Shown one piece after another: positions 1-64,000 of a stretch of DNA of 64,000 nt. This stretch comes from Candidatus Nitricoxidivorans perseverans (GTDB lineage: Bacteria; Pseudomonadota; Gammaproteobacteria; Burkholderiales; Rhodocyclaceae). The notes under the pieces were generated by a model. That model was not told the DNA's origin and searched no databases. It saw only the letters and a list, made by a program, of their open reading frames with translations. A program made the translations under genes and the position numbers. Position 1 is the first letter of the stretch; the number at the start of each line of letters is the position of its first letter. Where the stretch lies: NCBI GenBank assembly GCA_030246985.1, contig CP107246.1:560282-624281 (forward strand). Direction: 5' to 3'.

Positions 1-742
1 TTGAAGCCGGTGTTGAGCAGCGCCAGCTTGCGCGCCACGGAGTCTAGCGCGCTGCTGGCCAGAAGCGCGGTGGACGTGGTGCCGATATTGGCCCCGGCAA
101 CCAGCCATACGGACACTTGCGGCGCGACGATGCCTTGGGAAACCGCCAGTACCGCCAGTCCGCTGACCACCGAGGAGGACTGCACCAAGGCCGTGAGCAG
201 TGCGCCGAACAACAAGGCCAGTACCGGGGAGTCGAGGAATTCGTGCCACTGGCCCATCAGCGGGCCGTGTGCCAGCGGTGCCAGAGCGTCGGCTATCAGG
301 TCCAGGGCCAGGAAGATGAGCCCGAAATAAAACGCTGCCTTGCCGTAGGGGCGCCAGGGACGTGGTCCGACGAGTGACCAGAGGCCGCCCAGGGTGACGA
401 AGATCGGCCCAGTCCCGTCACGTTCAGGGCGACCAGCCAGGCCGTCAAGGTGGTGCCGACGTTGGCGCCGATCATCACCGCGAAGGCGCCGCGTTCGGTC
501 AGGGTGCGATTATGCGACAAGCCCACCGCCATGGAAGTCACGGCCGACGACGACTGCACTACCGCCGTGACGCCGGCGCCGACCAGCGCGCCGCGCCAGT
601 CGGTTCGCGTCAGGCGTCGCAACGCATCGCGCAGCTGTTTTCCGCCGAGCCGCGCCATCTCCTCGGAGAACGCCGCCAGCCCATGCAGGAACAACATGAC
701 AGCGGCCAATATCGAGAAGATCAGGGTGAGCAATGGACTCAT
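1..742 (-). pseudogene. Na/Pi cotransporter family protein, frameshifted and cut by the window edge
   Basis: This encodes a sodium-dependent phosphate symporter-like inner membrane protein of the Na_Pi_cotrans family. The N-terminal half begins MSPLLTLIF and carries the first QSSSAVTSMAV repeat motif. The second half, with the matching QSSSVVSGLAV motif and the hydrophobic segments between, is in another frame. The two halves join cleanly if one G or C is added in the run at about 405-410, where the reading should go from TGLG to GPIFVTLGG. Without it the first frame ends at about 296. The second frame stays open to base 1, so the gene continues outside the window. The start at 742 is preferred over an upstream ATG at 790 because the hydrophobic protein begins there. 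It follows the CBS gene on the same strand. A sequencing error in a G/C run is as likely as a true mutation. Confidence 0.75.
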
Positions 743-803
743 CGGCCGATCCCGTCGCAACCCGGCCATCGGGCAATCAGAGGCACGCATGGCGGTCGCG
801 GTA

Positions 804-1436
804 TCAGCGCCACAGGCTCAGCGGCGGGTCGGTGACTACCGCGCGCAGGATATCGCCGCGCGAGACAAAACCGGCGAGGCGGCCGCCGTCGCCCATGATC
901 GGCACGCCGTCGACGCCATGTTCCAGCATGACGGTGGCGATGCGCCGGATGTCGGTCACTGGCGCGGCGGCGACCACCGGTGTGGTCATGACATCGCTCA
1001 CATGACGGCCGAGGGATTCGACGATCCGGCCGCCATCGATGTTGATCGCGGTCAGCAGGTCGCGTTCGCTGACGATGCCGACGAGTTGCGCGCCGTCGGC
1101 AAGCACGGGAGCCTGATGGATGCGGTGGTCGCGCAGGATTCGCCAGGCCTGCGCCACGTCGTCGTTGGCGGCGACGGTGACTACCTGGTGTTGCATGATC
1201 TGGTCGGCGTGGTAGAGCGGCCCGCGTTCCAGATCGCCATGCAGCATGGCGCGGTAGGCGCGAACGGCTTCCGCGTGGGGGAAACTGGCCGCGCTGGCGA
1301 TGGCCTCGACGCCGGCTTCGTCTCCTTCCTGGGCGATGGCGCGGGCCGCGCGGATTCTTGTCAGCGCACGCACCCGGTTCATTTCCTCGAGCGTGCCGCT
1401 GAAAATCGGTCCGCTAAGGCCGTAGATCGAAAACAT
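804..1436 (-). CDS. CBS-domain pair protein
   Basis: A 210-residue soluble protein. The N-terminal 75 residues are an alpha-helical region of unknown fold, followed by two CBS motifs (about residues 80-140 and 145-205) containing the typical VGIVSERDLLTAI and AGFVSRGDILRAV strands. CBS pairs bind adenosyl ligands and usually gate transporters or enzymes. The start MFSIYGLSG at 1436 is chosen over longer frames because it lies 8 bases after the stop of the upstream universal stress gene and the longer N-terminus is an overlap shadow. It is probably co-transcribed with the usp and Ca-ATPase genes upstream and the phosphate symporter downstream. The ligand and target cannot be deduced. Confidence 0.85.
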   Translation of the reverse strand: MFSIYGLSGPIFSGTLEEMNRVRALTRIRAARAIAQEGDEAGVEAIASAASFPHAEAVRAYRAMLHGDLERGPLYHADQIMQHQVVTVAANDDVAQAWRILRDHRIHQAPVLADGAQLVGIVSERDLLTAINIDGGRIVESLGRHVSDVMTTPVVAAAPVTDIRRIATVMLEHGVDGVPIMGDGGRLAGFVSRGDILRAVVTDPPLSLWR

Positions 1437-1444
1437 GACGCGCG

Positions 1445-1885
1445 CTATCGGCGCCCGGGCTCGTTTTTGATGCAGATTACCGGCACGTTCGCCAGATGCA
1501 GCACCTTGCGCGTGACCGAGCCGAGCACGATGCCCGAAATCGCGCCCAGTCCGCGCGTCCCCATGACGATGTGGTCGCAACCGAGTTCATCGGCCAGCGC
1601 CACCAGGGTTTCCGCCGGGTCGCCGAGCTTGGTATGGGTCTGGCAGGCGACATTTTTCTCGTTCAACACATGCAGGATCGGTTTCAGCGCAAGGTGCGCG
1701 TCAACCGCCAAATGATCGCTGATCGCCTCCTTTTCCATGCCGTGGGTTTGCCACTCCTGCGGCTTGGGCTGGACATTGACCACGTGCACTTCGACAGGGC
1801 CGTGCTTCTGGATGAGGTCGATCAGATACAGGGCCGCCTGGAAAGCGGAATCCGAACCATCCACGGGCAATAGCACTTTACGCAT
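1445..1885 (-). CDS. Universal stress protein, single UspA domain
   Basis: A 146-residue cytoplasmic protein covering one UspA fold. It starts with MRKVLLPVDGSDSA, the usual first strand and nucleotide-binding loop, and has the C-terminal signature GTRGLGAISGIVLGSVTRKV, which fits the G-2x-G-9x-G(S/T) ATP-binding pattern. ATP-binding Usp proteins act in stress survival and often in regulation of neighbouring transporters. The gene begins 1 base after the stop of the large P-type ATPase gene, so the two are almost certainly one transcript. It is the first of four usp genes in the 1-19 kb island. Confidence 0.92.
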   Translation of the reverse strand: MRKVLLPVDGSDSAFQAALYLIDLIQKHGPVEVHVVNVQPKPQEWQTHGMEKEAISDHLAVDAHLALKPILHVLNEKNVACQTHTKLGDPAETLVALADELGCDHIVMGTRGLGAISGIVLGSVTRKVLHLANVPVICIKNEPGRR

Positions 1886-1886
1886 C

Positions 1887-4607
1887 TCAGTGTCCTTTCG
1901 CGGAAAAACATTTCAACATGAGCTTACGCGCCTCCTCCAGCAACAAGGTGCTCGAAGCAATCGCCGCCGCCAGGCACCAGTCTCCCAGGCCGAGATCGAC
2001 GGTATCGAACACCGACTGTGCCGGTCCCCAGTGGACCGCCAGCACCTGCAAGCCGACCACGGCGGCAAGCGCCAGCCAGAGTTTGCCGTTGCTGAAAAAC
2101 TGGCGGTTGAAAGCGCTGCCGTACTCGGCGCGGGCATTGAAGATGTTGAAGAACTGGAACAGCACGAAGGTGGTGAAGGCCAACGTCACCGCGTAGGCAT
2201 GGCCGCTGCCGCCGCCCCTGCCTTCGTGTTCGCCCCAGGCATAGGCGGCCAGCGTGCCGACCGCCATGGTCAGGCCATAGAGCCCCAGGCGCCAGAGACG
2301 TTCGAGCGAGAGGATATGCGCATCGGACGGACGCGGCGGGCTGTGCATGATGCCGGGCCGCGCTGGTTCCACGCCGAGGGTCATGGCCGGCGGGCCATCC
2401 ATGATGATGTTGACCCAGAGGATCTGGATCGCGGTGAAAGGCGTCGGCATGCCGAGCAGCGGCGCGCCGAGCACGGTGAGAATTGCGCCGATGTTGGTGG
2501 ACAACTGGAAGCGCACGAACTTGACGATGTTGTCGTAAATGGTGCGGCCTTCCTCCACTGCGTGCACGATGCTGGCGAAGTTGTCGTCGGTGAGCACCAG
2601 AGTCGCCGCCTCCTTGGTCACCTCGGTGCCGGTGATGCCCATGGCCACGCCGATGTCGGCGGTCTTCAGCGCCGGCGCGTCGTTGACGCCGTCGCCGGTC
2701 ATCGCGACGACATGGCCGCGGGCCTTGAGTGCCGCGACGATAAGCAGCTTGTGCTCGGGCGAGACGCGGGCGAACACGGCGGTGCGCTCCACCATCTTGC
2801 TCAGATCCACGGCGGAAAGCCCCTCGATCTCGCGGCCTTCGCGCGCTTCGCCGACCAGGCCCAGTTCGCGGGCAATGGCGGCGGCGGTGGCACGGTGATC
2901 GCCGGTAATCATCTTGACGGTGATACCGGCGGCCTGGCAGACGCGGATCGCCTCCCGCGCCTCGGGGCGCGGCGGATCGATGATGCCGACCAGCGCAATC
3001 AGGCTCAGATCGTTGGCCCAGGCCATCAGCGCCTCGGGGCTGGCCGCCGGGTCGAAGTCCGCCGCCGGGATGTCGCGCCCGGCCAGCGCCAGCACGCGCA
3101 TCGCCGCTTCGGCCAGAGCCGTGTTTTGCGCGACATAGTCGCCACGCGCCGCATCATCCAGCGGCTGCTCGCCTTCCGGCATCAGATGATGGCTGGCACG
3201 AGCCAGCAGCACGTCGGGCGCGCCCTTGAGCCACATGCGTACCACGGCGCCATCATGGTGGAAGGTGGCCATGAACTTGTGCGCCGAGTCGAAGGGAATT
3301 TCGGCAATGCGCGGATATTTTTCGTTGAGCTGCTCCGCGTCGACCCCCGCCTTCCGCGCCAGCGCCAGCAGCGCGCCTTCGGTCGGATCGCCGATCAGTT
3401 CGCTGTCCTGGATGCGGGAATCGGAGCACAAGGCAGCCGGTGTCAGCAGCGCCGCCCAGTCCGGTATTGCATGTCCATCCTCCGCTTCGATGCCGCCCTC
3501 GCCGCCGTAACCCTCGCCGCTGACGGCAAAGCGCCGACCGAAGGCGGAGACGCGGCGCGCCGTCATCTGGTTCAGGGTCAGCGTGCCGGTCTTGTCCGAA
3601 CAGATCACCGTGGTGCAGCCCAGCGTTTCCACCGCCGCCAGCTTCTTCACAATGGCGTGGCGTTTGGCCATGCGGTGCATGCCCAGCGCCAGCGTGACCG
3701 TTACCACCGCCGGCAAGCCTTCGGGAATCGCCGCCACGGCCAGCGCGATGGCGGTCATCGCGGTCTGCACCAGATCGTCGCCACGCAGAATTCCGATGAC
3801 AAAGATCAGGCTCACCACGACGCCGGCGATGACCGCCAGCCGCTTTCCCAGCGCGTCGAGTTGCACCTGCAGGGGCGTGGCCGATTCGGCGGCCTCGGCC
3901 AGCATGCCGGCGATCTTGCCCATCTCGCTGTGCATGCCGGTAGCGACGACGATGGCCTCGACGCGGCCGCGCGTCACCACAGTGTTCATGAAAACCATGC
4001 AACGCCGTTCCGCCAGCGCCGACTTTTGTTCCACCGCCTCGGGGTTCTTGCCTACTGCGTGCGACTCGCCGGTGAGCGCGGCTTCCGCCACCTCGGCTGC
4101 ATGGGCGTGGAGCACGCGAGCATCGGCCGGGATGCGGTCGCCCGCTTCGAGCAGCAGGATGTCGCCCGGCACCAGATCGACCGCCGGGATCAGCGCCGCA
4201 TGGCCGTCGCGGCGCACGCGCGCGGTCGGCGCCAGCATGTTCTTCAGCGCCGCCAGCGCCGCTTCGGCGCGATGCTCCTGGAAAAAGCCCAGCGTCGCGT
4301 TGAGCAGCACCACAATGGCTATGACCAGCGCGTCCTTGAGATCGCCCACCGCGCCGGCCAGCACGGCGGCGCCGAGCAGCACGATGACCAGGAAATTCCT
4401 GAACTGGTCGAGAAACTTGAGCCAGGCGGGGCGCGGCGGTTTGCTGGCGAGCTGATTCGGGCCGTGCCTGGCGAGTCGGGTCGCTGCCTCGGCGGCATCG
4501 AGGCCGGCTGCCGGCGCGACACCGAGGGCGACGGCGACTGCGGCCGTGGTCCGGGCGTGCCAGGCGGGATCGTCGTCAGGGCGCGGAAGGGACGACGGAT
4601 CAGACAT
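1887..4607 (-). CDS. Cation-transporting P-type ATPase, P2A (calcium pump) type
   Basis: A 906-residue inner-membrane pump of normal P2 length. In order: an N-terminal cation-ATPase domain (about 20-90), actuator loop with TGES (179-182), the membrane ion-site motif PEGLP (295-299), the phosphorylation loop CSDKTGTLT with acceptor D338, the nucleotide-binding domain, the hinge motif TGDGVNDAP (637-645) and a C-terminal block of membrane helices. The PEGL form of helix M4 and the overall layout fit SERCA/PMCA-type Ca pumps, but Na/K-like or Mn specificity is not excluded. It overlaps the upstream usp gene by 8 bases and is followed 1 base later by another usp gene, so an usp-pump-usp unit is likely. 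A Ca/Na exchanger-like gene lies just upstream. Confidence 0.92.
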   Translation of the reverse strand: MSDPSSLPRPDDDPAWHARTTAAVAVALGVAPAAGLDAAEAATRLARHGPNQLASKPPRPAWLKFLDQFRNFLVIVLLGAAVLAGAVGDLKDALVIAIVVLLNATLGFFQEHRAEAALAALKNMLAPTARVRRDGHAALIPAVDLVPGDILLLEAGDRIPADARVLHAHAAEVAEAALTGESHAVGKNPEAVEQKSALAERRCMVFMNTVVTRGRVEAIVVATGMHSEMGKIAGMLAEAAESATPLQVQLDALGKRLAVIAGVVVSLIFVIGILRGDDLVQTAMTAIALAVAAIPEGLPAVVTVTLALGMHRMAKRHAIVKKLAAVETLGCTTVICSDKTGTLTLNQMTARRVSAFGRRFAVSGEGYGGEGGIEAEDGHAIPDWAALLTPAALCSDSRIQDSELIGDPTEGALLALARKAGVDAEQLNEKYPRIAEIPFDSAHKFMATFHHDGAVVRMWLKGAPDVLLARASHHLMPEGEQPLDDAARGDYVAQNTALAEAAMRVLALAGRDIPAADFDPAASPEALMAWANDLSLIALVGIIDPPRPEAREAIRVCQAAGITVKMITGDHRATAAAIARELGLVGEAREGREIEGLSAVDLSKMVERTAVFARVSPEHKLLIVAALKARGHVVAMTGDGVNDAPALKTADIGVAMGITGTEVTKEAATLVLTDDNFASIVHAVEEGRTIYDNIVKFVRFQLSTNIGAILTVLGAPLLGMPTPFTAIQILWVNIIMDGPPAMTLGVEPARPGIMHSPPRPSDAHILSLERLWRLGLYGLTMAVGTLAAYAWGEHEGRGGGSGHAYAVTLAFTTFVLFQFFNIFNARAEYGSAFNRQFFSNGKLWLALAAVVGLQVLAVHWGPAQSVFDTVDLGLGDWCLAAAIASSTLLLEEARKLMLKCFSAKGH

Positions 4608-5046
4608 GATCGTTACCCTGGCGGATCAGCATTACCGGCACATTCGACAAATGCACTACCTTCGTGGCGACGGACCCCAGCAGGGTGCCGAGAACGCCCG
4701 TGTGGCCGCGCGTGCCGAGCAATATCTGCGAACAGCCGTGAACATCGGCGAATTCGGTGATGGTGGGGGCCGCCTGGCCAACCAGTACATGAAGCTCGGG
4801 GCTCAGGCCGGCGGCGACCAGGAGGTCGCGGGCCCTGGAGAGTGCCTTCATGCCGGATTCCAGGTGAAATTCGCGAATCGTGCCGGCATCGATGACGTGG
4901 CTGATGTCACCCGACAGCGAGGGTTGCACATTGAGTAGATGAATTGCGGGCGGCTCGCGCCATGTCGGCAGGTTCTGCACTACCCAGGAAACCGGCCGTA
5001 GCGCGATCTCGGAATCATCGATGGGAATCAGGAATATCTGGCTCAT
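4600..5046 (-). CDS. Universal stress protein, single UspA domain
   Basis: A 148-residue Usp protein starting MSQIFLIPIDDSE. The ATP-loop signature LGTRGHTGVLGTLLGSVATK is intact. The start at 5046 is chosen because it begins the first beta strand and is preceded by an AAAGAAAG purine stretch; a longer frame upstream to 5175 adds an Arg-rich non-Usp tail. Its 3' end overlaps the start of the P-type ATPase by 8 bases, which suggests translational coupling. It lies behind a 286-base gap holding a hairpin and an inverted repeat, so it is probably the first gene of a transcript running usp, Ca-ATPase, usp, CBS and Na/Pi symporter. Confidence 0.9.
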   Translation of the reverse strand: MSQIFLIPIDDSEIALRPVSWVVQNLPTWREPPAIHLLNVQPSLSGDISHVIDAGTIREFHLESGMKALSRARDLLVAAGLSPELHVLVGQAAPTITEFADVHGCSQILLGTRGHTGVLGTLLGSVATKVVHLSNVPVMLIRQGNDHV

Positions 5047-5157
5047 TCTCAGCTTTCTTTGGATTCGGATTGGAAGAAATCGATAGTCTCTTGCTCCGCT
5101 TCGGCGTGCCGGAATTGGGAGTCGCCGAGATGTGGAGCGGACGATCGAGCAGACATG

Positions 5158-5176
5158 ATTGTTAAGGTGAAACAAT
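5158..5176. promoter_or_regulatory. Inverted repeat upstream of usp/Ca-ATPase transcript
   Basis: The arms ATTGTT and AACAAT are separated by 7 bases, about 110 bases before the usp start codon at 5046. Position and symmetry fit an operator for the usp-pump operon. No regulator is implied by the sequence. Confidence 0.3.
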
Positions 5177-5224
5177 TCGTTCGGAGCGCCTGGTGACAGC
5201 CGAGTGAAGCGAGCAAATCAGAAG

Positions 5225-5242
5225 CCTCCCCGAGAGGGGAGG
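5225..5242 (-). terminator. Hairpin downstream of Ca/Na antiporter operon
   Basis: A perfect 7-bp stem CCTCCCC/GGGGAGG with loop GAGA. It lies about 90 bases after the stop of the antiporter gene on the minus strand and is followed by a mildly T-rich stretch (CTTCTGATTTG), not a full T-tract. It probably separates the Kef-Usp-antiporter transcript from the usp-ATPase transcript. Confidence 0.4.
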
Positions 5243-5332
5243 ACGGGAGGGGCGGGCCTTCAATTGGCTTTTCGCGTGTTTCATCTTCTGTGGGTGGAGC
5301 TCGGTGCCATGAGCGTTAGCGTATGGGCGCGG

Positions 5333-6262
5333 CTAGGCCATACGTCCCGCAGCGACGGTCGCCGCGACGAATAAGGCGTAGGCGCCGAGAAGCATGAAGC
5401 CGCGGCTGCATCCGATGACGCCGGCGCGACCCGGAATCAGCAACAGCAGCGAGAACATGCCCATCCAGAGCGCGACGGCGATTTCCATGGGCGGGGCGGC
5501 AATCGGGTGGATGGTCGCCGCGACACCAATTATGGCCATGCCGTTGAACAGATTGCTGCCCAGCAAGGTGCCGACACCGACATCGTCGTGACCGCGCAGC
5601 CGGGCCAGCACCACGGTCACCAGTTCCGGCAGCGAGGTGCCGACGGCCACCACGGTGGCACCGATCACGTAGGCATCCACGCCGAAGGCCGTTGCGATAC
5701 CAGTCGCGCCCGCGACGAACAGGTGTCCCGCGATCACCAGCGCGGCCAGGCCGGCCGCGCCGAGGGCGAACGCGTGCCAGGGATACCCGTCCGGGGAGCT
5801 TGCCGCCGGTTCGCGCGCGGCAAGGCCAGCGCGAATCATCCGCCCGATCCAGAACGTGAAGATCAGCAGCAGCACGCCACCCTCGCCGCGCGAGACAACG
5901 CCATCGCGCACGAACCAGAGGGTCAGCAGGGGCACGCCGAGGGCAAGGGCAAAGTTGCGGCCGAGTTCGCGCCGCTCCACACGGATCGGCCCAAACAGTA
6001 GCGCCAAGCCGAAGATCAGCGCGATGTTTACCACGTTGCTGCCCAGCGCATCGCCCAGGCCGATCTCCGGCTTGCCGGCCAGTGCCGCGACCGAGGAGAC
6101 CGTGAGTTCCGGACTGGAGGTGGCGAAGGCGGCCAGCGTGGTGGCGACCAGCAGTTTGGGCACGCGCAGGCTCGCCGCCGCGCCCAGCACGCCCTTGAGG
6201 AACAGTTCGCCACCGACGCCGGCCAGCGCGACGGCGCCCAGAATGAGCACCAGATCGGTCAT
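5333..6262 (-). CDS. Calcium/sodium antiporter, YrbG-like (CaCA family)
   Basis: A 309-residue integral membrane exchanger. It shows the two inverted alpha repeats of the Ca/cation antiporter family: AFATSSPELT (45-54) followed by GDALGSNVVNI, and VGTSLPELVT (207-216) followed by GTLLGSNLFN. The acidic residues of both SPEL/LPEL motifs, which line the ion site, are kept. About ten hydrophobic helices are visible and the length is normal. Its start overlaps the stop of the upstream tandem-Usp gene by 4 bases (ATGA), so it is translationally coupled to it. With the neighbouring P-type ATPase it would give two routes for Ca export, one ATP-driven and one ion-gradient-driven. Confidence 0.92.
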   Translation of the reverse strand: MTDLVLILGAVALAGVGGELFLKGVLGAAASLRVPKLLVATTLAAFATSSPELTVSSVAALAGKPEIGLGDALGSNVVNIALIFGLALLFGPIRVERRELGRNFALALGVPLLTLWFVRDGVVSRGEGGVLLLIFTFWIGRMIRAGLAAREPAASSPDGYPWHAFALGAAGLAALVIAGHLFVAGATGIATAFGVDAYVIGATVVAVGTSLPELVTVVLARLRGHDDVGVGTLLGSNLFNGMAIIGVAATIHPIAAPPMEIAVALWMGMFSLLLLIPGRAGVIGCSRGFMLLGAYALFVAATVAAGRMA

Positions 6263-7176
6263 GGTGCCTCGTCAGGTGCATCGCGCGGGTCGCACATGAC
6301 CAGCACATCGCATTGCGATTCCGCCAGCACATGCTTGGTCACGCTGCCGAGCAGCAGCTCCTCGGCGATGTGCGAGCCGTGCTTGCCGACGACGATCAGG
6401 TCGCAGTCGTATTCCTGCTCCATGGCGGCGATCTGCTGCGCAGGATCGCCATGGATGACCCGGCCCGAATAGGTGATCGGCGCAACCCCGGCGGCAGCCG
6501 CCAGATCCCGCAACCGCTCGCGGCGAAGCTCGGCAGCGGCGATGACGTAGCGGCGTATCACCTCATCCTCCACCCCGGCAAAGGCCAGTTTGCCCTCGTA
6601 GGGCAGCTCGAAGGCGTGCAGCAGGACAAGATCGGCATCCGGCGCCACTTGTCGCGCCATGCGGATCGCGTGGAGCGACACCGGCGAGAAATCCACGGCA
6701 ACCAGCACGGAGCGATAAGCTTCGTGCGGTGCTTGCTTCACCACCAACACCGGCCGCCGCGACGACTTGCGCAGCAGGCGGGCCGCCGTTGATCCCAACA
6801 GGGCGTGACGCAGGAAGGAGTCGCCACGTGCGCCAAGAACCAGCAGATGTGCATCCAGCGCGTCGGCCTCGGCAGCGATTGTGGCAAGCGGGTTCCCCTC
6901 GGCGACCCTCGTCCGCGCCGCGACGCCGCGATTGATCGCCGCATCGCCGGTCAACTGGTCGAGGCGTGACCGGGCATCGCTGTTCAAAGCCGCCTTCACC
7001 CGAAACACGTCGTCTCCCAACATCTCGCGCAGGCCGTCGATAGCATCTAGCTCCATTGCGTGCAGGATGTAGAGTTCGCTGTCAGTACTGGCAGCCAGGT
7101 GAAAGGCACGCTCGACGGCATGGCGGGCCGGCGCGGAAAGATCGGTGGCGACGAGGATCGTCTGGGCGTTTGTCAT
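6259..7176 (-). CDS. Tandem-domain universal stress protein
   Basis: A 305-residue protein made of two UspA domains (about 5-155 and 158-300). Each ends in an ATP-loop signature: LGARGDSFLRHALLGSTAAR in the first and VGKHGSHIAEELLLGSVTKH in the second. Tandem Usp proteins resemble UspE. It is joined by 4-base overlaps to both neighbours, the Kef-type antiporter upstream and the Ca/Na antiporter downstream, giving a strict antiporter-Usp-antiporter cotranslated unit. This placement suggests, but does not prove, nucleotide-dependent control of the two exchangers. Confidence 0.92.
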   Translation of the reverse strand: MTNAQTILVATDLSAPARHAVERAFHLAASTDSELYILHAMELDAIDGLREMLGDDVFRVKAALNSDARSRLDQLTGDAAINRGVAARTRVAEGNPLATIAAEADALDAHLLVLGARGDSFLRHALLGSTAARLLRKSSRRPVLVVKQAPHEAYRSVLVAVDFSPVSLHAIRMARQVAPDADLVLLHAFELPYEGKLAFAGVEDEVIRRYVIAAAELRRERLRDLAAAAGVAPITYSGRVIHGDPAQQIAAMEQEYDCDLIVVGKHGSHIAEELLLGSVTKHVLAESQCDVLVMCDPRDAPDEAP

Positions 7177-8882
7177 TTGGCATTCTCCTTCACTGGGTTT
7201 TCAATCACGGGCTGGTAATCCCCGTCGCGGATGTCCTGCAGCATCTGGTCGATATCGACGGTCGGAATTTGCAGCAGCCGCAAGGCGGTCGCACCGAGAC
7301 GCAGGCTGGACTCGATCGCCTCGGGATAGGCATGGATTGCCCCGGCCTCGATCAGGGCCGAACTGGCTTCGAGATCGCGCGCGCGGGCGATCACCGGTAC
7401 CTGCGGGCAATGCTGGCGCAACGCGGCAACCGTCCGTAGTGCGACGGCATGACTGTCGACCGTGATGATGGCCAGGCTCGCACGCTCCGCCCGCGCCGCT
7501 GCCAACAGCTCCGCATCGGCAATGTCGCCGTAGAGCACGGCATGACCCTCGGCCTGCCCTTGCTGCACCCGCTTCGGATCGGTGTCGAAGGCCACGAAAT
7601 CGACGCCGCTCGATTTCAACAGTACCGCGATGGTGTGGCCGACCCGGCCGTAGCCGCCGATCAGCACCTTGGGCGCTGGCAGCCCCGCAAGCTGGTCTGC
7701 CAGCGGGGGATCGGTGACGACTGGCTTGCTCAGGCGGCTGGCAATCGCCAGGTTATAACGGATCATCAGGACGCCCGCGATCATCGAAAACAGGACCGCT
7801 GTCAGCACGATCTGGCCGACCTCCGGGTCGATTACGCTCGACTCCAGTGCGATGGCGAGCAGCGCGAAGCCAAACTCGCCCCCCACCGCCAGCAGCAGGG
7901 CGGTGCGCCAAGCGGCGAGCGCGTCCATGCCGCTGCGGCGCACGATCAGCACGACGACCACGATCTTGCTCGACAGCAGCAGCAAGGTGCCCAACAGCGC
8001 CCAGTGCCAGATGCGCGGCAGCGTACTGGGGTCGATCAGCATGCCGATGCCGACGAAGAACAAGCCGAGCAGCACATCGCGAAATGGACGGATGCTGGAT
8101 TCGACCTGATGACGGAACTCGGTTTCGCCGAGCATCATGCCCGCCAGAAAGGCGCCAAACGCCAGCGACAAGCCCAGGCTATTGGTCGTCCAGGCGGCGG
8201 CCAGCACCACCAACAGGACCGTGAGGGTGAATAGTTCGGCGGAACGTCGTTCGGCAACCAGGTGGAAGAGCGGGCGCAAGGCCCAGCGCGCGGCATAGAA
8301 GACCAGGGCGAACGCCAACATGGCCTTGGTCATGGCCCAGCCGAGTTCTCCGGCGAGGGCGTTCACGCCCGTGGCGGCGCCAAGCACGGGAATCAGGATC
8401 AGGAGGGGCACGGCCGTTACATCCTGAAATACCGATATGGCGAGGCCGAGCCGACCATACGGGGTCGCGTCCTCGCCCTGTTCGGCCAGTTGCCGGCCAA
8501 TGATGGTGGAGGATGACTGAGCGAAGACGGCGCCGATGACGAAGGCCACCGCAGGGCTCAGGCCGGCCAGCCACAGCGACGTGGCCACGGCAGCAGTAGT
8601 CAACGCAACCTGCGCGGTACCGAGGCCGAGGATCTGGTGGCGCATCGCGTGCAATTGCGGCAGCGAGTAGTTGAGTCCGATCGAGAACAGCAGGAACACG
8701 ACGCCGAACTCGGCCAGCACCTTGAATTCCGGGACGTGCACGGTGGGGCCGGCGGTGTGGGGTCCGAGGATCAGGCCGACCAGCAGGTAACCGAGGCTGG
8801 AGGGGATATGCAGCCGCTGGAAGGCGACCATCACCATCACGCTCACAGCCAACAGTAGGATAATTTGAACCAGATGATCCAT
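7173..8882 (-). CDS. Kef/YbaL-type potassium/proton antiporter (CPA2) with NAD-binding domain
   Basis: A 569-residue membrane exchanger. The first 385 residues are the CPA2 antiporter core with about 12 helices and the conserved VFQDVTAVPL stretch (Q153-D154). From about residue 404 follows a RCK/TrkA-N domain starting KVLIGGYGRVGHT with a Gly-rich dinucleotide loop (409-415) and an acidic residue after the second strand. There is no obvious C-terminal TrkA-C domain, as in YbaL-like proteins of this length. The family exchanges K or Na for protons and is gated by NAD(H) or glutathione adducts. It is the first gene of the three-gene overlapping unit with the tandem Usp and Ca/Na antiporter. 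Confidence 0.92.
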   Translation of the reverse strand: MDHLVQIILLLAVSVMVMVAFQRLHIPSSLGYLLVGLILGPHTAGPTVHVPEFKVLAEFGVVFLLFSIGLNYSLPQLHAMRHQILGLGTAQVALTTAAVATSLWLAGLSPAVAFVIGAVFAQSSSTIIGRQLAEQGEDATPYGRLGLAISVFQDVTAVPLLILIPVLGAATGVNALAGELGWAMTKAMLAFALVFYAARWALRPLFHLVAERRSAELFTLTVLLVVLAAAWTTNSLGLSLAFGAFLAGMMLGETEFRHQVESSIRPFRDVLLGLFFVGIGMLIDPSTLPRIWHWALLGTLLLLSSKIVVVVLIVRRSGMDALAAWRTALLLAVGGEFGFALLAIALESSVIDPEVGQIVLTAVLFSMIAGVLMIRYNLAIASRLSKPVVTDPPLADQLAGLPAPKVLIGGYGRVGHTIAVLLKSSGVDFVAFDTDPKRVQQGQAEGHAVLYGDIADAELLAAARAERASLAIITVDSHAVALRTVAALRQHCPQVPVIARARDLEASSALIEAGAIHAYPEAIESSLRLGATALRLLQIPTVDIDQMLQDIRDGDYQPVIENPVKENAK

Positions 8883-8937
8883 GAGGCTTATGTGCTCGTC
8901 GTAATTGTTGGTGTAGATACTCTGTTGTAGGTGTGAC

Positions 8938-9174
8938 TCATGACGGCGTCTCCTTGTTCCTGGTGATCGCAGTCAGGGCGTCGACCGCGTAATCGACGGC
9001 GTTGCGCATGGGATACAGGATGGTCGGGACACCCGGCCTCTTCAGCGCGCCGCCATCGAACTTCTCGCGCGCCACCACCGCCACCTGGCCGGTGAAATGC
9101 AGTTCGTGCAGTCTGCGCAGCACGATGGCCGCCGCAACCGTCACCGGAACCGGTCGTCGCCAGTTCTTTCTCAT
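8938..9174 (-). CDS. Small protein resembling the C-terminal end of an antiporter NAD-binding domain; possible remnant
   Basis: A 78-residue ORF starting MRKNWRRPVPV with a strong ribosome binding site AAGGAG 4 bases before the ATG. Residues 15-68 (including RRLHELHFTGQVAVVARE and ILYPMRNAVDYAVDAL) look like the last strands of the TrkA-N/RCK domain of CPA2 antiporters, where a Leu-Arg-rich helix is followed by Phe-x-Gly and a hydrophobic strand. No dinucleotide loop is present. It sits between the intact Kef-type gene and the insertion sequence. It may be a real small regulator, given its clean translation signals, or the surviving 3' end of an antiporter gene. The similarity call is by eye. 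Confidence 0.5.
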   Translation of the reverse strand: MRKNWRRPVPVTVAAAIVLRRLHELHFTGQVAVVAREKFDGGALKRPGVPTILYPMRNAVDYAVDALTAITRNKETPS

Positions 9175-9279
9175 AACTCCTTCTGCAGGACACGATCGCG
9201 ACCACCACGCTTTACCTCGGGACACGCTGAACTAATCAGCATTTTGTTGAATATGAGACGAACCGCCCGCAATCATTCC

Positions 9280-10428
9280 AGACTCACGTTCAAGCGAGCA
9301 AGAAATTGCTTGCCGAAGGCGTCTGGCGCCTCATTTTCACGGCCTCTTCCGTCTATCGTGGGCACTCCGGGCATCTCAGGACGCACCTTGGGCGTGGAGA
9401 GCGAACAATCGCCGCTTGGCAATCAGCAGATTGGCCAAACCGAACAGTGTAAAGAGTTGCGCCGCGTTCTTCGCCAGCCCACGGTAACGCGCCTTCTTCA
9501 ACCCCAAGACGTTCTTCATGATGTGGAACGGATGCTCCACCTTGGCACGGATGCTGGCCTTGGCTTGCTCCATCTGCTCGCGCAATCGTCCCAGCCTGGT
9601 ATCCGGCAGCGCCCTGCGCTTGCCGGGACGCAAGGCGACATGCCACGTCACCGCCGTGTTCTGATTCTCTTCCCGCTTCTCGACGCCTTGATAGCCCGCA
9701 TCACCGAAGACTGCCGTCTCGTCGCCGTGCAAGAGGGCATGCGCTTGGGTGACATCACTGACATTGGCCGCCGTAGTTACTACCGTGTGCGTCAATCCGG
9801 ACTCGGCATCGACACCAATGTGCGCCTTCATCCCAAAGTGCCACTGGTTGCCTTTCTTGGCCTGGTGCATTTCGGGGTCGCGCTTCCCGTCCCGGTTCTT
9901 CGTCGAGGACGGCGCGGCGATGATCGTCGCATCGACCACGGTGCCTTCCTTGAGCAGCAAGCCTTTCTGGGCGAGGTGGGTGTTGATGGCGGTAAAGATG
10001 CCTTGGGTCAGTCCATGGGTCTCGAGCAAGCGACGAAACTTGAGCAATGTTGTGGCGTCCGGTGCGGCTTCGCGGTTCAGGTCGATGCCAATGAAGGCAC
10101 GAACGGCCTGACTGTCGTAGATGGCATCTTCCGTTCCTTCATCCGACAGCCCAAAGCATTGCTGGGCAACGTACATCCGCAGCATGCGCTCCACCCCTAT
10201 CGGCGGACGACCACGTCCTTCGCCCTTGGGATAGAACGGTTGCACCACCGCCACCAACGCAACCCAAGGCGTCACCGCGTCGATCTCGCCCAGGAATCGA
10301 TCCCGTCGCGTTACCTTCTTCTTCGCCGCGTATTCGAGTTCAGAAAAGCTGCGTTGCATGATCTTCTCTTGTTTAAATTTCACAGCACTGATTCTCGCAG
10401 ACCAGTAATCACTTCGATCTGTCAGTCT
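9280..10428 (-). mobile_element. IS5-family insertion sequence (ends approximate)
   Basis: One IS5-type transposase fills most of a segment of about 1.15 kb. The ends are not certain. The limits given rest on a weak inverted match, AGACTCAC near 9280 and AGACTGAC (minus strand) near 10428. The upstream end abuts the last codons of the diguanylate cyclase gene, and the downstream end lies close to a broken-looking antiporter fragment, which fits insertion into pre-existing genes. No target duplication could be fixed by eye. Confidence 0.55.
9376..10383 (-). CDS. IS5-family transposase
   Basis: A 335-residue DDE transposase. It has the N-terminal DUF772-like domain (FSELEYAAKKKVTRRDRFLG through YVAQQCFGLSDEGTEDAIYD) and the DDE catalytic core, with the first Asp in TVVDATIIAAPSS, the second in VFGDAGYQG and the Glu in AKVEHPFHIMK. 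The length is normal for the family and no frame break is visible, so the element may still be active. The start MKFKQEKIMQRSF is taken; MQRSF a few codons later is possible. No other copy of the transposase is seen in the window. Confidence 0.93.
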   Translation of the reverse strand: MKFKQEKIMQRSFSELEYAAKKKVTRRDRFLGEIDAVTPWVALVAVVQPFYPKGEGRGRPPIGVERMLRMYVAQQCFGLSDEGTEDAIYDSQAVRAFIGIDLNREAAPDATTLLKFRRLLETHGLTQGIFTAINTHLAQKGLLLKEGTVVDATIIAAPSSTKNRDGKRDPEMHQAKKGNQWHFGMKAHIGVDAESGLTHTVVTTAANVSDVTQAHALLHGDETAVFGDAGYQGVEKREENQNTAVTWHVALRPGKRRALPDTRLGRLREQMEQAKASIRAKVEHPFHIMKNVLGLKKARYRGLAKNAAQLFTLFGLANLLIAKRRLFALHAQGAS

Positions 10429-10432
10429 GCGA
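10395..10432. repeat. Inverted repeat between transposase start and diguanylate cyclase end
   Basis: The 8-bp arms TCGCAGAC (10395-10402) and GTCTGCGA (10425-10432) flank a 22-base spacer. The right arm overlaps the last codons of the cyclase gene. It could be part of the insertion sequence end, its promoter region or a cyclase terminator; the sequence does not decide. Confidence 0.4.
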
Positions 10433-11255
10433 ATAAATCAGTACGTCCCTCGTACATCAATGCGTCCGCTTGCTTGACCATGATATCGAAATCCTGCGGA
10501 GCGACTTTATAGCTGGCAACGCCGATGCTGAAAGTTACCGGCCAGCCTTTCTCTGTCATCGCCGCGCCCAGACGCTTGCGCAGTTTTTCAACATAGACAG
10601 AAGCTGCCTCGGCATTCATGTTCGGCAGCAGGAGGGCGAACTCGTCTCCACCCAGGCGGGCAGGAATATCGCTGGCACGGACCTGCTCACGAATTATTCT
10701 GGCAACGGCAGTTAACAACGCGTCACCCGTGTCGTGCCCCAGCGTGTCATTGATTTCCTTGAACCGATCGAGATCGATGAATACCGCAGTGAAAGATGCG
10801 CCCTGCCGTTGCGCCTGTGCAAACACCTGTAGCCCGCGCTCATGGAACTCCCGGCGATTGGGAAGTTGCGTCAGGGCGTCCTCGCGTGCCAGGCGTGATT
10901 CCCGCATCAGGACACGACGCATTTCAGCAATCAGCCATGCACCATAGAGAAAGACGGCAAGGCGCATGACGGTGTTGAAAATCAAGGGCAAGGCGTTGGC
11001 TTGATCGCTTGCCAATGACCAGTCAGCGATGAACCACTCGACAGCAGCCATCAACGCCATCCCGTACCCGAACCGCTTCCCGTTAAACCAGCTGACAACC
11101 AGTACTGGCAGAATGAAGAAAACGTGGAACTCGTAAGACAGGCCGGTCAGGGTGTGGAGATAGCCCACCAGCAGCGTGATCAGCACGCACAAGGCAAGAA
11201 TGCCCGATCGAATCAAGCGTCCGGGCTGCAACAACAACAAGGCTTTCAAATTCAC
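10422..11255 (-). CDS. Membrane-anchored diguanylate cyclase (GGDEF), probably 3'-truncated
   Basis: A 277-residue protein with about four to five N-terminal membrane helices (12-115) and a GGDEF domain (about 120-270). The active site GGDEF (202-206) is intact and preceded at the canonical 5-residue distance by RASD (193-196), an RxxD inhibitory site for c-di-GMP. The protein stops only a few residues after the DALMYEG turn, where GGDEF domains normally continue for ten or so residues. The last codons lie in the inverted repeat at the insertion sequence boundary, so the tail has probably been replaced. The start is GTG and its first bases overlap the stop of the last Mrp-module gene (GTGA), so the cyclase is translationally coupled to the antiporter operon. 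Confidence 0.88.
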   Translation of the reverse strand: MNLKALLLLQPGRLIRSGILALCVLITLLVGYLHTLTGLSYEFHVFFILPVLVVSWFNGKRFGYGMALMAAVEWFIADWSLASDQANALPLIFNTVMRLAVFLYGAWLIAEMRRVLMRESRLAREDALTQLPNRREFHERGLQVFAQAQRQGASFTAVFIDLDRFKEINDTLGHDTGDALLTAVARIIREQVRASDIPARLGGDEFALLLPNMNAEAASVYVEKLRKRLGAAMTEKGWPVTFSIGVASYKVAPQDFDIMVKQADALMYEGRTDLFAD

Positions 11256-12769
11256 GGCAGCGTCACTCCCTGCCGATATTCGCGTTCGGCGATCAGCTTA
11301 GCCCACTCGAGCGGGCTGCCCGGCGTCTCGGCGAGCATGCCGGCGGCAAGCGTCATGATCGCCGTGGCCAGTGGCGGCAACAGCAGTAGCCAGGCGGTCT
11401 CGCGCCATCTGCGTTTCGGGATGTGCTCTTCCGGCCACGTAGCCGGCGCCGGCCGCAACCAGGCCCGCCAGAGAATCGGCAGGAAGTAGGCGGCATTCAG
11501 CAGGCTGGAGGTCCACAGCACCCAGATCGCCCAGTCCATGCCGGCCGCCGTCGCGCCATCGGAGAGCCATGCCTTGCTGATCGCTCCGGCGGTGAGCGGC
11601 GCGCCCATCATGCCCAGCGCGCCAATGGAGAAGGCGAGCGTGGTCAGCGGCATGCGCCGCCCCGCACCGTTCATCTCGCTGACCTTGTGGATGCCCAAGG
11701 TCTCCGCGTAGTTGCCGGCGCAGAAGAACAGCGTGATCTTCATGATGCCCTGATGCACCAGATGGACGAGTCCGCCGATGGTGCCGATGGGGCCGAACAG
11801 CGCGACCCCCAGCACAATGTACGACACCTGACTGACCGTGGAAAAGGCCAACCGTTTCTTCAGGTCATCCTGGAACAGCGCGCGGAAGCTGCCCCAGACG
11901 ATGGTGACGGCGGCGAAGACCGCCAGCGGCATCAACACATCAAGCGATTGCGCGAACTCGACGCCATAGACCTCATAGACGATGCGCACGATGCCGAAGG
12001 CGCCGGCCTTGACCACGGCGACCGCGTGCAGCAGCGCCGATACCGGCGCCGGCGCCACCATCGCCTGCGGCAGCCAGCCGTGCAGGGGCACGATGGCAGC
12101 CTTGACGCCGACCCCGGCGATCAGCAGCACGAAGATGATTTTCAACTGTCCGGCGTATTCCGGCCCGAGCGCTGCGGCGATACCGGCGTGGGCGAATTCG
12201 GTATGGCCGAGCAGGTGATGCAGCGAGACGATGCCCGTCAGTAGTGCCGTGCCGCCGATCAGCGTATAGGCGAGGTAGATCGTGCCGCCCTTCATGGCCT
12301 TGTCGGTGCCGCGATGGACGACGAGTGGGAAAGTGGAGAGCGTCAGCAGTTCGTAGAATATGAAGAAGGTGAAGAGATTCGCCGCCATCGCGATGCCCAT
12401 GGTGGCCGTGACACACAGGCTGAAGAAGCCGAAGAAGCGGCTGCGATGCGGCGCGCCTTCGAGGTAGCCGATCGCATAGAAAGTCGTGAACAGCCATAGC
12501 ACCGCTGACAGACTGATGAACAGCAGCCCCAGCGCGTCTACCTTGAAGGCGAGATCGAGCCCCGGCAGCACGGCGAAGCGCACGCCGTATTCCTCTCCTG
12601 CCGACACGCCGGCCAACAGCACCGCGACCAGAACGAGCTTGGCGATGGCGCCGAACAGGTTGAGCGTCGTCCGCAGGGCAGTCCAGCCTTCGGGCAAGGC
12701 GAAGATCACCAGACCCGGCAGCAGCGAAGACGCGAGCACGGCCAGCGGCAGCCATTCGTTCGTCGTCAT
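11252..12769 (-). CDS. Mrp/Mbh-module proton-translocating subunit (MrpA N-terminal / NuoL-like)
   Basis: A 505-residue integral membrane protein of the proton_antipo_M family (NuoL/M/N, MrpA/D). About 14 helices are visible. The conserved channel region with a buried Lys is present as GVKAAIVPLHGWLPQAMVAP and SALLHAVAVVKAGAF. The start ATG overlaps the stop of mrpD by 4 bases. A much longer open frame to 13948 exists but its extra part is a shadow of mrpD. The C-terminal MrpA domains (MbhD and MbhE types) are absent here and are encoded by separate upstream genes, so this is either the N-terminal antiporter domain of a split MrpA or a second MrpD-like subunit. The cyclase gene follows with a 4-base overlap. 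Confidence 0.85.
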   Translation of the reverse strand: MTTNEWLPLAVLASSLLPGLVIFALPEGWTALRTTLNLFGAIAKLVLVAVLLAGVSAGEEYGVRFAVLPGLDLAFKVDALGLLFISLSAVLWLFTTFYAIGYLEGAPHRSRFFGFFSLCVTATMGIAMAANLFTFFIFYELLTLSTFPLVVHRGTDKAMKGGTIYLAYTLIGGTALLTGIVSLHHLLGHTEFAHAGIAAALGPEYAGQLKIIFVLLIAGVGVKAAIVPLHGWLPQAMVAPAPVSALLHAVAVVKAGAFGIVRIVYEVYGVEFAQSLDVLMPLAVFAAVTIVWGSFRALFQDDLKKRLAFSTVSQVSYIVLGVALFGPIGTIGGLVHLVHQGIMKITLFFCAGNYAETLGIHKVSEMNGAGRRMPLTTLAFSIGALGMMGAPLTAGAISKAWLSDGATAAGMDWAIWVLWTSSLLNAAYFLPILWRAWLRPAPATWPEEHIPKRRWRETAWLLLLPPLATAIMTLAAGMLAETPGSPLEWAKLIAEREYRQGVTLP

Positions 12770-14190
12770 CTCATCACCCCGACCAATTGCATCAGTTCGA
12801 CGCCGCGCAGCCCCAGCAGCACGCTCGCGGCCGAAAGCAGGAAGGCCGTCCATTCCAAGGTGCGCGGCACCGTGACCATGGCCTGATTGGCCGGCGCCAG
12901 CAAGAACGCCTGGCGCAACACTCGGAACACATAGACGGCCGCCAGCAAACCTCCGGCCAGTACAACCACGACCAGCCACCAGTAGCCCCGATCGAGCGCC
13001 ACCTCGATCAACTGCCACTTGGCCAGGAAGCCCGACGAGGGTGGCAGGCCCATCAGCGTCATGCCGGCCAACCCGAAGGCGAACAAAGTGACAGGAAGGC
13101 GATCCACGCCGCCGGCCAGGCCGGCCACCGTATCCTGCCCGGTCGCCTTGATGAACACGCCGGCGGCGACGAACATCCCCGCCTTGGCCAGCCCGTGGGC
13201 AAACGCCTGCATCACCCCCGCCTGTATCGCACCATGGCCGGTCAGTAGCGGAAAGATCAGAAACAGATAACCCAGCTGCGCCACGGTGGAATAGGCGATC
13301 AGCATCTTCAGGCGTTCGGCGCGAATCGCCTGCCACGATCCCCAGAAAATCGCCAGCGTGCCGAACAATGCCAATAGCCAGGCCAGCCATTCGGCCGCAG
13401 CGATCAGCGGTGAGAACGGGCCGATCCACAGGCGCAGGATCAGGTAGAAGGAGGCTTTGACCACCAGCGCCGAGAGCAGTGCGGAGACCGGCGCGGGCGC
13501 TCCGCCGTGGGCGGGTGGCAGCCAGAAGTGGAAGGGAAACAGCGCAGTCTTGAGCATCAGGCCGATCAGCATCAGCCCGCCCGCGATCCACATGAGGCGC
13601 GGTGCTTCGCTGGTCACCAGCGGCGTCAGCACCTCGATCGAAACCGTGCCGTAGGCGCCGTAGATCAAGGCCACTCCCAGCAGATACAGGCCGGAGCCGA
13701 GCAGCGTGGCGAACAGATAACGTAGTGCTGCCGCCGCCTGCTGCGCACCGCCGCCGGCGGCCACCAGGCCGACTGCCGCAAGGCCGAGCAGTTCGAGCGT
13801 GACGTAGATATTGAACAGATCGGCGGAGAGGAACAGCGCATTGAGACCGGCGATGAGGAAACCGGCCAGTGGCCAGAAATACGCGCCGGCCGCGTCGTCG
13901 CGCTTGTAGTAGGCGCTGGCGTAAACCGCCACTGGCAGGGCGACGCACTGGGTGAGCAAGAGCATCGCCGCAGAAAGACCGTCGGCAGCGAGATCGATGC
14001 CCAGCGGCGCGCCCCAGCCGCCGACCGCGTGAGACATCGCCGTCCCGCCAGCGCCGACTCTTGCAGCGAGGTCAAAGGCGAGCACGGCTTGAGCGGTCAG
14101 TCCACCCATGGCAAGCCACTTGCCGCGCCCCGGCCCCAGCACGAATGCGAGGCTGGCCCAGAGGAGAGGCAAGAGAATCAGCCAGGTCAT
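12766..14190 (-). CDS. mrpD: Na(+)/H(+) antiporter subunit D (MrpD/MbhH-like)
   Basis: A 474-residue, roughly 14-helix membrane protein of the NuoN/MrpD family. Conserved channel motifs include LFNIYVTLELLGLAAVG near residue 125, LKTALFPFHFWLPPAHGGAP near 220 and QAFAHGLAKAGMFVAAG near 335, with the membrane Glu and Lys residues expected for proton translocation. It overlaps mrpC upstream (4 bases) and the NuoL-like gene downstream (4 bases). The N-terminal segment at about residues 46-51 (VGAGGT) is encoded by a copy of a short dispersed repeat found elsewhere in the window. Confidence 0.9.
   Translation of the reverse strand: MTWLILLPLLWASLAFVLGPGRGKWLAMGGLTAQAVLAFDLAARVGAGGTAMSHAVGGWGAPLGIDLAADGLSAAMLLLTQCVALPVAVYASAYYKRDDAAGAYFWPLAGFLIAGLNALFLSADLFNIYVTLELLGLAAVGLVAAGGGAQQAAAALRYLFATLLGSGLYLLGVALIYGAYGTVSIEVLTPLVTSEAPRLMWIAGGLMLIGLMLKTALFPFHFWLPPAHGGAPAPVSALLSALVVKASFYLILRLWIGPFSPLIAAAEWLAWLLALFGTLAIFWGSWQAIRAERLKMLIAYSTVAQLGYLFLIFPLLTGHGAIQAGVMQAFAHGLAKAGMFVAAGVFIKATGQDTVAGLAGGVDRLPVTLFAFGLAGMTLMGLPPSSGFLAKWQLIEVALDRGYWWLVVVVLAGGLLAAVYVFRVLRQAFLLAPANQAMVTVPRTLEWTAFLLSAASVLLGLRGVELMQLVGVMR
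14039..14060 (-). repeat. Dispersed repeat, copy inside mrpD
   Basis: On the minus strand this contains GTCGGCGCTGGCGGGACGGC, identical over 20 bases to copies at 16443-16465 and 24301-24323. Here it is read in frame as VGAGGTA within the N-terminal part of MrpD. Confidence 0.7.
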
Positions 14191-14486
14191 GCTTCGTCCG
14201 CCGGCAATTCGAGCTTGCCGGTCAGCGCATGGAGCCGTCGCGCCAGCGCCAGCGCCAGGGCCGTGGCGGCGACCGCGACGACGATGCCGGTCAGCACCAT
14301 CGCCTGCGGCACCGGGTCGGGCACATCGTTGCGCTGGGCGAGACCCACCAGGATCAGAAAAGCGCCGCTGCCCATGAGATTGAACGCCAGAACGCGACGC
14401 AGCAAGTGGCCGATCAGGATCACGCCCGCGACGCCCATGGAGAAAAGGATTGCGCCGACGCAGGCAAACAACAATCCGCTGCTCAT
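14187..14486 (-). CDS. mrpC: Na(+)/H(+) antiporter subunit C (MrpC, NuoK-like)
   Basis: A 99-residue protein with three membrane helices, starting MSSGLLFACVGAILFSMG, typical of the NuoK/MrpC/MbhG family. The motifs HLLRRVLAFNLMGSGAFLIL and DPVPQAMVLTGIVVAVA match the conserved second and third helices. The start at 14486 overlaps the mrpB stop by 4 bases, and the 3' end overlaps mrpD by 4 bases. It forms the small membrane subunit between the MrpB-type and MrpD-type subunits. Confidence 0.9.
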   Translation of the reverse strand: MSSGLLFACVGAILFSMGVAGVILIGHLLRRVLAFNLMGSGAFLILVGLAQRNDVPDPVPQAMVLTGIVVAVAATALALALARRLHALTGKLELPADEA

Positions 14487-15151
14487 GTGTCGCCCCCCGG
14501 ATCGCGCGAGAGGAAGAGGAACAGCCCGGCGAGGATCAGGCCGAGCGAGATCGTCAGTCCCGCTTCGATCAGCAGGATCAACATCCCCGCTTGGGCCGGG
14601 GGATACTGCAGCAGCGCGCCTCGGGAAAGCAGGCTGGCCGCGACGGCGAGGAAGATCAGGAAACCCGCTGTCAGACCCGAGCGCAGTTTGAGCATTGGTG
14701 TCTGCCAACTCGGCAGCAGCCCGGTCAGGTGCAGCAGCACGGCAGCGGCGGCGAGCACCGCACCGGCCTGGAAGGCGCCGCCCGGCCGAAACGCCCCGGC
14801 CCAGAGCAGATAGACGGCGACGACGATCATCAAAGGCGCCGCCAGCCGCGCCAGGGTCTGCACGACGGGATTGCCGGCGCGCGGCCGATCGCTAGTGGTA
14901 TCGAGTCCGATGGCGAGGATGACGATCAGCGCCAGCAGCAGCACGGCGATTTCGAGCAGCGTGTCGTAGCCGCGAAAGTTGAGCAGCACGGCGGTGACCG
15001 GATGCTCGACGCCACTCGCCGTCATCTGGGCGGCCACGGCGACGCGCAGATCGACGCCGCCCGACAAGGGTTCCAGCAGTGCGCCTATGAGCAGGACAGC
15101 AAAAGCCAGGGCGCTTGATCCGACCGCGAATCCGACCACGAAGCGCTTCAT
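14483..15151 (-). CDS. mrpB: MbhE-MrpB fusion subunit of the Na(+)/H(+) antiporter
   Basis: A 222-residue membrane protein. Residues 1-85 resemble the MbhE-type module found at the C-terminus of canonical MrpA, with the sequence HPVTAVLLNFRGYDTLLEIA. Residues 95-215 are an MnhB/MrpB domain with Gly-rich helices, including FRPGGAFQAGAVLAAAAVLL. In canonical Mrp operons the first part belongs to MrpA, so this is a rearranged domain distribution. It overlaps the DUF4040 gene upstream and mrpC downstream by 4 bases each. Confidence 0.85.
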   Translation of the reverse strand: MKRFVVGFAVGSSALAFAVLLIGALLEPLSGGVDLRVAVAAQMTASGVEHPVTAVLLNFRGYDTLLEIAVLLLALIVILAIGLDTTSDRPRAGNPVVQTLARLAAPLMIVVAVYLLWAGAFRPGGAFQAGAVLAAAAVLLHLTGLLPSWQTPMLKLRSGLTAGFLIFLAVAASLLSRGALLQYPPAQAGMLILLIEAGLTISLGLILAGLFLFLSRDPGGDT

Positions 15152-15390
15152 TCTTTTCTCCGCTTCAATGCGCCATAGGCATCGAGCAGCAGCGCGCCGG
15201 TCAGCCCAGCGCCGATGGCGGCCTCGGCCAGTCCGATATCCGGCGCGGCCAGCCGCGCCCAGGCCAGCGCCATGAGCAGGCCAAAGGCGATGAACAGGAC
15301 GATGGCGCGATCGAGCCGGTCAACAGACAGGCAGCGCCCGCCGCTCCATAAGAGCGCCGCCGCCAACAGCAGATCGAATACGAGACTCAT
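15148..15390 (-). CDS. DUF4040 / MbhD-like antiporter subunit
   Basis: An 80-residue protein with three hydrophobic helices and the typical LAAPDIGLAEAAIGAGLTGALLL-type stretch (about residues 47-69). This is the MbhD module, normally a domain of MrpA, here a separate gene. It overlaps mrpG upstream and the MbhE-MrpB gene downstream by 4 bases each. Confidence 0.85.
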   Translation of the reverse strand: MSLVFDLLLAAALLWSGGRCLSVDRLDRAIVLFIAFGLLMALAWARLAAPDIGLAEAAIGAGLTGALLLDAYGALKRRKE

Positions 15391-15701
15391 GGCGCATCCT
15401 TGCGCCAGGGTTTGAGGCCGAGGCTGTCGGCGCGCCGTGCGATGGCGTAACTGACGCCCGCGCTCGCCGCAAGCATCAGCGGCCAGATGAGCAGGAGTTT
15501 CAGACCGACGGCGATACTCTCCGCTTGCAAGGCGAGTCCCAGCAGCACGAAGCCCAAGCCGAGGTTGTCGGCCTTGGCCAGCGCATGCAGGCGGCTATAG
15601 ACATCCGGAAAACGCAGCAGGCCCAAGGTGCCGGTGGCGTAGAAGAAGGCGCCGACGATCAGCAGAGCGCCGCTGACCCAGGGCAGGATCAGTTCAGTCA
15701 T
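15387..15701 (-). CDS. mrpG: Na(+)/H(+) antiporter subunit G (MrpG)
   Basis: A 104-residue protein with three membrane helices and the family signature GTLGLLRFPDVYSRLHALAK followed by DNLG. The start MTELILPW at 15701 is chosen because a GGGGG ribosome binding site sits 6 bases before it; an ATG two codons upstream is the alternative. It overlaps the end of mrpF by 8 bases. Confidence 0.9.
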   Translation of the reverse strand: MTELILPWVSGALLIVGAFFYATGTLGLLRFPDVYSRLHALAKADNLGLGFVLLGLALQAESIAVGLKLLLIWPLMLAASAGVSYAIARRADSLGLKPWRKDAP

Positions 15702-15960
15702 GGCCATCCCCCTGCCAGGCGCGCTTGGCGAAGGCGACACCGCCGATGGCCGCCAGCAGCGCCAGCACCAGCGCGACATCGACCAGCGCGGGAATGCGCA
15801 TCGCCACAGCCAGCAACACGAGGATGCCCGTGCCGGTAGAGCAGAACAGCAGTGCCACCAGCATGCGGTCGGCCGCCGTCGGCCCGCGCGCCGCCGCCAG
15901 CAGGGCGACGATCAGATTGCCGAGCAGGAACAGCGCGACGGCGAGATCGAGATCGTTCAT
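15694..15960 (-). CDS. mrpF: Na(+)/H(+) antiporter subunit F (MrpF)
   Basis: An 88-residue protein with three helices and the MrpF signature RGPTAADRMLVALLFCSTGT, followed by the helix IPALVDVALVLALLAAIGGV. The length is normal. It overlaps mrpE by 4 bases and mrpG by 8 bases. Confidence 0.92.
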   Translation of the reverse strand: MNDLDLAVALFLLGNLIVALLAAARGPTAADRMLVALLFCSTGTGILVLLAVAMRIPALVDVALVLALLAAIGGVAFAKRAWQGDGHD

Positions 15961-16439
15961 GCGTCAACTCCAAACAGGGCAGCAATGCGTCGCTCCAGCG
16001 CCCGCGCTTCGGCGACGACCGGCAGGTCCTGGTGCAACACGTGCAGGCGCAGCCGTGGATCGGATAACTCAGTAGCCAGTTCGACCCCCAATGTGCCCGG
16101 CATCAGGCCGAGCACATTGGTCAGCAGGATTTGTGGCGCACCGGCGGGCAAATTCAGCGGCAACTCAACGAACGCCGGGTGCAATGCCGCGCGGCCGCGC
16201 AGGGCCATCAGCGCGACTTGCCAGCCGCCACGCACAGAGTTGGCGAGGAAAAAGGCAAGGAAACCTGGCAGCGCGACGAGGCGCAATCCAGGCGCCGCGG
16301 ATGGCCACAGCGCCACGCTCGTCCGGGTCGCGGCTATGACGGCGACACCGCCGAGCAGCCAGCCGTCGAGGCGGCCTTCGGCCAATATCCACCACAGGCA
16401 GGAGAACAGCAGGATGCGCAGCCAGAGGACGCGGATCAT
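15957..16439 (-). CDS. mrpE: Na(+)/H(+) antiporter subunit E (MrpE)
   Basis: A 160-residue MrpE/MbhA family membrane protein starting MIRVLWLRILLFSCLWWILA. The later region with LLTNVLGLMPGTLGVEL and HVLHQDLPVV is the typical MrpE cytosolic part. The start at 16439 is chosen at the first hydrophobic helix. It is the first gene of the complete antiporter module and lies directly behind a copy of the dispersed repeat. Confidence 0.9.
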   Translation of the reverse strand: MIRVLWLRILLFSCLWWILAEGRLDGWLLGGVAVIAATRTSVALWPSAAPGLRLVALPGFLAFFLANSVRGGWQVALMALRGRAALHPAFVELPLNLPAGAPQILLTNVLGLMPGTLGVELATELSDPRLRLHVLHQDLPVVAEARALERRIAALFGVDA

Positions 16440-16657
16440 GGCGCCGTCCCGCCAGCGCCGACTTTCATTCGACCGCAATCAATTCGCGGCCGTCGGCCGT
16501 CGAGTTCGGCCGCCAACTGGCCAGCAGGAAAACAGCGCAGCAGGCTTTCGAATTGGCTCGACTGAAACGCCGGAATGTTCTGGCAAATGTGCGCCTGCAA
16601 CGCGGCGGCGGCAGGAATGTTGGTGGTCCGGAGATTGCGGACGGTCGAGTCGTTCAT
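16436..16657 (-). CDS. Hypothetical protein ahead of mrpE
   Basis: A 73-residue ORF of unknown function starting MNDSTVRNLRTTNIPAA. Its ATG overlaps the stop of the decayed reading frame upstream (ATGA), and its own end overlaps the mrpE start by 4 bases, so it sits in a coupled position. The last residues (KVGAGGTAP) are encoded by the dispersed repeat, so the true C-terminus may have been lost. No membrane helix is seen. It may be the start of a cytosolic protein truncated when the Mrp module was joined. Confidence 0.4.
   Translation of the reverse strand: MNDSTVRNLRTTNIPAAAALQAHICQNIPAFQSSQFESLLRCFPAGQLAAELDGRRPRIDCGRMKVGAGGTAP
16443..16465 (-). repeat. Dispersed 23-bp repeat, copy upstream of mrpE
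   Basis: A 23-bp sequence, on the minus strand AAA followed by GTCGGCGCTGGCGGGACGGC, identical to the plus-strand copy at 24301-24323. It ends 3 bases before the mrpE ATG and encodes the tail of the hypothetical protein in front of it. Confidence 0.75.
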
Positions 16658-16852
16658 GATGTCTGCTTGTCGTCACCGCTGCCGCTCATCAGCGCGCGCA
16701 GGCCGACGTAGGATTCTTCTTCGGTCAGTGGCTTCGCCGCGAGCAGCGCCGCGACGATGCCGATGACGATGGAGGCGATGAGTTACGGCTGGCGCAGCGG
16801 GATGGCGAATTAGCAGGAGCAGCGTGAACTCAGCGAAGACATCATTCATTGG
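16658..16852 (-). pseudogene. Decayed transporter fragment (Kef-type N-terminus joined to another transporter tail)
   Basis: A good start signal (AGGGGGT before ATG at 16849) opens with MNDVFAEFTLLLLI, the usual first helix of Kef/CPA2 antiporters, overlapping the stop of the AI-2E gene. The frame then fails. One frame over, the reading continues as AIPLRQP, a stop, then LIASIVIGIVAALLAAKPLT and a hydrophilic tail ending at about 16657. The LRQP-LIA-IVIGI pattern is that of the second helix of CPA2 antiporters, while the tail resembles the end of a different transporter. The homology is by eye. Confidence 0.5.
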
Positions 16853-17924
16853 CACCCCCTTCGCCATCGTCCTCATTCAAGTGCGTCGCCCATTCCCGCC
16901 ACACCGCCCAAGCCACCGCCAACACCACCGGGCCGGCAAACAGGCCGACCAGCCCGAAGGCGAGAATGCCGCCCAGCACGCCGAACAGCACAACCAGAAA
17001 TGGAATGTCGCCGATGCTGCTGATGAACATCGGTCGCAACACGTTATCGATCTGACTTACCACCGCCGCGCCCCAGAGCCAGACCCCGATGGCCGGCCCG
17101 GTTTCACCCTGCAGCAGCAACCAGGCGCCGGCACTGCCCCAGGCGAGGGGCGTGGCGAAGGGAATCAGCGCGAACAGGGCGGTGATGACGCCCAGCATCA
17201 CCGGCGAACCCAGTCCCGCGACCCAGTAACCCAAGCCGGCTAGGGCGCCCTGCGCGAGCGCCGTGAGCAGGAAGCCGTAAACCACGGCGCTGGTGGTGGC
17301 GCCGATGGCGGCAAGATAGGCGTTGACGCGTGGACCGAGGAAGCGCGCGAGGACATGGCGCAGTTCGCTCACCATGCGCGCGCCGTCGCGGTAGAAAAAG
17401 AACAGGATCATCAGCGCCAGCGCCAGCTTGGCCAGGTTTTTGCCCAACCCACCGGCCAGCGCGGCAGCCTCGCCGGCGTGGTCGGTGAACCAGTTCTTCG
17501 TGGCGGCGATCAAGCCTTGCGGGTCGGCCAGCAGTTCCGCCCGTTTTTGCGCCAGCCAGTCGCCGAGCCAGGGCACGCCCGACAACCAGCCGGGCAACTC
17601 CGGCGGCGCAGCCACGAAGGACTGCATGGCCGGATAGAGCCGGCCAACCTCATTCTGGGCCAGCCAGAGCAACCAGACCAGCGGGACGATCAGAGTCAAC
17701 CCCGCCAGCACGGTGGCCAGACTGGCGGCCAAGGTGTCGCGTCCGCCGCAGCGCCGACGCAGCCGCACCATCAGTGGCCAGGAAGCGTAGGCGAGCACGC
17801 CGGCCCAAGCGAGAGGGGCCAGAAAGGGTGCCATCACCAAGGCAGCCAGTGCGGTCAGGCCGGCCAAGGCGAGCCAGGGCGCAAAGCGACGACCGGGGGA
17901 AGGCGAACCGGGCATTTCAGTCAT
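16842..17924 (-). CDS. AI-2E family transporter (PerM-like permease)
   Basis: A membrane protein of about 360 residues with around eight helices. It has the conserved central loop of the AI-2E_transport family (FFFYRDGARMVSELRHVLAR) and the C-terminal signature PFATPLAWGSAGAWLLLQGE, followed by QIDNVLRPMFISS. Members are linked to autoinducer-2 export, Na/H exchange or unknown export. The start MTEMPGSPSP at 17924 is preferred over a TTG at 17960. It lies 55 bases after a tandem Usp gene and its 3' end overlaps the decayed antiporter fragment. Confidence 0.88.
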   Translation of the reverse strand: MTEMPGSPSPGRRFAPWLALAGLTALAALVMAPFLAPLAWAGVLAYASWPLMVRLRRRCGGRDTLAASLATVLAGLTLIVPLVWLLWLAQNEVGRLYPAMQSFVAAPPELPGWLSGVPWLGDWLAQKRAELLADPQGLIAATKNWFTDHAGEAAALAGGLGKNLAKLALALMILFFFYRDGARMVSELRHVLARFLGPRVNAYLAAIGATTSAVVYGFLLTALAQGALAGLGYWVAGLGSPVMLGVITALFALIPFATPLAWGSAGAWLLLQGETGPAIGVWLWGAAVVSQIDNVLRPMFISSIGDIPFLVVLFGVLGGILAFGLVGLFAGPVVLAVAWAVWREWATHLNEDDGEGGANE

Positions 17925-17978
17925 CGTCGGTCCGGCCGGCGACTGTGGATAACCCTGCAATGCGTCGGCACCGTGCTG

Positions 17979-18851
17979 TCAGACCACCAGCACATCGCAG
18001 GGCGCGTAGTAGGCGAGGAAACGGGAGACGCTGCCCATCACGGCCTCGCCGATGCGCGAGCCGCCATGCTTGCCGACGGCGATCAGGTCGGCGTCCATGT
18101 CGCGCGCGGCGTCCGGCAGCGCAGGATTGGGATCGCCATGGACGATGCGGCGTTCGATGTCGAGTCCGGCCAGTTCGGGGTCGGCCAGCAGCGCGTCCAT
18201 GTTGCGCCGCGCTGCGCGCGACTCAACTTCCGCGTAGCGCAAGATGTCCTCCTCGGGGAAGCCCTTGTAGCGCAGCTTGGCCTCGAAGGGCGCTTGGTAG
18301 GCATGCAGCACCGTGACGCGGGCGGGCGCCGCGACGACGAGAGCAGCGCGTAGCACTGCCTCCGAGCGCGGCCCCAGATCGACCGCCGCTAGCGCGCGGC
18401 GATAGTCGCCCTCGGTCGGCTGTCGCGCGACGAGCACTGGGCAAGTGGCCTGGGCTAGGATGCGCGCCGCCGTGCCGCCGAGGAAGAACTGCTGCACTGC
18501 CCCCTTGCCGTGGGCGCCGATGACCACGAGATCGGGACGGAAGGTTTCGGCTGCATCGGCAACCGCCCGATGCGCCGATCCTTCGACGATTTCGGCACGT
18601 ACCCGCCCGACGCCGGCGGTCCGTGCCGCTTCGACCAGCGCATCAATATTGGCCTCCGCCGCCGCCCGCAGGCGGGTTGGCAGCTTGTCATCCAGGCCGA
18701 AAGCGGCTTCGAGCGCCGACAGCCGCGGGAACGTATGCACGACGAGAAGCTCGGCGCCTTCCCGCGCCGCCAGCAGGGTGGCGCGGCGGACGGCGTCGTT
18801 GCCGAGCCGGGAAAAATCCGTGGCGGCAAGGATTCGCTTGAGGGTGTTCAT
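17979..18851 (-). CDS. Tandem-domain universal stress protein
   Basis: A 290-residue protein starting MNTLKRILAATDFS with a GGGAG ribosome binding site 5 bases before the ATG. Two UspA domains are visible. The first carries IGAHGKGAVQQFFLGGTAAR, the second VGKHGGSRIGEAVMGSVSRF, both fitting the ATP-loop pattern. It heads a transcript with the AI-2E permease, is the fourth usp gene in the island and resembles the tandem gene at 6259-7176 in layout. Confidence 0.92.
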   Translation of the reverse strand: MNTLKRILAATDFSRLGNDAVRRATLLAAREGAELLVVHTFPRLSALEAAFGLDDKLPTRLRAAAEANIDALVEAARTAGVGRVRAEIVEGSAHRAVADAAETFRPDLVVIGAHGKGAVQQFFLGGTAARILAQATCPVLVARQPTEGDYRRALAAVDLGPRSEAVLRAALVVAAPARVTVLHAYQAPFEAKLRYKGFPEEDILRYAEVESRAARRNMDALLADPELAGLDIERRIVHGDPNPALPDAARDMDADLIAVGKHGGSRIGEAVMGSVSRFLAYYAPCDVLVV

Positions 18852-19014
18852 GTTTTCTCCCTGTGAAAAATCGCGTGCGTTTGTCATTGACTATCACCCG
18901 GCATCCGGCTCGCCGAGTTGCGCGAGGCTGGAGTAGGGCCAGCAGCGCACCCAGCAGCAACAGGCCCGATATGCCGTCACGATGCGCCGTCTTCAGGTCA
19001 ACCGTTCGACGTCC

Positions 19015-19233
19015 TTAATTTTCGGCGTCTGTCCCGGCCATGAGCGACTCGATGTCCTTCTCGGCCCGCAGCCAGTCCTCCATCTCCTGACCCGACGAAA
19101 AGCCACGCTGTTCGGCGAGGTAGTAGGCCGCAACGGCGACCATCTGCTCGTGTTCGGTCGGCGTAACACCTGCTTGGACGACCGGCGTTTCCTGCTGTTG
19201 GGTTTCGGTGCTGTTACGTCTCGGCTTTGTCAT
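19015..19233 (-). CDS. DUF2934 domain small protein
   Basis: A 72-residue soluble protein starting MTKPRRNSTETQQQ with a strong GAGGAGA ribosome binding site. Residues 28-62 form the DUF2934 motif AYYLAEQRGFSSGQEMEDWL followed by RAEKDI. Function is unknown; such proteins are frequent near Usp and ion-transport genes. It is 163 bases upstream of the tandem Usp gene and may be cotranscribed with it. Confidence 0.85.
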   Translation of the reverse strand: MTKPRRNSTETQQQETPVVQAGVTPTEHEQMVAVAAYYLAEQRGFSSGQEMEDWLRAEKDIESLMAGTDAEN

Positions 19234-19383
19234 GACAGTCTCCTCTTGAAAGACGACTACGACCCGAGCCGGACCGGGACATCGCCGGCTCCCCACTACC
19301 GCACCGGCTACCTGCTACCCCCGGATGCGTGCTTCTGCGTCGTGCCTGCCACGCGTGGCGTGAGTCGGCATTACGCAAACATC

Positions 19384-19398
19384 CTTGTTCGAAACAAG
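19384..19398. promoter_or_regulatory. Perfect inverted repeat between carbonic anhydrase and DUF2934 genes
   Basis: CTTGTT-CGA-AACAAG, 6-bp perfect arms around 3 bases. It lies after the end of the carbonic anhydrase gene and 151 bases before the DUF2934 start on the minus strand. It may be a compact operator or part of a terminator. No T-tract follows. Confidence 0.35.
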
Positions 19399-19433
19399 TT
19401 CCATCTTGCTTGTAAGGATACTCTCGGTGCTCG

Positions 19434-19928
19434 TCATGGTCTGTTTACCGGCTGGTCAGAGGAACTTGCCCCGATCGGCTCGAAGGCGTTGCGTGTCGGC
19501 TGGTAACTCGGCAGCTCGCCTTGCGCGATGTCGAAATACCTGCCATGCAGATGCATCGCGCCCACCGCGACCCGCTCGGCGATCCAGGGATAGGTCATCA
19601 GGTTTTCCAGCGACACCAGGATGGCCGCCTGTTCGCAGGCTCGCGCCTGCAAAGCGGGTGGCTTGGCTTGCAGCTCCGCCGGCACGCGGGCGAAGCCGCC
19701 GTCCGGCTCGTACGGCGGCACCAGGTTGGCCACGTTGCGCACCACGAACACGTCTCCCGGTGCCGCGCCCATCAGCAGCGCCGGATCCACACGCGAGTCG
19801 GCGCAGGCGATGATCGCGGCTTTGGGGCGTTGTCCCTGCCGAAGCTGTCCGAACAGTTCGAGGTCCTCGCCGAAGTACTTTTCCTGGAATCGCTGGAATC
19901 CGGCGATGAAGTTGGCGATGTCTTTCAC
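19434..19928 (-). CDS. Beta-carbonic anhydrase with internal deletion, probably inactive
   Basis: A 164-residue protein, some 50-60 residues shorter than the family. The N-terminal half is normal, with the zinc-binding CADSRVDP motif (Cys ligand and Asp-Arg dyad) and VVRNVANLVPPYEPDGG. The C-terminal helices (EQAAILVSLENLMTYPWI and HLHGRYFDIAQGEL) are also normal. The central segment, which normally has the GTSAALEYA helix and the second zinc motif HxxC, is missing and the halves join in frame near residue 80. With only one of three protein zinc ligands the enzyme should not hydrate CO2. It ends what looks like the long transcript from floA. Confidence 0.85.
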   Translation of the reverse strand: MKDIANFIAGFQRFQEKYFGEDLELFGQLRQGQRPKAAIIACADSRVDPALLMGAAPGDVFVVRNVANLVPPYEPDGGFARVPAELQAKPPALQARACEQAAILVSLENLMTYPWIAERVAVGAMHLHGRYFDIAQGELPSYQPTRNAFEPIGASSSDQPVNRP

Positions 19929-19982
19929 GTTGAGGCGTCCTGTCGATGGCTGGTCAGATGGAAATGCTTTCGGGGTATGGCC

Positions 19983-20426
19983 CTACCTGGTTTGCGGCGA
20001 GGTCTTTTGTGCCTCGTCGATGGCGTGCTGCGCTTCTGCCGGCATGTAGTTCTCGTCGTGCTTGGCCAGCACTTCGGTGGCCACGAAGCGGCCATCGTTC
20101 CCGATCCGGCCCTGGACGACAGCGCCCTTGCCCTCTTTGAAGAGATCCGGAAGGATGCCCTTGTAGGCGACGGGAACCTCCCTGGCCGTGTCGGTGACGA
20201 TGAACTGGACGGTCAGTCCGTCGCCTTCGCGACGGATGCTGCCCTCCTTCACCATGCCGCCGATGCGGAATGCCTTGTTCCTGGGGGCCTCGTCCGCCGC
20301 AACCTGGGTCGGCGTGTAGAAGAACGCGATGCTGCTGTTCAGGGCGTTGGCTACCAGCGCCGTCGCTAACGACAGCGTGACCAGTCCGCCGGCGATGAGG
20401 GCGATGCGTTTTTGACGTGGTGTCAT
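19983..20426 (-). CDS. ccmE: Cytochrome c maturation heme chaperone CcmE
   Basis: A 147-residue periplasmic protein with one N-terminal membrane anchor (7-30). The heme-binding motif AKHDENYMP is intact, with H123 as the covalent heme attachment residue and Y127. CcmE carries heme from CcmC to the CcmF/H lyase. It normally sits inside a ccmABCDEFGH operon but here is alone between htpX (31 bases) and the carbonic anhydrase gene (54 bases). The rest of the ccm system must lie elsewhere, or this is an extra copy. Confidence 0.93.
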
Positions 20427-20457
20427 TTCCTACTTTCATCCATGAGTGTGCGTGCGT

Positions 20458-21333
20458 TCACTGCCCCGCCTTCAGCGCGGCGATGCGTTCTTCCAGCGGC
20501 GGATGGGTCATGAACAGGCGCTTGATGCCGCCGGCGCCGCCGCCGCTGATGCCGAAGGCCGCCAGCTTTTCCGGCAGGGGCGCGGGGTGCAGCGAATTCA
20601 GCCGTTCCAGCGCGGCGATCATGTTCGACCGCCCGGCCAGGCCGGCACCGCCCCGGTCGGCGCGGAACTCGCGCTGGCGGGAGAAGTACATGACGATGAT
20701 CGAGGCCAGCACGCCCAGCACCAGTTCGGCGACGATCATGGTGACGTAGAAGGCCGGTCCGTGGCCGCGCTCGGTCTTGAACACGACCCGATCCACGACG
20801 TGGCCGATGACGCGCGAGAGGAACATGACGAAGGTGTTCACCACGCCCTGGATCAGGGCCAGCGTGACCATGTCACCGTTGGCGATGTGGGCGACTTCGT
20901 GGCCGATGACGGCCTCGGCTTCGCTTTTCGACATCTGCCGCAAGAGGCCGCTGGAGACGGCGACCAGCGAACTGTTTTTGGTCATGCCGGTGGCGAAGGC
21001 GTTGACCTCGGGCGTGTCGAAAATGCCGACCTCCGGCATCTTGATGCCGGCTTCGGCCGAGTATTTGCGCACCGTTTCCACCAGCCAGAATTCGGTTGAA
21101 TTCGAGGGCGCCTCGATCACCTGCACGCCCATCGCCTTCTTCGCCGACCATTTGGAAATGGCGAGCGAAATGAAAGAACCGCCGAAGCCCATGACGGCGG
21201 CGAAGATCAGCAGCGAGCCGAGGTTGAGGCCGTTGGCATTGAGGTAGGGCTCGACGCCCAACAGGCGCATGGTGACGGACAGCACCAGCACGATGGCCAT
21301 GTTGGTGGCGAGGAAGAGGAAGATGCGTTTCAT
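20458..21333 (-). CDS. htpX: Membrane zinc metalloprotease HtpX
   Basis: A 291-residue inner-membrane M48 protease. Two N-terminal helices (5-25, 37-58) are followed by the catalytic motif HEVAH (145-149), two more helices, and the third zinc ligand in [10 protein letters not shown] (E222). HtpX degrades damaged membrane proteins and is usually induced by envelope stress. It lies 22 bases after the sodium channel gene and 31 bases before ccmE on one strand, inside the floA-to-carbonic-anhydrase transcript. Confidence 0.95.
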
Positions 21334-21355
21334 GGTTTCTCCTTGGCGTTGCGGT

Positions 21356-22219
21356 TCAGCGTGGTGCGGTGCCGGCGGCCGGCAGCAGCGCTTTCAGTTC
21401 GCGGATATCCTCGCGCAGCTGCCGCATCTCGGCGTGCAGGTCGGCCTCGATGTGCTTGCGCGCCGCTTCCACGGCCTCTTTCGCGTCGTGCTGTTCCGCC
21501 TCGGTGTAGCTTTGCATGGCGTTGACGATGATGGCGATGAACAGGTTGAGCATGGTGAAGGTCGCCACCAGGATGAAGGGGATGAAAAATGTCCATGCAT
21601 AGGGGAAGTGCTCCATCACCGGGCGGGCGATGCCCATCGACCAGCTTTCCAGGGTCATGATCTGGAACAGGGTGTAAAGCGAGCGGCCAAGGTCGCCGAA
21701 CCATTCCGGGTGGGCGGCGGCGAACAGGTTGGTGGCGATCACGGCGAAGACGTAGTAAATGATCAGCAGCACCAGGGCGATCGAACCCAGCCCCGGAATC
21801 GCTCCGAGCAGGGCGCCGACCACGCGCCGCATCGACGGCACCATGGTCAGGAGGCGCAGCACCCGCAGCACGCGCAGGGCCCGCAGCACGGACAGCGGCC
21901 CGGTGGCCGGAATCAGCGCGATGGCGACCACGGCGAAATCGAACACGCTCCACGGATCGCGCCAGAAGGCCGCACGGTGGGCGTAGAGGCGCACGGCGAT
22001 TTCGACGACGAACACCGCCAGGATGGCGCGGTCGATGCCGACGATCAGGCCGCCGGCCACCGCCATCGCGCCGGCCGAGGTTTCCAGCCCGAGCAGGGCG
22101 GCATTGAGCAGGATCAGGACGATGACGACGTTCTGCACGCGCGGCTGCTCGATCCAGGCGCGTGCCCGTGCGCGTCCGCCGCTGTCCGGGTTCTCGTTCA
22201 TGTTCACGTTGAGGCTCAT
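21356..22219 (-). CDS. Voltage-gated sodium channel, BacNav family
   Basis: A 287-residue six-helix ion channel. The S4 voltage sensor has arginines every third residue at 113, 116, 119 and 122 within [16 protein letters not shown]. The pore loop is [11 protein letters not shown] with selectivity filter TLESWSM (189-195), the form found in sodium-selective NavAb-type channels; one Glu per subunit forms the tetrameric filter. S6 follows (210-233), and the C-terminus (240-278) is a charged heptad-like coiled coil as in BacNav proteins. The start [11 protein letters not shown] at 22219 is 1 base after the stop of the YqaA-type gene, so the two are cotranslated or tightly cotranscribed. Length and motifs are those of a functional channel. 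Confidence 0.93.
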
Positions 22220-22220
22220 G

Positions 22221-22796
22221 TCAGCGATACGCCAGCAGGCCCATCGCCAGCAGCGCGACGGTGGCCCAGCCGAGGCGATCCACGTAGCGATGCAGCAACG
22301 CTTCCATGCGCGCACCGCCCCAGGCCATCAGGGCGGCGACCAGGAAGAAGCGCGCGCCGCGCCCGATCAGCGAGGCGATGGCAAATGGCAGGAGTGCCAT
22401 GGCAAGCGCTCCGGCCGCGATGGTGAACATCTTGTAGGGAATCGGCGAGAAGCCGGCGATGAAGACCGCCCAGAAACCCCATTCTCCGAACCACTCCACC
22501 GCCGTTTGATAGGCCGGCCAGTAGCGGCTTTCCTGCAACCAGGGCAGCACGGCATCGATGGCGAAGTAGCCGATGGCGTAACCGAACAGCCCGCCGGCCA
22601 CCGAGGTCAGAGTGGTCAGTAGCGCGAGCCACCACGCGCGGCGCGGGTTGGCAAGGCACATCGGCGCCAGCATCACGTCGGGCGGAATCGGAAAGAACGA
22701 GGATTCGGCGAAACTCATTCCGCCCAGGTACCAGGGCGCGTGCGGATGTCGGGACCAGACCATGGCCCGGCGGTAGAGCGGAGAAAACAGTTTCAT
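22221..22796 (-). CDS. YqaA family membrane protein (VTT/DedA-like)
   Basis: A 191-residue membrane protein of the SNARE-associated/VTT superfamily, YqaA branch. It starts with a short amphipathic N-terminus, then GGMSFAESSFFPIPPDVMLA, the conserved helix-breaking segment with Glu and Pro residues, then AGFSPIPYKMFTIAAGALAM, the second family motif, and several helices. Related DedA proteins are tied to lipid transport and membrane potential. It overlaps the small unknown gene upstream by 4 bases and precedes the sodium channel by 1 base. Confidence 0.9.
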   Translation of the reverse strand: MKLFSPLYRRAMVWSRHPHAPWYLGGMSFAESSFFPIPPDVMLAPMCLANPRRAWWLALLTTLTSVAGGLFGYAIGYFAIDAVLPWLQESRYWPAYQTAVEWFGEWGFWAVFIAGFSPIPYKMFTIAAGALAMALLPFAIASLIGRGARFFLVAALMAWGGARMEALLHRYVDRLGWATVALLAMGLLAYR

Positions 22797-23137
22797 TGGC
22801 GGATATCGTGGGACTCGAAAGCCCGGCAGGGTCCGAGGATCGTGGCGACGACCACGGCGTTCTGCACCTCGCGCCGGCTTCCCATCAGTGAGCTCCGGGA
22901 AAAGTGCCGTCGCGGCGGCGCAAGCGAAGTCGCGGGCGCGGCGTTGCGTCCGAACTGGCCGTCGACCGGGGCGAATGCCGCGGGCGCCGCCGGGGCGTCC
23001 TCCGGCACCTCGGGAATTTGCTCAAGACGCTCGTCCCAGGCGGGTTCTTGCGGCACGAATCGCTTCATCAGGTACTGGAACAGCACGACGACCAGAAACA
23101 TCAGCACATAGAGCAGTTCCGTCGGGATATCTTTCAT
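22793..23137 (-). CDS. Small single-pass membrane protein between floA and yqaA-like gene, unknown function
   Basis: A 114-residue protein I do not recognise. It starts MKDIPTELLYVLMFLVVVLF, one membrane helix (about 7-25), followed by a charged stretch, a Pro/Ala-rich linker (about 43-58) and a basic C-terminal half. It begins 11 bases after the floA stop and its end overlaps the YqaA-type gene by 4 bases, so it is part of the floA operon. The layout of a membrane anchor with a disordered cytoplasmic tail would suit a scaffold or flotillin partner, but this is only inferred from position. Confidence 0.65.
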   Translation of the reverse strand: MKDIPTELLYVLMFLVVVLFQYLMKRFVPQEPAWDERLEQIPEVPEDAPAAPAAFAPVDGQFGRNAAPATSLAPPRRHFSRSSLMGSRREVQNAVVVATILGPCRAFESHDIRQ

Positions 23138-23148
23138 GGTGGATCGTC

Positions 23149-24138
23149 CTAGTTCCGTGGGGCGGCAAGCGGCGCGTTATCGGTGCCGGCGATCTCTTCG
23201 CGCATGCTCGTATCGGCCTGCAGGTTCTTCATGCGGTAATAGTCCATGATGCCCAGATTGCCCTGGCGGAAGGCCTCGGCCATGGCGCGCGGCACTTCGG
23301 CCTCGGCTTCCACCACCCGCGCCCGCATTTCCTGCTCCTGGGCAACGGCCATGGCGCGGCGCTCCTCGGCCTTGGCCTGGGCGATCTGCTTGTCGGCATT
23401 GGCCTGGTCGATCTGCAGCTTGGCGCCGATGTTCTCGCCCACCGTCACGTCAGCGACGTCGATCGACAGGATCTCGTAGGCCGTGCCAGCGTCGAGGCCC
23501 TTGGAGAGGACGTGCTTCGAGATGTGATCCGGACTCTCCAGCACGCTCTTATGACTTGCGGAGGAACCGATGGTGCTGACCATGCCTTCGCCAACGCGCG
23601 CGATGATCGTCTCCTCGCCGGCGCCGCCCACCAGTCGGTCGATGTTGGTGCGTACCGTGACCAGGCAGACAGCGATGAGCTGGATGCCGTCCTTGGCCAC
23701 CGCCGCAATCTTCGGCGTCTGGATCACCTTGGGCAACACCGACATCTGCACCGCCTCCAGCACGTCGCGTCCAGCCAGATCGATGGCCGCAGCGCGTTTG
23801 AAGGGTAGGGGAATGTTGGCCTTGTCGGCCGAAATCATGGCGTTGACCACCCTGACGACATTGCCGCCGGCAAGGAAGTGGGCTTCCAGATCGTTGCTGG
23901 AAATGTCGAGGCCGGCCTTCACTGCGCTGATCCGCGCCGTGACCACCGTTGCCGGCGGCACGCGGCGCAGGCGCATGGCGATCAGGGTGAACAGTCCGAC
24001 ATAGGCCCCCGAAGCCCAGGCGGAAATCCAGAGCGGAACGGGCACCAGATACAGGATGAAGGCCAGCCCCGCCACCACCACGAGGAGCAAGCCCAAGCCG
24101 CCCGTCATGCCCGTCATGCCAATCAAGAGTTCATTCAT
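23149..24138 (-). CDS. floA: Flotillin-like protein FloA (YqfA family)
   Basis: A 329-residue membrane-associated scaffold. Two closely spaced hydrophobic segments (about 12-55) form a hairpin anchor. An SPFH/prohibitin-like domain follows from about 60, with conserved stretches [20 protein letters not shown] and [20 protein letters not shown], then the Glu-Ala rich region (about 235-275) that drives oligomerisation. FloA organises functional membrane microdomains and modulates membrane fluidity. A ribosome binding site AAAGGAA lies before the ATG. It is the first gene of a probable seven-gene transcript (floA, small membrane protein, yqaA-like, BacNav, htpX, ccmE, carbonic anhydrase). Confidence 0.93.
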
Positions 24139-24465
24139 TGCATATTCCTTTGTTGCTGATGTGCGGTATTCGCCGCACGACGATTGCCGCGGAAGCCGCG
24201 ACTACTCATTGCTGTTCATGATTCCCGGTAATTGCAGCGGGCCGGCCACGGTGGCGAAGGGACGGTTGGCACGCGGGGCGCGCAAATGGAAAGTCAAACA
24301 AAAGTCGGCGCTGGCGGGACGGCGCGGAGGAAAGTGCCATCCAGCTTGATGCTGCTTATGCCGGCACTTCGGAAAGCTATTTGCCAGATGCATCGGCCGA
24401 AATGCGCCCCAAAAGGACGTATTTCAAATTCCTGATGCCTATCGGCGAAGCCAGAATCGACGCCC
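24139..24465. other. Intergenic junction between host operon and conjugative-element genes
   Basis: These 327 bases have no convincing gene. They separate the divergent floA and traW genes and so must hold the floA promoter. A copy of the dispersed 23-bp repeat lies at 24301-24323. GC content falls towards the traW side, in line with a junction between chromosome and mobile DNA. No integrase, tRNA or long direct repeat was found here. Confidence 0.6.
24301..24323 (+). repeat. Dispersed 23-bp repeat, copy upstream of traW
   Basis: AAA followed by GTCGGCGCTGGCGGGACGGC, an exact 23-bp match in opposite orientation to 16443-16465. It lies in the junction between the floA operon and the conjugative-transfer genes, about 140 bases before traW. 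Confidence 0.75.
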
Positions 24466-25089
24466 ATGTCGGTTCCTGTTTGGCTCTCCTTCCTGCTGGT
24501 TCTGTGGCTGCCGTCGACGGTGCTTGCCATCGATCTCGGATCGGTTGGGCCGACCTATGAAATCGGTGAACCCGACCTGATCGAAGTGATCCGGTCCCGG
24601 TTGCAGCAGATGGCGAAATCCGGGGATCTGGCGCGCAAGCAGGGTGAGTATCGCGACCGTGTTGTCCGGGGAATTGAATCGCCGAAAACGATCTCCGGCA
24701 TCAAGGCGACGCAAATTCCCAGAAGCTTCCATGTCCATCCCGCGATGGTTCTGGCCGGTGATATTCGCAATGCCGAAGGTCACATCCTGTTTGCCAAGGG
24801 AACGCAGATCAATCCGCTGGACCATGTCGCACTGACACGGAAGCTGGTGTTTTTCGATGGCGGGGATAAGCAACAGGTCGCATTTGCCCTGCGATCGATG
24901 GGTGAGTCCGGTAAGGGGGCCAAGCCCATTCTCGTTGGCGGGCAACCCCTGAAGCTGATGCGAAGCTGGAAACGTCCGGTCTATTTCGACCAGGGCGGCA
25001 CGCTGGTCAGGCGGCTGGGTATCCAGCAGGTTCCGGCCATCGTCAGTCAGGACGGCAAGAGGTTACGTATTGATGAAGTCCGTCCGTAA
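24466..25089 (+). CDS. traW: Conjugative transfer protein TraW
   Basis: A 207-residue exported protein with a signal peptide (residues 1-21, cleavage near VLAIDLG). The body has the TraW family layout: a helical GSVGPTYEIGEPDLIEVI segment near the mature N-terminus and a C-terminal thioredoxin-like part with VFFDGGDKQQV and RLGIQQVPAIVSQDG. TraW works in the periplasm with TrbC in assembly of the F-type pilus/type IV secretion channel. Its end overlaps traU by 20 bases. Confidence 0.88.
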   Translation: MSVPVWLSFLLVLWLPSTVLAIDLGSVGPTYEIGEPDLIEVIRSRLQQMAKSGDLARKQGEYRDRVVRGIESPKTISGIKATQIPRSFHVHPAMVLAGDIRNAEGHILFAKGTQINPLDHVALTRKLVFFDGGDKQQVAFALRSMGESGKGAKPILVGGQPLKLMRSWKRPVYFDQGGTLVRRLGIQQVPAIVSQDGKRLRIDEVRP

Positions 25090-26074
25090 GATTTTTCTGG
25101 CGATTCTCGTGGTCGCATCTTCCTCGGCGTGGGCGACAGCCACCTGCACAGGTCGTTTTGCCAACCCTATTACCGACATCTGCTGGAGTTGCATGATGCC
25201 GTTGCGTTTCGGTGGCATGGATCTGTTGTCACTCGATCAGGAAGATACCCCGAACCCGGGCGGTTCCCCGGTTTGCCTTTGTCCATCTCAACTGCGTGTG
25301 GGTTTCAAGGTGAGCTTCTGGGAGCCAGTGCGGCGGGTGGATGTCGTTCGCCGTCCGTTCTGCATGACCAGCCTAGGCGGGATCGAGCTCAATCCCGGAT
25401 TCGATGCGCCACGTGGATCGCGCTTCAGCCAGGACAGCACATCCACGTCATCCTTCTATCAGGTCCATTGGTACGTCGATCCGGTCATTTTTTGGTTGGA
25501 GGCGATCTTCGACAACGCCTGCCTGGAGCAAAGCTCCTTCGATGTGGCTTACCTCACCGAACTGGACCCGATGTGGAACGACGATGAACTGACCTTCATC
25601 TTCAACCCCGACGTGGCGTTGTTCGGCACGCTGCCGGCACGGGCGGCGTGTGCGGCCGACTGCGTGGCCGCAACTACTGGATTTCCATCGAACGCCTTGT
25701 TCTGGTGTGCCGGCTGCCAGGGAAGTCTTTATCCGTTAAATGGCAACGTGCAGGCGCATATCGGCGGCGTGCAGGCCTCCAGCCTGGAAATGACCCGGCT
25801 GATTGCCAAGATGCATCGCGAGGGCCTGATGTGGGCCGCGTCGGGGGAGGACGGTCTCTGCGGGTACTACCCGCAGCCGATCATGGACAAGACCAATTAC
25901 AAGTACCAGATGCTGTACCCGATTCCGCAGACGGAAAAAATCGCCGGAAAGTGTTGTCAGCCATTGGGACGCTCGACGATCTTGTGGGGTGCCGGCAAGG
26001 AGTATCCGTTCGAGGGCGAGGACTTCGCCTACATGGTGTTCCGCAAGCGAAACTGCTGCCAGGGAGCGTTCTGA
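25070..26074 (+). CDS. traU: Conjugative transfer protein TraU
   Basis: A 334-residue exported, cysteine-rich protein with a signal peptide (about 1-22). The mature start CTGRFANPITDICWSCMMPL is the conserved TraU signature. Further cysteine pairs (VCLCPS, AGKCCQPLG, RNCCQGAF) suggest several disulfides, and the length is as expected. In F-like systems TraU is a periplasmic assembly factor needed for DNA transfer more than for pilus formation. It overlaps traW upstream, and trbC starts 3 bases after its stop. Confidence 0.92.
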   Translation: MMKSVRKIFLAILVVASSSAWATATCTGRFANPITDICWSCMMPLRFGGMDLLSLDQEDTPNPGGSPVCLCPSQLRVGFKVSFWEPVRRVDVVRRPFCMTSLGGIELNPGFDAPRGSRFSQDSTSTSSFYQVHWYVDPVIFWLEAIFDNACLEQSSFDVAYLTELDPMWNDDELTFIFNPDVALFGTLPARAACAADCVAATTGFPSNALFWCAGCQGSLYPLNGNVQAHIGGVQASSLEMTRLIAKMHREGLMWAASGEDGLCGYYPQPIMDKTNYKYQMLYPIPQTEKIAGKCCQPLGRSTILWGAGKEYPFEGEDFAYMVFRKRNCCQGAF

Positions 26075-26077
26075 GCG

Positions 26078-26779
26078 ATGCGTCGTTGTTCCGCTCCGAT
26101 TCTGATTGCCGTTTGGTGGAGCCTGGCCACTTCGGTATGGGCGCAAGCCGCGCTACCTACCGATTTCGATGTGCATCAGGCGCAACAGCGAATGCAGGCA
26201 ATCCTTGGCGGGGATGATGGCAAGAAAGTGACGTCTCCCGCTGCGCCTGTTGTTCCCCGTGTGGAGAGCCTACCCAAGCCTGAATCCCGGAAAGCGGATG
26301 TGGGCCAGATCGCCGAATCCTTTCGTTCCTTGCCGATTTCAAAGCCTGCATCGTCAGATCGCGGGCCGGAAGTGATGGTGTTCGTTTCCTTCTCGATGCC
26401 AAAGGGTTCGCTGGAACGCATCGTCGCCGAGTCCGAGCGAACCGGAGCCGTGCTGGTTTTGCGCGGACTGAAGGGCAATTCGCTGACCCGGATGGGGGAA
26501 GAGGTTGCCCAGCTCATCGGTAAGCGTCAGGTGACGGCCATCGTTCATCCACCAGCCTTCACGCAATTCAAGGTGACGCAGGTACCGGCACTGGTCTTGG
26601 CGAACTCGTCTCAGGCAACGCGGATCGGCACGGATGGCTGTGCATCGCCGTCCAGTTTCGTGAAAGTCGATGGTGATGTCAGCCAGGGCTATGCGCTCGA
26701 TCTCATCGAGCGTCAGGCCCCCGCATGGTCGGAAGTCGCCAGGCGCTTTGCATCAAAGCTGGAGGAGCGTCGTCCGTGA
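26078..26779 (+). CDS. trbC: Conjugative pilus assembly protein TrbC (F type)
   Basis: A 233-residue exported protein with a signal peptide (about 1-23). The first part after it is low-complexity and Pro-rich. The C-terminal domain is thioredoxin-like, with MVFVSFSMPKGSLERIV and VTQVPALVLANSS, the TrbC_Ftype pattern, but without a CXXC active site. TrbC interacts with TraW during pilus assembly. It sits in the conserved traW-traU-trbC-traN order and its last codon overlaps the GTG of the following gene. Confidence 0.9.
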   Translation: MRRCSAPILIAVWWSLATSVWAQAALPTDFDVHQAQQRMQAILGGDDGKKVTSPAAPVVPRVESLPKPESRKADVGQIAESFRSLPISKPASSDRGPEVMVFVSFSMPKGSLERIVAESERTGAVLVLRGLKGNSLTRMGEEVAQLIGKRQVTAIVHPPAFTQFKVTQVPALVLANSSQATRIGTDGCASPSSFVKVDGDVSQGYALDLIERQAPAWSEVARRFASKLEERRP

Positions 26780-27975
26780 GCATGCGCAACCTGATCTTGC
26801 TGGCGTGTGTCCTGATCGCCGGTACAGCCATTGCGCAAGGCTACGATGCATCAACCGCTTTCAGTGACGGACGCTCATTAGGGTCCGGAGCCATCGGTGG
26901 AGCGCAGCAGGGGATCGGCACGACAAACGCGACGGCCGTTGTTCCCGGCTACGGACAAGCCACCAGCCAAGCCGGTCTGTTTCAGGGGGGCATGGGGCAA
27001 CTCTCGGGGCCGGGCGTGTCCAAAGTCATGGACTGTTCCAGCCAGACACCGGATGCGGACGCATTTCGGCGACAGGAGTGTGATGCCGTCAATTTTGTTG
27101 CGCGCAACCCGAGCGTGCGCCCGGCATTCTCGATTGACCGCGCCACCGATCCCCTGATCACCCGGAACAACGCCATTGCCGCCAACCCGGCCATTCAACT
27201 CACCGGCGTCAATATCGGCGCGGCGACCGAGCAGTGCCGTGTCGTTACCCAAACGACCCCGGCGGTGTTCTCGACCGAGATCTGTACCGAATACCGGCCT
27301 GTCACCAGCAACTTCTGTTCGACCGCGCGCCAGATCAGTGTTGATCAGCATCACCTGTATCAATGCGTCGAGCAGATGCAGACCATGAGCAACGCCAGTT
27401 GCTACATTGGTCAGCAGATCGCGGTCAGTACGAGCTACAACTACCAGTGCAACCAGACCGTTCAGGGATACGAGACATTGAGTTGTCGCCGCGGTGTCTC
27501 GGCGACCGTTGGTTTTGGTCAATGTACCCCAGGAGCCTGGCTGGGCAGGACGGCATTCATGGATTGCAGTTGGTGCGTCGATCCCTACATGGCTATGAAC
27601 GTCTTTTGCGGCAGCAATGGTCGCTCGTATGAGGTCGAGCCATATCGATCCTACGATGGGGTGAATCGCTACGACTATAACTGGATCGGTTACCCATGGA
27701 ACGGCAGCTATGGCCGCTTCCCTGTGGCGGTGGCGCCAGGACAGTCCGTGACCGACTACTACGTCAGCAATCTCGGGTTCGGCTGCAACCTCTATGTCTA
27801 TTTCAGCGTCAGTTGCAGCAGCACTACCTGCACCCCTTCGATGCGTAATGTCAGTTCTGGATGCAACTCATCCGGGGGGGCCGGGACGGGGGCACCCTTG
27901 CAATTACCGATGTCCAAGACGGTCAGCAGCTGGACCTCGAATGAGTGCGCCACCCTGCAACAGCGAGCACGCTAA
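26776..27975 (+). CDS. TraN N-terminal half, separate cistron
   Basis: A 399-residue exported protein. The GTG at 26776 follows a GGAGGAG ribosome binding site 8 bases away; ATG at 26782 (MRNLILLACVLIAGTAIA) is the alternative. Both give a signal peptide. The mature region has a Gly-rich start and many cysteines. Stretches such as AVVPGYGQATSQAGLFQGG and FRRQECDAVNFVARNPSVRP look like the N-terminal half of SXT/R391-type TraN, as judged from memory of the family. The stop shares a base with the next start (TAATG), so the two halves are translated together. TraN acts at the outer membrane in mating-pair stabilisation. Confidence 0.75.
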   Translation: MSMRNLILLACVLIAGTAIAQGYDASTAFSDGRSLGSGAIGGAQQGIGTTNATAVVPGYGQATSQAGLFQGGMGQLSGPGVSKVMDCSSQTPDADAFRRQECDAVNFVARNPSVRPAFSIDRATDPLITRNNAIAANPAIQLTGVNIGAATEQCRVVTQTTPAVFSTEICTEYRPVTSNFCSTARQISVDQHHLYQCVEQMQTMSNASCYIGQQIAVSTSYNYQCNQTVQGYETLSCRRGVSATVGFGQCTPGAWLGRTAFMDCSWCVDPYMAMNVFCGSNGRSYEVEPYRSYDGVNRYDYNWIGYPWNGSYGRFPVAVAPGQSVTDYYVSNLGFGCNLYVYFSVSCSSTTCTPSMRNVSSGCNSSGGAGTGAPLQLPMSKTVSSWTSNECATLQQRAR

Positions 27976-30056
27976 TGCGATTACTGCTTCTGGTCATCGC
28001 CGTTCTCTTTGGTCTGAGCCCTGTTGCGCGGGCGGGCGATTGTCGTCTTGAGAGTTCGACCTGTGTCGATACCTCGGCGAGCAAGACAATTTCAGGCGTG
28101 GTCGTCACGCTGGCGGATGTCGGGGGCTGCTGGGAGTTTCAGGACAACTACACCTGCATCAAGCCCAACTCCATCGACTACTGCTCGGCATTGACGGCGG
28201 CAGGGTGCGGTCAGACCAGTTCGATATGCAGCGATACCGCGTTCAACGGCACGTGCAATACCTACACCAAGACCTTCCGCTGTGGCACCAGCCAGGGAAC
28301 CCCCACCAATACGGTGAGGCTCGACAACACCTACACCCTGGTGACGGATACGACCAATACGAGCCAATGTTCGTCCTATGCGCAGAATTCCCGTTGCCGA
28401 CTGTCGGCGCATACCTGCGTTGATTCCACGCCCTGCAAGCTCGATTCGAGTGGGGCGACCGTGTGTCTGGCAGGCGTCACGCCACCGGTGGGGGGATTGA
28501 ATTCCACGGCCACCTGCTGGCGGTATCAGGATGATTACTCCTGCATCGCCGACAACCACATCGACTACTGCGCGGCCATCAAGGCGACGCAAGGGTGCGC
28601 TCAAGTCAGCGCCACATGCGACAGCACGGCCTTCGATGGCTCCTGCAACCAATATACCCGGCGCTATCAATGCACCAACGTCACCGCATCGACCTCGACG
28701 CCGACCGTCGTCGAACTAAATACGTCCTATACGATCACGTCCAACACGCTGAATACCAGTCAATGCGCGTCGTATGTCGACAGCGCAAATTGTGTCCATG
28801 CCGCAACCACATGTACCGATAGCACCCCCTGCAAGACGATCAATGGCCTGCAAGTCTGCCTGACGACGGTCTCGCCATTGCCAAGCGGGGCGCAAAGCGC
28901 GGGTGATTCCTGCTGGACGCGTACCGAGGACTACACCTGTGCCGGAGCGACGCTGACGAACGATTGCCAGCCATTGATCGATCGGGGCTGCACGCCGGTT
29001 TCCTCACAATGCATCGATCCCTTGCCTACGGGGGGCTGCGACATGAGCGAGCGAACGTACTCATGCCAGACCTCGCCCGCAACACAGACCCAGCAAACCG
29101 TTTGTGACCAGCGGTCTTTCTGCCAGGGAGGAACCAACTGCTTTGATACCAGCAATCCGGCGGATCAGGACTTCGGACGTGCCATGGCATCGATGGAAGC
29201 CGCTCGGGAGGCCGGGGTTTATGGGGAGGATCTGCGTCTGTTCAAAGGGGTGGGAGAACGATGCCGGAAGAAACTCTTCGGCCTGGTCGATTGCTGCAAG
29301 AAGAGCGGTGGCGGTGCGGCGCGATCCAATCACAACATCATGGCTACCGCCATGCAGGGCGTCATGATCGGCGGGCAACTGGCGATCAATGCAGGCAGCA
29401 AGTACATGTTCGACTTTATGTACCCCGAGTTCACCAGTTATGTCGAAGCCGGTGCGCAGGCCATGATTTCCTCGGAGGTGCTGTTCACCCCGACGAATTT
29501 CCAACCGTCCTTCACGTTTTACGGACTGACCCTCTCGACCGGTACGGTCAGTAGTGGATTGCTGGGCGGCCCCATTTATTCAATAGGATCTCTCGGCAGC
29601 TTCAATTTCTACTTCGATCCGTATTCACTGGCGGCAGCCGTAGCGCTCCAGCTCCTGTCCGAGTTGTTGTCCTGCGAGCAATCTGAACAGATGCTGGGGA
29701 TGCACCGGGATGCCAACCTGTGTGTCTTTGTGGGTTCCTACTGCTCTTCGCGTATCCCCATCATCAAGACCTGCATCGAGCAAACCCAGTCCTACTGCTG
29801 CTTCAACTCCCGACTGGCCAAGATCATCAATGAGCAAGGCAGGGGGCAGGTGGGAAAGACTTGGGGCAGTGGCGAGAACCCCGACTGTTCCGGCTTTACC
29901 ACCGCCGAATTCGAGCAACTGGATTTCTCCCGAATCGACATGAGCGAGTTCATCCAGGAAGTGGCATCCAGCGTGCGAATGCCGGATGTGTCGTCCTTCG
30001 GACAGAACGTCCAGACCTCCGTTCAACAGCGTGTGAATAGCTACTACAACCGATGA
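27975..30056 (+). CDS. traN: Conjugative mating-pair stabilisation protein TraN (C-terminal portion)
   Basis: A 693-residue exported protein with a signal peptide (1-20). The first 350 residues consist of about three tandem Cys-rich modules, each with a C-W-x5-Y-x-C core (GCWEFQDNYTC, TCWRYQDDYSC, SCWTRTEDYTC) and conserved spacing. The C-terminal region has the TraN hallmarks LFGLVDCCKKSGGG, YCCFNSRLAKIINEQGRGQV and DCSGFTTAEFEQLDFSRID. TraN binds recipient outer-membrane receptors. It starts at the TAATG overlap with the previous gene. Tandem repeats in the exposed part could alter recipient range. Confidence 0.9.
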   Translation: MRLLLLVIAVLFGLSPVARAGDCRLESSTCVDTSASKTISGVVVTLADVGGCWEFQDNYTCIKPNSIDYCSALTAAGCGQTSSICSDTAFNGTCNTYTKTFRCGTSQGTPTNTVRLDNTYTLVTDTTNTSQCSSYAQNSRCRLSAHTCVDSTPCKLDSSGATVCLAGVTPPVGGLNSTATCWRYQDDYSCIADNHIDYCAAIKATQGCAQVSATCDSTAFDGSCNQYTRRYQCTNVTASTSTPTVVELNTSYTITSNTLNTSQCASYVDSANCVHAATTCTDSTPCKTINGLQVCLTTVSPLPSGAQSAGDSCWTRTEDYTCAGATLTNDCQPLIDRGCTPVSSQCIDPLPTGGCDMSERTYSCQTSPATQTQQTVCDQRSFCQGGTNCFDTSNPADQDFGRAMASMEAAREAGVYGEDLRLFKGVGERCRKKLFGLVDCCKKSGGGAARSNHNIMATAMQGVMIGGQLAINAGSKYMFDFMYPEFTSYVEAGAQAMISSEVLFTPTNFQPSFTFYGLTLSTGTVSSGLLGGPIYSIGSLGSFNFYFDPYSLAAAVALQLLSELLSCEQSEQMLGMHRDANLCVFVGSYCSSRIPIIKTCIEQTQSYCCFNSRLAKIINEQGRGQVGKTWGSGENPDCSGFTTAEFEQLDFSRIDMSEFIQEVASSVRMPDVSSFGQNVQTSVQQRVNSYYNR

Positions 30057-30454
30057 TGCGATCTGCGATGGCCTTTTGTTTCTTTGCCTTTCTGTCCAGC
30101 GCCGATGTTCTGGCGGCTGATTTGAAGCAGCATCTGATTAGGGCAATCGATACGCCCAACGGGATGGCCGAAGGGACACTGGATGGCAGCATGGCCGAAT
30201 TCTTCAAGGCACAGACCCGATCGTCCGCGCCGGTCATGGTCAAGGTCAGAACCTTGAAGCGATTCCCGACAGCGGGATGCGCTCGACTGGAAGCAACCCT
30301 GATCCAGGAGGGGGTGCCGACCCAGCAAGGAAGCGCCATACCGTTTGCCATTCGCTATGAGATCAACCTGTGCCGGGATGGACGTCCGCCGACGGAAGGC
30401 ATGGACCTCGATGCGGCATCACGGGCACTGTCCCGCAATGTGCCTTCGCAGTAA
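30053..30454 (+). CDS. Small secreted protein of the conjugation cluster, unknown function
   Basis: A 133-residue protein starting MMRSAMAFCFFAFLSSADVL, a clear signal peptide ending near DVLAAD. The mature part has a beta-rich pattern and two cysteines (TAGCARLEAT, NLCRDGRPP) that could form a disulfide. Its start overlaps the traN stop by 4 bases (ATGA), so it is translated with the transfer operon. Family not recognised. Confidence 0.75.
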   Translation: MMRSAMAFCFFAFLSSADVLAADLKQHLIRAIDTPNGMAEGTLDGSMAEFFKAQTRSSAPVMVKVRTLKRFPTAGCARLEATLIQEGVPTQQGSAIPFAIRYEINLCRDGRPPTEGMDLDAASRALSRNVPSQ

Positions 30455-30498
30455 TGAGAGAATCCGATCTTTATTCACACACCGAAGGGAGTACCTTG

Positions 30499-30795
30499 AT
30501 GAACAAATCCGAGCTGATCGAAGCGTTGGCGACAAAAGCAGAACTGTCCAAGGCTGCCGCTGGCCGCGCCCTGGATGTCCTGATTGAAGAGATTGTGACG
30601 GCTGTCTCCAAGGGGGATACGGTTCAACTGGTTGGTTTTGGAACCTTCAAGTCCGCAGCCCGTGCTGCTCGCGAGGGTAAAAACCCGAAGACGGGTGAAA
30701 AGCTCAAGATCAAGGCCACGACTGTGCCGAAATTTACGGCCGGCGCCAACTTCAAGGAAAAGGTTGCCAATAAGGGCAAGGCCAAGAAGAAGTGA
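30499..30795 (+). CDS. HU-family DNA-binding protein
   Basis: A 98-residue histone-like protein starting MNKSELIEALATKAELSKAA, with the beta-arm region GFGTFKSAARAAREGKNPKT carrying the G-x-F core of HU/IHF and a Lys-rich C-terminus (KGKAKKK). An AAGGGAG ribosome binding site precedes the ATG. HU proteins bend DNA and support recombination or repression. Its place behind the transfer operon and before hipBA suggests it is element cargo rather than the chromosomal HU. Confidence 0.93.
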   Translation: MNKSELIEALATKAELSKAAAGRALDVLIEEIVTAVSKGDTVQLVGFGTFKSAARAAREGKNPKTGEKLKIKATTVPKFTAGANFKEKVANKGKAKKK

Positions 30796-30838
30796 ACTGT
30801 CGGTCGTTGCCGGAACACAGCAACGCCCGTAAAAATAG

Positions 30839-30902
30839 TCAGCGATCGTTGAGTTTCTCTTGCTCCAGAGCATGGAGTAGGACAAAATTCAACGGTCGTT
30901 TA
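30839..30902 (+). promoter_or_regulatory. Pair of operator-like near-palindromes upstream of hipB
   Basis: TCAGCGATCGTTGA (30839-30852) and TCAACGGTCGTTTA (30889-30902) share the pattern TCARCGRTCGTTKA and are near-palindromic, with centres 50 bases apart. They lie just upstream of the hipB start at 30920, the right place for autoregulation by the HipB/HipA complex. Confidence 0.45.
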
Positions 30903-30919
30903 TCTTTTGGAGGCCTGTC

Positions 30920-31162
30920 ATGGCCAGGGAAATCAGGATCACCTCTGTTCGGGAGCTGGGGGATACCGTGCGACGGGTTCGCAAGGAGTCTGGCCTGACG
31001 CAGCGGGATGCCGCCGCCTTGTGCAATGTAAGCCTGCCATTTTTGAATGGTGTTGAGCAGGGCAAGGCAACCGCCCAAATCGGCAAGGTGCTCGCCGTGT
31101 GCCAGCGTTTCGGTATTGAGGTCAAACTGGGCCTGCCCATGGCGCCGGGTGACGGCGCATGA
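30920..31162 (+). CDS. hipB: HipB-like antitoxin, helix-turn-helix regulator
   Basis: An 80-residue XRE-family protein. The HTH is at about 10-60 (LGDTVRRVRKESGLTQRDAA and NVSLPFLNGVEQGKATAQ). A GGAGG ribosome binding site precedes the ATG. HipB binds operator DNA and neutralises HipA. The stop overlaps the start of hipA by 4 bases, the usual antitoxin-toxin coupling. Confidence 0.9.
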   Translation: MAREIRITSVRELGDTVRRVRKESGLTQRDAAALCNVSLPFLNGVEQGKATAQIGKVLAVCQRFGIEVKLGLPMAPGDGA

Positions 31163-32508
31163 GCAGGTTGCGTGTTCTGGCCAATGGCGACCTGGTTGGC
31201 TTACTCGATGTTACCGCAGGCCGCTGGTCGTTCGACTACGACGCTGGATGGAATGCCTACGCCTTGTCTCCTTCCTTTCCGTTAGCGACAAGAACGTATC
31301 AGGACTCGGCCGATATCCGTCCCGTGGAATGGTTCTTCGAGAATCTGTTGCCTGAGGGGCGACTGCGCGAGTTGATCGCGTCGAGGGATCGTATCGACCC
31401 GAAGGACACTTGGGCCTTGCTGCTCCGTCATGGGCAGGATACGGCCGGCGCTCTCTCGCTGCTTCCTGAAACAATGGACACCTCCGACGTTCAGGAAAAG
31501 CTGCTGCCTCTGTCGCGAGATGCCCTGCAAGACAAGATTCAGGAGTCGCGCTTACGCAACTTGCCGTTGATGGCCTCCTGGGACGATATCCGTATGTCGC
31601 TGGCCGGGGCGCAGGAAAAGCTCGGGCTGCGTATCGACGCGTATGGCGCCATGTTTTTGCCCGAAGGAACGGCGGCCTCGACCCATATCGTCAAGCCCGA
31701 GAACGCCAGCGCGGACTTCCCCTTTTGTCCTGCCAACGAATTCTTTTGCATGCGTTTGGCGGCTGAACTCAAGGTGCCAGTGCCCCTGGTGGATTTACTG
31801 CATTTGCCGGAACCTCTGTATGTCATCGAGCGGTTTGATCGTGAGCCAGGTGCGGCAGAAACCGCAAAGACGATTCGGCGACTGCATCAGATCGACCTTT
31901 GCCAAGCCCTTGGGGTTTCTCCATCGAAGAAATACGAGAGCGAGGGCGGCCTGGGTTTGCATCACTTGTTTGGGGCTCTTCGAGACACGTTCATCGATCG
32001 CCCAATCGTGGCTGCCAATGCAGTTGTTCAGTGGGTTGCCTTCAACTATCTGATCGGCAACCTGGATGCTCACGCCAAGAACATTGCTTTTCTGATGCGG
32101 AGGAAAAAAGCGGCGGTAGCGCCGTTCTACGACATGCTCTGCGTGGAGGCTTACCTGCCCAGGCAGGCCATGTCCATGGCCATTGCCGGGGAGAACAAGC
32201 CTGGCTGGGTAGAGGGGCCGCACTGGGATGCGATGGCCTATGAGGCCGGGGTGGCACCAAGGCTGGTTCGCGGCGTCTTGTCGCGGATGAGCGCTGACCT
32301 GCCGGACGCCATTTCCAAAATCATCGGTGACGCACGGCTTTTGCCGGTCGAGCGAGATTTTCTGAGAAAAAAAGTGCTGCCTGTCATTGAAGAGCGACAG
32401 GGGTTCGTCACCGATGCGATCAAGTCTCGACAATCGACGATTGGTGAACTGCTAACCAGGAAGGAATTCGATCCGTCGGTAGCGGAACGTCTGGCCGAGC
32501 TCTCCTGA
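31159..32508 (+). CDS. hipA: HipA-type serine/threonine kinase toxin
   Basis: A 449-residue protein with the complete HipA fold. The N-terminal subdomain has NLLPEGRLRELIA. The kinase core has the P-loop-like SLAGAQEK (147-154) with the regulatory Ser, the ATP-contacting IVKPE (177-181), ERFDR (224-228), the catalytic NLDAHAKN (D303) and the Mg-binding YDMLC (D325). HipA toxins phosphorylate aminoacyl-tRNA synthetases such as GltX and induce growth arrest. All catalytic residues are kept, so it is probably active. It is paired with hipB on the mobile segment, where it could stabilise the element. Confidence 0.94.
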   Translation: MSRLRVLANGDLVGLLDVTAGRWSFDYDAGWNAYALSPSFPLATRTYQDSADIRPVEWFFENLLPEGRLRELIASRDRIDPKDTWALLLRHGQDTAGALSLLPETMDTSDVQEKLLPLSRDALQDKIQESRLRNLPLMASWDDIRMSLAGAQEKLGLRIDAYGAMFLPEGTAASTHIVKPENASADFPFCPANEFFCMRLAAELKVPVPLVDLLHLPEPLYVIERFDREPGAAETAKTIRRLHQIDLCQALGVSPSKKYESEGGLGLHHLFGALRDTFIDRPIVAANAVVQWVAFNYLIGNLDAHAKNIAFLMRRKKAAVAPFYDMLCVEAYLPRQAMSMAIAGENKPGWVEGPHWDAMAYEAGVAPRLVRGVLSRMSADLPDAISKIIGDARLLPVERDFLRKKVLPVIEERQGFVTDAIKSRQSTIGELLTRKEFDPSVAERLAELS

Positions 32509-32524
32509 TTTTTCTCGGGAGGTA

Positions 32525-32728
32525 TCAGGAAGCGGTCGCAACGGCTTGCGAATGGGTAGGTGTCTTCAGATGGCGCGTATTCCATGCAGTAACAGACAAA
32601 GCCTCTGTTCGGCCAATAGGCCCGGTCACATGACAATCCATGCACTCAACCATCCATCCGTTGATATCTACTTCGCTGGATTCCACACGCTGACTTCCGC
32701 AAAATGGACACGGTTCGAGAATAACCAC
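32525..32728 (-). CDS. Restriction alleviation protein, Lar family
   Basis: A 67-residue zinc-ribbon protein. The motif EPCPFCGSQRVESSE followed by GWMVECMDCHVTGP and AWNTR is the Lar/DUF1380-like pattern: two CXXC pairs and a conserved aromatic-Asn end. Lar-type proteins from prophages and plasmids lessen type I restriction during DNA entry, which suits a conjugative element. It is convergent with hipA, 16 bases from its stop. Confidence 0.8.
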   Translation of the reverse strand: MVILEPCPFCGSQRVESSEVDINGWMVECMDCHVTGPIGRTEALSVTAWNTRHLKTPTHSQAVATAS

Positions 32729-32815
32729 GGCTCCTCCTGTTGTGTGTCATAAGTATATTGGAATGCGCCGATATCCAGCGGCCGCAGGTGGATTGGAACG
32801 CATGTGGAGGTACAG

Positions 32816-33127
32816 TCAGGCATTGCTGGTTTGAATCGCCAACTTTTCCGTGCGTCCATTCGCCTGCGTTACTTCCATGGGGAGATGGTTCCCTGTTCCA
32901 CTAGTACGCCGTAATCGATCAATGTACCCAGCCAGATCCTCGACATGAACATAGCGCCGCCGGGTCTGCAGAATGGTGGGAACGGGGAATCTTCCCTTGC
33001 TGATTTGATTGTGTGCCGTTCGGAGGTTGATGCCGATTTCGCGAGCAGCCACGGAGAGCGGAAGCAGAGAACGGCCGTAGCGCAGGGACAAAATCTCCAG
33101 GCTGTTTTTTGTGGTGACGTGGTTCAT
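32816..33127 (-). CDS. Small helix-turn-helix regulator (PrtN/AlpA-like)
   Basis: A 103-residue protein starting MNHVTTKNSLEILSLRYGRS with GGAG spaced before the ATG. Residues 28-70 form a helix-turn-helix (LPLSVAAREIGINLRTAHNQ followed by ISKGRFPVP and a basic RRRYVHVEDLAGYI wing). This layout is that of excisionase/AlpA or pyocin-activator-like regulators carried on mobile elements. The longer frame to 33163 lacks a better start. The target is unknown. Confidence 0.7.
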   Translation of the reverse strand: MNHVTTKNSLEILSLRYGRSLLPLSVAAREIGINLRTAHNQISKGRFPVPTILQTRRRYVHVEDLAGYIDRLRRTSGTGNHLPMEVTQANGRTEKLAIQTSNA

Positions 33128-33528
33128 TTCAGGCTCCGATTTGCGACATCGTGATCGTAGCAACGGCGGGGCGGAGCTTGTGGCTGAAATGCGGCTGTAA
33201 AGTACGCATTTCGGGTGGCACTTCTGGGCCAGCGCAAACTACCTTTCTTGGGATACGTAACGGTATCGGCGAGGCGAAAATCCCCGTCCTCTCGATCTGC
33301 TGTCTGCTACTATTTCGGCGCTCGAGAGAGGTTACAGAGCCAATAGTCTTGAATAGTCAGTACGAGATCGAATTTTCGTCATCGCCCGGAAACCCGCGTG
33401 AATACTAAGCGTTCTTCTGGAGACGGTATCGGTGACGGTATTGGGAGGGGTGAATCTAATGAAGCCCAGTAATGGCAAGGCTTACAAGGCCATTGTAATA
33501 ATCGAGTGGGAATAAGGGGGAGGGCGCC
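33128..33528. other. Intergenic right-hand junction of the mobile segment
   Basis: These 401 bases lie between the divergent regulator gene and the ABC permease. Composition changes from moderate to high GC. A frame at 33151-33408 has no good start or recognisable content and is not called. A direct repeat AATAGTC occurs twice at about 33341-33358. A tiny ORF of 18 codons lies at 33459-33515 before the ABC operon. No tRNA or integrase site was identified. Confidence 0.5.
33459..33515 (+). CDS. Possible 18-residue leader peptide before the ABC transporter operon
   Basis: ATG AAG CCC through GAG TGG GAA TAA, with a GGAGGGG ribosome binding site 8 bases before. It ends 13 bases before the permease start. 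It contains a direct repeat CAAGGC and an AATGGC/GCCATT inverted repeat, so it could take part in leader regulation or be chance. Confidence 0.25.
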   Translation: MKPSNGKAYKAIVIIEWE

Positions 33529-34506
33529 ATGCTCGCCTACATTACCCGCCGTCTGCTCTATGCGCTCCCGATCCTGATCGGGGTGAATCTCATCACCTTC
33601 GCGCTGTTCTTCGTGGTGAACAGCCCGGACGACATGGCGCGCATGCAGCTCGGCATCAAGCGCGTGACGCCCGAGGCCATCGAAAAATGGAAGGCCGAGC
33701 GCGGCTACGACAGGCCGCTCGTCTGGAACGAGCGGGCGACGGGGACGGGCAAGGCCACCGAGACCATCTTCTTCTCAAAGTCGGTGAGGATGTTCGCCTT
33801 CGACTTCGGCCGCGCCGACGACGGCCGCGACATCGCCCGCGAAATCCGGATGCGCATGGGGCCCTCGCTCGCCGTGGCGCTGCCCGTGTTCGTGCTGGGC
33901 CTGTTCGCCACCCTTTCGTTCGCGCTGCTGCTGGTGTATTTCCGCGCCACCACCCTCGACTTCGCCGGCGTCGTGCTGTGCGTCGCCATGATGTCGATCT
34001 CGGGCCTCTTCTACATCATCGGCGGGCAGTGGCTGGTGTCCAAGGTCTGGCACCTCGTGCCGATTTCCGGGTTCGGCGATGGGCTCGACGCGGCGAAGTT
34101 CGTCGTGCTGCCGGTGGCGATCGGCGTCATCGGCGGCATCGGCGCCGGCGCCCGCTGGTACCGGACGATCTTCCTGGAGGAGATCGGCAGGGACTACGTG
34201 CGCACGGCGCGGGCCAAGGGGCTTTCCGAGCGGCTCGTGCTGTTCCGCCACGTGCTGCGCAACGCGATGATCCCCATCCTCACCGGCGTCATCGTCGTCA
34301 TCCCGAGCCTGTTCCTCGGCAGCCTGCTGATCGAATCCTTCTTCGGCATCCCTGGGCTGGGCAGCTACACCATCGACGCGATCAACGCCCAGGATTTCGC
34401 CGTGGTGCGCGCGATGGTGTTCATCGGCTCGCTGCTCTACATCGTCGGGCTGCTGCTGACCGACATTTCCTACACGCTGGTCGACCCGAGGGTACGTTTT
34501 CAGTGA
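33529..34506 (+). CDS. Oligopeptide-type ABC transporter permease (DppB/YejB-like)
   Basis: A 325-residue inner-membrane permease with six helices. The N-terminus MLAYITRRLLYALPILIGVN is the typical BPD_transp_1 start, and the EAA-like loop EEIGRDYVRTARAKGLSERL couples to the ATPase. An extra loop (about 40-105), as in YejB-type peptide permeases, lies between helices 1 and 2. A strong ribosome binding site GGGGGAGGG precedes the ATG. No substrate-binding protein gene lies upstream, where the mobile segment ends. Confidence 0.92.
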   Translation: MLAYITRRLLYALPILIGVNLITFALFFVVNSPDDMARMQLGIKRVTPEAIEKWKAERGYDRPLVWNERATGTGKATETIFFSKSVRMFAFDFGRADDGRDIAREIRMRMGPSLAVALPVFVLGLFATLSFALLLVYFRATTLDFAGVVLCVAMMSISGLFYIIGGQWLVSKVWHLVPISGFGDGLDAAKFVVLPVAIGVIGGIGAGARWYRTIFLEEIGRDYVRTARAKGLSERLVLFRHVLRNAMIPILTGVIVVIPSLFLGSLLIESFFGIPGLGSYTIDAINAQDFAVVRAMVFIGSLLYIVGLLLTDISYTLVDPRVRFQ

Positions 34507-35633
34507 AGCCGATGCTGCTCTGGTCGGACGCCCTGTTCTTCCTGCTGATCGCGGCGGTCGCGGGCGGCGCGTGGTGGGCGCGGGGCCAGAAGCACCTGCG
34601 CCTGGCCTGGGCGCAGGTGGGGGCCAGCCGCGTCGGCCTGGGCGCGGCGGCGGTGCTGGCGGTCTTCTTCGCGATCGGACTCGCCGATTCGCTGCACTAC
34701 CGCGAGCGGCTGCCCGATTCCGGCAATAGTCAGTCGCCGCAATACGCCGTCGAGGTGCTCTCCGCGCTCGACGCGCTGCTGATGCCCCTGAAGACGCGTA
34801 CCGAGAAGACTTATTCGGCGCCGCTGGCGACGCACCTCTACGCCAAGGAAACGATGGAGGACGGCAGCCGGGGCTTCCCGCCGCTGAAGCATCCCGGCGC
34901 GCACCTGCTCGGCACCGACAAGGTGGGCCAGGACGTCCTCTACCTTTCGCTCAAGAGCATCCGCACGGGCCTCCTGATCGGCACGCTGACGACGCTCATC
35001 ATGCTGCCGGCGGCGGTGTTCCTCGGCATCCTCGCCGGCTACGCGGGCGGCTGGGTTGACGACGTCATACAGTACCTCTACACGACGCTCAACTCGATCC
35101 CCGGCGTGCTGCTGATCGCCGCGGCCGTGCTGATGATGCAGGTCGTCATCGACACCCATCCCGGTTGGTTCGCCACGGCCGCCGAACGCGCGGACGCGCG
35201 CCTGCTGGCGCTGTGCGCCATCCTCGGCGTGACGAGCTGGACGGGCCTGTGCCGGTTGCTGCGCGGCGAGACCCTCAAGCTGCGCGAGATGGAATACGTC
35301 CAGGCGGCGCGGGCCTTCGGCGCTTCCGGCCTGGCGATCATGCTGCGTCATATCCTGCCCAACGTCATGCACATCGTCATCATCGCCCTCGTCATGGACT
35401 TTTCCGGCCTGGTGCTGGCCGAGGCGGTGCTCTCCTACGTCGGCATCGGCGTCGACCCGAACACCGTCAGCTTCGGCGCCATGATCAACACGGCGCGCAT
35501 GGAGCTGGCGCGCGAACCCATGGTCTGGTGGTCGCTGGCCGCCGCCTTCTGCTTCATGTTCGTGCTCGTGCTCGCGGCCAACCTGTTCGCCGACGTCGTG
35601 CGCGACGCGTTTGATCCGCGGGCGGCGAAATGA
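34503..35633 (+). CDS. Oligopeptide-type ABC transporter permease (DppC/YejE-like)
   Basis: A 376-residue permease starting with GTG that overlaps the stop of the first permease (GTGA). The long N-terminal extension with one helix and an extracytoplasmic region is YejE-like. The core contains HLLGTDKVGQDVLYLSL, helices and the coupling loop EMEYVQAARAFGASGLAIML. It pairs with the upstream permease to form the heterodimeric channel. A longer frame from 33687 is a shadow of the first gene. Confidence 0.92.
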   Translation: MKPMLLWSDALFFLLIAAVAGGAWWARGQKHLRLAWAQVGASRVGLGAAAVLAVFFAIGLADSLHYRERLPDSGNSQSPQYAVEVLSALDALLMPLKTRTEKTYSAPLATHLYAKETMEDGSRGFPPLKHPGAHLLGTDKVGQDVLYLSLKSIRTGLLIGTLTTLIMLPAAVFLGILAGYAGGWVDDVIQYLYTTLNSIPGVLLIAAAVLMMQVVIDTHPGWFATAAERADARLLALCAILGVTSWTGLCRLLRGETLKLREMEYVQAARAFGASGLAIMLRHILPNVMHIVIIALVMDFSGLVLAEAVLSYVGIGVDPNTVSFGAMINTARMELAREPMVWWSLAAAFCFMFVLVLAANLFADVVRDAFDPRAAK

Positions 35634-37345
35634 CCTTGCTGTCCGTCAGCGACCTCACCGTCGCCATCGGTGCCACGCGGCCGGTGGACGGCGTTTCGTT
35701 CGACATCGCGGAAGGCGAGACCTTCGCGCTGCTCGGCGAGTCGGGCTGCGGGAAGTCCATGACGGCGCTGGCGCTGATGCGGCTCTTGCCGGAGGCGGCG
35801 CGCGTCGCCGGCGGATCGGTCGCCTTCGACGGACGGGATCTCCTGGCGCTTCCCGAGGCGCGGATGCGCGAGGTGCGCGGCGGGGGCATGGCGATGATCT
35901 TCCAGGAGCCGGCCACCAGCCTGAATCCCGTGATGACCATCGGCCGGCAGATCGCCGAGGCGCAGGCCGCCCACGGGCGCGAGGACGATCCCGCGGCGCT
36001 GCTCGAAGCCGTCGGCATCCCGGACCCGCAGCGCCGCCTCGGCGAGTTCCCCTTCCAGCTCTCCGGCGGCATGAAGCAGCGGGCCATGATCGCCATGGCG
36101 CTGGCGGGGCGCCCGCGCCTGCTGATCGCCGACGAACCGACGACGGCGCTAGACGTGACCATCCAGGCGCAGGTGCTCGACCTGCTGGCCCGGCTTCAGT
36201 CGGAGCGGGGCATGGCCATGCTGCTCATCACCCACGATTTCGGCGTGGCGGCGCGCATGGCGGACCGGGTCGGCGTCATGCACGCGGGGCGGCTGGTCGA
36301 GGTGGCCGCGAAGGAGGCTTTTTATCGTGGGCCGGCGCAGCCGTATTCGAAAAAGCTCTTCGCCGCGCTGCCGGAGAACCTGCCGCGGGCGCCCGTGACG
36401 GAGGCGCGGGATCGGCCGCAGCTCGAAGTGGAGGGCCTCGCCGTGCATTTCCCGATCCGGCGCGGCCTGCTGCAACGCACCGTCGGACACGTCAGAGCGG
36501 TGGATGGCGTCTCGCTGGAAGTCGGCGCCGGCGGGACGCTGGCGCTCGTCGGAGAATCGGGCTGCGGCAAAACGACCGTCGGCAAGGCGATCCTGGGGCT
36601 GATTCCCCCGACGGCGGGTGGCGCGCGGTTCGACGGCGAGCCGCTGTCCGGGCTCTCGGCCGGCAGGATGCAGATGGTGTTCCAGGATACCTACGGTTCG
36701 CTCAACCCCCGGATGCGCATCGGGGATACCCTCGCCGAGGGCATGCGCGCGCTCAAGGTGCCCGGAGACGCGGCCGGACTGCTGGAACAGGTGGGACTGT
36801 CGCGCGACATGGCCGGCCGCTGGCCGCACGAGTTTTCCGGCGGTCAGCGCCAGCGCATCGCCATCGCCCGCGCGCTGGCCGTCAGGCCGCGCCTGCTGAT
36901 TCTCGACGAGCCGACCAGCGCGCTGGACGTTTCCGTCCAGGCCCATATCCTCGCGCTGCTGCGGGACTTGCAGGCGCGGCTGGGACTGGCCTATCTCTTC
37001 ATCACCCACAATATCGCCGTGGTCGACTATCTCGCCCGCAAGGTGGCGGTAATGTACCTGGGCCGCATCGTCGAGCGCGGCACGGCGGACGAGGTACTCC
37101 GCGGCGCGAAACACCCTTACACGCAGGCGTTGATGGCGGCGGTGCCGCGCATCGACGGCCTGATCGGGGAAAAACTGCTGGTGCCCGGTGATCCGCCCTC
37201 GCCGGCCAATCCGCCGACGGGATGCCACTTCCATCCGCGCTGTCCGCAGGCGATGGGGATCTGCCGGCACGAATATCCGGCAGAGACCGGGCTTTCGGCA
37301 ACGCATCGACTGCATTGCCATCTATTCGCTACATCTTCTTCCTGA
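35630..37345 (+). CDS. Fused double ATP-binding subunit of peptide ABC transporter (YejF/DppD-DppF-like)
   Basis: A 571-residue cytoplasmic ATPase with two complete nucleotide-binding domains. Domain 1 (1-255) has [25 protein letters not shown] and the Walker [13 protein letters not shown]. Domain 2 (270-545) has [25 protein letters not shown] and [12 protein letters not shown]. The C-terminus holds the Cys motif ([15 protein letters not shown]) typical of oligopeptide ATPases, which may bind an Fe-S cluster. The fused layout fits a YejABEF-like importer. It overlaps the second permease by 4 bases and ends 17 bases inside the convergent mltD gene. Confidence 0.93.
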
Positions 37346-38651
37346 CGGACGCGGATTTCTTCTTCATCGTCACCGAAACTTTCCGGATGACCTTGCTCTT
37401 GGCCTTCTGCCTGCCCTTGAATTTTTTCACCCTCGGGGGGTCGGCTGGCGCCCTGGGCAAGACGGCGGCCAGGAGATCGGGGGACGCGTCAGGGCCGGGT
37501 ACCAGCAGGGCGAAGCCGGGGCCGACCTTCGTGCGCCGCGTGATGCCGTTGAGCTGCTTGAGCCGCTCCACGCTGATGCGGAAGCGCCCGGCCACCGAGG
37601 CGAGTTTTTCCGCCTTCTTCAGCCGGTAGGTCGTCCAGTGGGTCAGCGGCTTATCCGCGGCCTCGTGGCGCTCCAGATTATCGAGGAAGGTCTGCACCTT
37701 GCCGGCGGGCAGCACGAGCGGGGCGGGATTGGCACCTGGGATGACCGGCCGATGCCAGGCCGGGTTGAGGGCGATGAACTCTTCCAGCGGAATCTCGGCG
37801 AGCCTCGCGGCGAGCGTCACGTCGACATCGGAGGGCATGTTGACCGTGTCGAAGTAAGGCTCGTTTGGGATCGGGTCCAGGCGAATGCCGAACATTTCGG
37901 GGTCGGCGATGATGTTCTTGAGAGCCTGGAGCTTGGGCACGTAGTGACGCGTTTCGCCGGGCATGGCTAGGCTGGCGTAGTCGGTGGGCAGCCCCTTGGC
38001 CCGGTTCTTCGCGACGGCGCGGGCAACGGCGTGCTCGCCCCAGTTGTAGGAGGCCAGCGCGAGATGCCAGTCGCCATGCATCTCATAGATGGCCTGAAGA
38101 TAGTCGAGCGCGGCGCTGGTGGAGGCGATGATGTCGCGCCGCTCGTCCCTCCATGAATTCTGATCCAGGTCGTACCGCTTGCCGGTGGCCGGAATAAACT
38201 GCCACATGCCCAAGGCGCGGGCGCGGGAGTAGGCGAGCGGGTTGAAGGCGCTTTCCACCATGGGCAGCAGGGCCAGTTCCGTGGGCATGCCGCGCTTTTC
38301 CAGCTCGGTGACGATGTGATGGAGGTAGCGCCGGCTGCGCTCGGCGATGCGCTTGAGCATGTCCGGCCGATTCAAATAATAGGCCTGCTGCCGGGCCACC
38401 AAAGGGCTGTTCAGATCGGCCATGCCGAAGCCGTTGCGGACGTGCTGCCAGAGGTCGTCGGGCGGCGTGGTCAGGTCGATGGTCGGCAGCGGCGGCAGAT
38501 CGTCGCGGATGTCCGGGGTGGCGTTCGTCGCCAGGGAGAGCTCGGTGCTCGGACGGAGGGCCGCTTCGTCCGCCGCGGTCGCGGCCCGTGCGGGCAGCGT
38601 CAGGGCAAAAATCGCGGCCAGCATGCCGACAAAGGAAAGAAAGATGTGCAT
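37329..38651 (-). CDS. mltD: Membrane-bound lytic murein transglycosylase D (MltD)
   Basis: A 440-residue exported protein with a signal peptide (about 1-23). The SLT domain (about 110-240) has the catalytic Glu in LLPMVESAFNPLAYSRA, followed by LGMWQFIPATGKRYDL and LASYNWGEHAV. One LysM peptidoglycan-binding domain is seen near residues 345-390 (YRLKKAEKLASVAGRF). The tail is very Lys-rich. It cleaves glycan strands of the cell wall with 1,6-anhydro products. It is convergent with the ABC ATPase gene. Confidence 0.92.
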   Translation of the reverse strand: MHIFLSFVGMLAAIFALTLPARAATAADEAALRPSTELSLATNATPDIRDDLPPLPTIDLTTPPDDLWQHVRNGFGMADLNSPLVARQQAYYLNRPDMLKRIAERSRRYLHHIVTELEKRGMPTELALLPMVESAFNPLAYSRARALGMWQFIPATGKRYDLDQNSWRDERRDIIASTSAALDYLQAIYEMHGDWHLALASYNWGEHAVARAVAKNRAKGLPTDYASLAMPGETRHYVPKLQALKNIIADPEMFGIRLDPIPNEPYFDTVNMPSDVDVTLAARLAEIPLEEFIALNPAWHRPVIPGANPAPLVLPAGKVQTFLDNLERHEAADKPLTHWTTYRLKKAEKLASVAGRFRISVERLKQLNGITRRTKVGPGFALLVPGPDASPDLLAAVLPRAPADPPRVKKFKGRQKAKSKVIRKVSVTMKKKSASVRKKM

Positions 38652-38703
38652 CGGGATAATTCTATCGTTCGCGGCTCACCACTGCCACCCTTCCATCCGT
38701 CGA

Positions 38704-39465
38704 TCAGAAGACGTTTCTCCACTCCCGAATGGATTTAAATATCTCGACATCGTCGACCGGCGCGTGGCCGAGCCGTTTCGCGGCGGCGGCGACGACCGTG
38801 GGCGCACGAAGCCGCAGGAAGGGGTTGGTGGCGAGTTCCAGGCCGATGGTCGAGGGCAGGGTGGACAGGCCGCGCTTCCGCAGCTTCGCTGCGTCGACGA
38901 TGCGTGCGGCGATGGCGGCATTGTCCGGTTCCACGGCGCGGGCGAAGCGCAGGTTGGACTGGGTGTATTCGTGGGCGCAATAAACGGACGTCTCCGGCGG
39001 CAGGGCCGCCAGGCGGGCGAGGGAGGCTCGCATCTCCCCCATCGTGCCTTCGAAGACGCGCCCGCAGCCGGCGCCGAACAGCACGTCGCCACAGAAGAGA
39101 ACGCCTGGGCGATAATAGGCCACGTGGCCGTGCGTGTGGCCGGGAAGGCCGAGGACGTCGAACTCGATATCGAAGCCGGGCAGGACGAAGCGGTCGCCGT
39201 CCCCCAGCGGGCGGTCGATGCCGGCGATGTTCTCGATTGCCGGGCCGAAGACGGGCACCGGATGGCGGGCGATCAGATCGGCGATGCCTCCGGTATGATC
39301 GCCGTGGCGGTGGGTGACGAGAATCGCGCAAAGACGCGTCTCGTGGGCTTCCAGATGCCGCATCACCGGCGCCGACTCTCCGGGATCGACCACTGCCGCC
39401 GCATCGCCTTTCTGCAGCAGCCAGATATAGTTGTCCTCGAAGGCAGGCAGGGGATGGATTTTCAT
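38704..39465 (-). CDS. gloB: Hydroxyacylglutathione hydrolase (glyoxalase II)
   Basis: A 253-residue metallo-beta-lactamase fold enzyme. The metal motif THRHGDHTGG supplies H52, H54, D56 and H57, and later ligands are in LPGHTHGHVAYY and YCAHEYTQSNLRFA. It hydrolyses S-lactoylglutathione to lactate in methylglyoxal detoxification. It is divergent from the methyltransferase gene with only 14 bases between the start codons, so the promoters must overlap. Confidence 0.95.
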   Translation of the reverse strand: MKIHPLPAFEDNYIWLLQKGDAAAVVDPGESAPVMRHLEAHETRLCAILVTHRHGDHTGGIADLIARHPVPVFGPAIENIAGIDRPLGDGDRFVLPGFDIEFDVLGLPGHTHGHVAYYRPGVLFCGDVLFGAGCGRVFEGTMGEMRASLARLAALPPETSVYCAHEYTQSNLRFARAVEPDNAAIAARIVDAAKLRKRGLSTLPSTIGLELATNPFLRLRAPTVVAAAAKRLGHAPVDDVEIFKSIREWRNVF

Positions 39466-39479
39466 AACGGCGCATTCTA

Positions 39480-40223
39480 ATGGCGATTCAGGAATTCTCG
39501 GACTGGCTGGCGACTCCCCAGGGCGGCTACGTGCTCGACTGGGAGCGGAAGAAGCACGACCAGCTCCTGGCCGACATCTTCGGCTTCAACGCCATGCAGG
39601 TCGGCCTGTCGGCCGTGGATTACCTGCGCGCCAACCGCATGCCCTTCCATTTTTTCTGCGATGGCCGGACGATCGGCGAGGCCGGCGCGGGCGTGCGCGC
39701 CGACCCGCATCACCTGCCTTTCGCCGGCAACAGCGTCGACCTTGTCGTGCTGCCCCACGTGCTGGAGTTCGACGACAACCCGCACCAGATCCTGCGCGAA
39801 GTCGAGCGGGTGCTGGTGCCGGAGGGCAGCGTCGTCGTCACCGGTTTTAATCCTTACAGCCTGTGGGGCGTGCGCCGCAGCCTGGTCCGGCGGCCGGCCC
39901 TGCCGCCCTGGCGTGGCCGCTACATCGGCGTGCCGCGCCTGCGCGACTGGTTTGCCCTCCTGGGCATGGAAACTCGGGCCGGCGCTTTCGGCTGCTACGC
40001 GCCGGCGGTGAACCAGGAAAAATGGCTGCGGCGCTGGAAATTCATGGAGCTGGCCGGCGATCGCTGGTGGCCCATCGCCGGCGCCGTCTATGTCATCCAG
40101 GCCATCAAGCGCCAGCACGGCATGCGGCTCATCACGCCGGCTTGGCAGAACCGGAGGGCTCGGGCCAAGGCGCTGGCGCCGGTCACGCAGAAACCGGCAA
40201 CCCAGAAGAACGAGTATCCATGA
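39480..40223 (+). CDS. Class I SAM-dependent methyltransferase (type 11)
   Basis: A 247-residue protein with a Methyltransf_11 core. The acidic second strand is modified, and the later strands are [20 protein letters not shown] and [19 protein letters not shown]. It is a conserved neighbour of gloB and rnhA in proteobacteria. The substrate is unknown. Its stop overlaps the rnhA start by 4 bases. Confidence 0.88.
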
Positions 40224-40663
40224 CCCAAACAGTGGATATCTATACGGACGGCGCATGCAGCGGCAATCCGGGGCCGGGCGGCTGGGGCGCCATCCTGCGC
40301 TTCGACGGCAGGGAGAAGGAGCTTCATGGCGGCGAAGCGCAGACGACCAACAACCGCATGGAGCTCATGGCCGTCATCGAAGCCCTGCGGGCGCTGAAGC
40401 GGCCGGTGGCGGCGCGGGTGCATACGGACTCGCAATACGTGCAGAAGGGCATCAGCGAATGGATTCACGGCTGGAAGCGGCGCGGCTGGAAAACGGCCGC
40501 CAAGCAGCCGGTGAAGAACGAGGATCTATGGCGGATGCTGGATGCCCTGGCGGCGGGGCACCGCATCGAATGGGTCTGGGTGAAGGGCCATGCGGGGCAT
40601 CCGGAAAACGAGCGGGCCGACGCACTGGCCCGGCGCGGCATCGACGGCATCAGGGGGACATGA
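40220..40663 (+). CDS. rnhA: Ribonuclease HI
   Basis: A 147-residue RNase H with all four catalytic acids: [40 protein letters not shown] and [10 protein letters not shown], plus the basic handle [14 protein letters not shown]. It removes RNA from RNA:DNA hybrids. The start ATG at 40220 overlaps the methyltransferase stop; a longer frame from 39863 is a shadow. dnaQ follows 1 base after its stop. Confidence 0.96.
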
Positions 40664-40664
40664 A

Positions 40665-41366
40665 ATGCGCAGGGTTGTTCTGGACACCGAAACGACCGGC
40701 CTGGACTTCCGGCTCGGCCATCGCGTCATCGAGGTCGGCTGCGTCGAGATGGTCGGCAGGAAGCCGACCGGCCGGCATTTCCACCGCTACCTCAATCCGG
40801 AGCGGGAGATCGACGCCGGCGCGGTGGCGGTGCATGGCCTGACGAACGAGTTCCTGGCCGACAAGCCGAAGTTCGGCGAGATTGCCGCGGAGCTGTCCGA
40901 TTTCGTCCGCGACGCCGAACTGGTCATCCACAATGCGCCCTTCGACGTCGGCTTCCTCAACTTCGAGCTGGGATTGCTGGACCTGCCGCCGCTCGACCAG
41001 ATCAGCGATGGCATCGTCGACTCGCTGAAGATGGCCAGGGAAATGCGTCCGGGCCGCAAGAATTCGCTCGACGCCCTGTGCGCCGAATACGGCGTGGACA
41101 ACACCCGCCGCGAGCTGCACGGCGCATTGCTGGACGCGGAACTGCTGGCCGAGGTCTGGCTGGCCATGACCCGCGGCCAGGAAAGCCTGGTCATGGAACT
41201 GGACATGTCCTCCGCCGAAACGGCCATTCCCGAGGCTGGCGATCGGATGCCGCTTGTCGTGCTGCGCGCCAGTGAAGAAGAACTGGCCGAGCACGAGCGG
41301 GTGCTGCGCGAGATCGACAAGGCCAGCAAGGGCAAGTGCCTCTGGAACCTCGTGGCTACCGCCTGA
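40665..41366 (+). CDS. dnaQ: DNA polymerase III epsilon subunit (3'-5' proofreading exonuclease)
   Basis: A 233-residue DEDDh exonuclease. Exo I is VLDTETTGLD, Exo II HNAPFDVGFLNFEL, Exo III HGALLDAELLAEVWLAM with the catalytic His. The C-terminal segment would contact the alpha subunit. An AGGGGG ribosome binding site precedes ATG 40665. The rnhA-dnaQ pairing is a common arrangement. Its 3' end overlaps a convergent membrane protein gene by 11 bases. Confidence 0.95.
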   Translation: MRRVVLDTETTGLDFRLGHRVIEVGCVEMVGRKPTGRHFHRYLNPEREIDAGAVAVHGLTNEFLADKPKFGEIAAELSDFVRDAELVIHNAPFDVGFLNFELGLLDLPPLDQISDGIVDSLKMAREMRPGRKNSLDALCAEYGVDNTRRELHGALLDAELLAEVWLAMTRGQESLVMELDMSSAETAIPEAGDRMPLVVLRASEEELAEHERVLREIDKASKGKCLWNLVATA

Positions 41367-42333
41367 AGGCCGCCAACGCCATGGTGGCGAGCAGCCACAG
41401 GGCGGCGGCGATCCCGATGCCGTAGCCGAAGGCGCTGCCAGCCGCCGCCAGCGGGCCGGCGGCGAGGAGCAGCGCCGCGCGCGTCCGGGCGAAGGCCGCG
41501 AGCCGCGACCGCCGGCTCCTGTGCCATTCCGTCTGGATGCCGGGCCGAAGCCACACGGGCAGGAGCTGTGCCACCGCGCCGCTGACGAGCGGCAGAAGGA
41601 ACCCGATGGCGAAAAGCGGCAGCGCATCGCGCCCGCCCGGCGTTCCCAGGCCGTGGGCGACGCCGTGGAGCAGCGAGAACGCGAGGCCGGCCACGGCGGC
41701 GAGAAGCAGCGGCGCCGGCTGCCGTGGCGCGAAAAAGTCGGCGGCCGTTGGATTCGGCTTGCCGATTACCGTCGGCAGCAGCACTTTCAGGGTGCCGGTC
41801 GCGGTCAGCCCGATGAAACCGAGCATGTTGACGTGGAGATGGAAAAGGCGCAGGGCATGGGCGTGTTCGGGCAGCCAGGGCGAGACGCCGACCGCCATGA
41901 GCCCCAGGCCGAGACAGGCCAGCGCCGCGGCGTACCAGCGCAGGCAGGGATGCGCCCGTCCCAGGCAGGCGCGCCGCCGCCGTTCCATCCAGAGCGCAAA
42001 TCCGGCGACGACCGCGAAGGCGGCCCAGGGCGCGGCGAGCCGGACGATTTCGCCGCCATGGACGAACCAGCCGACGATGGAAAGCCCTGCCAGGAACGCG
42101 GCGAACGGCAGCGCCGCGAGCGCGCGCGGCGCCATCCGGGTGCGCGTGAGCACCGGCACGAAATAAGCCATGGCGGCCAAAATCATCGGCAAGGCGCCGA
42201 CCGCGAAGACGAGATGCCAGAGCGCGGCCGGCGGCCAGTGCTCCCATGCCGCGACGCCGGCCGAAGCGAGCATGATCGCCGCGGCCGTAGCCGCGGCGAA
42301 GGCGGGAACGACTTTATTGCTTGATGAAGTCAA
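41356..42333 (-). CDS. Heme-copper oxidase subunit I-like / NnrS-like membrane protein
   Basis: A 325-residue polytopic membrane protein with about ten helices. Histidine-bearing helices include HALRLFHLHVNMLGFIGLTA and SLLHGVAHGLG, resembling the CcoN/NorB-like fold seen in uncharacterised proteins of denitrification clusters. It is too short for a full oxidase subunit and I see no complete set of heme and copper ligands. It begins inside the end of the DUF2249 gene (20-base overlap), so both are one operon, behind a predicted FNR/DNR-type promoter. Confidence 0.65.
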   Translation of the reverse strand: MTSSSNKVVPAFAAATAAAIMLASAGVAAWEHWPPAALWHLVFAVGALPMILAAMAYFVPVLTRTRMAPRALAALPFAAFLAGLSIVGWFVHGGEIVRLAAPWAAFAVVAGFALWMERRRRACLGRAHPCLRWYAAALACLGLGLMAVGVSPWLPEHAHALRLFHLHVNMLGFIGLTATGTLKVLLPTVIGKPNPTAADFFAPRQPAPLLLAAVAGLAFSLLHGVAHGLGTPGGRDALPLFAIGFLLPLVSGAVAQLLPVWLRPGIQTEWHRSRRSRLAAFARTRAALLLAAGPLAAAGSAFGYGIGIAAALWLLATMALAAFRR

Positions 42334-42580
42334 TGACGATCTCGCCGGGTTCCCGGCGCAGGTACTCGATGGCCACGCCGTTGCCGTAGCGCTGGGTCAT
42401 CTGCTGGAGGAGCGGCAGGGGGTCGTGGTCGTTGACGAAGCGCATGCGCTCGCCGCCGAGCAGGGCGTCCATCGCCCCGAAAATGGCCGCGTGGCGGAAG
42501 CGCTTGGCGATGCCGCGGGCATCGAAGGGATAAATGCCGTCGGGCTTCGTGTGGTTGCAGACGTGATGGATGGTTTGCAT
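42314..42580 (-). CDS. DUF2249 domain protein
   Basis: An 88-residue soluble protein starting MQTIHHVCNHTKPDGIYPFD, with the family core RFRHAAIFGAMDALLGGERM and VNDHDPLPLLQQM. DUF2249 proteins occur with hemerythrins, NnrS and nitric-oxide reductase genes. AGGAG lies upstream of the ATG at slightly long spacing. A longer frame to 42820 would run through the promoter region and into pyrG, so it is rejected. It is the first gene of the operon with the heme-copper-like membrane protein. Confidence 0.88.
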   Translation of the reverse strand: MQTIHHVCNHTKPDGIYPFDARGIAKRFRHAAIFGAMDALLGGERMRFVNDHDPLPLLQQMTQRYGNGVAIEYLRREPGEIVIDFIKQ

Positions 42581-42605
42581 GTTATGGGTGCTCCTGTGGG
42601 TTGGG

Positions 42606-46480
<3,875 letters not shown>

Positions 46481-46499
46481 TCCTGTCGCTTCCGCTGCC

Positions 46500-46778
46500 A
46501 TGAGGTGGCCGACCCTGGTGCTGGTGGTCCTGATCGCCCTGCTGCAGTATCCGCTGTGGCTGGGCAAGGGCGGATGGCTCCGGGTCTGGGAAATGAATCG
46601 CCAGCTCGAGGCCCAGCGCGAGGTCAATCACAAGCTTGAAAGCCGCAACGCCGGCCTCGATGCCGAGGTGCGAGATCTGAAGACGGGCATGGAAGCCATT
46701 GAAGAGCGAGCCCGCTACGAGCTGGGCCTGGTCAAGGAAGGGGAAGTCTTCGTTCAGGTGCCGCAGCGGCGGCCGTAG
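46500..46778 (+). CDS. ftsB: Cell division protein FtsB
   Basis: A 92-residue bitopic protein: a short N-terminus, one membrane helix (about 4-20, [16 protein letters not shown]) and a coiled coil (about 30-70) with a Leu heptad pattern, then the conserved [18 protein letters not shown]. FtsB acts with FtsL and FtsQ in the divisome. Its place after eno is standard in proteobacteria. Confidence 0.94.
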
Positions 46779-46830
46779 GGCGCGGGCGGAGGAGGCTGTT
46801 TCTCGATCGGCGTAACGATTAGGGGGTGCC

Positions 46831-47988
46831 TTGGTGGGTGAAACCGGAGTGCGGGACGGAAAGGGAGTCTTCCTGAGCGAGGCCGAATACGAACGGCTGC
46901 GTCTCATGGCCAAGGCCTTCGAGAGCGATCTGGATGCTGTGTTGATCTGCGATCCGCAGGGCGTCATCGCGGAGGCCAATCGCATCGCCGTCGCGTTATC
47001 GGGCTGCCGCCCGCCGAAAAAACTGATCGGCCGCAAGGTCGAATCCCTGTACTCGACGCGCAACGACATGCCCTTTGCCGACATTTGGGCGATGGCGGTC
47101 AGGGGCGGCACCTGGTATGGCGACGTCTGGCTCCTTCGCTCCCGCGGGCGGGACTACCGGGCGCATATGAGCATTGCCGCCGCCATGGGCGAGGCCGGCC
47201 ACGCGGATCATTACATCGTGGAGTACTCCGACGCCACCGAGGAATGGGAGGCGGAACAGGCGCTCAAGGCGCGCACAGAGGAACTGGACCGCTCCAATAA
47301 GGAGCTGGAGCAGTTCGCCTACGTCGCCTCACACGACCTCCAGGAGCCCCTGCGCATGGTGGCGAGTTATACCCAGCTGCTGTCCCGGCGCTACAAGGGC
47401 AAACTCGACCAGGATGCCGACGAGTTCATCCATTTCGCGGTCGATGGCGCCACGCGCATGCAGGGGCTGATCAACGATCTGCTCAAGTACTCGCGCGTCG
47501 GCACGCGTGGCAGCCCTTTCGTCGCCACCGATTGCGACAAGGTGCTCGACGACGCGCTGGCCAATCTGGCGATCGCCATTCGCGAGAGCGGAGCGGTGAT
47601 CACCCGCGATCCGCTGCCGGCGGTGATTGCGGACCCGATCCAGCTGACGCAGCTTTTCCAGAACTTGGTCGGAAACGCGATCAAGTTCCGCAAGCCCGGC
47701 GATGCGCCACGCATCCACGTCGGCGCGCGCCGCATCAACGACGGGTGGGAGTTTTCGGTGCGCGACAACGGCATCGGCATTTCGCCGGAATACTTCGACC
47801 GGGTTTTCGTCATTTTCCAGCGCCTGCACGCCAAGGAGGAGTACCCCGGCACGGGGATCGGCCTGGCGTTATGCAAGAAGATCGTGGAACGGCACGGCGG
47901 GCGCATCTGGGTGGCGTCGCGCCCCGGCGATGGCGCGACCTTCCTTTTCACGATCCGGGACAAAGAGGAGAACGACAATGATGAGTGA
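46831..47988 (+). CDS. PAS-containing sensor histidine kinase (phytochrome-like kinase module)
   Basis: A 385-residue soluble kinase. A PAS domain spans about 25-140 ([20 protein letters not shown]). HisKA begins near 150 with the phosphoacceptor in [16 protein letters not shown] (H168). HATPase_c has [30 protein letters not shown] and [18 protein letters not shown]. This kinase module is of the type paired with Rcp1-like regulators. TTG at 46831 or GTG at 46834 is the start, after AGGGGG. Its stop overlaps the next gene by 11 bases. Confidence 0.92.
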
Positions 47989-48439
47989 CGACGAGGAAGG
48001 CGCAGGCAGACCGGCGGAGTTCCTGCTGGTCGAGGACAATCCGGGCGACGTGCGACTGACCCGCGAGGCCCTCAGCGAAAGCAAGCTGCGCAACAACCTG
48101 ACGGTCGTTGGCGACGGCGTCGAGGCGATGGCCTTTCTGCGCCGGGAAGGCAAGTATGCCGGCGCGGCGCGGCCGGACCTGATCCTGCTCGACCTCAACC
48201 TGCCGAAGAAGAGCGGCCGCGAAGTACTGGCCGAGATCAAGGCGGATCCTTCGCTCAGGCGCATTCCGGTGGTCGTCATCACCTCGTCCGAGGCCGAACA
48301 GGACATCTTCGCCACCTACAACCTGCATGTGAACTGCTACGTGACCAAGCCGGTCGACCTGGACCAATTCATCAAGGTGGTTCGCTCGATCAGCACCTTC
48401 TGGCTCACCATCGTCAAGCTGCCGCCCGAGCGGTCATGA
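47978..48439 (+). CDS. Single-domain response regulator (Rcp1-like)
   Basis: A 153-residue REC domain. The acidic pocket is in [14 protein letters not shown], the phosphoacceptor is D72 in [13 protein letters not shown], and Thr and Lys residues are in VVITSSEAE and [12 protein letters not shown]. It has no output domain. A GAGGAG ribosome binding site lies 7 bases before ATG 47978. It overlaps the kinase gene by 11 bases and the next gene by 4, so it is the obvious partner of the kinase and may pass phosphate on. Confidence 0.94.
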
Positions 48440-50151
48440 GCGACGAATCTGTCACCATCCTGCTGGTGGAAGACAATCCGGGTGACCAGCGCCTGGTCAG
48501 GGAAATGCTGGACGCGAGCGGTTACGGCGGCTTCCGCCTGCTGATCGCCGACCACCTGGCCGCAGCCGCGGCCATGCTCGACAGCGAGCCGGTCGACATC
48601 GTCCTGCTCGACCTGCGCCTGCCCGACGGCAACGGCCTCGATTCGCTGGTGAAGATGCATGCCCTATCGCCGGGCGTGCCGATCGTCGTCTTCTCCCAGG
48701 TGGAGGATGAGTCCCTGGCGGTCAAGGCGGTACGGATGGGCGCCCAGGACTTCCTGGTCAAGGCCCACATCAACGGCCCCCTGCTGACCCGCTCCCTGCG
48801 CTATGCCATGGAGCGCCGGCAGCTCGAGGAGCATCTCCACTACCTGGCGCATCACGACGCGCTCACCGGCCTGCCCAACCGCAAGCTCTTCTACGACCGC
48901 CTGACGCGCTCGCTCGCCCTGTCGCGCCGCCACCAGCGGCCCATGGCGCTGATGCTGGTAGACCTGAACGACTTCAAGCGCATCAATGACGCTCACGGCC
49001 ATCATGTCGGCGACGAAATACTGAAACAGCTAGCCGATCGGCTCCAATGCTGCCTGCGCACGACCGACTGCGTGGCGCGCCTGGGCGGCGACGAGTTCAT
49101 CCTGTTCGCGACCGACCTCTCAGACGCCCATCACGCCACCCGCGTCGCCCGCAAGATCATCGAAGTGCTGGCGCCGCCCTGCCTGATCGGGCAGCGGGAT
49201 TTCGTCATGCGCGCCAGCGTCGGCATCGCCCTTTATCCGGATGACGGCGACGACATGGAGACCCTGGTGAAGAACGCCGACACGGCCATGTACCTGGCCA
49301 AGGGCCAAGGCCGGGAGGAGAGCCATTTCCGCTTCTATTCCCGCGACCTGGATGCCGGCGCCAGCGAGCGCATCGAGCTGGAGAATGCCCTGCGCCGGGC
49401 TCTGGAGCGCGAGGAGTTCGTGGTCAACTACCAGCCCCAGGTCGACCTGCACAGCAGTCGCGTCATCGGCGTCGAAGCCCTGTTGCGCTGGGACAGGGAC
49501 GGGGAACTGCTGATGCCGGCCCGCTTCATGGCGGCGTTGGAAGAGTCCGGCCTCATCGTGCCGGTGGGCGGCTGGGTACTGGCCGAGGCTTGCCGGCAGG
49601 CCGCCGCCTGGCGCGCGGCGGGCCTGCCCCTGGGCAAGATCGCCGTCAACATCTCGCCGCGCCAGTTCCGCGACGAACACCTGGTCGAACGGGTGGCGCG
49701 TGTGCTGTGCGACTCCGGGCTCGATGCCCGGTTGCTGGAGCTGGAACTGTCCGAGGAATCCCTGTGCGAGGATGAGGAAATGGCGATAGACAAATTGCGG
49801 CGGCTCAACGCCCTGGGCGTTCACCTCGCCCTCGACAACTACCGAGCCCGTTCAGCCTCGCTGCGCGACCTCAAGCGCTTCCCGATCCACACCGTGAAGC
49901 TGGATCGCACCATCGTCCGCGATATGATCAGCAGCGCCGCGGACGCCGCCATCGTCCAGGCGGTGATCTCCGTGGCCCACGTGTTCAAGATGAAGGGCGT
50001 GGCGGAAGGCGTCGAGACGACCGACCAGGCCGACATGCTGCGCCGACAGACCTGCGACGACGCACAAGGCTTCGTCTTCAGCCGGCCCCTGTCGGCCGAG
50101 GCGCTGGCCGCCCTGTTGCAGGGAGCCGCCCCCCCTCTTCTCCCTCAGTAG
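48436..50151 (+). CDS. REC-GGDEF-EAL protein with degenerate EAL active site
   Basis: A 571-residue c-di-GMP enzyme. REC (1-120) has phosphoacceptor D59 in [19 protein letters not shown] (about 135-300) is intact at 217-221 with the inhibitory site RTTD five residues upstream. The EAL domain (310-565) keeps VEALLRW and AEGVET, but the catalytic DDFGTG loop is replaced by DNYRAR and the ELTES-like segment reads ELSEES. Loss of the second Asp of DDFG predicts weak or no phosphodiesterase activity, so net cyclase or c-di-GMP binding is more likely. It overlaps the response regulator upstream by 4 bases. Confidence 0.93.
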
Positions 50152-50159
50152 GCATTCCC

Positions 50160-51257
50160 GTGCGGATACTCCTGGTCGAGGACAATGCGGGCGATGCGCG
50201 CCTGATCGAGCTGCTGCTCGACGAGGCGCGCGACGCTGGTCGTATTGGCGACGGCCGGGTCGAACGGGTGAGCACTGCGCGCGAGGCCGCGGCGCGCCTG
50301 GAATCCGGCGGCTTCGACGTCGTCCTGCTCGATCTTTCCCTGCCCGACGCCCAGGGACCGGAAACCTTCCGGAAAATCCGCAGCGCCGCGCCGGACTTGC
50401 CGGTTCTGGCTCTGACCGGCAACGACGACGAAAAACTTGCGCACGATCTGGTGTCGTCCGGCATGCAGGACTATCTCGTCAAGGGCCAGGTCGACGCCCG
50501 CCTGCTGGCGCGCGCCCTGCGCTACGCCATCGAGCGCAAGCGCAGCGAGAAGAAACTGCGCCTGGCCGTCGCGGCCCTCAAGCGCATCGAAGGGCAATTA
50601 CGCCATCAGGCCCATCACGATGCCCTCACCGGGTTGCCCAACCGCATCCTGTTCCATGATCGCCTGGAGCAGGCGAGGGCCCTGGCGCGCCGCAACAAAT
50701 CGTTTGCGGCGCTGATGTTTCTCGACCTGGATCGTTTCAAGCTCATCAACGACACCCTGGGCCATATCTGGGGCGACGTCCTGCTGAAGGAAACCGCCGA
50801 GCGGTTGCGGGGCTGCGTGCGCGCGGTGGATACCGTGGCCCGGCTCGGCGGCGACGAGTTCGCCATCATCCTGGGCGACCTGGCCAGCCGCGATGACGCG
50901 GCGCGCGTAGCCGGCAAGATCCTGCAGGCGCTGGCGCGCCCGTTCCGGCTGAGCGGACAAGAGGTGTTCGTCACCGGCAGCATCGGCGTCGCCGTCTGCG
51001 GCGAGGAGCCGGAAGAGTGCGGCGCCGGCGAGCCCGGCCTCGTCGAGCAGGCCGACATCGCCATGTACCACGCCAAGCACTCCGGCTGCAACAGCTTCCA
51101 TTTCTACGCACCCGGCATGGGCGCCACGAGCCAGCAGTACCTGGCCATGGAGGCCGACCTCAGGCGCGCCCTGGATCAGGAGGCGTCCGATCAGCCGGGA
51201 GTGGACGGGCGGACAGTCCGGCGACGTAGCGCCGCCACCGCTCCACGTAGTTCCTAG
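50160..51257 (+). CDS. REC-GGDEF diguanylate cyclase, probably lost a C-terminal EAL domain
   Basis: A 365-residue protein. REC (1-120) has D58 in DVVLLDLSLPDAQG. GGDEF (about 145-305) has an intact RLGGDEFAII and the inhibitory RAVD. After the cyclase domain the sequence EADLRRALDQE, which normally opens an EAL domain, is followed at once by a low-complexity Arg-rich tail and a stop. The tail is antisense to the end of the gamma-carbonic-anhydrase gene (98-base overlap). The simplest reading is a deletion that removed the EAL domain. It starts 8 bases after the previous REC-GGDEF-EAL gene. Confidence 0.88.
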   Translation: MRILLVEDNAGDARLIELLLDEARDAGRIGDGRVERVSTAREAAARLESGGFDVVLLDLSLPDAQGPETFRKIRSAAPDLPVLALTGNDDEKLAHDLVSSGMQDYLVKGQVDARLLARALRYAIERKRSEKKLRLAVAALKRIEGQLRHQAHHDALTGLPNRILFHDRLEQARALARRNKSFAALMFLDLDRFKLINDTLGHIWGDVLLKETAERLRGCVRAVDTVARLGGDEFAIILGDLASRDDAARVAGKILQALARPFRLSGQEVFVTGSIGVAVCGEEPEECGAGEPGLVEQADIAMYHAKHSGCNSFHFYAPGMGATSQQYLAMEADLRRALDQEASDQPGVDGRTVRRRSAATAPRSS

Positions 51258-51723
51258 CGGTGCGCCGGATGCGTTCCACGTCCTCGTCGGTCAACTCGCG
51301 CACCACCTTGCCGGGCGAGCCCATCACAAGCGAGCGGTCCGGGATCGTCTTGCCCTCCGGGATCAGGCTGTTGGCGCCGATCAGGCAGTTCCGGCCGATC
51401 ACGGCGCGGTTCAGGATCACGCTCTTGATGCCGATCAGCGATTCGTCGCCGATGGTGCAGCCGTGCAGAACCGCCATATGCCCGACCGTGACCGCGCGGC
51501 CGACGGCCATCGGGACGCCGGCGTCGACGTGCAGGACGGAGCCGTCCTGGATGTTCGTGTCCTCGCCGATGGCGATCGTGTCGTTGTCGCCGCGCAGGAC
51601 CGTGTTCCACCAGAGGCTGACGTTGCGGGCGAGGCGCACGTCGCCGATCACGGTCGCGTTCGGCGCGATCCAGACCGCGCCGTCCAGTTGGGGATGCTTG
51701 TCGCCCAGCGCGTAGATCGTCAT
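51160..51723 (-). CDS. Gamma-carbonic anhydrase-like hexapeptide protein (YrdA/PaaY family)
   Basis: A 187-residue left-handed beta-helix protein with hexapeptide repeats (VWIAPNATVIGDVRLARNVS onward). Zinc-ligand histidines are present in DGSVLHVD, VGHMAVLHG and nearby. The tail after VERWRRYVAGL is unusual and runs antisense through the truncated cyclase gene, so the original 3' end may be changed. It overlaps folE by 4 bases. True carbonic anhydrase activity is uncertain in this family. Confidence 0.9.
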   Translation of the reverse strand: MTIYALGDKHPQLDGAVWIAPNATVIGDVRLARNVSLWWNTVLRGDNDTIAIGEDTNIQDGSVLHVDAGVPMAVGRAVTVGHMAVLHGCTIGDESLIGIKSVILNRAVIGRNCLIGANSLIPEGKTIPDRSLVMGSPGKVVRELTDEDVERIRRTARNYVERWRRYVAGLSARPLPADRTPPDPGRA

Positions 51724-52337
51724 GGGCGGATGGCGCGCAGGAATTCGTTGCGCAACGGGTCGGAAGTTTCAAAGGCGCCCGCGAAGGCCTGGGTGACGAC
51801 GCGTTCGTCGCCGCGGCGGTCCTCGCCGAGCAGCAGGCAAAGCTGCTCGGCCTCGACCATGCATGCGGCGCCGCGCGCCTTGCCGTGATGCAGCAACGCC
51901 TCGGCGATGTCGCGCGTCATCCATTCCTGATAGGTGAAGCGGTGGCCGAGGGCGTCGACCAGCCGCGCGATGCGGCCGAAGCCGTGCAGCCGGCCGCCCG
52001 GCAGGTAGGCGACGTGCGCCACGCCGCGGAAGGGCACGAGGTGGTGCGGGCAGACGCCGTGGATGGCGATGCCGCGGATCACCACCATGTCGGAGCGATC
52101 GTCGGCGAAGCCATCGCCGAGCGCCTCGGCCGGGTCGATGTCGTAGCCGCCCAGCAGGCGCTTCTGCCAGAGTTCGCGCACGCGCTGCGCCGTGCGGCCC
52201 ATGTGCGCCTCGTCGGCGTCGATGCCGCAGGCGGCCAGCAGGTCGGTCACGGCGCGCTCGAAGGCCGGCGCGTCGAAGGGGCGGGCGCGCGGGATGCCGA
52301 TGCCGGAACGGGAAGACGGCGTGGAATCGCAGATCAT
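51720..52337 (-). CDS. folE: GTP cyclohydrolase I
   Basis: A 205-residue FolE enzyme making dihydroneopterin triphosphate from GTP. Motifs: GVCPHHLVPFRGVAHVAYLP with the zinc Cys and His ligands (CPHH instead of the common CEHH), GFGRIARLVDALGHRFTYQE, and the third ligand in GAACMVEAEQLCLL. The N-terminal extension is longer than usual. It overlaps hisG upstream and the gamma-carbonic-anhydrase gene downstream by 4 bases each. Confidence 0.9.
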   Translation of the reverse strand: MICDSTPSSRSGIGIPRARPFDAPAFERAVTDLLAACGIDADEAHMGRTAQRVRELWQKRLLGGYDIDPAEALGDGFADDRSDMVVIRGIAIHGVCPHHLVPFRGVAHVAYLPGGRLHGFGRIARLVDALGHRFTYQEWMTRDIAEALLHHGKARGAACMVEAEQLCLLLGEDRRGDERVVTQAFAGAFETSDPLRNEFLRAIRP

Positions 52338-53218
52338 TCGACGATTTTGTTGATCGGCAATTCGATGACGCCGCGCGCGCCGGCCTCGTACAGATCGGGG
52401 ATCAGTTCGCGCACCTGTTTTTCCTGCACGACGGTGGAGAGTTCCACCCAGTCCGGATCGGACAGCGTCGAGACGGTCGGCGTCGCCAGCGCGGGCAGTA
52501 TCTTCAGCACCGCGTCGACGCGGTCGCGCGGCACGTTCATCGAGAGCAGCACGCGCGTCGCGGCGGCGATCGCGCCCTTCAGCATCATCAGCACGCGCTC
52601 GGCCTTGGCGCGTTTCCAGCCGTCCGCAAGCGCATCGCGGTTGGCGATGAAGCGCGGCGTGCTCTCCAGCACGACGTGCATGATCTTGAGGTTGTTGGCG
52701 CGTAGCGACGAGCCCGTCTCGGAGACATCGACGATCGCATCCGCCAGGATCGGCGGCTTGACCTCGGTGGCGCCCCAGGAAAACTCCACGTTCGCCTCCA
52801 CGCCGTGTTCGGCGAGGAACCGCTTCGTCATGCCGACCGTCTCGGTGGCGATGCGCTTACCCTGCAGGTCCTTCACGGTGGCGAAGGGCGAACCCTCCTT
52901 CGAGGCCATCACCCAGCGCACGATACCGTAGTTCGGCCAGGGCGCCCTGAGGTCGGCGAGTTCCTCGACATCGGCGCCGGTCTCCAGTATCCAGTCCAGC
53001 CCCGTGATGGCGCAGTCGATGATGCCCTGGCCGACGTAGCGCGCCATTTCCTGCGGACGGATCAGAATGCACTCGATTTCCGGATCGTCGATGTCCGGGT
53101 AGTAGGAGCGGCCGGAAATGCGCAGGTCGTAGCCCGCGCGGACGAACAGCTTCTGGGTGGTTTCCTGGAGGCTGCCTTTGGGGATGCCCAGGCGCAGTTT
53201 TCGGGGGGATTGGATCAC
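52334..53218 (-). CDS. hisG: ATP phosphoribosyltransferase, long form (HisG)
   Basis: A 294-residue first enzyme of histidine synthesis. The catalytic domains contain LRLGIPKGSLQETTQKLFVR, CAITGLDWI and AIVDVSETGSSLRANNLK, and the C-terminal 75 residues form the ACT-like regulatory domain of the long class. Many betaproteobacteria instead use short HisG with HisZ, so the long form here is notable. It stands apart from other his genes, coupled by overlap to folE. Confidence 0.92.
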   Translation of the reverse strand: MIQSPRKLRLGIPKGSLQETTQKLFVRAGYDLRISGRSYYPDIDDPEIECILIRPQEMARYVGQGIIDCAITGLDWILETGADVEELADLRAPWPNYGIVRWVMASKEGSPFATVKDLQGKRIATETVGMTKRFLAEHGVEANVEFSWGATEVKPPILADAIVDVSETGSSLRANNLKIMHVVLESTPRFIANRDALADGWKRAKAERVLMMLKGAIAAATRVLLSMNVPRDRVDAVLKILPALATPTVSTLSDPDWVELSTVVQEKQVRELIPDLYEAGARGVIELPINKIVE

Positions 53219-53253
53219 GATGGATGGCTCCGGAGATGGCGCGGGGGCAAAGT

Positions 53254-54993
53254 TTACCGCCTGACCTTCCTGACGGGTGTCTTTCGGGGGGATGGGCGTT
53301 TCGCCTCGTCCTCGCGCACCCCGGCCGGGCGGATGTTGAGCGGCTGCTGCTTCACGCGGGTGCGCTTGAGGGTTGCCAGGATGTCCGCCGGCAGGTCGGC
53401 GGGCAGCTCGACGGTGCTGTGGTCGTCGAACAGGTGGATTTGGCCGATGAACTTTCCTTCGATGCCGCCCTCGTTGGCGATGGCGCCGACGATCTCCTTG
53501 GGGCTCGCGCCCTGGTTGCGGCCGACCTCGATGCGATAGCGGGCCAGCGGCGCATCGGCGGCGAAACCGCGGCGGGGGGCGGGCTCGCGCTTCTCGCGCG
53601 GCGGGCGGTCGGCGACGGAAGGACTCCGATTTTGAGATTCATAAAATTGGGGTTTGTCCCCTATTTCCTTCGTGTCCTCCATCTGCAGCGGACGTTCCCT
53701 CTGGGCGTGGAAGGCCAGCGCGGCGGCGATCTGGCGGGCGGAGAGGCCGGATTCCTCCTCCATCTGCCGCACCACGTCGAAGAAGAAATCGAGCTTCTCG
53801 CCTTCGAGCACTTCGACGATCTGCTCCTTGAACTGGGCGACGCGGCGGCCGGCCACCTCGCTGCGCGTGGGCAGGTTGATGGCCTCGATCTTCGCGCGCG
53901 TGGCGTGCTCGATGGCTTTGAGCATCCGCATCTCGCGCGGCGCGACGAACAGGATGGCGGTGCCGGTGCGCCCCGCACGGCCGGTGCGGCCGATGCGATG
54001 GACGTAGGCTTCGGTGTCGTAGGGCACGTCGTAGTTGATGACGTGGCTGATGCGCGGCACGTCGATGCCGCGAGCCGCGACGTCGGTGGCGACCACGATG
54101 TCCAGGCCGCCGCTCTTGAGCCGCTCGATCACCTGCTCGCGCAGGCCCTGGGTCATATCGCCGTTCAGGGCCGCCGCCTCGTAGCCGCGCGCCTCCAGCT
54201 TCTCGGCGAGGTCGACCGTGGCGATCTTGGTGCGCACGAAGATCAGGGCGGCGTCGAAGTCGGCCTCGACTTCGAGCATGCGCGTCAGCGCCTCCAGCTT
54301 GTCGGCGCCGCGCGCCAGCCAGTATCGCTGCTTGATGGCGGCCACCGTCGTCGTGGCGGAACGAATCTTCACTTCCTGCGGCTCGCGCAGGTGCTTCCTC
54401 GCGACGCGGCGAATCGGCTCGGGCATGGTCGCGGAAAAGAGCGCCGTCTGGCGCGTGGCCGGCGTGTGTTCGAGGATCCATTCGACGTCGTCGATGAAGC
54501 CCATGCGCAGCATCTCGTCGGCCTCGTCCAGCACCAGCATCGACAGGTTGTCGAGGCTGAGGCTCTTGCGCTCCAGGTGGTCCATGACGCGGCCCGGCGT
54601 GCCGACGATGACGTGGGCGCCGCGCGAGAGCGCGCGCAGCTGCACGACCATGCTCTGGCCGCCGTAGACCGGCAGCACGTGGAAGCCGGGCATGTGGTGG
54701 GCGTATTTCTGGAAGGCCTCGGCGACCTGGATCGCCAGCTCGCGCGTCGGCGTGAGCACCAGCGCCTGCGGCATCTTTTTGGCGAGGTCGAGCCGGGCCA
54801 GCAGGGGCAGCGCGAAGGCCGCCGTCTTGCCGGTGCCCGTCTGGGCTTCGCCGAGCAGGTCGCGGCCGGCGAGCAGGTGCGGGATGCAGGCGGCCTGGAT
54901 GGGCGAGGGCGTCTCGTAGCCGACGTCGGTCAGCGCTTCGATCAGGGCGGGCGGCAATTGCAGCGCCGCAAAGGATTCGATGGGTTCGGTCAT
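53254..54993 (-). CDS. DEAD-box RNA helicase (DeaD/CsdA-like)
   Basis: A 579-residue helicase. The motifs in order are the Q motif near 8-33 (SFAALQLP), I AQTGTGKT (50-57), Ia PTRELA, Ib GTPGRVMD, II DEAD, III SAT, IV-V LNGDMTQ and ATDVAARGIDVP, and VI HRIGRTGRAGRTG. The C-terminus has a DbpA-type RNA-binding domain (about 480-555) and a basic tail. It probably acts in ribosome assembly or cold-shock RNA remodelling. Very long opposite-strand frames here are shadows. Confidence 0.95.
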   Translation of the reverse strand: MTEPIESFAALQLPPALIEALTDVGYETPSPIQAACIPHLLAGRDLLGEAQTGTGKTAAFALPLLARLDLAKKMPQALVLTPTRELAIQVAEAFQKYAHHMPGFHVLPVYGGQSMVVQLRALSRGAHVIVGTPGRVMDHLERKSLSLDNLSMLVLDEADEMLRMGFIDDVEWILEHTPATRQTALFSATMPEPIRRVARKHLREPQEVKIRSATTTVAAIKQRYWLARGADKLEALTRMLEVEADFDAALIFVRTKIATVDLAEKLEARGYEAAALNGDMTQGLREQVIERLKSGGLDIVVATDVAARGIDVPRISHVINYDVPYDTEAYVHRIGRTGRAGRTGTAILFVAPREMRMLKAIEHATRAKIEAINLPTRSEVAGRRVAQFKEQIVEVLEGEKLDFFFDVVRQMEEESGLSARQIAAALAFHAQRERPLQMEDTKEIGDKPQFYESQNRSPSVADRPPREKREPAPRRGFAADAPLARYRIEVGRNQGASPKEIVGAIANEGGIEGKFIGQIHLFDDHSTVELPADLPADILATLKRTRVKQQPLNIRPAGVREDEAKRPSPRKTPVRKVRR

Positions 54994-55083
54994 GGCATGC
55001 CCGCGCGGGCGGGGGAGGAATGCTGGCCGGGTCTGACCAGAGAGGCGACCATTATCGCAGACGAGTCAAGTAGACTTCCAGCC

Positions 55084-56313
55084 ATGGATGAAAACGACAA
55101 GCGGGTCGCCATTATCGGCGCCGGGCCGGCCGGGCTGATGGCGGCGGAGATGCTGGCGCGCGGCGGCGCGGCCGTCGATGTATTCGACGCCATGCCCTCC
55201 GTGGGGCGCAAGTTCCTGATGGCGGGCAAGGGCGGGCTCAACCTCACCCATGCCGAGCCATTCGATGCATTTATCGCGCGCTATGGCGTCGGCCGCGAGT
55301 GGGTGAGGCCGTGGCTGGCGGAGTTCGGCCCGGAGGCGCTGCGCGAGTGGGCGCGCAGCCTGGGCGTCGAGACTTTTGTCGGCTCGTCGGGCCGCGTCTT
55401 CCCTGTTGAAATGAAGGCCGCCCCCCTGCTGCGCGCGTGGCTGCGGCGGCTGCGCGCGGGCGGCGTGCGATTCCGCATGCGACACCGCTGGCTCGGATGG
55501 GACGCCGACGGCGCGCTGCGCTTCGCCACGCCGGCGGGCGAGGTGAAAGTCAGCGTCGGCGGGACGGCGGCGGTCCTGGCCCTGGGCGGCGGCAGCTGGG
55601 CGAAGCTGGGCTCCGACGGCGCCTGGATGCCGTGGCTCGCGGAGCGCGGCGTGGCCGTCGCGCCGCTCAAGCCGGCCAACTGCGGCTTCGACGTCATGTG
55701 GAGCGATCATTTCCGCGAAAAGTTCGCCGGACGGCCGGTGAAGCCGGTGGTGGCGGCGTTCGCGGGGCAGCGTCGCCAGGGCGAGTTCGTCGTCACGGAG
55801 CACGGCGTCGAGGGCGGGCTGATCTACGCTTTTTCCGCCGCCCTGCGCGACGCCATCGAGCGTGAGGGCGGCGCGACGCTGCACCTCGATCTCGCGCCGG
55901 GCAGGAGCGCCGAATGGCTGAAGGATGAGATCGCGCGTCCACGTGGATCCCGCTCGATGGGCAGCCACCTGCAAAGCCGCGCCGGCATCGCGGGGGTCAA
56001 GGCCGGGCTGCTGCGCGAATGCGCGTCGAAGGCGGACTATGCCGATCCCGCGCGGCTCGCCGCCGCGATCAAGTCGCTGCCGCTGAAGCTCGTCGCGCCG
56101 CGTCCGCTCGACGAGGCGATCAGCAGCGCCGGCGGCGTCATGGCCGAATCGCTCGACGCGAACCTGATGCTGCGCGGCCTGCCCGGCGTGTTCTGCGCCG
56201 GCGAGATGCTCGACTGGGAGGCCCCGACCGGCGGCTACCTGCTCGCCGCCTGCTTCGCCAGCGGCGCCGCGGCGGGAAAAGGGGCGTTGGCATGGCTGTC
56301 CCAGCTGCGATAA
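55084..56313 (+). CDS. NAD(P)/FAD-dependent oxidoreductase, HI0933/BaiN-like flavoprotein
   Basis: A 409-residue flavoprotein of the TIGR03862 type. The dinucleotide-binding start VAIIGAGPAGLMAAEMLARG is followed by MPSVGRKFLMAGKGGLNLTH, the family signature, and a C-terminal second FAD motif FCAGEMLDWEAPTGGYLL. Substrate unknown. The start at 55084 directly precedes the dinucleotide fold. The loop at about residues 155-161 (KVSVGGTA) is encoded by a sequence matching the dispersed repeat at 20 of 23 bases. Confidence 0.9.
   Translation: MDENDKRVAIIGAGPAGLMAAEMLARGGAAVDVFDAMPSVGRKFLMAGKGGLNLTHAEPFDAFIARYGVGREWVRPWLAEFGPEALREWARSLGVETFVGSSGRVFPVEMKAAPLLRAWLRRLRAGGVRFRMRHRWLGWDADGALRFATPAGEVKVSVGGTAAVLALGGGSWAKLGSDGAWMPWLAERGVAVAPLKPANCGFDVMWSDHFREKFAGRPVKPVVAAFAGQRRQGEFVVTEHGVEGGLIYAFSAALRDAIEREGGATLHLDLAPGRSAEWLKDEIARPRGSRSMGSHLQSRAGIAGVKAGLLRECASKADYADPARLAAAIKSLPLKLVAPRPLDEAISSAGGVMAESLDANLMLRGLPGVFCAGEMLDWEAPTGGYLLAACFASGAAAGKGALAWLSQLR
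55546..55568 (+). repeat. Diverged relative of the dispersed repeat, in frame in the flavoprotein gene
   Basis: This matches the 23-bp repeat at 20 of 23 bases and is read as KVSVGGTA, in the same frame and direction relative to its gene as the mrpD copy. It could be a chance match in GC-rich coding DNA. Confidence 0.35.
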
Positions 56314-56343
56314 TGGCGACCCCGCCCATTCAGCAAGCCCCCC

Positions 56344-57219
56344 ATGTCCATCCAATGGTTCCCCGGCCACATGACCTCGGCCCGCAAGAAGGCCGCCGAG
56401 ACAATGGCCACGACCGACGTGGTCGTCGAGGTGCTCGACGCCCGCTGCCCCGAGGCGAGCCGAAACCCGATGATCCGCGAACTGCGGCTGGCCCGGCAGC
56501 GGCCCAGCCTCGTCGTGCTCAACAAGGCCGACCTGGCCGATCCGGCGGCGACGAAGGCCTGGCTTGATCATTACGATCGCCAGCCCGGAGTGAAGGCGGT
56601 GGCGCTTTCATGCAAGAAGCCCGGCGAGGCGGCGCGCATCCCCGCGCTATGCCAGGCGCTGGCGCCCCATCGCAACGACACGACCAAGCCTCTGCGCCTG
56701 ATGATCATGGGCATCCCCAACGTCGGCAAGTCGACGCTGATGAACGCGCTGGTCAAGCGCCGCGTGGCGGCCGTCGGCGACGAGCCGGCGATCACCAAGG
56801 CGCAGCAGCGCTGGGACATCGGCCCGCGCCTGACGCTGGTGGACACGCCGGGCCTGATGTGGCCGAAGATCGAGCATGAATCCGACGGCTACCTGCTCGC
56901 CGCCAGCCACGCCATCGGCCGCAACGCCGTCATCGATTCCGAGGTGGCCGCCTTCCTCGCCGACATCCTGCTGGCCCGCTATCCGGCGCTGCTGAAAGCC
57001 CGCTACGGATTCCAGACGGAGGGCATGGACGGCGTCGACGTGGTGGAGGCCGTGGCGAGGAAGCGCGGCTGCATCCTCAAGGGCCGCCGCGGCGGCGAGC
57101 TCGACCTAGAGAAGGCCGCCATGGTCCTGCTGACGGACTACCGAGACGGGCTGCTGGGCCGCATCAGCCTGGAAACGCCGCAGACGCGCCAGGCGATGCT
57201 GGCCGCGTCCGCTTCCTAG
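56344..57219 (+). CDS. YlqF/RbgA-family ribosome-assembly GTPase
   Basis: A 291-residue GTPase with circularly permuted motifs: G4 NKADL near 60, G1 GIPNVGKST near 122, then G3 DTPGLMWP. The N-terminus MSIQWFPGHMTSARKKA is the family signature. It acts in large ribosomal subunit maturation. It ends 4 bases into the convergent methyltransferase gene. Confidence 0.93.
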   Translation: MSIQWFPGHMTSARKKAAETMATTDVVVEVLDARCPEASRNPMIRELRLARQRPSLVVLNKADLADPAATKAWLDHYDRQPGVKAVALSCKKPGEAARIPALCQALAPHRNDTTKPLRLMIMGIPNVGKSTLMNALVKRRVAAVGDEPAITKAQQRWDIGPRLTLVDTPGLMWPKIEHESDGYLLAASHAIGRNAVIDSEVAAFLADILLARYPALLKARYGFQTEGMDGVDVVEAVARKRGCILKGRRGGELDLEKAAMVLLTDYRDGLLGRISLETPQTRQAMLAASAS

Positions 57220-58232
57220 GCCCTCAGCAGCACGGTCTTCAGCGGCGGCCGGCCGTCGGGGCTGGGGAAGTCGGCCTCGGGTGATATCCATTCGGCGTCG
57301 CGGATGGTCCGCCCCGCTTTCAGGGCGCTGCGCCGCAGCTGGTCCAACCATGCCTCGCGTTCGACTTCGGCGACGTTGTTGCAGCAGACCAGCGTGCCAC
57401 CCTCGGCGGTGCATAGCAGCGCGGGTTTGAACAGCGCCGGGTAGTCGTTGATGAGGTCCACCACGCCGAAGGGGCTCTTGGCGTAGCGCGGCGGGTCGAG
57501 GAAGACGATGTCGAATCGGCGCGGCTCCAGTTTCGGGAAGGCCGGCATGCGCTTGCCGCGCACCCGCGTCGGCTGGCCCAGCCCTGAGAACTGGCGCATG
57601 GCGGCGAATGCATCGCTCTGGATGAAGCGCGGGCGGGTCTGGAGATCGTTGAGCCGCGCGTTTTCCTTGCCGACGGCCAGGCTGGACTCCGCGAAGTCCA
57701 CATTGACCACGAAGCTCGCGCCGGCCTTCGATGCGGCGATGCCGACGCCGCAGGTGTAGGCGAAGAGGTTGAGCAGGGTCTTGCCCTCATTTTTCCCCTT
57801 GGCTTCCTTCATCACGCGGCGTCGCGCGGCGCGCAGGTCGAGGAACAACCACGGGTCCTGGCCGGCGTGGCGGCCCTGGATGCGATAGCTCACGCCCATC
57901 TCGCGGGCGATGCGCGGCCGCATCGCGGCGGCCAGCGCTTCCCCTTCGAGCGCGTTGCCGATGCGGGAATTGGCATTGCTGCGGTCGTTGTACACGCACG
58001 CCAGGCCGGGTAGGGCGGCGGCGTAGAAGGCTTCCAGTTCGGCGAGTTGCGCGGCGTCGAGCGGCGAGTGGAAGCTCTGCGCCAGCAGCAGGTCGCCATA
58101 GCGGTCGACCGTCAGCCCCGGCCGGCCCTCGACGCTGCCGTGGAAGAGCCGGTAGGCGTCGGTCTGTTCGGCATGCAGGCGCTCGATCAGCGGCTGTCGG
58201 GATTCGAGCGCGGCGAGGAGTCTGTTTTTCAT
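57216..58232 (-). CDS. Class I SAM-dependent rRNA methyltransferase (RlmI-like)
   Basis: A 338-residue protein starting MKNRLLAALESRQPLIERLH. An N-terminal RNA-binding part contains SVEGRPGLTVDRYGD. The SAM domain has LLNLFAYTCGVGIAASKAGA and the catalytic-like FDIVFLDPPRYAKS. There is no clear PUA domain and no catalytic Cys of RlmI is certain, so the target base is open. The start overlaps the U32 gene stop by 4 bases, linking two RNA-modification genes. Confidence 0.88.
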   Translation of the reverse strand: MKNRLLAALESRQPLIERLHAEQTDAYRLFHGSVEGRPGLTVDRYGDLLLAQSFHSPLDAAQLAELEAFYAAALPGLACVYNDRSNANSRIGNALEGEALAAAMRPRIAREMGVSYRIQGRHAGQDPWLFLDLRAARRRVMKEAKGKNEGKTLLNLFAYTCGVGIAASKAGASFVVNVDFAESSLAVGKENARLNDLQTRPRFIQSDAFAAMRQFSGLGQPTRVRGKRMPAFPKLEPRRFDIVFLDPPRYAKSPFGVVDLINDYPALFKPALLCTAEGGTLVCCNNVAEVEREAWLDQLRRSALKAGRTIRDAEWISPEADFPSPDGRPPLKTVLLRA

Positions 58233-60116
58233 CGGATATCCGGGGTGGGGTGGGTGCGATTGGCAGGATATTGGCGCGCCTTCTTCAACTTGCCGACGAC
58301 GTGCATCTCGCACTTCTTGCAGTCGAAGCGCAGGATGAGCTTTTCATTGCCGTTGATCAACGTCATCGGGTCGGGGCGGAGGCCCTTCACTTCCCTGGGG
58401 CATAGGTTGAAGCTGTAGCGCAGGCAGTGCTTCGTGACCATCAGCGACACGAGCCCCTTTTCATGGTTCGCTTCGTAGGCGTCGGCGATCACGCGAACGC
58501 CGTGCTTTTCGTGGAAGGCGCGGGCCCTGGCGTTGAGGACGTTGCCGAGGTAGGAGAGTTCGGTTTCCGGAAAAGCCGGCGCGGGCGAGGCGGCGGCTGC
58601 GCGGGGCGGGCGCCGGTAGGCGGCGAGCCGCGCGGCTTCGAGCCTGCCGACGGCGTCGCGGCGCAGGGCGTTGATGGCGGATGCCGGCAGGAACCAGGGC
58701 TGCGACAGGTCCAGGGCGACTTCGCCGGCTTCGAAGATCGTGTTGCCGAGCTTGCCCAGGCCCTCGCGCAGCGTGGCCAGCGCGCGCCCGGCGTTCTGCG
58801 CCGCCTCCTTCGCATGGGGCAGCGCGGCGGCGGCACTGACGCCGTCCTCGTCGGTCATCGCGAGCCGGAAGCCGTCGGGCGTTTCGGAGAGTTCCATGCG
58901 CACGCCGATGCGGCGCTCGGCGGATTTCCTCTCCAGCGCCCGCTCGAACTCCTGGTCGCGGTTGCGGAAGAGCGTCGTGCCGACGGCGAGCTTGCCGGGC
59001 AGGGTTGCCGGGAAGATGCGGTTGCCTTCGACGCGGTTGATTCGCACGCCGGCCAGCTCTCCATGGCCGTCGAACCAGCTCACGCCGTCGCCATTGTGGA
59101 GCGTGGCGGCGGACTCGACCTCGAACCAGTCGGGCCCGAGGGCGCTGACCGTGCCGATTTCCTCGCCGGCGAACTTCGGGGTGTCGAAGGCGCCGATGTC
59201 TTTGTTCCGGCCGGTGACGAAGTAGTCGGTCGCGCCGCGGTTGAAGGTCTTTTCCGGGCGCGGCGCGAATGCGTGGGCGCTGCGGCCCGACGAGGCGCGG
59301 CGGTATTGCGGGCATTCCCCGATGAGGGCGTCGAGCAGTTGCCGGTAGTGCGCGGTGACGTTCTTGACGTAGGAGAGGTCCTTGAGCCGGCCCTCAATCT
59401 TGAACGAGCGGATGCCGGCCTCGACGAGGGCGCGCAGGTTGGCGCCCTGGTCGTTGTCCTTCAGCGACAGCAGGTGCTTTTCGGCGGCGACGATGCGGCC
59501 GGCGTCGTCGGCCAGGGTCCAGGGCAGCCGGCACATCTGCGCGCATTCGCCCCGGTTGGCGCTGCGGCCGGCGAGTGCGTGGCTGATGTTGCACTGTCCG
59601 CTGTAGCTCACGCAGAGCGCGCCGTGGACGAAGAACTCCAGGGTCGCCGTGGTGCGGGCGCTGACTTTCCGGATCTCGTCGAGGGTCAGTTCACGCGCCA
59701 GCACGAGCTGCGAGAAGCCGGCGTCCTGGAGGAACCGGGCCTTTTCCGGCGTGCGGATGTCGCACTGGGTGCTGGCGTGGAGCTGGATCGGCGGCAGGTC
59801 GAGTTCTAGCAGGCCCATGTCCTGCACGATCAGCGCGTCGGCGCCGGCCTCATACGCCTGCCAGGCGATGCGCCGCGCCTCTTCCAGCTCGTCGTCCCGC
59901 AGGAGGGTGTTCAGGGCGACATGGACACGCGCGTTGAATCGGTGGGCATGGTCGGCCAGCCTGCCGATTTCGGCCACCGCGTTGCCGGCCGAGGCCCGCG
60001 CCCCGAAGGCCGGCCCGCCGATATAGACGGCGTCGGCGCCGTGGTCGATGGCGGCGATGCCGAAGTCGGCGTTCTTCGCGGGGGCGAGGAGCTCGAGGCG
60101 TTGCAAGCGGTCGGGA

Positions 60117-60127
<11 letters not shown>
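58229..60127 (-). CDS. rlhA: U32-family protein, RlhA-like 23S rRNA hydroxylase
   Basis: A 632-residue protein whose length fits RlhA, not the shorter TrhP/YegQ. The U32 core (1-300) has LLAPAKNADFGIAAIDHGAD, FVHGALCVSYSGQCNISHAL and the cysteine cluster RSANRGECAQMC that binds an Fe-S cluster in this family. A DUF3656-like middle follows, and a C-terminal region with C-x-L-R-Y-S-F-N-L-C. RlhA forms 5-hydroxycytidine at C2501 of 23S rRNA with prephenate as cofactor. It overlaps ettA upstream by 11 bases and the methyltransferase downstream by 4. Confidence 0.85.
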
Positions 60128-61781
<1,654 letters not shown>

Positions 61782-61789
61782 GGGACTTC

Positions 61790-62311
61790 CTATGCTTGCT
61801 CGTCGAGCGCGATGTCGACCATCAGGTCGTTGGAGATCTTTTCGAGCTCGGCGGTCAGGGCGCCGACGTCGAGCGACGGGTCGGCCAGCAGGTCGGCGCT
61901 GGCGTGGAAGAGTACCTCGGCCGACATCGGCGCGCTCGAGGTGTGCGTGGCGAGTTCCTCGACGTTGACGGCGTGGCGGGCCAGCACCTGCGAGACCTCG
62001 CGCACGATGCCGATGCGGTCGTGCCCGACGAGCGCAAGCTTGAGCCGCCGTCCCGCACCGGCTGACTTTTCCTTCGCCGCGGATTCCGCGGTCACCTTGA
62101 GGCCGGATAGGTTCGCGAGCGCGGCCTTGAGCGCCCCGGCCTGGGCGGCCGGCACGGCCACCCGCACGATGCCGGCGAACTTGCCGGCGAGGTGCGCCAT
62201 CGAGGATTCGAGCCAGTTGCCCTGGTGGGCGGAGATGGCCGCGGACAGCTCGCCGACGAGGCCGGGCCGGTCGTCGCCGATGACGGTGAGGATCAGGAAG
62301 GTGTCACTCAT
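61790..62311 (-). CDS. gcvR: Glycine cleavage system regulator GcvR, two ACT domains
   Basis: A 173-residue protein with tandem ACT domains: first [20 protein letters not shown], second [20 protein letters not shown]. GcvR represses the glycine cleavage operon by binding GcvA in enterics. The start overlaps the gcvP stop by 8 bases, so it is translated after the enzyme it should control. The linker between the ACT domains (KSAGAGRR) is encoded by a diverged copy of the dispersed repeat (18 of 23 bases, 62047-62069). Confidence 0.88.
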
Positions 62312-64000
62312 GGGCAGGGTTCTCCGGCAGCGGGCAGGCGCAGAACAGGTTGCGGTCGCCCCAGACGTCGTCGATGCGATTCACGGACGGCCAGAACTTG
62401 TTCTCCATGACCCAGGGCAGCGGGAAAGCGGCGACCTGCCGGCTATAGGGGCGGTTCCAGTCGGCCTCGGCCAGGTCGGCCTGCGTATGGGGAGCGCGCT
62501 TGAGCGGGTTGTCGTCGGCCGGCCATTCGCCCTGTTCGACCTTCCGTATCTCATCGCGGATGGACGCCATGGCCTCGATGAAGCGGTCGAGCTCGGCCTT
62601 CGATTCCGATTCCGTCGGCTCGACCATCAGCGTGCCGGCGACCGGGAAGCTCACCGTCGGCGCGTGGAAACCGTAGTCCATGAGTCGCTTGGCAATGTCG
62701 ATTTCGGCAATCCCGGTGGCGGCCTTGAGGGCGCGCACGTCGAGGATGCACTCGTGGGCGACGCGGCCATGGCTGCCGGTGTAGAGGACGGGGTAATGAT
62801 CCTTGAGCCGCGCGGCGACGTAGTTGGCGTTGAGGATCGCAACCTTCGTCGCCCGCGTCAGCCCCTCGCCGCCGAGCAGCGCGATGTACATCCAGGAGAT
62901 CGGGAGGATGGAAGCGGAGCCGAAGGGCGCGGCCGAGACCGCGCCCGATGTCCCCAGCGAAACATGCCCCGGCGCGTGTGGCGCAAGATGCGCCTTGAGG
63001 CCGATGGGCCCCATGCCGGGGCCGCCGCCGCCGTGCGGGACGGCGAAGGTCTTGTGCAGGTTGAGGTGCGAGACGTCGGCGCCGATGCTGGCCGGCGAGG
63101 TGAGGCCGACCTGGGCGTTCATGTTCGCGCCGTCCATGTAGACCTGGCCGCCGGCGGCATGGATGGCGGCGCAGATGTCCTTCACCGCCTCCTCGAACAC
63201 GCCGTGCGTGGAGGGGTAGGTGATCATGAGGCAGGCGAGGTTCGGCGCGTGCTGCGCGGCCTTCGCCTTGAGGTCGGCGACGTCGACGTTGCCGCTCTCG
63301 TCGCAATCGACCACCACAACCTTCAGGCCGCACATTTGGGCCGTGGCGGGGTTGGTGCCGTGCGCGGATTTCGGGATGAGGCATACGTCGCGGTGGCCCT
63401 CGCCCTGCGCGGCCTGGTAGCGGCGGATGGTGACCAGCCCCGCGTATTCGCCTTGCGCGCCCGAGTTGGACTGCATGCTGATGGCGTCGAAGCCGGTGAC
63501 GGCCTTGAGCCCATCTTCGAGGCCGCGAATCATCTCCAGGCTGCCGGCGGCCTGGTCGGAAGGCGCAAAGGGATGCAGATTGGCGAACGCCGGCCAGGTG
63601 ACGGGGATCATCTCGGCCGTGGCGTTGAGCTTCATGGTGCATGAGCCCAGCGAGATCATCGAGTGGTCCATCGCGAGGTCGCGGTTCTGGAGGCGCTTGA
63701 GGTAGCGCAGCATCTCGTGTTCGGTGTGGTAGGCATTGAACACGGGATGGGTCAGGATGGCGTCGGCGCGCAGCAGGCCCGTCAGGGGACTCGATGCCGC
63801 GGCCTTGGCGTCGAGGGCGGCGATGTCCGCCTCCCGGCCAGTCAGCGATTTCAGGATCGCAGCCACATCCTCGCGCGTGGTCGTCTCGTCGAGCGAGATG
63901 CCGCGCACGGTGTCCGAGACGGTGCGCAGGTTGTAGCCCGGCACCTCCGCCGCCGTCTCGACGTGGATCGTGTCGAACCAGCGCCGCGTCAGTACATTCA
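62304..64000 (-). CDS. gcvP: Glycine dehydrogenase (decarboxylating), P protein, 3' part
   Basis: The C-terminal 565 codons of a full-length (single-chain) GcvP; the frame stays open to the window edge, so the start lies outside. Conserved segments are [56 protein letters not shown] and the pyridoxal-phosphate lysine in [18 protein letters not shown]. It decarboxylates glycine and passes the aminomethyl group to the H protein. gcvR follows with an 8-base overlap; gcvT and gcvH would be expected upstream outside the window. Confidence 0.96.

Follow-up and report, generated by a model that had tools for sequence, protein, structure and literature searches.

A flotillin, BacNav-channel and HtpX gene cluster as a probable segment of a mobile, shuffled ion-homeostasis and envelope-stress island in Rhodocyclaceae and neighbours

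The flotillin, voltage-gated channel and HtpX gene cluster in the window (the whole stretch of 64,000 nucleotides of Candidatus Nitricoxidivorans perseverans that was analysed) is best explained as a segment of a horizontally moving, shuffled island for ion homeostasis and envelope stress in Rhodocyclaceae and their neighbours, a reading to which we give a probability of roughly 0.6. Many relatives have, at the head of an array of genes on one strand, an NhaR-type regulator that is transcribed divergently; the cassettes of the array encode a hibernation factor, TerB, TerC, a universal stress protein (USP), a Bax1-I/YccA-like protein, FloA with a small companion, a VTT protein, a BacNav channel, HtpX and CcmE, and further a carbonic anhydrase (CA), USPs, Mrp, KefB, a Na+/Ca2+ exchanger, a Ca2+-type ATPase and an SbtA-like protein; any of these cassettes may be absent or moved in relatives. 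At the head of the window copy NhaR is missing, and a search of this genome with the NhaR of L133 (NCBIfam 245 bits, above the cut-off of 219), run without a positive control, gave no match at E 1e-15. The cluster consists of the following genes:

23149..24138, minus strand: floA, flotillin-like protein FloA, 329 aa (Pfam FloA 506.8 bits; NCBIfam NF010186 above cut-off)
22793..23137, minus strand: small single-pass FloA companion, 114 aa (alignments, AlphaFold)
22221..22796, minus strand: VTT-domain membrane protein, 191 aa (Pfam VTT_dom 45.4 bits, cut-off 33.9)
21356..22219, minus strand (ATG at 22219): BacNav-type voltage-gated channel, 287 aa, filter TLESWSMG (Pfam Ion_trans 140 bits)
20458..21333, minus strand: htpX membrane protease, 291 aa (Pfam Peptidase_M48 131.8; NCBIfam NF003965 433 bits, cut-off 245)
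19983..20426, minus strand: ccmE, 147 aa (Pfam CcmE 130.1 bits; NCBIfam NF009729 above cut-off)
19434..19928, minus strand: beta-carbonic anhydrase remnant, 164 aa (Pfam Pro_CA 81.1 bits, in two pieces)

Gene coordinates, Pfam and NCBIfam confirm the sequence-only reading of seven co-directional genes separated by at most 54 bases: the successive gaps from floA to the CA gene are 11, -4, 1, 22, 31 and 54 bases, and the spacing of 1-4 bases reported for the small, VTT and channel genes is a 4-base overlap followed by a 1-base gap. A scan of 16500-24700 for sigma-70-like promoters found 0 where 1.2 are expected by chance, the promoter and terminator scan being uninformative, so that co-transcription is suggested by the spacing alone. 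The VTT protein matches the general VTT domain of Pfam, its NCBIfam match to UptA falling far below cut-off, and besides the htpX of the cluster the genome has a paralogue at C1:2320634, the two being 57% identical. A beta-CA gene is indeed present, as had been read, but it is broken: in an alignment with the L139 copy of 224 aa (that of L046 has 214 aa), it shows an in-frame deletion of 165 bp, corresponding to 55 residues including GHAQCGG, and its product is therefore probably dead.

The same strand of the window carries further genes:

19015..19233, minus strand: DUF2934 small protein, ATG start, the ORF opening at 19296 (Pfam 57.4 bits)
17979..18887, minus strand: tandem USP (Pfam Usp, two stretches)
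16842..17960, minus strand: PerM / AI-2E family transporter (Pfam)
11252..16478, minus strand: Mrp/Mnh-type Na+/H+ antiporter gene set (gene calls and Pfam)
7173..8882, minus strand: KefB/KefC-like CPA2 antiporter (Pfam; NCBIfam below the KefB and KefC cut-offs)
6259..7176, minus strand: tandem USP (Pfam Usp, two stretches)
5333..6262, minus strand: Na+/Ca2+ exchanger (Pfam Na_Ca_ex 156 bits)
1887..4607, minus strand: P-type ATPase, probably Ca2+ (Pfam; NCBIfam PMR1-type Ca2+-ATPase 754 bits, below the cut-off of 798)
804..1436, minus strand: CBS-pair protein (Pfam CBS, two stretches)

The Mrp set comprises MnhE, MrpF, MnhG, MnhB, a chain-4L-like subunit and two Proton_antipo_M subunits, and all 7 subunits tested exceed their Pfam cut-offs, the ORF at 15148-15390 lying outside the test. 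Ion exchangers had earlier been named as a plausible setting for the cluster; this is supported, and the setting (Mrp, KefB-like, Na+/Ca2+, ATPase) is wider than was then seen. The tie to membrane-protein quality control is supported as well.

The adjacency is not unique to this genome, as it would have to be for the sequence-only reading to be refuted on that ground. The order floA-small-VTT-channel-htpX-ccmE is found again in L042 (Candidatus Accumulibacter) and in L133, and variants of the floA/channel cluster order occur in L043, L044, L045 and L136. We compared 32 close loci, in which the channel is at least 72% identical (leaving out the channel matches G548, 81% over 154 aa, and G560, 76%), with 77 more distant channel loci, counting genes on the same strand within 5 kb. 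An htpX gene accompanies the channel in 16/32 close and 1/77 distant loci (Fisher 1.4e-9), the single distant one being L047, which at 71.8% lies just below the split. A Ca2+-type ATPase is found in 15/32 versus 0/77 (Fisher 5.6e-10) and floA in 7/32 versus 0/77 (Fisher 1.1e-4), p-values that are overstated because the 72% split was chosen post hoc and the loci are related. The hibernation factor HPF is present in 14 of the close loci and one of the distant ones. Other partners among the 32 close loci are Bax1-I (13), TerC (13), TerB (11), the small gene (7), VTT (6) and ccmE (5); NhaR lies within 5 kb on either strand in 11, and three loci (L142, L144, L201) have no listed neighbour. When only loci with 5 kb on both sides are counted, the figures are 12/21 versus 1/53 for htpX, 4/21 versus 0/53 for floA and 11/21 versus 0/53 for the ATPase. 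The adjacency in the cluster is more than chance. Among the literature matches listed, in which subscription journals are thinly covered, no title or abstract describes a BacNav-flotillin or BacNav-htpX neighbourhood.

Orientation is kept while order is not. Within 10 kb, 183 island-gene matches lie on the strand of the channel and 4 on the opposite one (123 and 4 without the five loci that supplied reference proteins), and the NhaR-type regulator is divergent from the channel in 14 of 14 cases. Gene order is shuffled, with 13 different left/right pairs in the 23 close loci that have recognised neighbours on both sides. In the channel tree, 26 of 28 island channels fall into one group of 35 (99/92), and the island label changes 8 times as compared to 24.9 in shuffles; since no fewer than 5 changes of this label are required by the tree, the data do not support a single origin of the association. 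The window copy itself sits in a putative 49-kb element integrated at guaA, whose gene content is observed and whose boundaries we infer; an integrase adjoins guaA, and a 31-bp repeat is found near both ends. Further features of this element and of the floA leader are:

33501..33515, plus strand: 15-bp repeat ATCGAGTGGGAATAA of the guaA 3' end, proposed right end (E 0.045 for the piece alone)
24466..30056, plus strand: partial F-type conjugation module, TraW-like, TraU, TrbC, TraN (Pfam, the TraW match just below cut-off)
24301..24323, plus strand: copy of a dispersed 23-nt repeat, which also lies just 5' of Bax1-I in seven relatives
24139..24230, minus strand: floA leader with two scars, a Bax1-I (YccA-like) tail, GIMNSNE-stop, and then an nfeD tail in another frame

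Plasmid copies were sought in 72,556 records, of which 76 match, none of them over 80% of the cluster at a single place. Among the matches listed (20 of 43 direct-repeat families, window 1200-24300), no cassette-end sequence is shared by all gene boundaries.

Alternatively, a hot spot of integration or recombination might collect independent stress genes, and their adjacency would then be uninformative on function. The variable order would fit such hitch-hiking, and so would the deletions and scars in the CA gene and the floA leader and the dispersed repeat, 16 of whose 39 copies are intergenic in sequence of which 14.5% is intergenic (of the 23 copies within genes, 12 belong to the native sequence of Ca2+-type ATPase genes). 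On the other hand, one functional set keeps one strand and one type of regulator, and the partners are mostly genes for Na+, Ca2+, K+, H+ and membrane proteins; we regard hitch-hiking as rather unlikely.

The sequence-only reading had proposed a dedicated coupling of flotillin and channel, in which a FloA microdomain would hold the channel, the small protein would be a channel subunit and HtpX would police the assembly. The tight spacing of the small, VTT and channel genes and the identical order in L042 and L133 agree with such a module. However, floA is near the channel in just the 7 of 32 close loci given above, and the close sibling L139 carries floA-small-VTT-htpX-ccmE-CA at 80-98% identity, everything except the channel. 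These two results do not bear out the claimed coupling and rule out a FloA-channel complex as the main reading. L137 and L138, moreover, have nfeD-floA-small with no channel within the DNA examined there, and the small gene follows floA, not the channel, in L043, L044, L045, L132, L136, L137 and L138. A dedicated module is thus improbable. Three other floA genomes have the channel on a separate contig, and in two a channel search at E 1e-60 found none. A 39% tblastn piece in L139 was rejected as a channel remnant and taken as an artefact of the first channel query, which had a 32-residue upstream extension overlapping the VTT gene. The 67-bp gap, used as a query, matched no channel gene, so that loss of the channel in L139 and its never having been there are indistinguishable.

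The small protein, earlier called a new single-pass membrane protein, matches no Pfam or NCBIfam family, and in this respect the description holds; it is, however, a conserved companion of floA, encoded directly 3' of it in nine of ten floA genomes, while in the tenth floA is truncated and the sequence ends there. It goes with FloA, and there is therefore no sign that it is a channel subunit. The gene floA is itself rare, occurring in 10/395 genomes of the family sample, the other nine copies at 89-98% identity. Alignments show an N-terminal TM helix, a disordered linker and a conserved C-terminal segment Q-x-x-x-V-x-A-x-I-L-x-PCRA; AlphaFold predicts a helix at 6-27 with high pLDDT, values below 50 for 40-73 and a helix at 81-106 with low confidence. 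The small gene occupies the position of B. subtilis yqfB. With the full small-protein profile, ORFs following floA in Bacillota take the top 3 of 177 ranks (E 0.0026, 0.072 and 0.11), and when the profile is cut down to the C-terminal part, the first rank goes to the Paenibacillus ORF only, so counterparts 3' of floA in Bacillota are possible. As in the yqeZ-floA-yqfB (NfeD-FloA-YqfB) operon of Bacillota, the protein encoded after FloA is here single-pass and conserved in a C-terminal segment, and NfeD stands 5' of FloA in relatives (complete by Pfam in L045, and in L137 and L138 by similarity to the L045 copy). In contrast to that operon, no complete nfeD lies directly 5' of the window floA, where the C-terminal scar with some last codons is left, and the likeness to YqfB is positional. 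FloA-NfeD is reported to hold unfolded proteins (PMC11222466), and co-purification of TerC proteins with FloA, HtpX and FtsH is reported as well (PMC10246235).

The channel is a one-domain protein homologous to solved BacNavs over its whole length: besides Ion_trans, phmmer matches it to 5hvx at E 2.6e-79 and to 6p6w, whose chain is named NavAb, at E 4e-74. The alignment bears out the NavAb-like TLESWSM filter that had been read and shows spaced S4 arginines, which together are marks of Na+ selectivity and voltage sensing. Among the 41 channel ORFs taken from the first relatives, 37 carry TLESWSMG as well, and two of these are copies of the window's own. What sets the channel apart from NavAb and NavMs-type BacNavs is its genomic setting. 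Although BacNavs serve as standard models in the study of channel structure, their physiological role is, to our knowledge, poorly known outside alkaliphilic Bacillus.

Tentatively, at somewhat less than even odds, we propose that the NhaR-headed mobile island is an undescribed one, in which BacNav would let Na+ into a complete Na+/H+/Ca2+ circuit in a regulated manner, joined with flotillin/HtpX quality control and ribosome hibernation. As part of the main reading, depolarisation under Na+ or alkaline stress would open BacNav; the Na+ let in would feed Mrp and Na+/Ca2+ exchange, by which pH and Ca2+ would be held. FloA and its small companion may hold unfolded membrane clients, and HtpX may clear those that fail; channel and FloA would then share a regulon and not necessarily a complex. 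A Na+ cycle of Nav and Mrp is described in alkaliphilic Bacillus (PMC4225499). The present case resembles that of NaVBP or NsvBa with Mrp in combining a BacNav Na+ inlet and an Mrp antiporter in one cell, and differs in being a Gram-negative island with neighbouring channel and Mrp genes and no known alkaliphily.

Kinship with tLST, another mobile stress island, is very improbable. PMC8290217 describes tLST as an island that beta- and gamma-Proteobacteria carry, with an HtpX-like protein, KefB and xenologous second copies, and the present island likewise is a mobile envelope/protein-quality island with HtpX-like and KefB-like proteins (the latter below the KefB/KefC cut-offs) and extra copies such as its htpX. 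Yet it has neither YfdX nor Hsp20: yfdX gives 0 matches in the genome, while the control search succeeded in E. coli, and the only Hsp20 lies at C1:2156329, far outside the island; on these two points tLST membership was ruled out. Unlike tLST, the present island has a voltage-gated channel, Mrp, Na+/Ca2+ exchange, a Ca2+-type ATPase and FloA, with TerC and NhaR in its relatives, and the strings 'flotillin' and 'rhodocycl' occur 0 times in that paper.

Read as part of a shuffled island for ion homeostasis and envelope stress, the cluster suggests that mobile stress islands comprise, in addition to tLST, a second family; it also brings to light a conserved, unnamed companion protein of FloA. 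The repeated position of the channel beside Mrp, Na+/Ca2+ exchange, a Ca2+-type ATPase, NhaR and membrane quality control offers a concrete hypothesis for the role of BacNav, for which similar clusters that have the channel in some relatives and lack it in others constitute a natural experiment. If it is true, an excitability-like tolerance of ionic stress would be gained in one step, and the cassettes would recombine as interchangeable modules.

Seven minus-strand genes follow one another in the window (24138-19434): floA, a gene for a 114-aa single-pass protein (the small protein), a VTT-domain membrane protein gene, the BacNav channel, htpX, ccmE and a beta-carbonic anhydrase (CA) gene. The intergenic gaps, from floA to CA, are 11, -4, 1, 22, 31 and 54 bases; the gene calls and gaps bear out the sequence-only reading, which described seven co-directional genes with gaps of 54 bases or less. 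The families are supported by Pfam and partly by NCBIfam, with the exception of the small protein, for which no family was found in Pfam or NCBIfam. The channel is by sequence an ordinary BacNav with the filter TLESWSMG and an S4 motif in the alignment, and its best solved relatives are bacterial channels, one chain of which is named NavAb, in agreement with the NavAb-like TLESWSM filter read earlier; structure entry 5hvx, listed as 'Ion transport protein', is presumably NavMs. The beta-CA gene (19434-19928) is present as claimed, but compared with the 224-aa copy of a relative (L139) it has lost 55 codons, GHAQCGG included, through an in-frame 165-bp deletion. The 214-aa copy of L046 keeps this segment; the missing H and C are zinc ligands of beta-CAs.

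Beyond CA the same-strand series continues with genes for DUF2934, USP, PerM, an Mrp-type antiporter, a GGDEF protein and a transposase, and further on with a KefB/KefC-like antiporter, a second USP, a Na+/Ca2+ exchanger, a P-type ATPase (best fit: Ca2+-ATPases) and a CBS protein. We call such arrays of ion-homeostasis and envelope-stress genes, in many relatives headed by a divergent NhaR-type regulator, islands. Two genes separate the KefB-like gene from the Mrp genes:
9376-10383, minus strand: DDE transposase gene
10422-11255, minus strand: GGDEF gene

A search at E 1e-30 detects the channel in 99 of the 369 class-sample genomes, and one at E 1e-60 detects it in 69 of the 395 genomes sampled from the family, taken as Rhodocyclaceae; floA is present in ten of the latter sample and in one genome of the former, the window's own. 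Channel and floA lie 5 kb or less apart in five of the ten floA genomes (G000, G750, G687, G761 and G601) and on different contigs in three (G516, G698, G498), and no channel was found at E 1e-60 in G708 (81% complete) and G776. Three different channel-bearing island copies (L133, L185, L195) are present in the G750 assembly, whose stated contamination is 6%.

To describe the neighbourhoods, 109 distinct channel loci were annotated using 19 proteins from the window and 11 from relatives; 32 close loci carry a channel at least 72% identical to that of the window, and 77 are distant. All close loci appear in channel searches, and L133 and L136 were first reached via floA. On the same strand within 5 kb, the close loci have htpX (16), the Ca2+-type ATPase (15), HPF (14), Bax1-I and TerC (13 each), TerB (11), floA, the small protein and CBS (7 each), VTT (6), ccmE (5) and CA (4), with NhaR on either strand at 11; the adjacency is not unique to this genome, and its uniqueness was part of what the sequence-only reading had named as refuting it. 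The distant loci have htpX 1, floA, small protein, VTT and ATPase 0, HPF 1, TerC 3 and NhaR 4; the one with htpX (L047) has a channel of 71.8%, just below the cut, and island-like neighbours are also found at two others, L073 and L118. Fisher tests of close against distant loci give p values of 1.4e-9 (htpX), 1.1e-4 (floA) and 5.6e-10 (ATPase), for a 72% cut set post hoc and loci that are non-independent relatives. Flanks of 5 kb on both sides are not present at every locus; where they are complete, the counts are 12/21 against 1/53 for htpX, 4/21 against 0/53 for floA, 11/21 against 0/53 for the ATPase and 12/21 against 0/53 for HPF.

The island genes share the strand of the channel: within 10 kb of the 32 close channels 183 matches are co-directional and four opposite (22-61% identity), or 123 and four without the five loci that supplied reference proteins, and all 14 NhaR matches lie on the opposite strand. 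They are also shuffled, with 13 different left/right neighbour pairs among 23 close loci that have a recognised neighbour on each side. A maximum-likelihood tree was built from 105 channels, 28 of them with the island label; the label requires 8 changes on it, compared with 24.9 in shuffles, and 26 of the labelled channels sit in one supported group of 35. Well-supported branches force at least five label changes, which means repeated gain or loss of the association. Among the partners, the divergent LysR protein of L133 scores over the NhaR equivalog cut-off (245 vs 219) and its TerC over that for TerC/Alx, and its HPF is slightly below the NCBIfam cut-off and above that of Pfam; the NCBIfam match of the L136 Bax1-I protein is the FtsH modulator YccA, below cut-off (249 vs 353). 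In a similar island of L052, positions 11717-12999 beside a channel encode a Na+-dependent bicarbonate transporter of SbtA type and a PII-like protein, which suggests a Na+-bicarbonate link.

The small protein, which had been read as a new single-pass membrane protein, proved not to be specific to this operon: it directly follows floA in nine of the ten floA genomes of the family sample (in the tenth, G776, floA is truncated with no DNA beyond), and two of the nine (L137, L138) have nfeD-floA-small with no channel on their available DNA. When the 177 ORFs of five plasmid records are ranked by a profile of the small protein, the post-floA ORFs of Paenibacillus, Acetoanaerobium and Listeria take the first three places, with weak scores (E 0.0026, 0.072, 0.11). 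With its C-terminal part alone, the Paenibacillus ORF still ranks first, but an unrelated Listeria ORF is second, the Listeria ORF that follows floA drops to eighth, and that of Acetoanaerobium is absent among the matches listed. In two Bacteroidota floA loci a nucleoside phosphorylase gene follows floA instead. From position and layout the protein is probably YqfB-like, holding the place after floA that yqfB has in the yqeZ-floA-yqfB operon of B. subtilis (PMC8144471). In its AlphaFold model (mean pLDDT 59.8) residues 6-27 form the one confident helix, which is TM-like; a disordered linker then leads to a C-terminal helix of low confidence. At L189 (~7907-8842) a small-like C-terminus precedes VTT-channel-htpX, with no adjoining floA match.

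The floA leader in the window contains the final Bax1-I codons (GIMNSNE-stop) and then, after a change of frame, codons close to the nfeD end (29 bases, 97% DNA match to the complete nfeD of L045). The nfeD scar is common to L132, L133, L042 (Candidatus Accumulibacter) and L043, and short Bax1-I tails precede floA also in L132, L042 and L043. Probably nfeD was lost from an nfeD-floA-small unit that came to be attached to Bax1-I, most of which would have been lost afterwards in the window. A dispersed 23-nt repeat, AAAGTCGGCGCTGGCGGGACGGC, lies just ahead of Bax1-I in seven relatives (L046, L052, L133, L184, L185, L188, L196) and has 18 copies in the genome at up to two mismatches (backward control 0). 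A tyrosine integrase gene follows guaA about 14-15 kb ahead of the window start; the last 12 bases of guaA (L153:4578-4589) and the three preceding ones recur at 33501-33515 (E 0.045 alone), and both sites have a 31-bp repeat nearby (90%, E 2e-4). These features suggest a putative element of about 48.9 kb holding the whole cluster, with TraU, TrbC, TraN, TraW-like and HipA genes (Pfam). A 109-aa ORF inside it (L153:6565-6894) matches the second half only of a solute-binding protein family. Features of the element placed in the window are:
31159-32508: HipA-like kinase gene (Pfam HipA_C), near the right end
24301-24323: copy of the 23-nt repeat, just past the Bax1-I scar
16443-16465: copy of the 23-nt repeat
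14039-14061: copy of the 23-nt repeat
4004-4026: copy of the 23-nt repeat, native P-type ATPase sequence

Of the proposed coupling of flotillin, channel and quality control, the gene cluster itself is confirmed and its association is seen again in relatives; with floA near 7 of 32 close channels, selection seems to act on the island as a unit, not on a FloA-channel pair. Co-localisation, common strand, family membership and shuffling are shown by the DNA, and function is inferred from precedents. Na+ re-entry through Nav channels serves cation/proton antiporters including Mrp in alkaliphilic Bacillus (PMC4225499), FloA-NfeD of S. aureus retains unfolded clients within membrane microdomains (PMC11222466), FloA, HtpX and FtsH co-purify with TerC proteins in B. 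subtilis (PMC10246235), and a multicopy SPFH protein rescues loss of ftsH and htpX in E. coli (PMC2636767). Together these precedents suit an island for Na+/alkaline and envelope stress, in which the channel would be part of the ionic half and FloA, the small protein and HtpX would form the quality-control half. The cluster belongs, as a variant, to an already known kind, the mobile stress-tolerance island.
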